From: Bryobacteraceae bacterium | Lineage (GTDB): Bacteria > Acidobacteriota > Terriglobia > Bryobacterales > Bryobacteraceae | Assembly: GCA_030044325.1 (NCBI GenBank) | Contig: JASHWA010000056.1 | Span: 1 to 40,264 of the forward strand | DNA length: 40,264 nt | Reading direction: 5' to 3' | Shown here: in pieces, positions 1 through 40,264 of the stretch | Position numbering within the stretch: the stretch's first letter is position 1 | Layout: each line of letters begins with the position of its first letter | Notes under the pieces: model-generated | Databases searched by the model: none | The model's input: only the letters and a program-made list of their open reading frames with translations | What the model was told of the DNA's origin: nothing | Program-made: the position numbers and the translations under genes

Positions 1-1
1 A

Positions 2-424
2 CGCCGGCTCGACCTGATTCCGAACCTGGTCGAGACGGTGAAAGGATCGGCCGCGCATGAGGAAAAAGTAGTCGGCGAGGTGACCGAGGCGCGCGCGGCG
101 ATGATAGGCGCGAAAACGCCGCAGGAGCGCATTCAGGCCAACCAGCAGCTCGACGGCGCGCTCGGCCGCCTGATGGTGGTGGTCGAGAATTATCCCAACA
201 TCAAAGCCAACGAGAATTTCCTGCGCCTGCAAGATGAGCTTGCGGGCACGGAAAACCGGATCAACGTCGAACGCCGGAAATATAACGAGACGGTGCAGAA
301 ATACAACACCGATATCGCCCTGTTCCCCAAGAATATCGCCGCAAGCATGTTCGGCTTCGAGCGCGAGGACGCGTATTTCAAAGCCGACGAGGCGGCAAAG
401 CAGGCGCCGAAAGTCAAATTCTGA
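2..424 (+). CDS. lemA: LemA family protein (5' end missing)
   Basis: This is the C-terminal part of a LemA-family protein, open at the left edge of the window. The in-frame reading from base 2 begins [15 protein letters not shown], the conserved first motif of the LemA helical domain, so only the N-terminal membrane anchor and a few residues are missing. Further family signatures are the [17 protein letters not shown] segment and the NxxVxKYN-like stretch near [14 protein letters not shown]. LemA proteins are anchored by an N-terminal helix with a helical coiled body; their biochemical role is poorly defined. The gene points the same way as the flagellar operon but is separated from it by about 105 bp that include a perfect hairpin, so a functional link is not implied. 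The family assignment is firm. Confidence 0.9.
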
Positions 425-446
425 CCGGTAGTGGGGAGTGCATCGC

Positions 447-479
447 GGGAAGTAGGTCGACCCCTACCGCCTACTTCCC
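447..479. repeat. Perfect 10-bp inverted repeat between lemA and flgB
   Basis: Arms GGGAAGTAGG (447-456) and CCTACTTCCC (470-479) pair perfectly around a 13-nt spacer. The element lies 23 bp after the lemA stop and 51 bp before the flgB start, so it could end lemA transcription or be a dispersed repeat. No clear T-run follows it. Confidence 0.6.
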
Positions 480-529
480 ACTTCCTAGTTCCCGCCGCGT
501 GGAACGTTACTTGCAACCCTTCTCGCGTC

Positions 530-868
530 ATGCTCAACGGAGTGACTTCCGATCTCGAGCGCTACATGGATCTGCTCAGCGCCCGCCAAAAACTCGTCGC
601 TTCCAACATCGCCAATGCCGATACACCCGGCTATAAGACGCAAGATATTGATTTTCAATTCGAATTCGCTACGCTGACGCAGGGCGAATTGCCTCAGACC
701 ATCCAGCCCGACGGCCTAGTGGAAAAGCCCGACGGCAACAATGTCAATATCGACCGCGAGGCGCGGCTTCTTGCTGAAAATCAGATGCGTTTCAATCTGG
801 CTTCCGTTTTGGTGAAGGATCAGCTGAAAACGGTACAGGAAGCGATTCAGGGAGGCACTTCCTCATGA
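530..868 (+). CDS. flgB: Flagellar basal-body rod protein FlgB
   Basis: FlgB is a proximal rod subunit of the flagellar basal body, exported by the flagellar type III apparatus. The 112-residue product has the rod-protein N-terminal motif LVASNIANADTPGYKTQDIDF, typical of FlgB/FlgC/FlgF/FlgG, and a C-terminal helix ending MRFNLASVLVKDQLKTVQEAI. The open frame extends upstream to 431, but that part is low-quality sequence overlapping the intergenic palindrome, so ATG 530 (MLNGVTSDLERYMDLL) is preferred. At 112 residues it is somewhat shorter than the usual 130 or so. It opens the flagellar operon, and its stop overlaps the flgC start by 4 bp (ATGA), which suggests translational coupling. Confidence 0.93.
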   Translation: MLNGVTSDLERYMDLLSARQKLVASNIANADTPGYKTQDIDFQFEFATLTQGELPQTIQPDGLVEKPDGNNVNIDREARLLAENQMRFNLASVLVKDQLKTVQEAIQGGTSS

Positions 869-1296
869 GCCTGTTCGGATCGATCGAAGTCAGCGCATCC
901 GGGATGGCCGCCGAACGCACTCGCGCGGAACTGCTGGTCCAGAACATCGCCAATTCCGAAACCACACGCACTCCGGAAGGCGGCCCGTATCGCCGGCAAG
1001 ACGTCGTATTCACAAGCGAGGAGCAATCTTCCCCGTTTTCGGCGGTTTTTCAGAACGAAGTAGGAACCGGCGTAGCGGTGAGCGACGTGGTTACCGACAC
1101 GCGCGATCCCATCAAGCGCTACATGCCCGGGCATCCCGACGCGGACGCGAACGGATATGTGGCATTCCCGAATATCAGCCCAGCCGAAGACATGGTGGAT
1201 CTGTTGAATTCGCAGCGGTCTTATGCCGCAAATGTGGCCGCGATCTCTTCGGTTAAAGACATGATTTCGCGATCCATCGACATTATGAGGTCGTAA
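865..1296 (+). CDS. flgC: Flagellar basal-body rod protein FlgC
   Basis: FlgC is a proximal rod subunit assembled with FlgB, FlgF and FliE. The 143-residue protein has the N-terminal rod motif (ASGMAAERTRAELLVQNIAN, residues about 11-30) and the FlgC-typical C-terminal block with YVAFPNISPAEDMVDLLNSQ followed by RSYAANVAAI, which forms the terminal coiled helix. The length is normal for the family. It starts within the flgB stop codon and ends 1 bp before fliE, so it is clearly in the same transcript. Confidence 0.96.
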   Translation: MSLFGSIEVSASGMAAERTRAELLVQNIANSETTRTPEGGPYRRQDVVFTSEEQSSPFSAVFQNEVGTGVAVSDVVTDTRDPIKRYMPGHPDADANGYVAFPNISPAEDMVDLLNSQRSYAANVAAISSVKDMISRSIDIMRS

Positions 1297-1297
1297 T

Positions 1298-1600
1298 ATG
1301 ACAGCTCCCATTCTTCCCGCGCATTTATCGATTCCGCAGATCGCGATGCCTTCAGCCGCGCCGCAGACAACGGCATCGGGAGGCGCGTTTCAATCCGCGT
1401 TCGCCGACGCGGTCGCCAAAGTCGAAAGCTTTCAGCAGAACGCGCAGGCGAGCGTCAACAAATTTCTTTCGGGCGAAGGCGAGGAGCTGCACAAGGTGGC
1501 CATCAACACCCAGCAGGCCGAGCTTTCCTTCCAGTTGTTCATGCAGATGCGCAACAAGATCGTCACCGCCTACAACCAGGTGATGCAGATGCAGATTTGA
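1298..1600 (+). CDS. fliE: Flagellar hook-basal body complex protein FliE
   Basis: FliE is the small adaptor joining the MS ring/export gate to the rod. The 100-residue product has an Ala/Ser-rich N-terminus and the conserved C-terminal helical region with HKVAINTQQAELSFQLFMQM then RNKIVTAYNQVMQMQI, which is the FliE signature. The length is typical of the family. It lies between flgC (1-bp gap) and fliF (6-bp gap), the usual flgBC-fliEFGHIJ order. Confidence 0.96.
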   Translation: MTAPILPAHLSIPQIAMPSAAPQTTASGGAFQSAFADAVAKVESFQQNAQASVNKFLSGEGEELHKVAINTQQAELSFQLFMQMRNKIVTAYNQVMQMQI

Positions 1601-1606
1601 GCGTGA

Positions 1607-3268
1607 ATGAACCAGATCACCCAGCTCCTCAAGAAGCTTACGCTGGCGCAACGCGTGTGGATCGTGGCGGCGGTTGTCGCGATCGGGGGCGGAATTTCCG
1701 CCGTGGTGCACTGGAACCAGGAGCGCGATTTCAAGCCGCTGTTTTCCGGAGTCGCGGCGGAGGACGCGGGTCCGCTGCTGGCGAAATTGCGCGAGTCAGC
1801 GGTCGAATACCGGCTCGCCGACAATGGAACCACGGTGCTGGTTCCTTCGGCGAGAGTCGCCGAGCTGCGCATCGAGATGGCGTCGGCGGGGCTGCCGAAA
1901 TCGGGGCGCATCGGATTCGAGCTATTCGATAAAACCAATTTCGGCGAAAGCGAATTCGCCGAGCAGGTGAACTATCATCGCGCAATTGAAGGCGAGCTCG
2001 AACGCTCCATCATGTCGATTCGCGAAGTCGCGATGGCGCGGGTGCACCTGACCTTCGCCAAGGATTCCTTATACACGGAGCAGCGCCAGCCCGCTAAAGC
2101 CAGCATTCTGGTGCAACTGCGGCACCAGGCCGCGCTTTCTCCGCAAAACATCGCGGCGATCTGCCAGTTGACCGCGAGCGCGGTGCCGGGGCTTACGCCG
2201 GACCAGGTTTCGCTGGTCGATACCGTGGGCAATCTGTTGAACCGGCCGCGCACGGCGGGCGCGGGCGACGAGGATTCGAGCGAAGCGGCGCTCGACTATC
2301 GAAAAAGCGTCGAAAAGGACGTGCAGAGCAAGATTGCCGCGACGCTTGAGCCGCTGCTCGGCGCGGAGCATTTTCGCGCGGGGGTCTCAGCCGACGTCGA
2401 TCTCACCAGCGGCGAGCAGAGCGAAGAGCTTTACGATCCCACCAAGTCCGTGATGACCACTTCCCAGCGGAGCGATGACGGTCCTGCGGTACAGGCGGCA
2501 TCGGGCATTCCGGGAACCGGGTCGAATCTGCCGCGGCCCGCATCGAAGCCGGTCACCGGATCGAGCAATTATCAGCGGCACACCGAAAACATCAGTTACC
2601 AGACCAGCCGGACGGTGAAACACACAAAAATCCCGCAGGGATCGATCAAAAGGATTTCGTTATCGATTCTGGTGGATCATACGGTTCGATTCGAGGGGCA
2701 GAAGCGCATGGTGGAAGCGCCTTCGGCCGAAAAGCTGAAGGTGATCAAGGACCTGGTGACGGCCGCGGCCGGGCTTGACGCCAATCGCGGGGATCAGATC
2801 GTGGTGGAGGCTTTCCCGTTCGAAGCGACGCTCCAGGCCGAGCCGGCGGTGATCGAAAAACCGGCCGCGGCGGAACCCGCGGCGGCGATGCCCCCATGGA
2901 TGCAGGCGCTTATGAAAAAGAACGGAATGGTGATCGCGGGGATCGGCGCAGCGGCGATGCTCGCGCTGATCGTCGGCTTCGTCGCCATCCGGAGGCGCGG
3001 TTCGCGCGGAAGGGTGAGCGTGGAACAGACGCCCGCGCTGGCAGCGCCGGCCTCGCCCACGACGGAAGAGCTGACCAAACAGATTGAGGCCAGGCTCGCC
3101 AACCAGGCGGCCGAAAAAGCGCGCCAGGAAGTGGAGCAGTTGATGGCGCTCAAGATCCCGGTGGTCAAGACCAAGAAAGCCGAAGTGCTTACCAAGCACA
3201 TCGCCACCGAATCGAAAACCGAGGCGGCCAACATGGCGCACGTCGTCAGGACGTGGCTGAATGGTTAG
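1607..3268 (+). CDS. fliF: Flagellar M-ring protein FliF
   Basis: FliF forms the MS ring in the inner membrane, the base on which rod, switch and export apparatus assemble. The 553-residue protein has an N-terminal membrane helix at about residues 17-36, the YscJ/FliF ring-building region (motifs such as FSGVAAEDAGPLLAKL, LPKSGRIGFELFDKTNFG and EGELERSIMSI), a Pro/Ser-rich variable stretch around residues 290-320, and a second membrane helix at about 443-465 (GMVIAGIGAAAMLALIVGFV). The cytoplasmic tail (VVRTWLNG at the end) is the region that binds FliG. The length is normal. Its last 8 bp overlap the fliG start. Confidence 0.97.
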   Translation: MNQITQLLKKLTLAQRVWIVAAVVAIGGGISAVVHWNQERDFKPLFSGVAAEDAGPLLAKLRESAVEYRLADNGTTVLVPSARVAELRIEMASAGLPKSGRIGFELFDKTNFGESEFAEQVNYHRAIEGELERSIMSIREVAMARVHLTFAKDSLYTEQRQPAKASILVQLRHQAALSPQNIAAICQLTASAVPGLTPDQVSLVDTVGNLLNRPRTAGAGDEDSSEAALDYRKSVEKDVQSKIAATLEPLLGAEHFRAGVSADVDLTSGEQSEELYDPTKSVMTTSQRSDDGPAVQAASGIPGTGSNLPRPASKPVTGSSNYQRHTENISYQTSRTVKHTKIPQGSIKRISLSILVDHTVRFEGQKRMVEAPSAEKLKVIKDLVTAAAGLDANRGDQIVVEAFPFEATLQAEPAVIEKPAAAEPAAAMPPWMQALMKKNGMVIAGIGAAAMLALIVGFVAIRRRGSRGRVSVEQTPALAAPASPTTEELTKQIEARLANQAAEKARQEVEQLMALKIPVVKTKKAEVLTKHIATESKTEAANMAHVVRTWLNG

Positions 3269-4292
3269 GGTCGGCGAACGCGAAGCCGACGCCCTGCCGG
3301 GCATCCGCAAAGCGGCCATCCTGATGATCATGATCGGCCCGGAGGCGTCGAGCTCTCTGTTTCGCGAGCTGGACGAAGACGAGGTGCAGGCCATCAGCGC
3401 GGAGATCGCGCGCGTGCAGATGCTCACTCCGGAAGAGTCCGAAGGTGTGCTCGAAGAGTTCTACCAGATGTCGATGGCGCGCGATTACGTCATCAAGGGC
3501 GGCGTCGAATACGCGCGCAAGGTGCTCAACAACGCCTTCGGCCCGGATCAGGCGCGCAAAATTTTCGACCGGCTCATGAAGACGCTGAACAATGAGACGG
3601 TCTCCTTCGACGCGCTGCAAAAAACCGACCCGCAGCAGCTCGCCAAGTTCATTCACAGTGAGCATCCGCAGACCATCGCGCTGGTGCTTTCCCATCTGAA
3701 CCCGGCGCAGGCGGCGGGATTGCTGTCATCGCTGCCCGCCGATCTGCGCTCGGACGTGACGCTGCGCATGGCGAGCCTGGACCAGATTTCGCCGGAGATC
3801 ATCAACAAGATCGCGAGCGTGATCGGCGCCAAGCTCAAGTCGCTGGGCGAGCTGAGCCGCGAATCCTACGGCGGCGTGAACGCCGTCGCCGAAATGATCA
3901 ATCGCCTGGATTCGAACGCGGGGCGCGAGATTCTGGAGTTCATCGAAAACCAGAATCCGCCGCTGGGGGAGACCATCCGCCACCTGATGTTCGTGTTCGA
4001 AGACCTGCTGCTGCTCGACGTAAACGCGGTGAAGGAGCTGCTAGGCAAGGTGGATCGAAAAATTCTGACGGTCGCGCTCAAGGGCACCAGCGACCAGATG
4101 AAGAATCACATGCTCGCCGGAATGAGCCAGCGCGGCGCGGAGATGCTGCGCGAGGACATGGAGGCGCTGGGACCCATCAAGATCAAGGAAGTGGAAGCGG
4201 CGCAGCAGCAGATCATCGCCGTGGTGCGGCAGCTCGAAACCGAGGGCGTGATCAGCCTGAAGGGCGCGGCTGGAGAACAATATGTCGTCTAA
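3261..4292 (+). CDS. fliG: Flagellar motor switch protein FliG
   Basis: FliG is the rotor protein of the C ring that interacts with the stator and with FliF/FliM. The 343-residue sequence has all three FliG domains. The N-terminal FliF-binding domain begins LPGIRKAAILMIMIGPEASS, the middle domain has the SEHPQTIALVLSHL (EHPQ) motif, and the C-terminal torque domain has GETIRHLMFVFEDLLLLD. The length is typical. ATG 3261 lies inside the end of fliF, and the gene overlaps fliH by 11 bp. Confidence 0.98.
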   Translation: MVRVGEREADALPGIRKAAILMIMIGPEASSSLFRELDEDEVQAISAEIARVQMLTPEESEGVLEEFYQMSMARDYVIKGGVEYARKVLNNAFGPDQARKIFDRLMKTLNNETVSFDALQKTDPQQLAKFIHSEHPQTIALVLSHLNPAQAAGLLSSLPADLRSDVTLRMASLDQISPEIINKIASVIGAKLKSLGELSRESYGGVNAVAEMINRLDSNAGREILEFIENQNPPLGETIRHLMFVFEDLLLLDVNAVKELLGKVDRKILTVALKGTSDQMKNHMLAGMSQRGAEMLREDMEALGPIKIKEVEAAQQQIIAVVRQLETEGVISLKGAAGEQYVV

Positions 4293-4923
4293 ACTGCTGC
4301 GCGGAGAACAAACCGCGGGGACGGCGCCGTGGCGTCCCGCGCGCGCGCCCGCGAATCTGGCTGCGCAACCGGCAAACGCGCAAGTTTCCGCGGCCATTCC
4401 CAACGAGCAGCGCGATATCGAGGCTCGCCTCAACGCCGCCTACAAGCAGGGATTCGCGGCGGCGGAGGCCGCTGCGGCGAAGAACGCGAACCAGCGCCTG
4501 GAGCCCGCGCTGGCGGCCTTCCACGCGGTGCTCGAGGAGTTCGCCGGCGCACGCAGGAAATTTCGCGCCGAAGCCGAGCAGGACACGGTGAAGCTGGCCA
4601 TCGCCATCGCCCGCCGCGTGCTGTATCGCGAGCTCTCCACCGACGAAGAAGCGATTCTGGGTTTGGTGATCGCCGCCTTCCAGAAGTTGAACGCGCGCGA
4701 AACGCACCGGCTGCGCCTGTCGCCCCAAGGCGCGGCCATGATCGAGCAGAATCGCGCGCGCCTGCAGATGCCTGCGCGGGTCGAAATTGTCGCGGATGCT
4801 TCTCTGGGCGCGGGAAGCGCGGTGTTTGAAACTTCGCGCGGCGAGCTGGATGCGTCGGTCGACACGCAGCTCGCCGAAATCGACCGCGGATTCGCGGACA
4901 TCATGCGGAGGCGCCACCCATGA
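4282..4923 (+). CDS. fliH: Flagellar assembly protein FliH
   Basis: FliH is the peripheral stalk-like regulator of the FliI ATPase in flagellar export. The 213-residue protein shows an Ala-rich helical N-terminal half (AAYKQGFAAAEAAAAKNANQ) and a C-terminal half typical of FliH/YscL: EQDTVKLAIAIARRVLYREL, then the LRLSPQG and LDASVDTQLAEIDRGF segments. Assignment rests on these motifs and on its place between fliG and fliI. Immediately after its stop, a 113-bp spacer carries a long hairpin repeat before fliI. Confidence 0.9.
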   Translation: MSSKLLRGEQTAGTAPWRPARAPANLAAQPANAQVSAAIPNEQRDIEARLNAAYKQGFAAAEAAAAKNANQRLEPALAAFHAVLEEFAGARRKFRAEAEQDTVKLAIAIARRVLYRELSTDEEAILGLVIAAFQKLNARETHRLRLSPQGAAMIEQNRARLQMPARVEIVADASLGAGSAVFETSRGELDASVDTQLAEIDRGFADIMRRRHP

Positions 4924-4925
4924 CA

Positions 4926-5014
4926 CCCGTGGGACAGCGGGTCGTGGCGGCTGTCGTTCGCCTGGATCGTAACAGCTCCGGCAGCCGTCACAAACCGACC
5001 GGCTGTCCCACGGG
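4926..5014. repeat. REPIN-like 89-bp hairpin between fliH and fliI
   Basis: The outer arms are CCCGTGGGACAGCGGGTCG (4926-4944) and the reverse complement of 4996-5014, with 1 mismatch in 19. Inside, TGGCGGCTG (4945-4953) pairs with CAGCCGTCA (4982-4990) with one mismatch. The right-arm word GTGGGACAGCCGGTC recurs exactly at 10487-10501 between csm4 and csm3, which shows it is dispersed. It begins 2 bp after the fliH stop and ends 24 bp before the fliI ATG. Confidence 0.7.
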
Positions 5015-5038
5015 GATCCGCTGCAGGAGAACGCTGTG

Positions 5039-6349
5039 ATGCTTTCGACCTACATCGACGCGCTGGAGCGTATGCCTACGTTTCGCGCCGCGGGGCATGT
5101 TCGCGAATTGATCGGGCTGCTGGCGGGCTCCGACGGCCCGGCCGCCGCGGCGGGCGACTTCTGCGAAATCCTCTCCGCCAGCGGACGTTCGGTGCGCGCC
5201 CAGGTGGTCGGATTTCGCGATGAGCGCGTGCTGCTGATGCCGCTCGAAGAAACCGGCGGGATCCAGCTCGGCGACACCGTGATCGCGCGGGCGGAAGCGG
5301 CGCGCGTCGAAGTGGGTCCCCACCTGCTCGGCCGCGTGCTCGATGGATTCGGACGTCCCATGGATGGCCGCGCGCCGGCCGATTCGGACGGTTTCTACGA
5401 TCTCTACGCCGCGCCTCCCGGACCGCTCGATCGCGAGCACATCACCCAACCGCTGGTCACCGGAATCCGCTCCATCGACGGACTTCTGCCGCTCGGTAAG
5501 GGCCAGCGCGTCGGAATTTTCGGAGGGTCGGGCGTCGGCAAGAGCACGCTGCTGGGAGCCATGGCGCGCCACAATTCGGCCGACGTGAGCGTCGTCGCGC
5601 TGATCGGCGAACGCAATCGCGAAGTGCGCGAGTTCCTGGAAAACGAGTTGAGCGCGGAGGGATTGAAGCGCAGCGTGGTGATCGCCGCGACCTCCGATAT
5701 GCCCGCGCCGCTGCGCATTCGCGCGGCGTTCGTCGCCCTGGCCGTCGCCGAATATTTTCGGGATCAGGGCAAAAGCGTGCTGCTGGTGATGGATTCGGTG
5801 ACGCGGCTGGCGATGGCGCAGCGCGAGATCGGACTGGCCGCGGGCGAGCCGCCGTCGCAGAAGGGCTACACGCCCAGCGTGTTCAGCCTGCTTCCCAAGA
5901 TCTTCGAGCGCGCGGGAAATTTTAAATCCGGCTCTATCACGGGATTTTTCACCGTGCTGGTGGAAGGCGACGATTTCAATGAGCCCATCTGCGACGCCGT
6001 GCGCGCGATCCTCGACGGCCACATCGTCCTCTCGCGCGAGCTGGGCGCGATGGGCCATTATCCGGCGATCGATATTTTGCATTCGGTGAGCCGGCTCGCC
6101 TCGCGCGTTTCCGAGCCCAAGCAGCGCGAGGCGGCGCAGAAAATTCGCGAGGCGCTTGCCGAGTACCGGCGTTCGGAGGATTTGATCAACCTGGGCGCTT
6201 ACGCCGCGGGCTCCAATCCGCGTCTCGATTCGGCGATCAAGCTGCGTCCCAAGCTGATGAACTTCCTGCGGCAGGAGCCGCAAACCTGCGAGCACATCGA
6301 GCGCACGCGCGCGCGGCTGGCCGAGCTCGCCGGAGAGCACGCCTCATGA
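5039..6349 (+). CDS. fliI: Flagellum-specific ATP synthase/export ATPase FliI
   Basis: FliI is the hexameric cytoplasmic ATPase that drives or assists export of flagellar proteins, with FliH and FliJ. The protein of 436 residues has the F1-ATPase-like N-terminal barrel, the Walker A loop FGGSGVGKSTLL at about residues 161-172, the Walker B strand VLLVMDSVTRLA, and the FliI-specific MAQREIGLAAGEPP segment. ATG 5039 is chosen over GTG 5036 because the ribosome-binding sequence AGGAGA (5025-5030) is then 8 nt away. The length is typical. The stop overlaps the fliJ start (ATGA). Confidence 0.97.
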   Translation: MLSTYIDALERMPTFRAAGHVRELIGLLAGSDGPAAAAGDFCEILSASGRSVRAQVVGFRDERVLLMPLEETGGIQLGDTVIARAEAARVEVGPHLLGRVLDGFGRPMDGRAPADSDGFYDLYAAPPGPLDREHITQPLVTGIRSIDGLLPLGKGQRVGIFGGSGVGKSTLLGAMARHNSADVSVVALIGERNREVREFLENELSAEGLKRSVVIAATSDMPAPLRIRAAFVALAVAEYFRDQGKSVLLVMDSVTRLAMAQREIGLAAGEPPSQKGYTPSVFSLLPKIFERAGNFKSGSITGFFTVLVEGDDFNEPICDAVRAILDGHIVLSRELGAMGHYPAIDILHSVSRLASRVSEPKQREAAQKIREALAEYRRSEDLINLGAYAAGSNPRLDSAIKLRPKLMNFLRQEPQTCEHIERTRARLAELAGEHAS

Positions 6350-6780
6350 AGAAATTCGAATTCCCGCTAAGCCGTGTGCTCGACTGGCGCCAAACGCTCG
6401 CGCGCATCGAGGAATTGAAACTCGAGCGTCTCTACGCCGAGCTGCGCGCGATCGAATCGAGAGAAGCCGAATTGCTGGCCGAGCGCTCGCGCAGCGAACG
6501 CGCGGCCGCCGAAGCGCGATCCCAGACCGGGTCCGAGCTGGCTGCGCTCGACGCCTTCCGGCGCTTCGCCATCGCCGAGCACACGCGACTCGAACAGCTT
6601 CGCGCAGAGTCGAAGAAACGGATCGCCGATCAGATCGGGGTGGTCGCGTTGAAGCGCCGCGACGTGCGCCTGCTCGAACACTTGAAAGACCGGCGCATGG
6701 GGGAGTGGAATCGCGATCTCGCGCGCGAAATCGAGACGCAGGCGGGCGAAATTTATCTCGCCAAGTGGGACCGCGGGTGA
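6346..6780 (+). CDS. fliJ: Flagellar export protein FliJ
   Basis: FliJ is the central coiled-coil stalk of the FliHIJ export ATPase complex. The 144-residue protein is almost entirely charged helix (for example EELKLERLYAELRAIESREA and RRDVRLLEHLKDRRMGEWNR) and starts KKFEFPLSRVLDWRQ, close to the classical FliJ start (F-x-F-x-L-x-x-VL). The sequence family is poorly conserved, so position directly after fliI with a 4-bp overlap carries much of the weight. It is the last flagellar gene here; the next gene is convergent. Confidence 0.9.
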   Translation: MKKFEFPLSRVLDWRQTLARIEELKLERLYAELRAIESREAELLAERSRSERAAAEARSQTGSELAALDAFRRFAIAEHTRLEQLRAESKKRIADQIGVVALKRRDVRLLEHLKDRRMGEWNRDLAREIETQAGEIYLAKWDRG

Positions 6781-6911
6781 GGCTCGCTGAAACGATGGCG
6801 CGCGCGCTGACGCTGTAAACGCATTGCGGCGATGCACGCTGGACAGCCGCCAGCCTGGGCGGACGGAAGGCAGCCGGCAACTCGCGTGGTTTTGATTATA
6901 GGACCAGGATC

Positions 6912-7784
6912 TTAATACGGCGTCCGCTCGAACGCCTCGGTCGATGCGCGCGAACGGCTGCGCCGGCTCCCGGGCCATTCCAGGCGCATGTCGCGGCAAA
7001 CTTCATCCAGCATGTCGTGCGTGCAGACCTTGCTTTCGACCGCGAAAGCGGTGAGCAGGAGGTTGTCGCAGAGGGCGTTGATCACGCGCGGGATTCCCTG
7101 CGCGCGCACGTGAATCTCCGCCATCAGCTCTTCGGAAAAAATAGTCTGATTCGGCGCACCCGCGCGATCAAGGCGCGATTCGATATACTCCACCGCGTCG
7201 CGCAGCGTAAATGGTTGCAGATTGCAGCGCAGGACGATGCGCTGCTTCAACTGCCGCAGATTGGGCGCGTCCAGTTTCCGGTCGAGCTCCGGCTGCCCGG
7301 CAAGAATGATCTGCAACAGCTTCCCGTTGCGATTTTCGAGATTTCCCAGAAGCCGGATTTCCTCGAGCACCTCCCATTCGAGGTTATGTGCTTCGTCCAC
7401 GATCAGCACCACGGTTCGCCCGTCCTGCGCCTGCTCCACCAGCAACTGGTTCAGCGCGAACAAAACCTCGGTTTTCGATGTGCGCTGGCACGGCAGATCC
7501 AGATCGTAGGCGATCATTTCGAAAAACTGATCGGTGTTGACCCGCGAATTAAACAGGAACGCGAATTCGATATATTGCGATTCGAGGTAATCCCTCAGGC
7601 ACTCGAGCATCGTGGTTTTTCCAGTACCAACTTCGCCTGAGAGCACGATAAAGCCCTTACGCGCCTGCACGCCATATACCAGATTCGCCAGGGCTTCCTC
7701 GTGCTGTTCGCTCCGGTAAAAGAATGCCGGATCGGGACTTAAACTGAAAGGGGTCTCCGAGAAGCCAAAAAATGCGTTGTACAT
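6912..7784 (-). CDS. ExeA/GspA-like AAA ATPase
   Basis: This is an AAA+ ATPase of the ExeA/GspA (TniB-like) group, cytoplasmic ATPases that in some bacteria help assemble the type II secretion secretin. The start MYNAFFGFSETPFSLSPDP is the classical N-terminus. Walker A is GEVGTGKTT at residues 50-58, Walker B is VVLIVDEAHNL around residues 125-135, and the C-terminal lid ends with RVINALCDNLLLTAF. At 290 residues it has only the ATPase module, without the peptidoglycan-binding extension found in longer GspA proteins. No gsp genes are nearby; stand-alone copies of this type are common in Acidobacteriota and also occur beside exopolysaccharide loci. The exact role here is unknown. Confidence 0.88.
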   Translation of the reverse strand: MYNAFFGFSETPFSLSPDPAFFYRSEQHEEALANLVYGVQARKGFIVLSGEVGTGKTTMLECLRDYLESQYIEFAFLFNSRVNTDQFFEMIAYDLDLPCQRTSKTEVLFALNQLLVEQAQDGRTVVLIVDEAHNLEWEVLEEIRLLGNLENRNGKLLQIILAGQPELDRKLDAPNLRQLKQRIVLRCNLQPFTLRDAVEYIESRLDRAGAPNQTIFSEELMAEIHVRAQGIPRVINALCDNLLLTAFAVESKVCTHDMLDEVCRDMRLEWPGSRRSRSRASTEAFERTPY

Positions 7785-8023
7785 GTTAGCCGACTGACGT
7801 CCCTCCGACCGACCGGGCGCGTTCTAAACCCTCGCTGCCTCTGTACTTATCGATGGTAACATGCAATCGATCGGGGCAAATCCATTTTTTTCGTACCGAA
7901 TCGTGTGGTCCAAACGTTCTAGTGCTTTACCAACCAAGTTTGAACGGCTCGGATCTTACCGTTCAACCCCCGGCTGCGCCCAAAAAAAGGCTACCGTTCG
8001 CGCAAGACGTCCGTCATACGGAC

Positions 8024-8287
8024 ATGCGGGCCTGGTGCGCGTTGCTGGTCAGCTTGGCCGCGTGCGCCCCATCACCTGCATACCACATCACCGTCATCCC
8101 CTCCGGAGGCGATCCCGGCGCCGTCGCGGTTGCCGATTTGAACCATGACGGCCATCCCGATATCATCGCCGCGAACGAAAACGGAGGAACGATCACAGTA
8201 CTGCTCGGGGATGGCAAGGTCAATTCCACCGGGCGCCGGGAAGTCCTTTGGCGGCCGGGGACGATCACGGTGTTTCGAGGGAAATGA
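8024..8287 (+). pseudogene. Truncated secreted FG-GAP/VCBS repeat protein
   Basis: The 87-residue frame from ATG 8024 has a lipoprotein-like signal (MRAWCALLVSLAACAPS) and one FG-GAP/VCBS calcium-binding repeat, VAVADLNHDGHPDIIAANEN then GGTITVLLGDGK. After that the sequence leaves the repeat pattern and stops. Family members normally carry many such repeats over several hundred residues, so this looks like the 5' remnant of a larger gene. The frame is open further upstream to 7853, but without a sensible start. Its stop touches the csm5 stop on the other strand (TGATCA at 8285-8290). The truncation next to the end of the csm operon fits a rearrangement there. A small intact secreted protein is possible but less likely. 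Confidence 0.6.
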
Positions 8288-9397
8288 TCAGTCTGAAATT
8301 TCGAGCATCGCCCATCCCGGCAAACTCGCGGGATAGTTCTGTTGAAAAATCACCCGCCGCGTCTTGGGAAACGGCATCCCCGTCTGAATCGCTTTTTGAT
8401 ACAAGGGCACGTGCTTCAGGATTTGCCGGAATGATTCGTCCTGGGTATTCAAATACGCCGATTTTCCGAGCATCCCTCCACCCCAGCCAATCGACAGAAC
8501 GCACACATCCGTCCGCTCGCCGATTTCCTTGACGCGCCCTTCGAGCGCCCCGAGCGTCGCCGCAAGATACGGTAATCCTGCCCACGCGGCATATTGTTTA
8601 TGCCGCTCGATCAGCGCCGAAGCGTATTGGTTCGCGGCGTGAAACAATTTTCCCCGGTCGGCTGCCGAGCGCTCCCGCCACGCACCTGTAAACGCCGTGC
8701 CCGGCGTCGCCATCTCGGCGAAAATCGGCGTGCTCTCTTCGATTCTGCGCGGCTCCACGCTTCCGCGCGCCGATTTCCACCCCAGCTCGAATCTCCCCGC
8801 TCCCCGCGCCACCAGCGTCGCTACGCGCAGCAGGTACACTTTCATCGGCGCGTGCGTGATCGGCGACGAATCGGCCGCCGCGATGCGCCGCATGCGGCTC
8901 GATCCGGACCCTCCCAGCACCGCATCCTCCGCTATCGCCGCCGGATTCCGGGGCGGACGATCGTCTTGCGCGAGGCGCGCCGCCAGATCCGCCATCGTTT
9001 TTTCCGTCCAGCGTTCGAATACCGCGCCCGTGCGCAGCGCGCCCTTGATCGCCGTTCCCGGAACGTAAGGACCCGACGGCGATTCCGCGAACGTCGGAAT
9101 AAACAGGTTCGGCGCCATGGCGCGCTCCCAGTACGGAATGGCGCTCGAATGTTCGAAGGGAATTCGGCGCCCCGCGAAATTCTGCGCGAACCCTCCCCAG
9201 GATGCGAAATCCAGCTTGTCGGCTTTTTTGAGCTGCGCGAGATATCCGTCCAGGCGCGGACCCTTTGCCAACAGGCGAAAGATGCGCCGCTGATCGAGCA
9301 CGTTCACATGATCCTTCCAGACCATGTAATCGATCGGCGAAAGCCGCTGGCCGTCGCCGATGAGCGTGGGGGTCAAGCAGGTCAGTCTGTACCTCAT
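8288..9397 (-). CDS. csm5: Type III-A CRISPR RAMP protein Csm5
   Basis: Csm5 caps the 3' (crRNA spacer) end of the Csm effector filament and takes part in crRNA maturation. The 369-residue protein begins MRYRLTCLTPTLIGDGQRLS. Its first RAMP ferredoxin fold has YVPGTAIKGALRTG at about residues 111-124, the loop shared by Csm3 and Csm5. Near the C-terminus come the glycine-rich loop IGWGGGMLGKSAYLN and the PFPKTRRV motif typical of Csm5. The open frame runs back to 9607, but that part translates a palindromic repeat, so ATG 9397 is chosen. It is the last gene of the csm operon, 127 bp after csm4, with a repeat element in the gap. Confidence 0.85.
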   Translation of the reverse strand: MRYRLTCLTPTLIGDGQRLSPIDYMVWKDHVNVLDQRRIFRLLAKGPRLDGYLAQLKKADKLDFASWGGFAQNFAGRRIPFEHSSAIPYWERAMAPNLFIPTFAESPSGPYVPGTAIKGALRTGAVFERWTEKTMADLAARLAQDDRPPRNPAAIAEDAVLGGSGSSRMRRIAAADSSPITHAPMKVYLLRVATLVARGAGRFELGWKSARGSVEPRRIEESTPIFAEMATPGTAFTGAWRERSAADRGKLFHAANQYASALIERHKQYAAWAGLPYLAATLGALEGRVKEIGERTDVCVLSIGWGGGMLGKSAYLNTQDESFRQILKHVPLYQKAIQTGMPFPKTRRVIFQQNYPASLPGWAMLEISD

Positions 9398-9419
9398 CTG
9401 GTATATGCCCCGGTCAGTT

Positions 9420-9519
9420 GTGGCGCACGCGCTTTTGCGTGCCGCGTCCCCGCTCCTGGGGACGCCTGGCCCGGCGTCGGCACGAATGCCGACGCGGCAC
9501 GCACGAGTGCGTGCGCCAC
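9420..9519. repeat. 100-bp palindromic (REPIN-like) element between csm4 and csm5
   Basis: The left arm (9420-9448, beginning GTGGCGCACGC and ending GCGTGCCGCGTC) and the inverted right arm (9491-9519) match at 26 of 29 positions. Each arm is itself partly palindromic (GCACGC/GCGTGC). The middle contains a further hairpin, GACGCC..GGCGTC. Two inverted self-palindromic arms around a spacer is the architecture of a REP doublet. It sits in the csm operon and would be transcribed with it. Confidence 0.75.
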
Positions 9520-9524
9520 CACAC

Positions 9525-10475
9525 TCACGCGACCCTCCACGGAATCGCGACGGCGACCGCGAATCCGGCCCGATACACCGGATGCGCGAAGTTTTCCGGC
9601 GCCACATCCATCGCCGCGCCGCGCGGCTCGGCTTGCGCCACGATCACCGAGCCCTCCGCAACCATCCGCGTCGGCCGCTTCGCATCGCCGAAATCCTCGA
9701 CGCGCCCGGTGCGCGTAGTCAACGCGTAATCGCCGCGCTGCCAGTCGATCGAATCTTCCGCGGCCGGATGAAACAGGGACAACATCCACCACGCGCCCGA
9801 TCCCGCCACTCCGGTGACCAGCGCCGCGTCGTCATCGGAAAACGATATCTCCGCGCGCCCCCATCCGCGCGACCGCTCGCCTCCGAATCCCGAATCCGCC
9901 AGCAGCCGCAGCGCCGCGGTCACCGGCTCTTTCCATTTCTCCGAGTCCCGCAGTTGCGCGGTCATCCACATGCCCGCTTGTGGCGCGAATTCAAGACACG
10001 CGCTCGAATGTTGCTCCACCGCGGCGCCGTGCCGGTCGACCGCAGCGTTGGATCGCACCGAAACCCGAAACGGACCCTGCGCGCCTTGCGGAATCAGGCA
10101 CTCGCTCGCGCCGTCCACCGTCCAGTTTTCCTCCGAAATCGCGCGCCCGTGGACCAAATCGCCCGCGACGCTCATCGGCACGAACCGCGCGCCTTTCCAG
10201 CGCACCTTCGCCGACGGCGGCGGAGGCCACAAACTGCGCGGCGGAACGACGAACATCGTCTCGCCATGAAACGGAAAACATGAGCTCAGCCGCACCGCCG
10301 GATCCGCGCTCCGCGCCGTCGCGTCCAGCCACTCGTCGAGCATTCCCAGCCGCGCCATCGCGGTGGAAACGGCGGAATACACCGAATCGCTGTGATACAC
10401 GCGGTCCACCCGATCGCGGTCGCCCGAATCGGGTCCAATGCGCCAGGGGCCGGTGGGATAAAGTTTAACGATCAT
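9525..10475 (-). CDS. csm4: Type III-A CRISPR RAMP protein Csm4
   Basis: Csm4 is the Cas5-group subunit that binds the 5' repeat-derived handle of the crRNA and holds Cas10 in the Csm complex. The 316-residue product starts MIVKLYPTGPWRIG. It has the early YHSDSVYSAVSTAM segment corresponding to the Csm4 'hSDtlfsal' motif, and the RAMP glycine-rich loop LLADSGFGGERSRGWGR at about residues 191-207. ATG 10475 is used rather than the in-frame TTG at 10484. It sits 24 bp after csm3; that gap holds a 15-bp dispersed repeat word. Gene order and motifs support the call. Confidence 0.87.
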   Translation of the reverse strand: MIVKLYPTGPWRIGPDSGDRDRVDRVYHSDSVYSAVSTAMARLGMLDEWLDATARSADPAVRLSSCFPFHGETMFVVPPRSLWPPPPSAKVRWKGARFVPMSVAGDLVHGRAISEENWTVDGASECLIPQGAQGPFRVSVRSNAAVDRHGAAVEQHSSACLEFAPQAGMWMTAQLRDSEKWKEPVTAALRLLADSGFGGERSRGWGRAEISFSDDDAALVTGVAGSGAWWMLSLFHPAAEDSIDWQRGDYALTTRTGRVEDFGDAKRPTRMVAEGSVIVAQAEPRGAAMDVAPENFAHPVYRAGFAVAVAIPWRVA

Positions 10476-10486
10476 CGAGGGCAAGT

Positions 10487-10501
10487 GTGGGACAGCCGGT
10501 C
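10487..10501. repeat. Half-copy of the fliH-fliI repeat at the csm3/csm4 junction
   Basis: GTGGGACAGCCGGTC at this position is identical to the reverse complement of the right arm of the 4926-5014 hairpin. It fills most of the csm3-csm4 gap, and its last two bases lie in the csm3 stop codon. The partner arm is absent here, so this is a solo or degraded copy. Confidence 0.6.
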
Positions 10502-11336
10502 AATTCGCCAGCTTCTCGCCGAAATCCCCGTTCGACGTGACTTTCTGAATCGCGCCCAGATCCGCGCCCGATGCGAGCTCCGTCTCCGCGCCGCCCGAGG
10601 AATAAAACGCGCGATTGCGCCAGGCCAGCTTCAAATTCGCGAACCGCACCCGGCCGCTTCCGCGCGACCCTCCGCCGCCCAGCGCGTCGTCTTCGAGCAA
10701 TCGCAGCCCCTCGAACACGCGCGCCACCAGCGCCTTGTCTTCCTCGCACAAAATATCCATCACCATGCGAACCTTGAATCGCGCGCCCGCGGGAACGCGC
10801 TCAAGCGTCCTCGGATTGGCTTGCGATGTAATCCGGTCGATCGCGTTCTCGCTCTTGACCTCCGTGATTTCGTCGTCGAGATTCTCGCGCATCTGCGCCG
10901 TGATGCTGTCCGGCTCGAGCGGCGCGTCGTACACCGTCAGCCGCGCCGGACTCGCCGCGCGCGTCTCGATCGGCTCCCCCTCCATGCGCTCCACGCGGCC
11001 GGGGCTGCGCCCGAACAGCAGGCAGATTTCATCATCGGGCCGCTCGCTCTGATGAATGCGCACCTCCTGGCCGCGGCGCTTCGAAAGATACACCAGTTCG
11101 GCCGGCGTAGTCAGCCCCAGCGCGTTTTCAAGCAGCGACCGCAGCCTCCCGCGCAACGAGCTCCCCGGAATATACGGCAGCCCGAACGCGTCCTTCACCA
11201 CCGGATTATCCGCGCCGCCGATTTCCAGCGACCCCTTGCCCGCGCCGATGTGCAAGCCGGTTTCGCAGTGCAGATCGCCCGATAAAATCAGTTTCCCCAC
11301 CAACTGCAATTGTGTTTGAGCTGTGTGTGCGCTCAT
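10500..11336 (-). CDS. csm3: Type III-A CRISPR RAMP protein Csm3 (target-RNA nuclease backbone)
   Basis: Csm3 is the repeated backbone subunit of the Csm complex and cuts target RNA every 6 nt. The 278-residue sequence has the diagnostic start GDLHCETGLHIGAG (residues 20-33), then IGGADNPVVKD, in which Asp43 aligns with the catalytic Asp33 of Streptococcus thermophilus Csm3. Next comes YIPGSSLRGRLRSLLE (55-70), and the glycine-rich loop DDALGGGGSRGSGRVRF is at 216-232. The RNase function is therefore predicted to be intact. A GAGGA ribosome-binding site lies just before ATG 11336, and the gene begins 6 bp after the csm2-like stop. It is slightly longer than the usual 215-250 residues. Confidence 0.93.
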   Translation of the reverse strand: MSAHTAQTQLQLVGKLILSGDLHCETGLHIGAGKGSLEIGGADNPVVKDAFGLPYIPGSSLRGRLRSLLENALGLTTPAELVYLSKRRGQEVRIHQSERPDDEICLLFGRSPGRVERMEGEPIETRAASPARLTVYDAPLEPDSITAQMRENLDDEITEVKSENAIDRITSQANPRTLERVPAGARFKVRMVMDILCEEDKALVARVFEGLRLLEDDALGGGGSRGSGRVRFANLKLAWRNRAFYSSGGAETELASGADLGAIQKVTSNGDFGEKLAN

Positions 11337-11342
11337 ATTCCT

Positions 11343-12092
11343 CTATTCGTTATATGCGACGATCGCCTCAAAAAGGTCCTTGAATCGCTCGTATCCGCGC
11401 GCATCGTTTTTGCGCGTGACTTGCAACAGCAGCCGTTCGAGCGCGTCCAGGCTGCGCAGCGAATGCCGCACGATGGTGTACGCCAGGCGCGCTCTCAGCA
11501 TCACGAACTGGTGCTGCCGCTCGCTTTCCGGCGCCCGCACCGCGCGGCGAACCGCGTTGTACAATCGCCGCAACTGGCTCTTGGTGCCCGAATCCATGTC
11601 GCGCATCCGTGCCACCACCGCGTGCGCCTGGTTGTCCAGATACAGGCTGTCCGAAATCAGTTTTTCAAGCTCGATATCGGCGAAGCCTTCAAATGGCCGC
11701 GCGCCGCCGGGCCGTCCGCCCTCGCGCCGGTCTCCACGTTGTTCTCCGCGTTGTTCTCCGCGTTGTTCTCCGCGTTGTTCTCCACGTGGTTCTCCGCGCT
11801 GATCACCGCGGCCTTCGCGCCGGTCGCCGCGCCTCTGCTCGCCCTGCTGCGGACGTGGGCCGCGCTCTTCGCGCGGCTTCTCTTCCCGCCGTTGGCCCTG
11901 CGGTTTCGCTTCCGGCTTCGGCTGCGGCTTGGGCGGCTCGACTTTGGGAGCTTCAGCAGGAGCCTCCGGCTGAGGAGCCTCGGGCTGAGGAGCCTCGGGC
12001 TGAGGAGCCTCTGGCTGAGGAGCCTCGACCGTCGAGGCGGCCGGCTCCGGCGCCGCTTCTTTTTGAGTTTCGTTCTCTACCGCATCATCCAT
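11343..12092 (-). CDS. csm2: Csm2-like small subunit with long disordered N-terminal extension
   Basis: The 249-residue product has two parts. Residues about 134-249 are all-helical and fit Csm2, the small subunit lining the Csm filament: IELEKLISDSLYLDNQAHAV, then the Csm2-type block TKSQLRRLYNAVRRA (170-184) and a final LERLLLQVTRKNDARGYERF segment. Residues 1-133 are low complexity: an acidic/proline part with five-residue EAPQP repeats (about 23-45), a Lys/Pro part, and an Arg/Gly/Glu part with RGEQ repeats (about 103-120). Ordinary Csm2 is about 120-150 residues and lacks this extension. ATG 12092 follows AGGAAGGA by 6 nt, so the extension is in the predicted protein. It lies between cas10 and csm3, the standard csm2 slot. 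The Csm2 call rests on position and core pattern. Confidence 0.78.
   Translation of the reverse strand: MDDAVENETQKEAAPEPAASTVEAPQPEAPQPEAPQPEAPQPEAPAEAPKVEPPKPQPKPEAKPQGQRREEKPREERGPRPQQGEQRRGDRREGRGDQRGEPRGEQRGEQRGEQRGEQRGDRREGGRPGGARPFEGFADIELEKLISDSLYLDNQAHAVVARMRDMDSGTKSQLRRLYNAVRRAVRAPESERQHQFVMLRARLAYTIVRHSLRSLDALERLLLQVTRKNDARGYERFKDLFEAIVAYNE
11735..11806. repeat. 12-bp tandem repeat inside the csm2-like gene
   Basis: There are six units of CGCGTTGTTCTC (variants start CACG or read CGCGCTGATCAC) from 11735 to 11806, three of them identical in a row. On the coding strand each unit reads about RGEQ. Copy number in such arrays commonly varies between strains. Confidence 0.9.
11958..12032. 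repeat. 15-bp tandem repeat inside the csm2-like gene
   Basis: Five units with period 15 begin at 11958, 11973, 11988, 12003 and 12018, each carrying AGGAGCCT followed by a CGGGCTG-like half. On the coding strand they encode EAPQP repeats. The unit is a multiple of three, so changes in copy number keep the frame. Confidence 0.88.
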
Positions 12093-12183
12093 CGGACATC
12101 CTTCCTGGGTTGACAAACACTCGCTACATCCTCAGTTTCGCAAGCGCCTTCGACCGGCTGTGGCGAACAAAGGGTAGCGTAAG

Positions 12184-13626
12184 CTACTCAGCGGACAACC
12201 TCGCCCATTCTAGCGCCACGCGACCGGCGGGCCGCAACTTCACCGTCACCGCGCTGCGCCCGATCAGGTCCGCGATCAGCGCGGTGCGGGCTTTCTGAAA
12301 ATCGCCACGTTCCGGGGCGCCGTCCCGCGCCGCGCCCAGGATTCTGCGAATCCGCCGGTGATAGCGCCACGGCCGCTCGCCTCCCATCCTGCGAGCCTGC
12401 CGGCGCGACATTTTCGACTGCGTCTCGCGATAAATTCCGCATAAATCCCGCAGATATTGCGAAGAGACTCCATAATCCGAAATCATTCGCATCAAAGACT
12501 CTTTTAAATCCGACGCTTCGGAGAACTGCTTCCATTCGAGCGTCCGCCCCAGCAGCCAGATGCAATCCTTATCCGCCGATTTGGCGATCTCCAGCCGCTC
12601 GCCCGCCTCTTCAAACACCGCGCCCAGCGACGAATCGACCGCCGGCGCGAGCGCCAGCGCCATGCTGATCGTCTTCCCCTCCGGCCCGGCGAACTCCTGA
12701 AGCGTCGCCTCGACGAATCTGTGAAACAAGCGTTCGATCTCTCGCGCCAGCGCAATCAGCGCGTCCCACGCGCCATACACCGCGAAATCGTCGCCGCCCG
12801 AAAAAATCACCGTGACTTTTCGCCAGAACTCCGGCATCGAGCACAGCACTTCCAGCTCACCCGCGAAAAACTGCTTGTACATCACCGAAAGCTGGATGTG
12901 CTCCTCGATGGTTTGCGCCCGCCGAATGCGAATTCCGAAATTATCCACGTCGCCGCGCAACACACCCCACGTATTCAATCCCGACGCGCGCCCCGCCAGG
13001 GCGGCCGTCGAGGCCGGCTCGCGGCCGTCGTCGCTCGGCGCCGCGTGCCGCGCAAACGGCAGCGCTTCGGTCGACGATCCCGCCAGGCTCCAGACGTGCT
13101 TTCCTTCCCCGATATGAATCCGTCCCGGCGTTTCCGGCGACCACCCCGCCGATTCCGCGTCGCGCAGCTTCATCCCCAATTGCCCCGCGAAATAATGTTC
13201 CGAATCGCCGTCCGCGGCCGCGGGCGCCGCATCGAACCCCGGCGTTCCCCGCCGATGCTCCATCTGCTCGGTCAACCGCCGCCGGACGTCGCTCCAATCG
13301 CCCAGATTTTCCGTGACGCTCCACAGCAGCTTCAGCAATCCTGCGCTCAAATCGGCGATCTCGCGCGCCGCGCCGTCCAGAAAATTGTCGGCCGCGCCGC
13401 GCGATTCCTCCGGCAGCACCACCAAAAACTGCCCGCCTCCGCTCGATCCCAAAAGGATTTTCGACAATCCCAGCTCGTTGAGCAGCGCGCGCGGCAAAAT
13501 TTCCATCAGCAGCGTGATCCAATGCGAGCGCCCGGTGAAGACCTGGTCATGGTCTTTTTCGGACGGCGCGAACAGAAACTCTTCGATCCCGAGGAGCTTC
13601 CCCTGTAGGAAAATTTGCACGGACAT
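12184..13626 (-). CDS. csm1: Cas10/Csm1, compact form without HD nuclease domain
   Basis: Cas10 is the large subunit of type III CRISPR complexes; its second palm domain makes cyclic oligoadenylates when target RNA binds. This 480-residue protein starts directly at the first palm region: QGKLLGIEEFLFA (residues 8-20) aligns with the GDISGIQxFIF motif, and LLGSSGGGQFLVVLPEE (58-74) with the SGGGxFxLLxP strand. The second palm has GDVDNFG (225-231) and the catalytic FSGGDD (275-280). The usual N-terminal HD DNase domain is absent, and residues 81-261 contain no cysteine, so the inter-palm zinc site is also missing. Family members are usually about 750-850 residues. Cyclase activity is predicted, single-stranded DNase activity is not. 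Type III-D Cas10 also often lacks HD, but the neighbouring Csm3/4/5 point to III-A. Confidence 0.9.
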   Translation of the reverse strand: MSVQIFLQGKLLGIEEFLFAPSEKDHDQVFTGRSHWITLLMEILPRALLNELGLSKILLGSSGGGQFLVVLPEESRGAADNFLDGAAREIADLSAGLLKLLWSVTENLGDWSDVRRRLTEQMEHRRGTPGFDAAPAAADGDSEHYFAGQLGMKLRDAESAGWSPETPGRIHIGEGKHVWSLAGSSTEALPFARHAAPSDDGREPASTAALAGRASGLNTWGVLRGDVDNFGIRIRRAQTIEEHIQLSVMYKQFFAGELEVLCSMPEFWRKVTVIFSGGDDFAVYGAWDALIALAREIERLFHRFVEATLQEFAGPEGKTISMALALAPAVDSSLGAVFEEAGERLEIAKSADKDCIWLLGRTLEWKQFSEASDLKESLMRMISDYGVSSQYLRDLCGIYRETQSKMSRRQARRMGGERPWRYHRRIRRILGAARDGAPERGDFQKARTALIADLIGRSAVTVKLRPAGRVALEWARLSAE

Positions 13627-13667
13627 CGTGAGGCGAAATCAACACTTTAGCACGTATGCCAGCCGCC

Positions 13668-14045
13668 TCACAGCCACTTCTTTGCGCGCCACTCGTCGAG
13701 CGCGGCGCCGGTCAGCCGCTCGAGCTCGCCAAGCTGCGCAGCCTCCGGAACGGTCTTGAAATTGAAGCACGTCTTGCCCTGCATGCGCTTCTTCAATTCC
13801 GGCGAAACGCCGCCGGCGAGTTTCGGATTCATGTACAGCGGCATCAAATGATAACTCACGTACGCCTTGCCGCGCCGCACCTGTGCGAACCACAGCGGCT
13901 GTCCTTTATGCTGCGGAAACGGCGACGGCGACTTGCCGACCAACGTGAATTCGGCCGCAGTGTCGGCTTTCACCGCCAGCTTTTCCGCATGTTTGGACAG
14001 CACCGCTTTCAACTTGGTAAAAACGGAATCGAATTCGGCCGCCAT
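13668..14045 (-). CDS. DUF1801-like small protein upstream of cas10
   Basis: This 125-residue soluble protein resembles the DUF1801/YdhG-like fold by pattern: a helical start (FDSVFTKLKAVLSKHAEKL), a central strand pair with GKAYVSYHLMPLYMNP, and a final GKTCFNFKTVPEAAQLGELE segment. No catalytic residues are evident. It ends 41 bp before the cas10 start on the same strand, so it may be co-transcribed with the csm operon. Homologues of this family occur widely outside CRISPR loci, so the association may be accidental. Function unknown. Confidence 0.6.
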   Translation of the reverse strand: MAAEFDSVFTKLKAVLSKHAEKLAVKADTAAEFTLVGKSPSPFPQHKGQPLWFAQVRRGKAYVSYHLMPLYMNPKLAGGVSPELKKRMQGKTCFNFKTVPEAAQLGELERLTGAALDEWRAKKWL

Positions 14046-14126
14046 AGCCGAATAGGATACATCGCCGCCCGGCCTTAACGCCGCGTGTCAGCCGGCTTTC
14101 AAAACAAAACAGGTTCGGCGGGATCT

Positions 14127-14813
14127 CTACGCGACGCTCTCGGGGATGGAGGCCGGGGCGCGGGAAGCCGTTACCATGGGCGGCAGAATTCCGCTGGCGC
14201 CTGGCTGCGCAACGATGGTGATTCCGACGTGCGCTGCCTCGCGCGAAATCTGAACCGCGCCGGAGCGCTCCAGTTCCGCCAGATCGCGCTCGAGCTCCTC
14301 TTTCGATTTGCCGAGTTGCACCCGCACGTCCCCCGGCGAGATGCGCCCCGCTGCCGGCTCCTGGCGCAGGCACAGGTACACATACAGCCGGAACGCGCCG
14401 TCGGAAAGCCGCGGCAGCGCCCAGTTAAGACGCGCCAGGTCGCGCTCGATCTCCGGATTTCGCGGCTGCGAACGCGGCGGCGCGGCGCGCAGCAGCCGCA
14501 GCGCCGATTCGGCATTGAGGTGGTCCATGGTCGCCAGCCGCAGCACCAGGGTCGCCAGCAGACAGAATCCGGTCACCGCGACTTCAATCGCGTCGTCCAC
14601 GTGGTTCGACGACATCGCCACGATGCCTGCGCTCTGGAGCACGCGCATGCCCTGGTAAACCGAAAGCAGCCCCAGAAACGCGATCAGAAACCGGTCCGCG
14701 CGATAGTGCGGGCGCTTCCGCTCCAGCAGGACACAGGAAAGAATCGTGGTCAGGCACAGCAGGATGGCGAGCGCCGCCAGCGGCTTCACCAGAAAGATGT
14801 GCCATAGGTACAC
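14127..14813 (-). CDS. Three-TM membrane protein with C-terminal winged helix
   Basis: The 228-residue product has three hydrophobic helices at about residues 8-31, 42-64 and 74-94, then a cytoplasmic part with a winged-helix pattern: LSDGAFRLYVYLCLRQEPAA, a turn GRISPGDVRVQLGKS, and a recognition-like helix KEELERDLAELERSGAVQIS (about residues 136-195). It is therefore probably a membrane-tethered DNA-binding or regulatory protein. The start is GTG 14813; no other start fits the first membrane helix. It is 81 bp upstream of the DUF1801-like gene and on the same strand as cas10. No CARF or SAVED sensor pattern was recognised. A role as a CRISPR accessory is only a positional suggestion. Confidence 0.7.
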   Translation of the reverse strand: MYLWHIFLVKPLAALAILLCLTTILSCVLLERKRPHYRADRFLIAFLGLLSVYQGMRVLQSAGIVAMSSNHVDDAIEVAVTGFCLLATLVLRLATMDHLNAESALRLLRAAPPRSQPRNPEIERDLARLNWALPRLSDGAFRLYVYLCLRQEPAAGRISPGDVRVQLGKSKEELERDLAELERSGAVQISREAAHVGITIVAQPGASGILPPMVTASRAPASIPESVA

Positions 14814-14909
14814 AGATGTTCCCGCCGTAAAAGATCGGCGAAATCCACATCCGTCAGGGTACGGCGTTCGCCTTAATTCCCACGTAGAATCACGCTTAAC
14901 GAGCTCTCG

Positions 14910-14933
14910 AAAAAAGGTGTCTGTCCCCTTTTT
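14910..14933 (-). terminator. Terminator-like hairpin after the amidohydrolase operon
   Basis: On the minus strand AAAAAGG, a 9-nt loop and CCTTTTTT form a 7-bp stem running into a T-run, 4 bp after the amidohydrolase stop. It contains the word GAAAAAGGGGACAGAC (minus strand, 14919-14934), which recurs at 21540-21555, so it may be a dispersed repeat serving as a terminator. Confidence 0.45.
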
Positions 14934-14937
14934 CGCG

Positions 14938-16377
14938 TCACTGCCCCGCCGATTGCGCCGCGCGCGCGGCGGCCTCGTCGAGCAATTTATCCAGATTCTC
15001 CCGCGAATAATACCGCCCCCGCATCACCACCCCCGCGATTTTTTCGGTGTTCCCGATATCCTTCAAAGGGTCCGCGCCGAGCAGCACCACATCCGCGGCC
15101 TTCCCTTTTTCGATCGTCCCGCCCGAGGAAAGCTGCCCGAAATACATCGCCGCGTTGCGCGTCGCCGATTGAAGCGCCTCCATCGGCGTCAATCCCGATT
15201 TCACCAGCAATTTCAGCTCTTCATGCAATCCGAACCCCGGGTACACCGGATTGAAGCCGTTCGCGTCCGTCCCGGCGAGAAATTCGACGCCCGCTCGGTG
15301 CATATCGCCCACCAGCTTCTCATAGCGCGCCAGCAGCGCCTGAATGCGCGCTTCCCATTCGCCGTATTGTTCCGGCGAAAGATCCTTCAGGAAATACGTC
15401 TTGCGCGGGTCCCATTGCTCGCTCCAGCCTTTGAACAGATACTTCCGGCGCGGATCGTTTACGAAATCGGGCTGCCGCGCCCGCGCGAAACCCTCCAGAA
15501 TCGAGAGCGTCGGCGTCTGCCACGTCCCGTTCCTGACGAATGTTTCAAACAGGATCTGCGCCTTGTGTTCATCATAGGATTGGTCGAGCATCTTCGAATC
15601 CGGCCACGCCAGTTCGCGCATCCGCTCCTCCGGCGCCATGTTCCGGTCGAGCATCATCGCCACGCGCTCTTTTCGCAACTCCTCCTCGCGCGTCGAGCAC
15701 GCGAGTAAAATCCCGTTCAGATGCTCTTCGCTCAACTGCCCCGCATCCGACGCTTCGAGCGGGCTCACCGCTTCCGGAACGTGCCCGGCGAACGGCATGC
15801 GGAGCGCGTGCGCTTCCTCCGCGATCGCGAAATACGCCTCGCGCGGAACGCTCGAATAAATCTTTAGGAAATCCACGCCGCTGCGCGCCAGCGCGAGCAC
15901 CGCGTCGCGTCCCTCCTGCGCCGTCGCCACCGCGAACGCCCCCGGCGGCGCCGGACCGCTCCACAGCATCGGCGGACCATCCAGAAAGCCCGGGGCGACG
16001 ATGCGCGGCGCGTCCCGGCGGCTCCGCCATTGCCGGATCACCGGCATCGGAATCCCCGTGAACATTTCGCGCACGCCGGTGATTCCGTTGGCCACCAGCA
16101 GCGGGAAAAAAATTTCGGGCGTTCCCAGGTGAATGTGCATGTCCCACAGTCCCGGGATCAGAAATTCTCCCTTGCCGTCGATCACCACCGCAGTGCGCGG
16201 CACGTGCCGGATCCTTTTCGCGATCTCCGCGATGCGCTCGCCCTCGATCGCGACGCTCATGGGCTTGGTTTCAGGCGCCCCGGTCGCGTCGATCACGCGG
16301 ACGTTCTTGATGACGATGGTCTGCGCGAATCCGCAGGAAGCGGCCAGGAAAACGAGACCGGCCGCGCGTGGATTCAA
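14938..16377 (-). CDS. Secreted amidohydrolase family protein
   Basis: The 479-residue protein belongs to the metal-dependent amidohydrolase superfamily (imidazolonepropionase/prolidase-like branch). A signal peptide (about residues 1-19, ending CGFAQ) predicts export. The metal-binding HxH is in LIPGLWDMHIHLG (His81, His83). Later conserved blocks are FAGHVPEAVSPLEA and EFLAGTDANGFNPVYPGFG, whose Asp is the conserved catalytic residue, followed by LTPMEALQSATRNAAMYFG. The length is typical. The substrate cannot be read from the sequence; related exported enzymes act on amides, dipeptides or cyclic amides. It follows the thioredoxin-like gene by 15 bp and is the last gene of that operon. Confidence 0.88.
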   Translation of the reverse strand: MNPRAAGLVFLAASCGFAQTIVIKNVRVIDATGAPETKPMSVAIEGERIAEIAKRIRHVPRTAVVIDGKGEFLIPGLWDMHIHLGTPEIFFPLLVANGITGVREMFTGIPMPVIRQWRSRRDAPRIVAPGFLDGPPMLWSGPAPPGAFAVATAQEGRDAVLALARSGVDFLKIYSSVPREAYFAIAEEAHALRMPFAGHVPEAVSPLEASDAGQLSEEHLNGILLACSTREEELRKERVAMMLDRNMAPEERMRELAWPDSKMLDQSYDEHKAQILFETFVRNGTWQTPTLSILEGFARARQPDFVNDPRRKYLFKGWSEQWDPRKTYFLKDLSPEQYGEWEARIQALLARYEKLVGDMHRAGVEFLAGTDANGFNPVYPGFGLHEELKLLVKSGLTPMEALQSATRNAAMYFGQLSSGGTIEKGKAADVVLLGADPLKDIGNTEKIAGVVMRGRYYSRENLDKLLDEAAARAAQSAGQ

Positions 16378-16392
16378 TGCCTCTTCGAACCC

Positions 16393-16860
16393 CTACAGAA
16401 GCTTCTCGATCGCGGCCTCGATCGTCGGAATGGGCGTCTCTCCGATGAACGCCTTCATCTTTTTCCCCGCGCGATTGTACAAGAACAGCGCCGGCAGGGC
16501 GCCGCCCCAGTTGGGATCGATGGCGTCGCAGAACTTGTCCTCGTCCGCGGTCTTGCGCCAGTAAGTCGGCCCCGCGACCCCGTATTCGGCCAGCGCCTTG
16601 AGGGCCAGCGGCTGCTTGTCCGCTTCGTCGTTCGAGATCGTGATCAGCGCGAAGCCTCGAGCTTTGAGCTTCGCCGCAAGCTTTTCGAGCGCCGGCATCT
16701 CCGCCCGGCACGGCTTGCAATACGTCGCCCAGAAATTCACCAGCACAACTTTCCCTTTTTGCGAGGCAATCAGCTTGGGATAGCCCGCGTCATCGACGGG
16801 CGTCAGCTTCTGAGCGGCGGCGAGCGTCGCCACCGCGCATAGCGCTAGCGCGAGCCTCAT
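16393..16860 (-). CDS. TlpA-like thiol-disulfide oxidoreductase
   Basis: This 155-residue exported thioredoxin-fold protein has a short signal peptide (MRLALALCAVATLAAAQ) and the active-site motif WATYCKPC in KVVLVNFWATYCKPCRAEMP. The cis-proline loop is GGALPALFLY near residue 120. TlpA/ResA-type proteins reduce periplasmic disulfides, for example in cytochrome maturation. The substrate is unknown here. The open frame reaches 16944, but the signal peptide and the 4-bp ATGA overlap with the preceding gene fix the start at 16860. Confidence 0.88.
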   Translation of the reverse strand: MRLALALCAVATLAAAQKLTPVDDAGYPKLIASQKGKVVLVNFWATYCKPCRAEMPALEKLAAKLKARGFALITISNDEADKQPLALKALAEYGVAGPTYWRKTADEDKFCDAIDPNWGGALPALFLYNRAGKKMKAFIGETPIPTIEAAIEKLL

Positions 16861-17225
16861 TTCTTCTCCTCTTTTTCCTGCTTCTCGACCTTCAGATTGA
16901 TCACCGGCTGCTTGCGCGTGTCGAAAATGCTGAGCGTCTTCCATCCGCTGGTTTTTCCGCTGTAGTCCGCCTTGAGCTGATAATCGTTGTCCAGCTTGAG
17001 ACCCGCAAAATGATACGCGCCGTCTTTTTCGGTGATGAAGCTCCGCACTTGCAGCGTCCGCTCGTCTTTGAGCTTCACCACCGCTCCGTTGATGAAGTTC
17101 CCGTCAGCGTCGCTCACCGTGCCCTGGACGATGCGCTCCGTCTTGGCGAGCTTTTTTTCTTCCTTGGTCTCCTGCGCCCACACCGCCGCCGAAATCAGCG
17201 CCAGCGCGGCCATCCACCGCATCAT
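16857..17225 (-). CDS. Secreted carboxypeptidase-regulatory-like domain protein A
   Basis: This 122-residue protein has a signal peptide (MMRWMAALALISAAVWAQ), then a single beta-sandwich of the carboxypeptidase-regulatory/CnaB type: VQGTVSDADGNFINGAVVKL, RSFITEKDGAYHFAGLKLDN and a final strand VINLKVEK before a Lys/Glu-rich tail. Such domains are usually structural or carbohydrate- or protein-binding. ATG 17225 follows a GAGG ribosome-binding site; the in-frame GTG at 17237 is less likely. It lies 12 bp after a paralogous secreted protein and overlaps the thioredoxin gene by 4 bp. Confidence 0.8.
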   Translation of the reverse strand: MMRWMAALALISAAVWAQETKEEKKLAKTERIVQGTVSDADGNFINGAVVKLKDERTLQVRSFITEKDGAYHFAGLKLDNDYQLKADYSGKTSGWKTLSIFDTRKQPVINLKVEKQEKEEKK

Positions 17226-17237
17226 TCCGCACCTCAC

Positions 17238-17600
17238 TTACTTCGATTCGGGCGAAAGCACCAGGTTCACGTCCACGCGTTCCGAGCCCGGCACGCCGCC
17301 TCCGGTAATCGACGCTTCCTTTTCATCCGGGCGGTATCCCTTCGCCGCCGCCCGCACCACGTACACCGCCTGGACCGCCGGCACGCGAAACTCGAATTCG
17401 CCGCGATAGTTGGTCGTCGCTTCCTGCTTTTTCGACTTCGCCTCGCCGCGCGCCTGCAACGTCACTTTCGCCTCCGGCACGGCGAACCCCGGATCGCGAA
17501 ACACCGTGCCCTCTACGATCGCGTAGGACGAATTCTTTCCGCCCAAAGCCAGCGCGCACGCGCACAGGAAAACCGCCCCGGCGGCTCTACTTCCACTCAT
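17238..17600 (-). CDS. Secreted carboxypeptidase-regulatory-like domain protein B
   Basis: This 120-residue exported protein has a signal peptide (SRAAGAVFLCACALALGG) and a single carboxypeptidase-regulatory-like fold: AIVEGTVFRDPGFAVPEAKV, TTNYRGEFEFRVPA and YVVRAAAKGYRPDEKEASI. It is a divergent relative of the next gene at 16857-17225. ATG 17600 is chosen because the frame upstream only translates the acidic-tail codons of the overlapping LysW-like gene (overlap 17587-17600). The function is unknown; the fold suggests a binding or structural role in the envelope. Confidence 0.78.
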   Translation of the reverse strand: MSGSRAAGAVFLCACALALGGKNSSYAIVEGTVFRDPGFAVPEAKVTLQARGEAKSKKQEATTNYRGEFEFRVPAVQAVYVVRAAAKGYRPDEKEASITGGGVPGSERVDVNLVLSPESK

Positions 17601-17838
17601 CCTCTTCTTCGTCCTCTTCCTCGTCCAGATCGTCGTCATCCTCGTCAAAATCGTCGTCTTCGTCGAAATCCTCGTCGTCGTCATCGTCCTCGTCGTCGGT
17701 TTCCGGCGTCAATTCGAGCGGCGAGACGCTGCTCACGCTGAGATTGGCTCCGCAGTCTTCACAGATCAGCGAATCGCCTTCGTCCAGTTCCTCTTCGTCC
17801 ACATCGATTACGGCATCGCACATTGGACAGTTGACCAT
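17587..17838 (-). CDS. LysW-like zinc-ribbon protein with acidic tail
   Basis: The 83-residue protein starts MVNCPMCDAVIDVDEEELDE and has two CxxC knuckles (CPMC, CEDC) that should bind zinc. The stretch SVSPLELTP matches the LysW/ArgW amino-group carrier family, whose members end in EDWGE and carry lysine/arginine intermediates on the terminal Glu. Here a run of about 35 Asp/Glu residues follows and the end is EDEWK, so the terminal Glu is missing. No LysX/ArgX-type ligase is nearby. It may be a carrier relative with another role or simply an acidic zinc ribbon. ATG 17838 follows GGAGGAA; in-frame starts also exist at 17859 and 17868. Confidence 0.7.
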   Translation of the reverse strand: MVNCPMCDAVIDVDEEELDEGDSLICEDCGANLSVSSVSPLELTPETDDEDDDDDEDFDEDDDFDEDDDDLDEEEDEEEDEWK

Positions 17839-17916
17839 CACTTCCTCCACCAGGCGCATACCTTCCACCGCCTCTCTTCAAATCCTATTTTTACCACGAT
17901 GCTTTGCGAATAGAGA

Positions 17917-18288
17917 TTACGCCGGCAGAGGCTTTCCCGCCGTTGCCGAAAGTGTCCGCTCCAGATCCGCTTCATTCAGCGTAACCAGCGTTTTTTCGAG
18001 GTCCTCGCCCGTTTCGATCATGTATTTCAAATGCTTCGCCGCGAGCGTCAGGCACCACGCGTCGGTGAGCGCGTGGCCCCTCCCTTCGCCCAGCGCGATC
18101 AGCAGTGGATGGGGCAGCGCGATCACGCGCTCCTGTTTCGGCTCGTCGCGCGTCCAGATCACGAATTTCACGTCCACGGTATCGGCGTGCCGGATGGAAA
18201 TACCGGTTTGCAGCCAGCGGAACTCCACTTCCCAGGTCCTGCCGAACGGATCAGGTCCCGCCTCAAAGCGCCGGTAGTTGTCAGCCAT
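17917..18288 (-). CDS. Conserved hypothetical protein
   Basis: This 123-residue soluble protein has no signal peptide or membrane segment and no family I recognise. It starts MADNYRRFEAGPDPFGRTWE and contains a beta-rich first half (VEFRWLQTGISIRHADTVDV, KFVIWTRD), a middle IALPHPLLIALGEGRGHALT and a helical end (AAKHLKYMIETGEDLEKTLV). The regular pattern and codon use support a real gene. It heads the run of minus-strand genes down to 14938, with a 78-bp gap to the LysW-like gene. Confidence 0.7.
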   Translation of the reverse strand: MADNYRRFEAGPDPFGRTWEVEFRWLQTGISIRHADTVDVKFVIWTRDEPKQERVIALPHPLLIALGEGRGHALTDAWCLTLAAKHLKYMIETGEDLEKTLVTLNEADLERTLSATAGKPLPA

Positions 18289-18348
18289 CGAATTTCAGAG
18301 TATCAAAAGCGCGGCGAAAAAAACCCGCGTAAGCTATCCTGAAACGCG

Positions 18349-18957
18349 ATGCGCGACGTCCAGCTTCACTCGATCCCGCTCGATCAGATGGCCGCTCGCC
18401 AGGCCGGACTCGCACGCCTGCTCTCGCCCGACGAGCTCGCCCGCGCCGCGCGCTTCCATTTCCCGCGCGACCGCTCCCGTTTCATCCTGTGCCGCGGCCG
18501 TCTGCGCGAAATCCTCTCCGCGCATCTTAAAAAAAATCCCGCTGAAATCGAATTCACCTACAACGCGCGCGGAAAACCCGAAACCGCCGGCGTGCACTTC
18601 AATCTCTCCCATTCGGGCGGTTTCGCGATCGTCGCCGTCTCGGCAGTGCGCAGGATCGGCGTCGATATCGAGCGTATCGACGCACGTTTCGCTCACGAAA
18701 ATATTCCCGAACGCTTTTTTTCGCCTGGCGAGGTCGTCGCGTTGCGCTCTCTGCCCGATTCCGCGCAGCTCGACGCGTTCTTCAAAATCTGGACGCGCAA
18801 GGAAGCCTACATCAAGGCGTTGGGCGCAGGATTATCGCATCCGCTCGCGAGCTTCGATGCGCTCGCAGGCGTTGAGGGGTGGGAGATCGAATCGCTCGAT
18901 ATCGCGCCCGGCTACGCCGCCGCCGTAGCAGCCGCGCTTATTGAAGCACGATGGTGA
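18349..18957 (+). CDS. 4'-phosphopantetheinyl transferase, Sfp type
   Basis: The enzyme moves the phosphopantetheine arm of coenzyme A onto a conserved serine of acyl or peptidyl carrier proteins. The 202-residue sequence has all core motifs: NLSHSGGFAIVAVS (85-98), the Mg-binding RIGVDIERID (102-111), and FFKIWTRKEAYIKALG (144-159). The length is that of a compact Sfp/Gsp-type enzyme. No polyketide, nonribosomal peptide or carrier protein gene is in the window, so the partner is elsewhere. The last 20 bp overlap, tail to tail, the end of the metalloprotease gene. Confidence 0.93.
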   Translation: MRDVQLHSIPLDQMAARQAGLARLLSPDELARAARFHFPRDRSRFILCRGRLREILSAHLKKNPAEIEFTYNARGKPETAGVHFNLSHSGGFAIVAVSAVRRIGVDIERIDARFAHENIPERFFSPGEVVALRSLPDSAQLDAFFKIWTRKEAYIKALGAGLSHPLASFDALAGVEGWEIESLDIAPGYAAAVAAALIEARW

Positions 18958-21529
18958 ACGCCGCCGAAACGCGCGTCCCCACCTGGATCGTCACGTTCTG
19001 CGGCCCCGAGCCAAGTCCCGCGGGAATCGCGAACTGGAGCACGCTGACGTTCTGTCCCGCGGGCGTCACCGCCAGCGCCGTCACATTGACCCCGCCGATG
19101 TTGATGTCGATCGCCGAAAGCGCCGGCAGATTTCCACTCTGATCCGCCAGACCGTAAATCGTAAGCGAAACCGTCGCGCCGCCGGTCACCGGCGAGTTCT
19201 GGCCGATCGCCACGCCCGACGAGTTCGACGCCGCCGTAATCACCGGAGGCGGAACGTCGATCTGCATCACCACCGGAGGTAAACTCGTTCCCGCCGGCGT
19301 AAACAACCGCACCAGCACGGGACCCGCCTGCGCACCCGCCGGAACCTGCGCCAGAAGCTGGTTGTTCGCCGCCACCGTGTACGTCGTCACCTGGTCCGCG
19401 ATGGTCAGTGTCCAACCCGAAAGATTTTCCGGCAATCCCGAGGCGTTGATCACCGCGATGCCCCCCGCCGGCACGCCGTCGAGCCCGGTCGCCTGGTTCA
19501 GGATGGGCGTAAGCAGCGTCGCCTGTCCCGCGGCCGCCGGCGCGATCTGCAACGCCGCGCTCGCCGTCTCCAGTCCCAGTCCGCTCTCCGCCGTAACCGT
19601 CGCCGCCTGCGCCGCCGCGTTCGGGTTTACCGCCACGTTGGCATACGCCAGACCGGGATTCACCACCCACACGCCGGTCACCACCACATCGCTCGAAGCG
19701 AATCCGGCCACCGTCTCACCCGTAACGAAATCCGTGTTGTATCCGGTGATCTCGACCATCGAATCCGTTCCCGCCGCGATCGACGTCGCGCCCCCCGGAA
19801 GGCTCACTCCGATCGCCGGGAACGCCGGCCCGCCGTAAGTGAATCGCGGCGGAATCGTCCCCGCCGCAAGCGTTTCCCACGATGTCTGGCTATCCGATCC
19901 CAGCGCTTCCACCGACGCCTGATACCCGCTGGTGGCCGGCGGCGCAACCGCCGTGACCGATCCGTCCGGATTGGCCGTCGTCGAGACCGCCGCAATGCTG
20001 TCGAAAACGATCTGCGATCCCGCCAGGTTCGATCCCGTGATCGTCACCGTTGCATTTCCCGAAGGGTCCGTCGTTCCGTTCACGGCCGCGATCGACGGTG
20101 GCGCCGACTGCACCACTCGAAACGCCGACGGCAGCACGTACACGTCGCCGTTGAGGGTCGCCGTGACCGCCGCCGGCGTGGGCGCGTTCACCTGGTTCGG
20201 AGCCAGGCCGATTTCAAGGAACTGTCCGGTGTAGTATAGCGGCGCGATGTTGCCTGTCGCTCCCGTGTACGGATTATAGAAGTACGCCGCTCCTCCGATG
20301 ACGCTGAGAGTCAGCCCCGGCGCAACCGCATTTCCGTTCACCACCACCCCATTCGCCTTGAACACCAGCCATCCGTAGCTCTGAATCGGTGGCGACGCCC
20401 CCACCGCGACATTACCCGCGCCCGGGAATCCATACGTCGTCATAGCCGAAACCGCCGGTCCGTTGGGACGCGGCGGCACGCCGATATTGGCCCCCGGCGC
20501 AGTCACGCCCGCCGTCACCGTCACCTGCTGCGCCTGCGTCCAATCCGTCGTCTCGCCCAAAAATTCCGTCCCGAATGACGTGTTGGCCTGGAACGCGTTC
20601 CCGTTCGGCCCGATCGGCGGAAACAGGTTGTCCGGATACGCTTCGCCTTCGGCGGCCGGCGGCAGCGGCGACGCGTAAACGTAATACTGCCCGACAGGAA
20701 CTCCGTTGATCGTGAACGTCCCGTCCGGATTGGTGATCGCGCTGATCGCCGTCCCGGTGACCGATAGCGCCACCACGCTCGCCATGTTCACGCCCGCCCC
20801 GCCGAGCGTCACCGTTCCGCTGATGCTGCCCGTTCCCGCCGGGTATCCGTTGGCCGGATACAGCAGCGACAACCCCGCGATATCGTCGGCGGCAAGCGGC
20901 GACGCCTTGGTCGAGGCCGAGGTGATCTGCGTCGACATCACGCTTGACGTTTCGGTATGCTGCAATCCCAGCGAATGGCCGAACTCATGCACGATCGTCA
21001 CGAAAAACGCGTCCGAATAGCTCGACTGCTGGTTGAGCGTCAGATCGCTCTGAAGCTGGATCTGGGAATGCACCAGCGGCAGGAACGTCGCGCCGCTGGC
21101 CAGATACGCCTGCGGATTCGCCACCGTGGTCACGAACGTCTGCGCCAACAGGCCCGGCGGAATGTCGTCGCTGAACACCACGTCCACTCCCGCCGACGCT
21201 TCCGGCGTGGTCATCGGCGAAAGCCCGCCGAATTCCAGCTTCACCGCCGACGTGTTCACCGTGTTCCACACATTCGCCGCCGCGCGAATCTCGCTCACGA
21301 TCGCCTGAAAACTGTCGCCCGGCATCAGCGCGCTCGGCCCCGCTTCCGAAATCACGTACGGAGCCATGTTGTTCTGCAACCCGTATGGATCCGCCGGATT
21401 CAAATCGAACCTCACCGGCACGGGAGTGAACGGAGCGTTGCCGCTCGCAAAATAGATCCAGTAATAGTACGCCGACGCCAACGGCGCGAGCCCGGCCACC
21501 GCCACAACCATCGCAAGCCTGCGCAGCAT
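18938..21529 (-). CDS. Secreted metzincin metalloprotease with Ig-like/TIGR03437-type tail
   Basis: This 863-residue exported protein has a signal peptide (MLRRLAMVVAVAGLAPLASA) and a matrixin-like catalytic domain with the zinc motif HEFGHSLGLQH at about residues 181-191 and a Met-turn SSVMS near 196-200. A carboxypeptidase-regulatory-like domain (SISGTVTLGGAGVNMASVVA), IPT/TIG-like repeats, and a C-terminal stretch (ILNQATGLDGVPAGGIAVIN to the end) resembling the Solibacter TIGR03437 domain follow. It probably digests or remodels extracellular protein. An upstream ATG at 21640 would overlap the stop of the preceding gene (TGATG), but the 37 extra residues translate a repeat, so 21529 is used. 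No good ribosome-binding site precedes 21529. Confidence 0.85.
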   Translation of the reverse strand: MLRRLAMVVAVAGLAPLASAYYYWIYFASGNAPFTPVPVRFDLNPADPYGLQNNMAPYVISEAGPSALMPGDSFQAIVSEIRAAANVWNTVNTSAVKLEFGGLSPMTTPEASAGVDVVFSDDIPPGLLAQTFVTTVANPQAYLASGATFLPLVHSQIQLQSDLTLNQQSSYSDAFFVTIVHEFGHSLGLQHTETSSVMSTQITSASTKASPLAADDIAGLSLLYPANGYPAGTGSISGTVTLGGAGVNMASVVALSVTGTAISAITNPDGTFTINGVPVGQYYVYASPLPPAAEGEAYPDNLFPPIGPNGNAFQANTSFGTEFLGETTDWTQAQQVTVTAGVTAPGANIGVPPRPNGPAVSAMTTYGFPGAGNVAVGASPPIQSYGWLVFKANGVVVNGNAVAPGLTLSVIGGAAYFYNPYTGATGNIAPLYYTGQFLEIGLAPNQVNAPTPAAVTATLNGDVYVLPSAFRVVQSAPPSIAAVNGTTDPSGNATVTITGSNLAGSQIVFDSIAAVSTTANPDGSVTAVAPPATSGYQASVEALGSDSQTSWETLAAGTIPPRFTYGGPAFPAIGVSLPGGATSIAAGTDSMVEITGYNTDFVTGETVAGFASSDVVVTGVWVVNPGLAYANVAVNPNAAAQAATVTAESGLGLETASAALQIAPAAAGQATLLTPILNQATGLDGVPAGGIAVINASGLPENLSGWTLTIADQVTTYTVAANNQLLAQVPAGAQAGPVLVRLFTPAGTSLPPVVMQIDVPPPVITAASNSSGVAIGQNSPVTGGATVSLTIYGLADQSGNLPALSAIDINIGGVNVTALAVTPAGQNVSVLQFAIPAGLGSGPQNVTIQVGTRVSAAFTIVLQ

Positions 21530-21539
21530 TCGTGAGACG

Positions 21540-21630
21540 GAAAAAGGGGACAGACTACTCTGTCCCCAGCCCACGATGTCGATTTTCCCGGCGCCTCCCG
21601 GCGCGGACAGAGCGGTCTGTCCCCTCTTTC
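21540..21630. repeat. Inverted GGGGACAGA repeat pair upstream of the metalloprotease
   Basis: GAAAAAGGGGACAGAC (21540-21555) is followed by an inverted near-copy, GTCTGTCCCCTCTTTC (21615-21630), with one mismatch in 16. Additional inner copies (CTGTCCCC at about 21560, GGACAGAG at about 21605) make nested hairpins. The same 16-mer occurs inverted at 14919-14934. It lies between the secreted hypothetical gene and the protease signal peptide. Confidence 0.75.
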
Positions 21631-21639
21631 CTCGTCCCA

Positions 21640-22161
21640 TCAGCCGAGCACCTTCTGGATCTCAGCCTCTAGCGCGGCGAGCGTCATCGTTACCGCCCAG
21701 GACGGAACCGCGGCGCCGTTCTGATTCACCACCAGCCCGCTCGTCGCCGGCCGCACCAGCACCGTATTCCCTGAAGAATCCTGTGTTACGCCGAAAAGTC
21801 CCTGCGACAGCCCGATGATCTGCGTCAGTCCGCTCGGACTGGTCCACAGGAAAATTACGTATTCCTGACCGGTGATCAGCGTGGGAGCTCCCGCCACCAT
21901 CTGCCGGATTCCATTGAGCGTCCCGCCCGGAACCGCAACCGAGCTCAACGCCCCGTTCGGCCCGTTCTTAAGCGTCTCGATGACGCTCAGTTGGTAGACA
22001 GTATATATGTTGCGCCCGTGCAGCATCGCAGCCGACCCGGAAACCTTGACATGCACGATTGCCGTCGACTGCTGGATCATCTGATCCGTCGTGAGCACCT
22101 GGAGCGTGGTCGCCCACAGCCCGCTGGAGCATAAAGCCGCGACAATGAGGCCCGTGCGCAT
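21640..22161 (-). CDS. Secreted hypothetical protein
   Basis: This 173-residue protein has a signal peptide (MRTGLIVAALCSSGLWA) followed by a beta-rich body: TTDQMIQQSTAIVHVKVSGS, YTVYQLSVIETLKNG, LITGQEYVIFLWTSPSG, and a final helix TLAALEAEIQKVLG. The pattern of a short mature domain reporting 'I/VxG(K/S)V..s.....g.i.T.y.l.V.e.lKG' is common among exported proteins encoded beside matrixin-like proteases in Acidobacteriota, but I do not know a function. It lies directly upstream of the metzincin on the same strand and is likely co-transcribed. Confidence 0.75.
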   Translation of the reverse strand: MRTGLIVAALCSSGLWATTLQVLTTDQMIQQSTAIVHVKVSGSAAMLHGRNIYTVYQLSVIETLKNGPNGALSSVAVPGGTLNGIRQMVAGAPTLITGQEYVIFLWTSPSGLTQIIGLSQGLFGVTQDSSGNTVLVRPATSGLVVNQNGAAVPSWAVTMTLAALEAEIQKVLG

Positions 22162-22301
22162 GGAACGTTGTATACGGAAGCAAGTTACATTCCAGCCGTA
22201 AGTGTTTGATGTGACGTTACTTTGAAAAGAAAAACGCGCGCATTTTGTGGAGCTTCGACACGCGATTGAGACATCCCGTCACACCCGGGGAACTGCAGTC
22301 C

Positions 22302-23900
22302 CTAATCCCCGACCATCCGGAAAATCTCGTAAACCGGCCGCCCGTGCGAATCCGAAATCGACTCGATCGTCTGCTTCTTCCGCCCGAAAGCCGCCGCCGC
22401 GCGGTTGAAGTGCTCGTTCACGCCCTGAAAATTCTCGCGTCCGTCCACGTGGCCGACAAACGTCGCGTCCGGATCGGTCATGACCCTTTTGATGATCTCC
22501 CAATCGGTATCCGACGGCTTCTCCGGCTGGAACAACCCCAAGGCCGAACGGATGTCCAGCCGCCCCCGGGTGAACATCGCCAGTGTGTTGGCCATACCCC
22601 AGTCGGTCACATAAATGGGTTTCCGATTCTTCGGGAATGCTTTGTATAGTTGGAACGCCGCATCCGTGAAATTGCCGTTCGCTCCGTTCCGGTCGAAATC
22701 CGCGAGATATTGGTTCACCACCAGCAGATTCATTACGACCATCGCCACCACCGCGACCGTCGCCACTCGCCGCCACGGCAAGGACGCCAGAACAATGGCC
22801 ACGAAAAACGCCGGAAACGGCCACAACAGCACCGAGTGATGTACCGCTCCGCCCGCTCCCGCCGTGATCGCCATCCCCAGCCAGGTCACGAACATGAAAA
22901 TCAGTGCGAACCACGCCCCGCTCTTCCTCCACCACAGCGGAACGCACGCGAGCGCCGCCAGAAACATCCAATCGAACCCGGTTGTCCGGTGCTCGCCCAG
23001 GTGCCTTTCGATCCACTGCGCGACCCTCCCCCGCCGCGTGACGGCCGGACGCGTATACTCCGACTCCGCCGCCGGAATGAACCCCAGCAGTCCGGATCCG
23101 TTCAGCGACATCTGGACCATCCTGCCCTTGCCGAGGACAATCTGCGACACGGTAGCCGGTTCGAGCCGGAAATTCTCGCCGAGGGTCGCATTGTGGCGCT
23201 TCACGTTGAAAATCACAAACGGAAGTGCCCCAAGAAGGAACGCTGCCGTCGCAATTCCGGCCGTCCGGAAAGTGAGCACCCGCCGGATCTCCCGCCAGAA
23301 AACCAGCCCTCCGAGCGTCAAGCCTCCCAGGATCCAGAACATCAGCGCCTTGTTCCACAAGGCCAGTCCCAGAAAAAAGAAACCCTGCGCCAAATCGCGC
23401 ATCTTATGGTGTTCCTGCCCAAAACGCAGGAGAAAGAAGCAGCCGGTGACAACTAAAAGGTGGCCGAGCGCAACCGGACCCCAATCGAAGGTGTTAGTAA
23501 CCAGGAATGTCGGATCGGTGGCCAGCAGGAAGGCCGCGCAAAGACCCGCGAAGGCGCCCGCGGCTTGGGTTGTGAATTTATACAAAACAAATACAGTTAG
23601 CGCGCCGGCGAGGACCATCGGCAAGCGCACGGACCAGACGGTCACGCCGGCAATCCGAAAAATGTAGTAATAAAGGAGCGTCTTGAGCGTCCCTACGTAG
23701 CTCATCACCATCAAGGGGAGCTCGCGATGGAAGATATTGAGAGATAACTCCCTTTGTTTGAATAAGAAAAGCGGAACGCCGAACAGCGCTTCGTCTTCCT
23801 GGACGCCGGCAAACGGGATCATCGAAGCGCCGAGGACAACGAACAGAATGGACGCCAGAGCGGCGCAGGCAGTTTGAAATCGTGTGCTAAGATGCGTCAC
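22302..23900 (-). CDS. GT39-type membrane glycosyltransferase (ArnT/PMT-like)
   Basis: This 532-residue polytopic membrane protein is of the GT-C fold glycosyltransferase group related to dolichyl-phosphate-mannose mannosyltransferases and ArnT. The first membrane helix (about 10-32) is followed by the acidic catalytic loop motif VQEDEALFG (33-41). Many more membrane helices follow (for example TVWSVRLPMVLAGALTVFVL, ALGHLLVVTGCFFLLRFG, AFLLGALPFVIFNV), and a soluble C-terminal domain of about 130 residues begins near DFDRNGANGNFTDAAFQLYK. Such enzymes use polyprenyl-phosphate sugars on the outer face of the inner membrane. The acceptor is unknown. The start is GTG 23900, just before the first helix. 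Confidence 0.85.
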   Translation of the reverse strand: MTHLSTRFQTACAALASILFVVLGASMIPFAGVQEDEALFGVPLFLFKQRELSLNIFHRELPLMVMSYVGTLKTLLYYYIFRIAGVTVWSVRLPMVLAGALTVFVLYKFTTQAAGAFAGLCAAFLLATDPTFLVTNTFDWGPVALGHLLVVTGCFFLLRFGQEHHKMRDLAQGFFFLGLALWNKALMFWILGGLTLGGLVFWREIRRVLTFRTAGIATAAFLLGALPFVIFNVKRHNATLGENFRLEPATVSQIVLGKGRMVQMSLNGSGLLGFIPAAESEYTRPAVTRRGRVAQWIERHLGEHRTTGFDWMFLAALACVPLWWRKSGAWFALIFMFVTWLGMAITAGAGGAVHHSVLLWPFPAFFVAIVLASLPWRRVATVAVVAMVVMNLLVVNQYLADFDRNGANGNFTDAAFQLYKAFPKNRKPIYVTDWGMANTLAMFTRGRLDIRSALGLFQPEKPSDTDWEIIKRVMTDPDATFVGHVDGRENFQGVNEHFNRAAAAFGRKKQTIESISDSHGRPVYEIFRMVGD

Positions 23901-24110
23901 GAGAGGAAATCGATTGAGATTTTTTACCGGCTCACACGACAGTATACGTCAGAGGAGCTGATGCTAATCTGACCGGCATGGGCGCGCCGTAATGATTTTG
24001 GACAAACCGTAAGGATTTTGGCAAAAGGCGCCGATATGAACCCGATGTAAGCCGGCATAAGCGACGCTGAAACAGGGCGGAAACGAGGATTTTGGAGGGT
24101 GGCAGCAAAA

Positions 24111-24143
24111 TTGCTTGCCTACGGCAGTCAGATATGGTATGGT
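24111..24143 (+). promoter_or_regulatory. Possible sigma-70-type promoter ahead of the DksA-like gene
   Basis: TTGCTT (24111-24116) is 16 bp before TATGGT (24133-24138), and the overlapping pair TTGCCT (24115-24120) is 17 bp before a second TATGGT (24138-24143). Either would give a transcript starting near 24145-24150, about 255 nt before the start codon. Called from sequence pattern only. Confidence 0.4.
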
Positions 24144-24251
24144 GTGGAAAGTCTTTACCGAAGTCCGGTGGCGTGGCGGCCAAAGCGCACCGCGTGAGCC
24201 CGGGAACTGCCGTGCGGCAGAGCCGTACGCGCAGAGGCATAATATCCACAC
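24142..24251 (+). ncRNA. Candidate structured leader RNA or small RNA, unassigned
   Basis: GTGTGGA (24142-24148) can pair with TCCACAC (24245-24251), closing about 96 nt of GC-rich sequence. Inside, GGTGGCGT pairs with GCGCACC with one bulge, and CTGCC-GTGC-GGCAG forms a short hairpin. A second hairpin TGCCG-TTT-CGGCA follows just downstream (24252-24264). I compared it by eye with known riboswitch, SRP and 6S consensus sequences and found no match. Promoter position and helix overlap slightly, which weakens the case. Confidence 0.25.
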
Positions 24252-24404
24252 TGCCGTTTCGGCAATGTTACAAATCGGTTTGGACCTTTGAACCTTTTCG
24301 CGTCACTTCGCGTCTAATGCCATGTGACGCGGGACGAACGAGAGTAAGAAGTCAAGAAGTAAGTAGAAAAAAAGAAAAGAAAGAAAGAGACAGGAGAGGC
24401 AGTC

Positions 24405-24791
24405 ATGACCAAGAGTGAGTTGAATAAGTTCAGAAATATTCTGGAAGCCAAGCAGGCCGAGCTCGCCCAGTTCGTCCGCAACCGCGAGGGCATCGCGATC
24501 GAAAAGAGTCCCGATGCGCTCGACGAGGTGCAACACGCCGCTGAGCGGGAGCTCGCCATCCGCAACCTGGACCGCGAATCGAACCTGCTGCCCAACGTGC
24601 GCGCAGCTCTGCGGCGCATCGACGAAGGCACCTTCGGCGTGTGCCTGCACTGCGAGGAGGAAATCAGTCCCAAGCGTCTCGCCGCGGTGCCGTGGGCGCC
24701 GTTCTGCATCCAGTGCCAGGAAATCGCAGACCGCAGCCAGTCGGGCGACGGCTCGGAGATCCTCGACGACCTGCTGGTCAACGCCGCTTAA
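24405..24791 (+). CDS. DksA/TraR-family C4 zinc-finger protein
   Basis: DksA-type proteins enter the RNA polymerase secondary channel and, with ppGpp, change promoter output. The 128-residue protein has an N-terminal coiled coil (ELNKFRNILEAKQAELAQFV ... AIRNLDRESNLLPNVRAALR) and the C4 zinc finger CLHC (Cys80, Cys83) and CIQC (Cys101, Cys104), with FGVCLHCEEEISPKRLAAVP. The coiled-coil tip reads SPDALDEVQHA, a DxxDxV version of the DxxDxA motif in E. coli DksA. AGGAGA lies 8 nt before ATG 24405. It stands alone behind a 250-nt leader, so it may be regulated at the RNA level. Confidence 0.92.
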   Translation: MTKSELNKFRNILEAKQAELAQFVRNREGIAIEKSPDALDEVQHAAERELAIRNLDRESNLLPNVRAALRRIDEGTFGVCLHCEEEISPKRLAAVPWAPFCIQCQEIADRSQSGDGSEILDDLLVNAA

Positions 24792-24806
24792 TCCGGTCTC
24801 TCCAAC

Positions 24807-24845
24807 AGGGCGCGGGACGCATCGTGGCGACGCGGTCCGCGCCCT
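24807..24845. terminator. Strong stem-loop between convergent dksA-like and pgeF genes
   Basis: AGGGCGCGG (24807-24815) pairs perfectly with CCGCGCCCT (24837-24845), and the enclosed CGC/GCG words extend the fold. It lies 16 bp after the DksA-like stop and 25 bp from the convergent pgeF stop, a suitable place for a shared terminator, but neither side has a T-run. Confidence 0.45.
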
Positions 24846-24870
24846 TGGTGTATCGGCAGGAGACTGGGTG

Positions 24871-25488
24871 CTAGGGACTGGGCAGTGGGCGTATGAACGA
24901 GACCATTCGTCCCGCTTTCTCGCCTTCGCGCCGGTAGGAATAAAAAATCTCCGGCTCGCAGAATGTGCATCGTCCGTTTGATTCGATTCGTTCCGGATTC
25001 ACGCCGCATTCGATCAATTGCGCGCGATTTTCCTGGGCAAGATCGACCTTTGCGCGCCCGCCTAAACCGAACAGCCGCGCGACCTCTTCGCCCACTTGGT
25101 AACAGCAGGCGCCGATTCCCGGCCCGATCGCCGCGATCAAATCCCCCGCGTTCGTCGCAAACTGCGCGTGCATCTCACCAATCGTTTCAAAAACGATCCG
25201 GCCATGAGTGCCACGCCAGCCCGCGTGAATCGCCGCGACCGCGCCCGTGCGCACATCCGCCAGCAGGATCGGAAAACAATCCGCTGTCCGCACCGATAAC
25301 GCGAGTCCTGGTGTTTGCGTGATCAGCGCGTCGCCCTCCCCGGCGCAGCTCTCCCGCTCGACTCGAATCACGCGATTCGAATGCACCTGCCGCAGGCTTG
25401 CCATCGCGCTCTGATCGATCTCATCGAGACGCGTTCCAAACCCGTGCTCGAATCGCTTCAGTTTATTGAGCAGTGGTGAAAGCAGCAT
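24871..25488 (-). CDS. pgeF: Purine nucleoside phosphorylase/laccase-domain protein (PgeF/YfiH)
   Basis: YfiH/LACC1-family enzymes are zinc-dependent and cleave or deaminate purine nucleosides; PgeF also edits peptidoglycan precursor errors. The 205-residue protein retains the zinc/catalytic set: His36 in LRQVHSNRV, Cys71 in VRTADCFPILL and His88 in AAIHAGWRG. It has the later IGPGIGACCYQVGEEV block and the CTFCEPEIFYSYRREG end. The segment normally following HGFxTR (GGVSxGxYxSLNL) is missing, giving a short protein. ATG 25488 is preferred; an in-frame GTG at 25536 overlapping the transglycosylase stop (GTGA) would add 16 residues that translate a hairpin repeat. Confidence 0.88.
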   Translation of the reverse strand: MLLSPLLNKLKRFEHGFGTRLDEIDQSAMASLRQVHSNRVIRVERESCAGEGDALITQTPGLALSVRTADCFPILLADVRTGAVAAIHAGWRGTHGRIVFETIGEMHAQFATNAGDLIAAIGPGIGACCYQVGEEVARLFGLGGRAKVDLAQENRAQLIECGVNPERIESNGRCTFCEPEIFYSYRREGEKAGRMVSFIRPLPSP

Positions 25489-25494
25489 TGCGGG

Positions 25495-25510
25495 GCGGGC
25501 TTCAGCCCGC
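25495..25510. repeat. GCGGGC-TTCA-GCCCGC hairpin before pgeF
   Basis: A perfect 6-bp stem with a TTCA loop lies between the transglycosylase stop and the pgeF ATG. It resembles the tetraloop hairpins at 37429-37462 in loop and layout and looks like a small dispersed stem-loop. Confidence 0.5.
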
Positions 25511-25532
25511 GGCCTGCACAGCGTGCGCCGAT

Positions 25533-26174
25533 TCACTCATGCCCGCCGGCCGCTTTGTAATTTTCGATCACCTTGCCCACGTAATCCTGCGTTTCGGGGT
25601 ACGGAGGAATGCCGTCGTATTTATCCACCGCGCCCGTTCCCGCATTGTAGGCAGCCAGCGCCTTGGCCACGTCGCCGTTGTATTTGATCAGCAGCTCGCG
25701 GAGCAGGCGTGTTCCGGCGTCGATATTCTGCTCGGGATCGTTGGGGTCGGCATTCAGCTTTTTGGCCGTCTCCGGCATCAGCTGCATCACCCCGATCGCG
25801 CCTTTTTTCGAAACCGCGTCCGTCTTCATCGCCGATTCCACCTTGGCCACGCTCTCGACAAAGGCGGGAGGAAGCGCGTATTTTCCGGCCGCTTCCCGAA
25901 CCATCGTCTTGGGATCGCGCGGCGGCGCCGGTTTTTCGGCCGCGGCGGCCGGTGTGGGCGGCGGAGGCGGCACGTAATCGTCCTGTTCGAAGCGCTCGAT
26001 GGCGGACGCGGGAACTTCCGCGTAGCCCTGCTGGGAATATAGGCGAATCATGTCGCCCTCGACCTCATGCCGGTCCGCGCGAATCCGCATTCCACTGGTC
26101 AGCACGGCGTACTCGCCCGCGAACGCAGGCACCATCGAAAAAAGGGCGAAAATCAGCTTTCTAAACACGCTCAA
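25533..26174 (-). CDS. Lytic transglycosylase (SLT domain), exported
   Basis: The enzyme cuts the glycan strands of peptidoglycan in the periplasm with formation of 1,6-anhydro ends. The 213-residue protein has a signal peptide (about 1-19), a small beta-type N-terminal part (ADRHEVEGDMIRLYSQQGYA), a Pro/Ala linker (residues about 68-86), then the SLT domain. The catalytic Glu113 is in VAKVESAMKTDAVSKKGAIG, followed by VMQLMPETAKKLNA and LAAYNAGTGAVDKYDGIPPY. The domain order and motifs are standard for family 1 transglycosylases. Its stop overlaps the possible GTG start of pgeF. Confidence 0.92.
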   Translation of the reverse strand: MSVFRKLIFALFSMVPAFAGEYAVLTSGMRIRADRHEVEGDMIRLYSQQGYAEVPASAIERFEQDDYVPPPPPTPAAAAEKPAPPRDPKTMVREAAGKYALPPAFVESVAKVESAMKTDAVSKKGAIGVMQLMPETAKKLNADPNDPEQNIDAGTRLLRELLIKYNGDVAKALAAYNAGTGAVDKYDGIPPYPETQDYVGKVIENYKAAGGHE

Positions 26175-26197
26175 TCAAAACAGTAGACGACAGCCGG

Positions 26198-27259
26198 TTA
26201 TTTTGCGTGCAGCGGCGCGATCGAAATCATGCTCAGTCCCGTTATAAACAAGACCAACATCACCACGATGAGCGTCTTGACGCGCAGATTCGCGCCTTTG
26301 AATTCCCGCCACACCAGCAATCCCCACAGCGCGCTGACCATCGTCGCGCCCTGGCCCAGCGCATAGCTGACCGCCGGTCCCACCTGCACCGTAGAGGGCG
26401 TGCTCGCCGCGGCAAAATTGCACAGCGCGCCGGTCATCCACAAAATTCCGCCCACGAGGCCGAACACGTGCTGTTTGACGCCCCCTTGAAAATACGCCAT
26501 GAACTCGACCGGACCGCCCTCCACCGGAAAATTCATGAAAAACGGCAGGTAAAACAGCGACGAAAACAATACCCCTCCGCTGAACAGAAGTCCGATGCCA
26601 TAGGCCGACACGCCTCCATCGCCCTGTCTCGCGATCTCCACCATGGGATAAAACATTCCCATCAAAATTCCGCTGACGATACTCAGCACGATGCCGCGTG
26701 CGGCGCCCGGACCTTTCGGCAATTTTTTCTTGGCGCGCGGATCGGGAGTGAGCGCGGCGGCCTCGGCCGCCTGTTTCGCGTCGACGTAGCCGGTGTAGGC
26801 GAACGCATCGACGATTATCGCCACCAGCACCAGGAACGCTCCGCCGAACAACAGAGGTGCGTAGCCCTGCGGGTTCAAAATGAAGCTCCACACCGTGCCG
26901 ATCACCAGCGCGAGGCCGATCGAGATGGGAAACGCGATGGACAGCCCGGAAACGGAGATCGCCGCGACCAGCAGAAGATTCGCCAGGTTGAAAACCATGC
27001 CCGCTCCCACGGCCCACGCCATCTGGCGCTTGGTCGCGATCAGCAGGTTATCGGAAAAGGTCAGCTCTTGCGGCAGGATCTGGCCTAAGGTGAATGCGGC
27101 CACCACCGCGCAAAGCACCGTGCCGAGCGAATAATCGTAGTAAAACAGCTCGAATCGCCATTTTCCCGCCATCTTTTGAGTATTTGCCCAGGACCCCCAG
27201 CACAGCATGGAGCCGATGAGCAGGAGCAGCGCGCCAAGATACGTAGTCGGCAGCAGCAT
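26198..27259 (-). CDS. DMT-superfamily transporter, ureide-permease-like
   Basis: This 353-residue protein has about ten membrane helices arranged as two five-helix halves. Between them is a hydrophilic loop (about residues 165-190, DAKQAAEAAALTPDPRAKKK). The start SMLCWGSWANTQKM and YYDYSLGTVLC resemble the plant ureide permease and GRP sugar-uptake branches of the drug/metabolite transporter superfamily, where CxGTWP.. and LDYS motifs are found. Likely substrates are therefore sugars or nitrogen-rich heterocycles, but this is inference. It reads divergently from the TPR gene at 27367 with a 107-bp shared promoter region. Confidence 0.78.
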   Translation of the reverse strand: MLLPTTYLGALLLLIGSMLCWGSWANTQKMAGKWRFELFYYDYSLGTVLCAVVAAFTLGQILPQELTFSDNLLIATKRQMAWAVGAGMVFNLANLLLVAAISVSGLSIAFPISIGLALVIGTVWSFILNPQGYAPLLFGGAFLVLVAIIVDAFAYTGYVDAKQAAEAAALTPDPRAKKKLPKGPGAARGIVLSIVSGILMGMFYPMVEIARQGDGGVSAYGIGLLFSGGVLFSSLFYLPFFMNFPVEGGPVEFMAYFQGGVKQHVFGLVGGILWMTGALCNFAAASTPSTVQVGPAVSYALGQGATMVSALWGLLVWREFKGANLRVKTLIVVMLVLFITGLSMISIAPLHAK

Positions 27260-27366
27260 AACGGTGAAAAATTCTCTCTTAACTACGGAGAACGTACTAA
27301 AGTTTTGAACAGCCCCTTCCGAACGATGAATAAGCTATATTACACCAACACGTGAAGGAGGCAAGT

Positions 27367-28494
27367 GTGCGAAGCGCAAAACATTCGCGCATGGTGCGTC
27401 GGGTTTTGGCTCCTGTGATCGTGCTCGCCTCGATCTGCCCCGGCCAGCGCGCCAAACCCTCCTTCGATCCCGAAACCAAAGACGGCCTGCTGATCGAACA
27501 CATCCTGCAGGAGCGCGATCCCGCCGAAAAGCTGCGGTATCTCGAACAGTTCGCCGCGCAGTATCCCTCGCACAACGCCATCGCCTGGGTTTACGATCAG
27601 CTTCAGCCGGCGTATTTCGAGGCGAAGGAATACGAGCAGGCCATGCGCATCGGCGGCCTGCGGCTGGCAATCGAGCCGGACAATCTCGAGGCGGCCAAAA
27701 TTTCGCTGCGCGCCGCCGACGCGGAGAAATCGCCCGGCGAGATCCTCAAATGGGCGGACCGCCTGATGAATGTGGCCAACTCGGTGGCGCAAAAAACTCC
27801 GGCGGAAGCCAAGGAAAGCGAGGAGTACGCCGAGTTTTGCATGTCCACCACGCTGCACTCGGCCGATTTGAAGACGCAGCTCGCGCTGGTCCAGCAACTC
27901 GAGCAGCGCAATCCTTCCACCCGCTTCATCCCCAGTTTCCCCGGCGAATATTTTCGGATCTATCGGGCCATGGGTGACGAAGACAAGGCCGCCGAGATGG
28001 CCGAAAAGGGACTGCCCGCGGATCCCGGCAATATGGACATGCTGCTGACGCTCGCAGAATTCCACGCGCGGCGGGACACGCCCAAGGAGCGTCAACAGGT
28101 GATCGAATATTCCGAGAGGCTGATCGCCGCCGTCGAAAAGGCGCAGCGTCCCGACTCGATCGGCGAGCAGGAGTGGAACAAGCAGAAGGCCGATACGCTC
28201 GGTCTCGCCTACTACATGGGCGGAGTTGCCAGCAGCCTGAACAACAATTTTAGACAGGCCGACCGCATGTTGCGCCAGGCGCTTCCGCACATCCCCGAAA
28301 ACGACCAGAAGATGGCCGCGCTGCTGTATCACCTGGGCATGGCGAATTACCGGCTGGCCGAAGCGGGCACGGATCGCAGCCGCCCGGTGGACGCGGTGCG
28401 TTTCCTGCGCCGCTGCGCAGCGATCCGCAGCCCCTACCAGGAGAACGCGGAGAAAAACCTCGAGGGAATCCGCGCGGAGTACAGTTTGCCGTGA
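27367..28494 (+). CDS. Exported TPR-type helical repeat protein
   Basis: This 375-residue protein has an N-terminal export signal (about residues 5-25, RRVLAPVIVLASICPGQRA) and a body of helix pairs like tetratricopeptide repeats: AIAWVYDQLQPAYFEAKEYE, ALPHIPENDQKMAALLYHLG, GMANYRLAE. Such proteins act as binding scaffolds. GTG 27367 is chosen because AAGGAGG (27354-27360) lies 6 nt upstream; a GTG at 27352 would be inside the upstream region. The last 4 bp overlap the first GTG of the TonB-family gene (GTGA), so the two may work together. Confidence 0.82.
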   Translation: MRSAKHSRMVRRVLAPVIVLASICPGQRAKPSFDPETKDGLLIEHILQERDPAEKLRYLEQFAAQYPSHNAIAWVYDQLQPAYFEAKEYEQAMRIGGLRLAIEPDNLEAAKISLRAADAEKSPGEILKWADRLMNVANSVAQKTPAEAKESEEYAEFCMSTTLHSADLKTQLALVQQLEQRNPSTRFIPSFPGEYFRIYRAMGDEDKAAEMAEKGLPADPGNMDMLLTLAEFHARRDTPKERQQVIEYSERLIAAVEKAQRPDSIGEQEWNKQKADTLGLAYYMGGVASSLNNNFRQADRMLRQALPHIPENDQKMAALLYHLGMANYRLAEAGTDRSRPVDAVRFLRRCAAIRSPYQENAEKNLEGIRAEYSLP

Positions 28495-29288
28495 GGAGAA
28501 TGGCCGCGTTCATTCGTGGCTGGGAACATTCGCTCGAGCGCGGTGTCTATGTGGGCATGTTCGAGCAATCGATGGTTTTGGACGGCGGCGCTTCGAAGCG
28601 GAGCGGCGCGCTTGCGGCCGCGCTGATGCTTGAAAGCGCCGGCGTGGCCGCGCTGATTTTGATTCCGCTGATTTTCAACCAACGGATCGGAATCGTGCGG
28701 CCGTGGATGCCGCTGACGGTTCCGATTCTGCGCCCGGTTTCCGAGCCTCCCCGCGCGGCCGCAGCCTCGCAAACGCAATCGATGCGAAATGCTTTGACGG
28801 TTCCTCGCGCATTCCACTGGAGCGCGGCGCCTCGCGCCGTTCCGGCCGGGCCGGTGACGATTTCGGGCGATCTTGCGCCGGCCATTGGCGGAATCGGAGG
28901 TTCCACAATCGTCGAAGGACCGCCGTTGACCTCAGGATTGGGAATTTCGACCGAAGTTGCGGCGCCGGTCGCGCGCGCGCCCGTTTCGAAACCTTCCGAG
29001 CCGCAACGCGTCGGCGGGGATGTGCAGGCGGCCAAGCTGATTCGCAAAGTGATTCCCGTTTATCCCGAGCTCGCCAAGCGGGCGCGCATTTCGGGAACAG
29101 TGCGATTGGTCGGCGTGATCGCAAAGGATGGGACGGTGGAGCAGTTGCAAGTGCTGAGCGGCAATCCGCTCCTGGTGCCGGGCGCGGTCGAAGCCGTGCG
29201 GCAATGGATTTACCGGCCGACGATGCTCGACGGCGCGGCGGTGGAAGTGATCGCGCCGATCGACGTGATCTTCACGCTGGCGCAGTGA
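28491..29288 (+). CDS. TonB-family energy transducer protein
   Basis: TonB-family proteins span the inner membrane and contact outer-membrane receptors to deliver proton-motive energy. The 265-residue protein has a single membrane helix (AALMLESAGVAALILIPLIF, about residues 43-62), a Pro/Ala-rich periplasmic linker, and a TonB C-terminal domain: KVIPVYPELAKRARISGTVR, VIAKDGTVEQLQVLSGNPLL, AVRQWIYRPTMLDGAAVEVI. GTG 28491 overlaps the stop of the TPR gene; ATG 28500 and ATG 28557 are alternatives. The last gives MFEQSMVLDGG, the usual acidobacterial start, and is favoured by family resemblance. No ExbB/ExbD genes are nearby. Confidence 0.87.
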   Translation: MRRMAAFIRGWEHSLERGVYVGMFEQSMVLDGGASKRSGALAAALMLESAGVAALILIPLIFNQRIGIVRPWMPLTVPILRPVSEPPRAAAASQTQSMRNALTVPRAFHWSAAPRAVPAGPVTISGDLAPAIGGIGGSTIVEGPPLTSGLGISTEVAAPVARAPVSKPSEPQRVGGDVQAAKLIRKVIPVYPELAKRARISGTVRLVGVIAKDGTVEQLQVLSGNPLLVPGAVEAVRQWIYRPTMLDGAAVEVIAPIDVIFTLAQ

Positions 29289-29322
29289 CCGGCACGCCCC
29301 GTCGTAAACGTCGGCGTGCGAG

Positions 29323-29347
29323 CCGCGCCAGCAAGGGCGCGGGTTTT
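29323..29347 (+). terminator. Hairpin terminator after the TonB-family gene
   Basis: CCGCGCC (29323-29329), a 6-nt loop and GGCGCGG (29336-29342) make a perfect 7-bp stem followed by GTTTT. A second hairpin, GCACGCC/GGCGTGC (29292-29298, 29313-29319), lies just upstream. Both are within 60 bp of the gene's stop. Part of a palindromic repeat is an alternative reading. Confidence 0.5.
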
Positions 29348-29435
29348 GCCCTCCTCGTCCCACGGACTCGTCGAGGAACGCAGCGTCGGAACCCGTTACC
29401 GATCGCCGTTCCCATGCAGTCTGGCACAATGAAGG

Positions 29436-31094
29436 GTGCGACTCTTTCTTCTGATGAGCATCCTTGCTGTTGCCGGGTCCGCGGAATCGCTTTCGGACCG
29501 CTTTTTCGACGAATACTATTTTCCGTTCAATCCCAGCGGCGCGACCTCGGCCGGAATTCATAAATACGACGGGAAGCTCGAGGATTTTTCGAAAAGCGGA
29601 ATCCAGAAGCGGATCGCGGTTCTGCACAAGTTCGAACCCGAATTCGAGAAGCAACCCGCGACGCCCGATCGCGACCTGGTGCTGAACTACATTCGCGCGG
29701 CGCTGCTCGATCTTGAAACCATCCGGAGCTGGGAAAAAAATCCCGACAACTATTCAAGCGGGATCGCTTCGAGCGCTTTCACCATCATGAGCCGGACGTT
29801 CGCGCCTCCGGATGTTCGTTTGAAGGCTTTGATTTCGCGCGAACGGGCCATGCCCCAGGTTTTGATGGACGCGCGCGGGAATCTGAACGATCCGCCGAAA
29901 ATCTTCACCGAGATCGCGATCGAGCAGCTTCCCGGGATCGTCGCGTTTTTTGAGCACGATGTTCCGCTGGCATTCAATGAGGCGAAAGACGCGAAGCTGC
30001 TCGAGGAATTTCACGCGTCCAACGCGGCGGTGATCGCGGCCCTCGGAGATTACGAAAAGTTTCTGAAGACGGACCTGCTGGCGCGATCGAACGGCGATTT
30101 CCGGCTGGGCGCGGAGAATTTTTCGAAGAAACTCGAGTACGAGGAGATGGTCGATATTCCGCTCGACCGGCTGCCCGAGATCGGGTTCAACGATCTGCGG
30201 GCGAATCAGCGGAAATTGAAAGAGGTCGCGGCGCAGATCGATCCCAAGAAAACGCCGCGCGAGGTGCTGGACGATCTTGAAAAGGATCATCCGCCGGCGG
30301 ACCAGCTTTTGCAGGCGTTTCGCGACGAATGCGTGAAGCTGCGCGACTTCATCGTCGCGAAAAAAATCATCACGCTGCCTTCGACTACGCTGCCGATTTT
30401 AGAAGAGACGCCCCCGTTTGCGCGCGCGCTGACCTTCGCTTCGATGGATACGCCCGGGCCGTACGAAAAGGTCGCCAAACAGGCGTATTTCAACGTCACG
30501 CTGCCGGAAAAGGACTGGCCCGCGGCGCGCGTTGAAGATTACATGCATGCCTTCAATCGCGGAACGATTCTCAGCACCGCCGATCACGAGGCGTATCCGG
30601 GGCATTACGTGCAGTTTTTGTGGATGCATCGGGTGCACTCGCGGGTGCGCAAACTGCTCGGAGCGAATTCGAACGCGGAGGGTTGGGCGCATTACTGCGA
30701 GCAGATGATTTTGGACGAAGGATTTTCAGACGACCCCAAGATGCGTCTGGGCCAGTTGCAGGACGCGCTTTTGCGCGACGCGCGGTTCATCGTCGGAATC
30801 GAGATGCACACGGGCAAGATGACCATGGAGCAGGGCGTGGAGTTTTTCGAAAAGGAAGGCTACCAGCCGCATGAGTCGGCGGACAAAGAAACCAAGCGCG
30901 GGACGTCGGACCCGACTTATCTTTATTACACGCTGGGAAAGCTTCAGATCCTGAAATTGCGCGAGGACTATCGCGCCATGAAGGGCGCCGGCTTCTCACT
31001 CGAGCAGTTCCACGACGCGTTTATGGAGCAGGGATTTCCGCCGATAAAAATCGTGAGGCGGGCGCTTCTCGGAAACGACTCGCCGACGTTGTAA
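29436..31094 (+). CDS. DUF885 family exported metallopeptidase-like protein
   Basis: This 552-residue protein of the DUF885 family consists of large helical proteins with an HExxxGH-type putative metal site. A signal peptide (MRLFLLMSILAVAGSAES) predicts export. The motif is HEAYPGHYVQFLWMH around residues 385-399, followed by NAEGWAHYCEQMILDEGF, whose Glu is probably the third ligand, and LRDARFIVGIEMHTGKMT. The length is normal. The start is GTG 29436, with a weak ribosome-binding site; ATG 29454 would shorten the signal peptide. Peptidase activity is inferred from the motif. Confidence 0.88.
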   Translation: MRLFLLMSILAVAGSAESLSDRFFDEYYFPFNPSGATSAGIHKYDGKLEDFSKSGIQKRIAVLHKFEPEFEKQPATPDRDLVLNYIRAALLDLETIRSWEKNPDNYSSGIASSAFTIMSRTFAPPDVRLKALISRERAMPQVLMDARGNLNDPPKIFTEIAIEQLPGIVAFFEHDVPLAFNEAKDAKLLEEFHASNAAVIAALGDYEKFLKTDLLARSNGDFRLGAENFSKKLEYEEMVDIPLDRLPEIGFNDLRANQRKLKEVAAQIDPKKTPREVLDDLEKDHPPADQLLQAFRDECVKLRDFIVAKKIITLPSTTLPILEETPPFARALTFASMDTPGPYEKVAKQAYFNVTLPEKDWPAARVEDYMHAFNRGTILSTADHEAYPGHYVQFLWMHRVHSRVRKLLGANSNAEGWAHYCEQMILDEGFSDDPKMRLGQLQDALLRDARFIVGIEMHTGKMTMEQGVEFFEKEGYQPHESADKETKRGTSDPTYLYYTLGKLQILKLREDYRAMKGAGFSLEQFHDAFMEQGFPPIKIVRRALLGNDSPTL

Positions 31095-31109
31095 GGTGAG
31101 CGGAATCGC

Positions 31110-31370
31110 TCACCGCGCGCGCATACGTGCGGCGATCGCCAGGCACACGCCCGCCATGATGCCGATGATCCACAGACGGCGCGCACGGCCGCCCTGCGAA
31201 CCGCCCATATCGGATCGCTTGGCGGTCTGCCAGAGATGATCGAGCTCGTCGATGACCCGCTCGCCCGCGTTAAACATCTGCCGGCCCGAATCGATGACAT
31301 GATGCAACGTTTCGCTGGCTTGATCCACCTCGGCATGCGCCATCTGACGGTTTACTTCTTGAGTTGGCAT
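31110..31370 (-). CDS. Small C-terminally anchored membrane protein
   Basis: This 86-residue protein has a helical, charged N-terminal half (AEVDQASETLHHVIDSGRQM, FNAGERVIDELDHLWQTAK) and a single C-terminal membrane helix (LWIIGIMAGVCLAIAARM). This layout resembles YqjD/ElaB/DUF883-type tail-anchored proteins, but the similarity is only architectural. ATG 31370 is used; the open frame continues upstream to 31475 but overlaps the end of the S41 peptidase gene. No clear ribosome-binding site was seen. It is 43 bp after that gene on the same strand. Confidence 0.6.
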   Translation of the reverse strand: MPTQEVNRQMAHAEVDQASETLHHVIDSGRQMFNAGERVIDELDHLWQTAKRSDMGGSQGGRARRLWIIGIMAGVCLAIAARMRAR

Positions 31371-31413
31371 ACGGGTAAGACGCTTCAAGGAGCGATCGTG
31401 AAACACGGTAACG

Positions 31414-32868
31414 TCACTGCGAAAGTTTCCGGACCGCGCTCTGCACCACCGCATCCCGCTGCATTTCGATCTCATCGCCCTTGGCGACGCCGAAGGCCAG
31501 ATTGGTCAGATCCTGCTTCAGGCGGCTCTGAATCCAGTCGCGATGGCTGATCCACTCGGCGGGGCCGGGCTGGATGCGATTTTCCGAGAGGAACAGCTGC
31601 AGCTCGTCGAGCATTTCCGGCGTGACTTCGAAATTTTCCTGGAGCGTGTGTTTTTCCAGATATTGGCCGGCGAACTTGGTGATCGCGCCGGTGGCTTCGA
31701 GCACCATGGTCAGACGATCGATGGGATCGCGCTCCACCACCTGGTCCGGCTCGATTCCGCCTCCGCCGTGAACTTCGCGGCCCGAATCTGTGTGGAATGT
31801 GCCTTGGGTCTGGCTGGTGGCGGCATCGAGCGTTCCGCCATGGAGCGGCTTTTGAATCGACCGCCCACTGGGAGTGTAATAATACGCGACGGTGAGCGCC
31901 ATTCCGCTGTTGCCGGAGAGCGGAAAAACGTTTTGCACGAGTCCTTTTCCGTAGCTCGGCGTGCCGAAGACGCTGGCGCGGTCGTGATCCTGGAGCGCGC
32001 CGGTGACAATCTCCGATGCGCTGGCGGTTTTCCCGTTGATCAGAACGGCCAGCGGAAATTTGTACGGCGCAGCCAGCTTGGGGACGTGAACTTCCTGCGT
32101 TTTCTGCGCCCGGCCTTTGATGGTGAACACCAGCTGATCGGGCGCCAGGAACAGTGACGCGACTTCGAGCGCGGCTTCGGCCACGCCGCCGGGATTGTCG
32201 CGCAGGTCCATAACCAGTCCTTTTAAATTCGTCCCGCCGAGCTTTTCGATGGTGTCTTTGACCAGCCCGCCGGTCGCCTGATCGAAGCTGGTGACGCGGA
32301 TGTAGCCGATCGAGGGCGTAAGCATGAAGGCGCGATCTACACTGGGCGAATCCATGAGCGCCGGTTCGAGCGTGACGTGGAAGACGCGGGCGTTGCGCAG
32401 CACATCGAGCTCGGCTTTCTGCTGGCGCGCGATGGTGAGAAGCTGCACCAGCTGATCGAATTCGAGACGCGCGAGAATGTAGCCGTTGATGGCGAGGATC
32501 TCGTCGCCCGGCGCGAGACCGGCTTTTTCCGACGGCGTTCCGGCCATGGCTTGCAGAATGATCACGCGGCCGGGCAGAACGCTGACGATGCTGCCAAATC
32601 CTTTGTGCTCGCTGTTCTGCATTTCCTTGAGCTGCTGGAACTGGCCGGGATCGAAGAAAATCGAATGCGGATCGAGGGTTCGCAGCATGCCCGGAATCGC
32701 GCCCTGATACAGCAGAACGTTGGGATCGGCGGCGTCGGCCGCGTTCTGGTCGACGGCGACAAACACGTCGACCAGTTTCTTGAGCTGCCGCGCGAGTTCG
32801 TCGCCGGCATCGGATTCTTGGGCTGCGGACGGGATCGTGAACAGGAGCAGGAGAGCGAAGAATCGCAC
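31414..32868 (-). CDS. S41 family C-terminal processing peptidase (copy 1)
   Basis: This exported serine protease of the CtpA/Prc family is 484 residues from GTG 32868. It has a signal peptide (VRFFALLLLFTIPSAAQ), the N-terminal GAIPGMLRTLDPHSIFFDP motif, a PDZ domain (PSEKAGLAPGDEILAINGYI) and the S41 core. The catalytic pair is Ser283 in KTASASEIV and Lys308 in SYGKGLVQN, 25 residues apart as in CtpB. The DLRDNPGGVAEAALEVASLF motif is present. The open frame extends to 33189 but would overlap ddl. The paralogue at 35785-37419 shares the whole architecture. Substrates are unknown; related enzymes trim or degrade periplasmic proteins. Confidence 0.9.
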   Translation of the reverse strand: MRFFALLLLFTIPSAAQESDAGDELARQLKKLVDVFVAVDQNAADAADPNVLLYQGAIPGMLRTLDPHSIFFDPGQFQQLKEMQNSEHKGFGSIVSVLPGRVIILQAMAGTPSEKAGLAPGDEILAINGYILARLEFDQLVQLLTIARQQKAELDVLRNARVFHVTLEPALMDSPSVDRAFMLTPSIGYIRVTSFDQATGGLVKDTIEKLGGTNLKGLVMDLRDNPGGVAEAALEVASLFLAPDQLVFTIKGRAQKTQEVHVPKLAAPYKFPLAVLINGKTASASEIVTGALQDHDRASVFGTPSYGKGLVQNVFPLSGNSGMALTVAYYYTPSGRSIQKPLHGGTLDAATSQTQGTFHTDSGREVHGGGGIEPDQVVERDPIDRLTMVLEATGAITKFAGQYLEKHTLQENFEVTPEMLDELQLFLSENRIQPGPAEWISHRDWIQSRLKQDLTNLAFGVAKGDEIEMQRDAVVQSAVRKLSQ

Positions 32869-32972
32869 GCACTTACCCACCTGCCGTGTCTGTGTGAGAG
32901 CCCGCCCAAAACCGCTCCCTACGGTCGGGGTTTTAGAGAAATGTCTTCCGCCTTTTGGGAGCGACGTCATGA

Positions 32973-33950
32973 TTACCTGGAATAACGAATCGTTTGTTTT
33001 TCTCGATGACGCTCGACCGCGAGCTCGATCAGGCGATCGATAAGCTGCGCGTACGGAAGACCGCTCGCTTCCCACATTTTCGGATACATGCTGATGGATG
33101 TGAACCCCGGGATGGTGTTGATCTCGTTGATAAAAAATCTTTGCGTGGCCGATTCCATCAGGAAATCGACTCTCGCCATGCCTTCGCAATCGACCGCTTT
33201 ATAACATTCGACTGCGAGGCCGCGGATTTTTTCGGTTTGTTTCGCGTTGAGATCTGCCGGGACGATGGTTTGCGCTTTGTCGAGCAGATATTTGTCTTCG
33301 TAGTCGTAGAATTCGCGTGAAGGGAGGATTTCGCAGGGGAGCGATGCGACGGGATTTTCGTTGCCGAGCACGGAGCATTCGAATTCGCGGCCTGCGATCC
33401 CACGCTCGACGATGATTTTGCGGTCGAACTCGGCGGCCAGCTCCAGCGCGGAGAGCAGCTCTTCGCACGTTTTCGCTTTCGAGACGCCGACCGAGGAGCC
33501 CAGATTGGCGGGCTTGACGAACACCGGGAATGGGAATCGGCCGCACACGTCTTCGCGCTTGTACTGGTCGCGGCGCAGGCTGAGGGACTCGACGACGGGC
33601 AGGCCGGCTTCCGAGATCAGACGTTTCATGATCTCTTTATCCATCGATACCGACGACGCGAGCACGCCCGCGCCGACGTAGGCCAGATCGGCGAGCTCGA
33701 GCAGGCCCTGAACTGTGCCGTCTTCGCCGAAAGTTCCGTGCAGCACCGGAAAAACGACGTCGATTCCGCCGTTCGCGCCGGGTTCGGGCGAGATGGCGCG
33801 CGGGGTCCAGCGGCCGTTTTTGTCGATCAGGATGCGCTCGACGTCATAGCGCGATGGATCCATCGCGGCGATCACCGACTCGGCCGAGCGCAGCGAAACT
33901 TCGTGCTCGCCCGTGCGGCCTCCGTAGAGAACGGCTACGCGTAGCTTCAT
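32973..33950 (-). CDS. ddl: D-alanine--D-alanine ligase
   Basis: Ddl is a cytoplasmic ATP-grasp enzyme making D-Ala-D-Ala for peptidoglycan. The 325-residue protein has the N-terminal VAVLYGGRTGEHEVSLRSAE (residues 5-24), FPVLHGTFGEDGTVQGLLE, the ATP-grasp lysine region PVFVKPANLGSSVGVSKAK, and the metal-binding end MARVDFLMES ... FFINEINTIPGFTSISMYPK. The length is normal. It overlaps arginase by 4 bp at its start (ATGA), so they share a transcript. Whether it prefers D-Ala or D-lactate cannot be stated with confidence from inspection. Confidence 0.96.
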   Translation of the reverse strand: MKLRVAVLYGGRTGEHEVSLRSAESVIAAMDPSRYDVERILIDKNGRWTPRAISPEPGANGGIDVVFPVLHGTFGEDGTVQGLLELADLAYVGAGVLASSVSMDKEIMKRLISEAGLPVVESLSLRRDQYKREDVCGRFPFPVFVKPANLGSSVGVSKAKTCEELLSALELAAEFDRKIIVERGIAGREFECSVLGNENPVASLPCEILPSREFYDYEDKYLLDKAQTIVPADLNAKQTEKIRGLAVECYKAVDCEGMARVDFLMESATQRFFINEINTIPGFTSISMYPKMWEASGLPYAQLIDRLIELAVERHREKQTIRYSR

Positions 33951-34861
33951 AGAATTCGTTTTCCCATGGCGGACATAATCAGTTCGACGGCCAGCAGCGC
34001 CGTCCGGTTCACTTCATCGATCACCGGATTCACTTCGACAACTTCGATCGACGTCATCGCGCCGGCATCGCAGATGGTTTCCATGGCCAGGTGCGATTCG
34101 CGGTAGGTGATGCCGCCCCGGACGGGCGTGCCCACTCCCGGTGCTTCCTGCGGATCGACGGCGTCCATATCGAAAGAAAGGTGAAAGCCTCCGGTCCCGC
34201 GAGTGGCGTGGCCGATCGCTTCTTCCATGACGCTGCGCAGCCCGCGCTCGTCGATATCGCGCATGGTGAAAGGATGGACGCCCGCCCCGCGCACGTTCTG
34301 GCGCTCGATCTCATCGACGCTGCGCAGGCCGACGATGGCCACGTTTTCGGGCGAAACCATGGGACAGAAGCCGGCCAGGTTCGCGAGCTCGCGCGGGCCA
34401 AGGCCCACGATACAGGCGAGCGGCATGCCGTGCACGTTGCCGCTGGGGCTCGATTCCGGCGTGTTCATGTCGGCGTGGGCGTCGATCCAGATCAAGCCGA
34501 TTTTTTCCGCGCGCTGGTGAAACACGGCGGACATTCCGGCCACCGTCCCCATCGCCACCGAATGATCGCCGCCGAGCACCAGCGGAACCCGGCCGTTTTC
34601 CGCGGCCTTTTCGACCATCCGGGCGAGTCGCGCGCAGGTGTGCGCGATTTGCGGCAGATAGCGGGCGTTTTCGGCTCCGACGGGCAGGCTCTCGGGCTGA
34701 TCGACGACGATGTTTCCTAAATCTTCTACTTCGTATCCGAGCGAGGCGATTTTTTCGTTGAGCCCCGCCACGCGCAGCGCCGAGGGTCCCATATCGACGC
34801 CCCGGCGGCCGGCGCCGAGATCCATGGGAGCGCCGATGATGGCAATGTGCGATTGGCGCAT
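33947..34861 (-). CDS. rocF: Arginase
   Basis: Arginase hydrolyses L-arginine to ornithine and urea using two manganese ions. The 304-residue protein starts HIAIIGAPMDLGAGRRGVDM, the classical arginase start, and has the metal ligands GGDHSVAMG (His100), WIDAHADMNTPE (Asp127, His129, Asp131) and SFDMDAVDPQEAPGVGTP (two Asp). The substrate-loop SGNVHGMPLA separates it from agmatinases. The end EVNPVIDEVNRTALLAVELI is also typical. It shares a 4-bp overlap with ddl. No other arginine-degradation gene is here. Confidence 0.95.
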   Translation of the reverse strand: MRQSHIAIIGAPMDLGAGRRGVDMGPSALRVAGLNEKIASLGYEVEDLGNIVVDQPESLPVGAENARYLPQIAHTCARLARMVEKAAENGRVPLVLGGDHSVAMGTVAGMSAVFHQRAEKIGLIWIDAHADMNTPESSPSGNVHGMPLACIVGLGPRELANLAGFCPMVSPENVAIVGLRSVDEIERQNVRGAGVHPFTMRDIDERGLRSVMEEAIGHATRGTGGFHLSFDMDAVDPQEAPGVGTPVRGGITYRESHLAMETICDAGAMTSIEVVEVNPVIDEVNRTALLAVELIMSAMGKRIL

Positions 34862-34900
34862 CTACAAATCACAATTATCCCAGCATGCGGTTGGCGGTGT

Positions 34901-34975
34901 GTAGTTCGTCGTCGCGGATTGACGTATCGCGCCCTCTCGCGTAAACGCGACGACTAACCACTAACGACGAACTAC
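34901..34975. repeat. Perfect 12-bp inverted repeat between arginase and enoyl-CoA hydratase genes
   Basis: GTAGTTCGTCGT (34901-34912) pairs with ACGACGAACTAC (34964-34975). Between them are further short palindromes (TCGCG/CGCGA). The right arm covers the stop codon of the enoyl-CoA hydratase gene. It may act as that gene's transcription end or be a dispersed element. Confidence 0.65.
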
Positions 34976-35739
34976 GAACCGGACGAATCCCGTTTGCGGT
35001 TCAGGAAGGACTCCATCATCCGCCGCGGCTCATCTGTAATGAAAGCTCCGCCAAAAATCGAGATCCCGGCTTCGATCGCCGCGGCCAGCGGCAGTTCTTC
35101 CCAACGTCGCATCAACTGTTTTTGCAAACGGATGGCGTTGGGGCCGGTTTTGAGTATCGAATCGACGGTTCTTTCGAGAGCGCGCCCCAGATCCGGGGCC
35201 GCGACGACCTGGTCCACCAGTCCCCAGCTTTCGGCTTCGCGCGCGCCGTGGATTTCGCCCAGCAGCATCAGGCGCCGCGCCCGCCCCCAGCCGATCAGGC
35301 GCGGAAGAATCGCGGCTTCGATCACCGACGGAATCCCTACGCGGACTTCCGGCATTCCGAACTGCGCGGTTTCCGCGGCGATGCGCAGGTCGCAGGACGC
35401 GGCGATCTCGAGTCCCGCGCCCAGCGCGTACCCGCAGATGCCGGCGATCGAAGGGCACGGCAGGTCGCGCAGCGCCTGGCAGCAGCGGTGGAGCAGCGTA
35501 ATGAATTCGCGCGCGCCGGCCGGGTCAAGGCGCGACATCTCTTCGACATCCGCTCCGCCGATGAACGCCTTTCCGCCCGCGCCGGTCACGATGACGGCGC
35601 GCAGGGTATCGTCGGCGGCGATCTCGTCCACGCGGTCCGCAAAATCGCGCAGGTGCGCGCGGTCCAAGACGTTCAGCTTGCGCTGGTTATCGATGCTAAG
35701 GTGGGCGACGGCGCGCTGGTCGATTCCTAACGAAATCAT
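34972..35739 (-). CDS. Enoyl-CoA hydratase/isomerase family protein
   Basis: This 255-residue crotonase-fold enzyme probably adds water to enoyl-CoA or acts on a related acyl-CoA. Motifs are KAFIGGADVEEM (oxyanion-hole region, residues 57-68), CGYALGAGLEIAASCDLRIA (102-121) and AQFGMPEVRVGIPSVIEAAI (125-144). Glu111 and Glu131 align with the two catalytic glutamates of rat mitochondrial hydratase, so hydratase activity is plausible. ATG 35739 follows GAGGA; an upstream start at 35766 would be inside the promoter of the divergent peptidase gene. The acyl substrate is unknown. Confidence 0.9.
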   Translation of the reverse strand: MISLGIDQRAVAHLSIDNQRKLNVLDRAHLRDFADRVDEIAADDTLRAVIVTGAGGKAFIGGADVEEMSRLDPAGAREFITLLHRCCQALRDLPCPSIAGICGYALGAGLEIAASCDLRIAAETAQFGMPEVRVGIPSVIEAAILPRLIGWGRARRLMLLGEIHGAREAESWGLVDQVVAAPDLGRALERTVDSILKTGPNAIRLQKQLMRRWEELPLAAAIEAGISIFGGAFITDEPRRMMESFLNRKRDSSGS

Positions 35740-35754
35740 AAGGTCCTCGTCTGT

Positions 35755-35763
35755 TGTTATACT
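35755..35763 (+). promoter_or_regulatory. Extended -10 promoter of the S41 peptidase gene
   Basis: TGTTATACT is a match to TGn-TATAAT with one deviation in the hexamer. The -35 position (ATCATA) is poor, as often in extended -10 promoters. Transcription would begin near 35770, just before the AGGAGG ribosome-binding site (35773-35778) of the gene starting at 35785. Confidence 0.45.
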
Positions 35764-35784
35764 CAAAGCGGCAGGAGGTCAAGC

Positions 35785-37419
35785 ATGCCAGGAGCCCATT
35801 CGCGTCTCAAGACGGGCCGTCTTCGGAATTATCTGTTCGCGCCGGCGGTGATCGTCGTCTGCTCGCTTGGGGCCGGGTTCCTCAACAGCGATAGCGCTGT
35901 GGCGGCCACGCAGGACGACGATGTCGCGCAGAGCATGAAGTCGTTCACCAGCGTGCTGGACCTGGTGCAGCGCAACTTCGCCGATCCGGTGAACGACGAT
36001 AAGGCCATCTATAACGGCGCGATTCCGGGCATGCTGCACACCCTCGATCCGCATTCGAATTTCTTCGATCCCAAGGCGTACGCGGAGATGCGCGACGAAC
36101 AACGCGCGCGCTACTACGGCCTGGGAATGACGGTGGGGCCGGGCGGTGACAAGTTCGATAAAACGGTGGTGCGTTATCCCTTCAACGGCTCGCCCGCCGA
36201 CAAAGCCGGGCTTCGCGCCGGTGACGCGATCCTGGAAGTCAACGACAAAAAGACCGACGGCATGGATACCACGCAGGTGGTCAACATGATCAAAGGTCCG
36301 CGCGGGACTTACGTGCAGTTGACCATCGGGCGCGACGGGCACGATCAGCCGCTGACTTTCAACGTGATGCGCGATGAAATTGCGCGGCCCAGCGTTTCGC
36401 TCGCGTTCATGATCAAGCCGGGTGTGGCTTATGTGAAAGTGGATAATTTTACCGACGAGCACACCAGCAAGGAGCTCGAAGACGACTTGAAATCGCTCGG
36501 CGAGATGAATCTCAAAGGCTTGGTGCTCGATCTGCGGGAAAATCCGGGCGGAATTCTGAATGAAGGCATCGAGGTCGCCGGGCATTTCCTCAAGAAGGGG
36601 CAGATTGTGGTGAGCCACAGCGGGCGCACCCAGCCTTCCAAGAGCTTCACTTCCCACACCAACAACGGCGGCCATGAATATCCCATGGTGGTGCTGGTGA
36701 ACCGCCGCTCGGCTTCGGCCGCCGAGATCGTTTCCGGCGCGTTGCAGGATCACGACCGCGCCTGGATTCTGGGCGAAACCACCTTCGGCAAGGGCTTGGT
36801 GCAATCGGTGTTCCCGCTGAGCGAAAATACGGCGCTCGCGCTGACCACCATGCAATACTATACGCCCAGCGGACGCTGGATCCAGCGCAAATATTCGAAT
36901 ATTTCCTTCCTCGATTACTACTTCAACAACAAGGATCAGAGGAACGTCAACGACGTGAAAATGACCGACAGCGGCCGCACGGTGTACGGCGGCGGCGGCA
37001 TCACGCCGGACGAGAAATACGATTCGCCCAAGCTGAACAAGTTCCAGGTGGAGGTGCTGCGCAACATGGAGTTTTTCAACTTCGCCGCGCAGTATTTCGG
37101 CGCCAAGTCCGATCCGGGACTGGCCAAGGGGTGGGAGCCGGACGAGAGCATGATCAACCAGTTCCACGATTTTCTGATGTCCAAGAAGATCGCCTTCACT
37201 GAGCTCGATTTCACCGAGAACCACCAGTGGGTCAAGGAGCAGTTGAAACAGGAGATGTACGTCACCTCCTTCAGTTTCGACGACTCCGAACGCGTGCGCA
37301 TCGAGCAGGACCCGGAAGTCGCCAAGGCCGTCGAGGCCATGCCCAAAGCGCAGGGATTGCTCGACCGGGCGAAGAAAATGATCGTTCAGAGAATGCCGCT
37401 CGAGCGTCCGGCGCAGTAG
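35785..37419 (+). CDS. S41 family C-terminal processing peptidase (copy 2)
   Basis: This 544-residue exported CtpA/Prc-type protease has a signal/anchor at about residues 16-37 (LFAPAVIVVCSLGAGF). The N-terminal block has GAIPGMLHTLDPHSNFFDPK, the PDZ domain SPADKAGLRAGDAILEVNDK, and the S41 core LVLDLRENPGGILNEGIEVA. Ser311 in RSASAAEIV and Lys336 in TTFGKGLVQ form the catalytic pair. ATG 35785 has a near-perfect AGGAGG site. It is co-linear with copy 1 but differs in N- and C-terminal parts and has an insert around LDYYFNNKDQRNVNDV. A pair of tetraloop hairpins follows the stop. Confidence 0.93.
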   Translation: MPGAHSRLKTGRLRNYLFAPAVIVVCSLGAGFLNSDSAVAATQDDDVAQSMKSFTSVLDLVQRNFADPVNDDKAIYNGAIPGMLHTLDPHSNFFDPKAYAEMRDEQRARYYGLGMTVGPGGDKFDKTVVRYPFNGSPADKAGLRAGDAILEVNDKKTDGMDTTQVVNMIKGPRGTYVQLTIGRDGHDQPLTFNVMRDEIARPSVSLAFMIKPGVAYVKVDNFTDEHTSKELEDDLKSLGEMNLKGLVLDLRENPGGILNEGIEVAGHFLKKGQIVVSHSGRTQPSKSFTSHTNNGGHEYPMVVLVNRRSASAAEIVSGALQDHDRAWILGETTFGKGLVQSVFPLSENTALALTTMQYYTPSGRWIQRKYSNISFLDYYFNNKDQRNVNDVKMTDSGRTVYGGGGITPDEKYDSPKLNKFQVEVLRNMEFFNFAAQYFGAKSDPGLAKGWEPDESMINQFHDFLMSKKIAFTELDFTENHQWVKEQLKQEMYVTSFSFDDSERVRIEQDPEVAKAVEAMPKAQGLLDRAKKMIVQRMPLERPAQ

Positions 37420-37428
37420 TGTCGGACG

Positions 37429-37462
37429 GCGGAGTTCACTCCGCGCGGCGCTTTAGCGCCGC
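37429..37462. terminator. Two back-to-back hairpins after the S41 peptidase gene
   Basis: GCGGAG-TTCA-CTCCGC (37429-37444) is followed directly by GCGGCGC-TTTA-GCGCCGC (37445-37462); both stems are perfect. The pair lies 10 bp after the peptidase stop and 20 bp before the stop of the convergent MEDS gene. It could be a bidirectional terminator or a dispersed repeat; a weak GTCTTT follows on the plus strand. Confidence 0.55.
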
Positions 37463-37481
37463 TGGTCTTTCAACAACTTCA

Positions 37482-38246
37482 CTAGGCTGGTTGCGCGACG
37501 CAATATGTCCGCGCGCGAGAGAGGATCTCGTCAACCCGCGCCGGAACATTGCGGCGCATCCACAGGATCAGGCCTTCCGAGCGCGGCAGGATTCCCCAGC
37601 GCGCCCGGAACATCTCCGATTTCATCACAGCCTCGGCATGGGCGGCCTTCGAGCCGAGGATCTCCTCCATCGCGCGGCAAATGGCCGACTCCACCTGTTC
37701 ACCGGCCGCGGGAACGATGTGCGTGTGATTCGAGAGCAGCGCATCCAGGCCCGCCGGATCGAAATCGCGGCTGAAGATATCGATCGGATAACCGCAAAAA
37801 AGCTGGAATGAAGAGCGGCTCAGCAAGCGGTTCCAGAACTGCTCGAGGCGCACCGCGCCCACGTGGTTGCCCGCGGTCCACAAAATTCCGACCATCTCGC
37901 CGTAAGCGCGAATGCCTTTGAATTCGCGCCTCCCGCGCCGGAGCACCGGAGCGAGCACCGCTTCGAACAGGTCCCAATCGGGCATCTGCCCGAGCACCAG
38001 GCGCGCAAGCGTCTCTTCGGCATCCAGCCACACGACGCGATCGCGGCCGCCCGCGTCGAGCCGCTCTCGGAATGCGCCCGCATTCGCGGAAGTCGAGATC
38101 ACGATGCCGCCTTCGCCGTTTTTGAGACCTTCTTTCAGGTATTGGGAGACGTTCCGCGCGAGGCGCTCCGGGTCCCAACCGTAGAATTGCACCAGATGGC
38201 TGTCGTTGGGCGAGTCCAGAATTCTATGCCACGGCGAACTCGGCAT
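37482..38246 (-). CDS. MEDS-domain (DcmR-like sensory) protein
   Basis: This 254-residue soluble protein matches the MEDS sensory domain known from DcmR and from some histidine kinases of methanogens and methylotrophs: DSPNDSHLVQFYGWDPERLA, YLKEGLKNGEGGIVISTSAN, FKGIRAYGEMVGILWTAGNH, and RLEQFWNRLLSRSSFQLFCG then YPIDIFS. The ligand of the domain is unclear. It is followed by about 70 residues without a recognised output domain (ESAICRAMEEILGSKAAHAE). ATG 38246 has GGGGGAG 5 nt upstream; a GTG two codons earlier is unlikely. It stands alone between convergent and divergent neighbours. Confidence 0.82.
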   Translation of the reverse strand: MPSSPWHRILDSPNDSHLVQFYGWDPERLARNVSQYLKEGLKNGEGGIVISTSANAGAFRERLDAGGRDRVVWLDAEETLARLVLGQMPDWDLFEAVLAPVLRRGRREFKGIRAYGEMVGILWTAGNHVGAVRLEQFWNRLLSRSSFQLFCGYPIDIFSRDFDPAGLDALLSNHTHIVPAAGEQVESAICRAMEEILGSKAAHAEAVMKSEMFRARWGILPRSEGLILWMRRNVPARVDEILSRARTYCVAQPA

Positions 38247-38358
38247 ACACACTCCCCCGCCGGTAACGATTCGGGAAACACCGCTTCCGTTTCAGGATTA
38301 ACCGTTTCGACCGGCGGCCGTCCGGCGCCGCCGCGATACACTGGTTAGATCTCCTCAC

Positions 38359-39708
38359 GTGATTTCGGCAACTACTTTATCCGACCGGGCCGAAGTGCGG
38401 GCCATGGTGCGGCTGGCGTTGCCGCTGGTGCTGGCCGAGCTCGGCTGGATGCTGATGGGCATCGAGGACACCATGTTCGTCGGCCGGGTCAGCGCCGCCG
38501 CGATCGGCGCGGTAGGGCTTGGAACGTCGATTTTCTACACCATCGCGATCACGGCCAGCGGATTGATGCTGGGGCTCGATACGCTGGTGGCCCAGGCGGT
38601 CGGCGCGGGCAAGCGGAACGACGCGCAGCAGTCGCTGGTCAACGGCGTGTGGCTTTCGGCGCTGCTGGTTTTGCCCGCGATGGCGCTGGTCGAGGCCATC
38701 GTGCGCCTGCTTCCGCGATTCGGGATCGATGCCGCGGTGCTCGCCGATGTGCGTCCGTACATGCGGGCGCTCAACTGGAGCGTCGCGCCGCTGCTCGTGT
38801 ACTTCGCTTTCCGGCGCTACCTGCAAAGCTGCGGCGTCGCGCGGCCGGTGATGACCACGCTCATCACGGCGAACGGAGTGAACGTCGCGGTCAACTGGCT
38901 ATTGGTGTTCGGAAACCTGGGCGCGCCGAGGCTGGGTGCACAGGGTTCGGGATGGGCCACCTTCGTTTCGCGCGTGTATATGATGACCGCGCTCGGATGG
39001 GTGATTTTCCGGCGCGAACCTGATATTGTGCGGGTTTCCTGGCGGCCGCGGTGGCGGCGCATCCGCCGCCTGGTCGCGCTGGGCGGTCCCGCGGCGGCGC
39101 AGATGGGCATCGAAATCGCCGTCTTCGCCACGGTCACGGTGCTGATTTCCAGGTTGAACGCGACCATCCTCGCCGGCCACCAGATCGCGCTCACCACGGT
39201 CAGCACCACCTTCATGATGCCGCTGGGAATCAGCTCGGCTGCGGCGGTGCGGGTGGGCCACGCGATCGGCCGCGGGGACGCGAGCGGCGCCGCGCGGTCC
39301 GGATGGACAGCGCTCGCGCTGGGCGCGATGGTCATGTCCATGGCCGCGGTTACCCTGCTGGTCGCGCCGGAATGGATCGCGCGTCTGTTCACCCCGGAGA
39401 CCCGGATCATCGCCGCGGGAGCCGCGCTGCTGCGCGTCGCCGCCTTTTTCCAGCTGTTCGACGGTTTTCAAGTGGTGGCGACGGGCGCGCTGCGCGGCGC
39501 GGGCGACACGCGCACCCCGATGTTCTGCCATTTCGCCGGCTACTGGCTGATCGGACTCCCGCTCGGAGCGACCCTGTGCTTTCGAAACGGCTTCGGCGCG
39601 CGCGGATTGTGGATCGGCTTGTCGATCGCGCTCATTCTGATCGGAATCGTGCTGGTGGCGTTCTGGCGCAAAACCGTGCGCGGGTGGGCGGCGCCTGCAC
39701 TCAATTGA
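38359..39708 (+). CDS. MATE family multidrug/toxin efflux transporter
   Basis: MATE pumps export cationic compounds using sodium or proton gradients. The 449-residue protein has twelve predicted membrane helices in two six-helix halves. The N-terminal half includes LVLAELGWMLMGIEDTMFVG and GLMLGLDTLVAQAVGAG. The second half includes ALGGPAAAQMGIEIAVFATV and GHQIALTTVSTTFMMPLGIS followed by AAAVRVGHAIGRGDASGAAR. GTG 38359 is used; ATG 38404 would remove the short cytoplasmic start. The substrate is unknown. Confidence 0.92.
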   Translation: MISATTLSDRAEVRAMVRLALPLVLAELGWMLMGIEDTMFVGRVSAAAIGAVGLGTSIFYTIAITASGLMLGLDTLVAQAVGAGKRNDAQQSLVNGVWLSALLVLPAMALVEAIVRLLPRFGIDAAVLADVRPYMRALNWSVAPLLVYFAFRRYLQSCGVARPVMTTLITANGVNVAVNWLLVFGNLGAPRLGAQGSGWATFVSRVYMMTALGWVIFRREPDIVRVSWRPRWRRIRRLVALGGPAAAQMGIEIAVFATVTVLISRLNATILAGHQIALTTVSTTFMMPLGISSAAAVRVGHAIGRGDASGAARSGWTALALGAMVMSMAAVTLLVAPEWIARLFTPETRIIAAGAALLRVAAFFQLFDGFQVVATGALRGAGDTRTPMFCHFAGYWLIGLPLGATLCFRNGFGARGLWIGLSIALILIGIVLVAFWRKTVRGWAAPALN

Positions 39709-39801
39709 ATGAGCGCATCGTTAGAATTTCGTGCCCGGGCCGGTTGCGGCGTGACAGTTATGGAGCGCGACGGTCCTGAAACAGCTCTAGCAGGTTGCTA
39801 C

Positions 39802-40264
39802 TTAAACGTCCTTTTTGCGTGGATCCTTGCCCGGCAGATTCTCCGGATTCTCATGAACCTTGTGGCGAAACGCCGCGTTCATCCCCGCCGCGAGCGATAC
39901 CGTCCCATCGCCGTATTTATCGCGAATCCGATCGACCGCCCGCAGCGTCTTTCGCCAGCGCTCGGTCTTATCTTCGTCGAGCAGGCTCGTCTGCCCTTCC
40001 CCCGCTTTGAGCGACTGCGCGTACACGCCGAGCAGCCGGATTTTCTTCCGCGTCCACGCCTTGTGAAACAATTCCCGCGCGGCGTTGGCGATCTCCCAGT
40101 CGATCTGCGTCGCGTGATCCAGCGTGCGCGCTCGCGTGAACGTCGAAAAATCCGAGTAGCGCAGCTTGATCTGCACCGTGCGCGAGAACAGCCCATGATC
40201 GCGCAGCCGCCGCGCGACCATCTCCGACAGGCGCACCAGAATCGAATCGAGCGCCCCCGCATCC
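39802..40264 (-). CDS. dinB: DinB-type (Y-family) DNA polymerase IV, C-terminal part
   Basis: Only the last 153 residues are inside the window; the gene continues beyond the right edge on this strand. The sequence LDSILVRLSEMVARRLRDHG followed by RTVQIKLRYSDFSTFTRARTL is the little-finger domain of Y-family polymerases (DinB). IRLLGVYAQSL and the QTSLLDEDKTERWRKTLRAV then DRIRDKYGDGTVSLAAGM are typical of the DinB C-terminus. The polymerase copies past damaged bases. Its start and catalytic palm are not visible. ImuB-like relatives are a less likely alternative, since the RYSDF motif is DinB-like. Confidence 0.88.
   Translation of the reverse strand, partial: DAGALDSILVRLSEMVARRLRDHGLFSRTVQIKLRYSDFSTFTRARTLDHATQIDWEIANAARELFHKAWTRKKIRLLGVYAQSLKAGEGQTSLLDEDKTERWRKTLRAVDRIRDKYGDGTVSLAAGMNAAFRHKVHENPENLPGKDPRKKDV

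What the first reader, a model, noticed from the sequence alone, without database searches (positions are those of the whole stretch)
12184..13626. Compact Cas10 lacking HD domain and zinc site but keeping GGDD
The 480-residue protein begins at the first palm motif and has no cysteine between the palms, yet GDVDNFG and FSGGDD are intact. With Csm3 Asp43 also intact, the complex is predicted to cut RNA and to signal through cyclic oligoadenylate but not to cut DNA. HD-less Cas10 is better known from type III-D; here it is paired with Csm3, Csm4 and Csm5.
Basis: partly seen in the sequence, partly recalled or inferred. Interest (0 to 1): 0.62.

Follow-up and report, generated by a model that had tools for sequence, protein, structure and literature searches.

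The report
Core-genome Csm complex without CRISPR arrays
A CRISPR type III effector complex that has lost its DNA-cutting domain is carried by almost every member of one family of soil bacteria (Bryobacteraceae), is inherited like a housekeeping gene, and is kept even in genomes where no CRISPR array can be found, which suggests it uses some other source of guide RNA or does some job other than ordinary virus immunity.

Summary
The 480-aa Cas10/Csm1 (12184-13626, minus strand) has both palms and GGDD but no HD domain and no inter-palm cysteines, and it heads an intact cas10-csm2-csm3-csm4-csm5 operon. HD loss alone is not news: about 35% of III-A Cas10s lack a recognizable HD (PMC11229360). 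The real finding is wider. An orthologue of this compact Cas10 is present in 143 of 148 high-quality Bryobacteraceae genomes (61 of 64 genera); 393 other Acidobacteriota sampled gave only distant matches (16 genomes). Six genera each form one group in its tree. The operon is under strong purifying selection (dN/dS 0.01-0.16). It has no array or cas1 beside it. 98 of 171 family genomes have no detectable array anywhere, yet 93 of those keep Cas10. A distinct, unlinked Cas6 is also near-universal. The Csm3 catalytic Asp is invariant (112/113), while the cyclase motif was lost repeatedly, in whole genera, so cyclic-oligoadenylate signalling is not the conserved function. Best reading: a vertically inherited, DNase-free, RNA-guided RNA-cutting Csm complex uncoupled from CRISPR adaptation. 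Guide source and target are unknown; crRNAs borrowed in trans, or undetected arrays, remain the main rivals.

The parts
12184..13626 (-). cas10/csm1, 480 aa: palm1, linker, palm2, C-terminal domain; no HD, no Zn cysteines
12934..12954 (-). Cas10 GDVDNFG (residues 225-231), first palm2 motif
   Evidence: sequence; family conservation
12787..12798 (-). Cas10 GGDD (residues 277-280), cyclase motif
   Evidence: sequence; eroded elsewhere in the family
13644..13652 (-). extended -10 promoter element TGCTAAAGT of the operon
   Evidence: conserved in 84 of 92 distinct family upstream regions
11343..12116 (-). csm2: RG/P-rich low-complexity N-terminal tail plus Csm2 domain (about 11352-11639)
   Evidence: PF03750 40 bits, TIGR01870; tail conserved in kind
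10500..11336 (-). csm3 (Cas7 backbone), 278 aa
   Evidence: TIGR02582 205.5 bits vs cut-off 90
11208..11210 (-). Csm3 catalytic Asp43 codon (IGGADNPVVKD)
   Evidence: Asp present in 112 of 113 family sequences
9525..10484 (-). csm4 (Cas5), 319 aa
   Evidence: TIGR01903 132 bits vs cut-off 55
8288..9397 (-). csm5, probable start at Met71 of the longer frame 8288-9607
   Evidence: TIGR01899 56.5 bits vs cut-off 38.3; only residues from 71 on are conserved
6912..7784 (-). ExeA-like AAA ATPase downstream of csm5; recurrent neighbour, functional link unproven
   Evidence: same-strand neighbour in 35 of 74 loci; TIGR03015 293 bits, below cut-off 324.5

Best explanation
This is the window copy of a core-genome, vertically inherited type III-A-derived effector complex of the Bryobacteraceae. 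The stem lineage had lost the Cas10 HD nuclease and Zn module. The complex (Cas10-Csm2-Csm3-Csm4-Csm5), together with a distinct unlinked Cas6, was fixed as a standing cellular machine no longer tied to its own CRISPR array or to cas1/cas2. Mechanism (inferred): Cas6 cuts a repeat-like element in some transcript; the resulting guide RNA is loaded on the Csm4/Csm3/Csm2 backbone; pairing with target RNA leads to cleavage by Csm3 Asp43. Cas10 is the structural head, with an optional cyclase that still has its motif here and has decayed elsewhere. The RG-rich Csm2 tail may add RNA binding or clustering. Shown: gene content, HD absence, family-wide vertical conservation, purifying selection, invariant Csm3 Asp, repeated cyclase loss, no local array, no detectable array in most genomes, Cas6 fold. 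Inferred: guide loading, RNA cleavage, and a non-adaptive (regulatory or constitutive surveillance) role.
For: Orthologue in 143/148 high-quality family genomes and 61/64 genera. The phylum sample shows only distant Csm1 matches (100 bits or less vs about 750) in 16 of 393 other genomes, mostly in full-length Csm1-sized frames. Cas10 tree: g1 21/21 one group (support 99), and g66, g67, g92, g86, g69 each one group. Five-gene operon complete where the contig is long enough. dN/dS 0.01-0.16, including the cyclase-dead genus g69 (Cas10 0.075). Arrays of canonical type in 73/171 genomes and not detected in 98; Cas10 kept in 93 of those 98 and in 72 of the 73 (Fisher p 0.24). 840 kb of a 100%-complete relative (G011: both 20-kb ends of 18 contigs, one end of four more), scanned without assumption about the repeat, has no array. 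The patchy arrays examined with cas genes beside them belong to other systems. Core Cas6 in 132/148 genomes and 61/64 genera, with Cas6 fold. Csm3 Asp 112/113 vs GGDD 95/116.
Against: No guide RNA, target or expression data were found, so the RNA-guided step is inference. Most genomes are MAGs, in which arrays are often lost. Genome-wide array detection relied on canonical repeat ends (AYTGARRC). Cas6 evolves faster than Csm3 and is shortened in the window's genus. GGDD is intact in about 82% of distinct sequences, so the cyclase may still be selected in many lineages.
Confidence: 0.5

Rival explanations
1. An ordinary antiviral III-A effector without its own array that borrows crRNAs in trans from whatever patchy CRISPR systems (III-B, I-C, I-G) the genome happens to hold, as proposed for subtype III-G.
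For: Patchy arrays with type III-like repeats ending GGGGATTGARAC occur in several genomes, and in G029 and G109 such an array lies near the core cas6. III-G sets a precedent (PMC12669027).
Against: Cas10 retention does not depend on arrays: 93/98 array-negative vs 72/73 array-positive genomes. In the window's genus most genomes show no array, yet dN/dS stays near 0.05 in the pairs tested.
Confidence: 0.27
2. A normal III-A immune system whose own arrays exist but were missed, because they are very short, have unusual repeat ends, or dropped out of the metagenome assemblies.
For: Most genomes are MAGs; arrays often sit at contig ends; the first patterns missed ATTGAAGC arrays, found later. A core-like cas6 sits next to an array in G029.
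Against: No array within the fetched 20-kb stretches around csm or cas6 in array-negative genomes. No two-repeat ATTGARAC array in 16 of 17 genomes of the genus. No array in the 840 kb of G011 scanned, contig ends included. No triple hit in the two-contig 9.5-Mb genome G205.
Confidence: 0.13
3. A cyclic-oligoadenylate alarm: target RNA activates the Cas10 cyclase, and unlinked effectors elsewhere in the genome respond; this is the reader's reading.
For: GGDD is intact in the window and in 95 of 116 distinct family sequences.
Against: Cyclase motifs destroyed in whole genera with intact, constrained operons. No Csx1 HEPN in 100 genomes, and no cOA effector recognised among 104 flanking genes. 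Other effectors were not searched genome-wide.
Confidence: 0.08
4. Truncation or assembly artefact of a normal HD-containing Csm1.
For: None beyond the short length.
Against: Same compact protein in more than 100 independent assemblies with a conserved promoter just upstream; no HD-like motif nearby.
Confidence: 0.01

Closest known systems
Subtype III-A (Csm) effector complexes, e.g. Thermococcus onnurineus, Lactococcus lactis and Enterococcus italicus Csm
   Same: All five Csm subunits by profile, Csm gene order, Csm1 fold of the two palms, Csm3 catalytic Asp.
   Different: No HD, no Zn cysteines, no linked array, cas1, cas6 or csm6; RG-rich Csm2 tail; vertically fixed across a family.
HD-less III-A loci in the survey PMC11229360
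   Same: Cas10 with cyclase motif and without recognizable HD in a Csm locus (about 35% of III-A there).
   Different: That survey took complete genomes and Cas10s over 500 aa; this clade is shorter, has no recognised effector beside it and often a broken cyclase.
Subtype III-G (PMC12669027)
   Same: No adaptation module and no array at the locus; trans use of crRNAs proposed.
   Different: III-G keeps an active HD, has lost the Cas7 catalytic Asp and carries Csx26; here the pattern is the reverse, with HD lost and Csm3 Asp invariant.
Subtype III-D (HD-less Cas10)
   Same: Cas10 without HD.
   Different: III-D uses other Cas7/Cas5 proteins; here Csm2-5 profiles win clearly.

Membership tests
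Subtype III-A (Csm) effector module | Cas10/Csm1 equivalog profile | tested here: met
   TIGR02578 178.9 bits vs cut-off 170; Csm1 fold
Subtype III-A (Csm) effector module | csm2, csm3, csm4, csm5 downstream in order | tested here: met
   TIGR01870, TIGR02582, TIGR01903, TIGR01899 all over cut-off
Subtype III-A (Csm) effector module | Csm3 catalytic Asp for target RNA cleavage | tested here: met
   Asp43 in the window; 112 of 113 in the family
Subtype III-A (Csm) effector module | HD nuclease in Cas10 (usual, not obligatory) | tested here: not met
   No HD sequence in the protein or nearby; 65% of III-A have it (PMC11229360)
Subtype III-A (Csm) effector module | active cyclase motif GGDD | tested here: met
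   Met in the window; lost in several family genera; activity itself not tested
CRISPR-Cas adaptive immune system | CRISPR array at the locus or in the genome | tested here: not met
   None in the window; no pattern hit in the 79%-complete genome G000; family-wide 98 of 171 without
CRISPR-Cas adaptive immune system | adaptation genes cas1/cas2 | tested here: inconclusive
   No Cas1 found in G000 (79% complete) or in G011 (100%), present in 27 of 61 family genomes
CRISPR-Cas adaptive immune system | crRNA-processing Cas6 | tested here: met
   Unlinked Cas6 at G000:C201 (54 bits vs cut-off 25); Cas6 fold; near-universal in the family
cOA signalling system | CARF/SAVED or other cOA effector | tested here: inconclusive
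   None recognised among flanking genes; no Csx1 HEPN in 100 genomes; other families not searched genome-wide
Subtype III-D | III-D Cas7/Cas5 gene set | tested here: not met
   Csm3 model 208 bits vs best Cas7_IIId 63.6
Subtype III-G | active HD, inactive Cas7, Csx26 | tested here: not met
   HD absent, Csm3 Asp present, Csm2 present

The most novel reading that the evidence does not exclude
A complete type III CRISPR effector complex has been domesticated by the cell. For the age of a bacterial family it has served as a host RNA-guided RNA-silencing machine whose guides come from non-CRISPR transcripts cut by a dedicated Cas6, with the DNase lost at the root and the cyclase discarded lineage by lineage.
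Probability: 0.38. Interest if true: 0.93.

Novelty: new variant of a known kind. Interest (0 to 1): 0.76.

Why it matters
CRISPR systems are normally patchy, horizontally moved and tied to arrays. A Csm complex that is as constant as a housekeeping gene across more than 60 genera, with its RNase site invariant, its DNase gone and its cyclase expendable, is a natural experiment on what a type III complex does when adaptive memory is removed. It makes testable whether bacteria can turn a CRISPR effector into a standing RNA-guided regulator, and which guides it would use. It also warns that presence of Cas10/Csm genes in Acidobacteriota surveys does not mean adaptive immunity.

Tried and rejected
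HD domain split off or lost by frameshift: no HD-like motif near the gene in six frames, and the long upstream open frames in G027 and G056 show no HD-like motif. Array near csm or cas6: none in array-negative genomes; L043's repeat is a 70-bp tandem repeat, and the array beside L087's cas6 is in a genome without this Csm. Conserved non-coding guide next to the operon: upstream mainly a promoter is shared; downstream matches fall in the ExeA-like ATPase gene. Around cas6 there are few matches, mainly downstream where a neighbouring gene is shared. Rfam on the window and four loci: nothing. My working note that G030 has no array was wrong: an array with ATTGAAGC repeats lies at its contig start, so array counts were redone with a wider pattern. 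Neighbours as effectors: siroheme-synthesis, VWA and other genes, no known cOA effector. Core Cas6 has no sequence hit in PDB, but its model has the Cas6 fold. Literature searches found no description of this clade.

Full report
Observation. The ORF at 12184-13626 (minus) encodes a 480-aa Cas10/Csm1 with both palms, GDVDNFG and GGDD, no HD and no cysteine before residue 262. A model from 16 family sequences (pLDDT 81.8) matches III-A Csm1 structures best. It is followed by csm2, csm3, csm4 and csm5, each over its NCBIfam cut-off. The csm5 start is probably 9397 rather than 9607, since the longer frame overlaps csm4 and only the part from Met71 is conserved. No CRISPR array was found in the window, and no array or Cas1 in this 79%-complete genome.

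HD loss alone is ordinary. In 1113 complete type III loci, 65% of III-A and 3% of III-D loci have a recognizable HD (PMC11229360). That survey excluded Cas10s under 500 aa.

Distribution. The window lies in a Bryobacteraceae MAG (Acidobacteriota; named relatives; the assignment rests on those names). Searching family genomes at least 90% complete, an orthologue is present in 165 of 171, or 143 of 148 at high quality, in 61 of 64 genera. In an even sample of the phylum only 16 of 393 other genomes have any match, all distant (100 bits or less against about 750) and mostly in open frames of 807-890 aa, the size of normal Csm1. The HD-less clade thus appears confined to this family, and HD loss most likely happened on its stem (inference; outgroup loci were not checked for HD in full).

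Inheritance and selection. In a Cas10 tree of 75 sequences the window's genus is one group (21/21, support 99), and g66, g67, g92, g86 and g69 are each one group (quick tree, unrooted). Surrounding genes are otherwise largely scrambled, but the five-gene block is intact. Close pairs give dN/dS 0.01-0.16 for cas10 to csm5. Best-segment identity to the window is about 80-95% for the Csm2 domain and about 75% for Csm3 in most other genera. Among 92 distinct upstream regions 84 carry an extended -10 element of the type TGnTAnAnT 20-66 nt before the cas10 start, against 4.5% in shuffles. The operon therefore probably has its own conserved promoter.

Which activity is conserved. The Csm3 catalytic Asp is present in 112 of 113 sequences (the exception is a broken frame). 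GGDD is intact in 95 of 116 distinct Cas10s; eight are GGDE, and the rest are altered more or destroyed, including all sampled members of genera g66 and g69. Parsimony needs 9 changes of state on the tree. The dead-cyclase genera keep complete operons, and a g69 pair shows purifying selection. No known cOA effector was recognised among 104 flanking genes (only the most frequent 25 families of each scan are listed), and the Csx1 HEPN family is absent from 100 family genomes. Other CARF/SAVED effectors were not searched genome-wide. The conserved output is therefore more likely RNA binding and cutting than signalling.

Arrays, Cas1, Cas6. Arrays of canonical type occur in 73 of 171 genomes (the reversed control pattern gave stray hits in 4 to 5 genomes). 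Cas10 is kept in 72 of these 73 and in 93 of the 98 without (Fisher p 0.24). The patchy arrays inspected with cas genes beside them accompany other systems: Cmr-type loci, an RT-Cas1 with Csx11, and ATTGAAGC arrays next to long Cas1 frames of I-G type (the I-G label is my reading). A scan of 840 kb of the 100%-complete relative G011 that assumes nothing about the repeat, covering both ends of 18 contigs, found no array, while the same code found all the control arrays. The two-contig 9.5-Mb genome G205 has no triple hit. Cas1 is patchy, 27 of 61. In contrast a distinct Cas6 clade is near-universal, 132 of 148 and 61 of 64 genera, away from csm in every locus fetched. Its model has the Cas6 fold. 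The two genomes of genus g75 lack both csm and cas6. In G000 Cas6 is at C201:1562-2296.

Two further features. Csm2 carries an RG/P-rich tail in every family member inspected, seen in the window as 12- and 15-nt tandem repeats. An ExeA-like ATPase follows csm5 on the same strand in 35 of 74 loci, including deep branches, which suggests ancestral linkage. Its TIGR03015 score is below the curated cut-off.

Interpretation. I read this as a vertically fixed Csm complex uncoupled from CRISPR memory, acting as a guide-dependent RNase. The guide is not identified. The strongest rival is trans use of crRNAs from patchy arrays, as proposed for III-G (PMC12669027). Array-independent retention argues against it as the main reason for conservation. 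Undetected arrays cannot be excluded, since most genomes are MAGs and the genome-wide scans assumed repeat ends. The 2025 classification says about 97% of Cas10s are predicted active and names no such III-A variant in the passages I searched; nothing on this clade was found in the papers searched.

Noticed in passing
window 11640-12090: Csm2 carries an RG/P-rich low-complexity N-terminal tail encoded by 12- and 15-nt tandem repeats; similar RG-rich tails occur in nearly every family member inspected.
   Followed up: partly
window 6912-7784: ExeA-like AAA ATPase (near the XrtA/PEP-CTERM-associated ATPase) lies downstream of csm5 on the same strand in 35 of 74 family loci, about 70-80% identical in most.
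   Followed up: partly
window 32647-32709 and 36010-36072: 63-nt inverted repeat 3.3 kb apart: parts of two similar S41/CtpA-like protease genes on opposite strands (31414-33189 minus, 35785-37419 plus).
   Followed up: no
L229 (G058:C229) 1-10474: 820-aa reverse transcriptase-Cas1 fusion next to a CRISPR array and a 1123-aa Csx11-like Cas10 with an HD motif, in a genome that also has the core Csm.
   Followed up: partly
L087 (G029) 9213-11260: A core-like cas6 sits directly beside a CRISPR array (repeat ending CCCCGATTCGGAGGGGATTGAGAC) in a genome that lacks the core csm operon.
   Followed up: no
genomes G148 and G149 (genus g75): Both lack core csm and core cas6. G148 (6.3 Mb, 4 contigs) resembles published Bryobacteraceae strain F-183, for which 'No CRISPRs were detected' (PMC8759368); the identity is my inference.
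   Followed up: partly
L043 (G041) 13029-13376: Five 70-bp tandem repeats directly upstream of cas10, mimicking an array but without distinct spacers.
   Followed up: yes
core Cas6 in genus g1 (L068-L072, L074, L075): Cas6 in most genomes of the window's genus lacks a Cys-containing stretch kept in other genera and in G010/G013, and diverges faster than Csm3.
   Followed up: no
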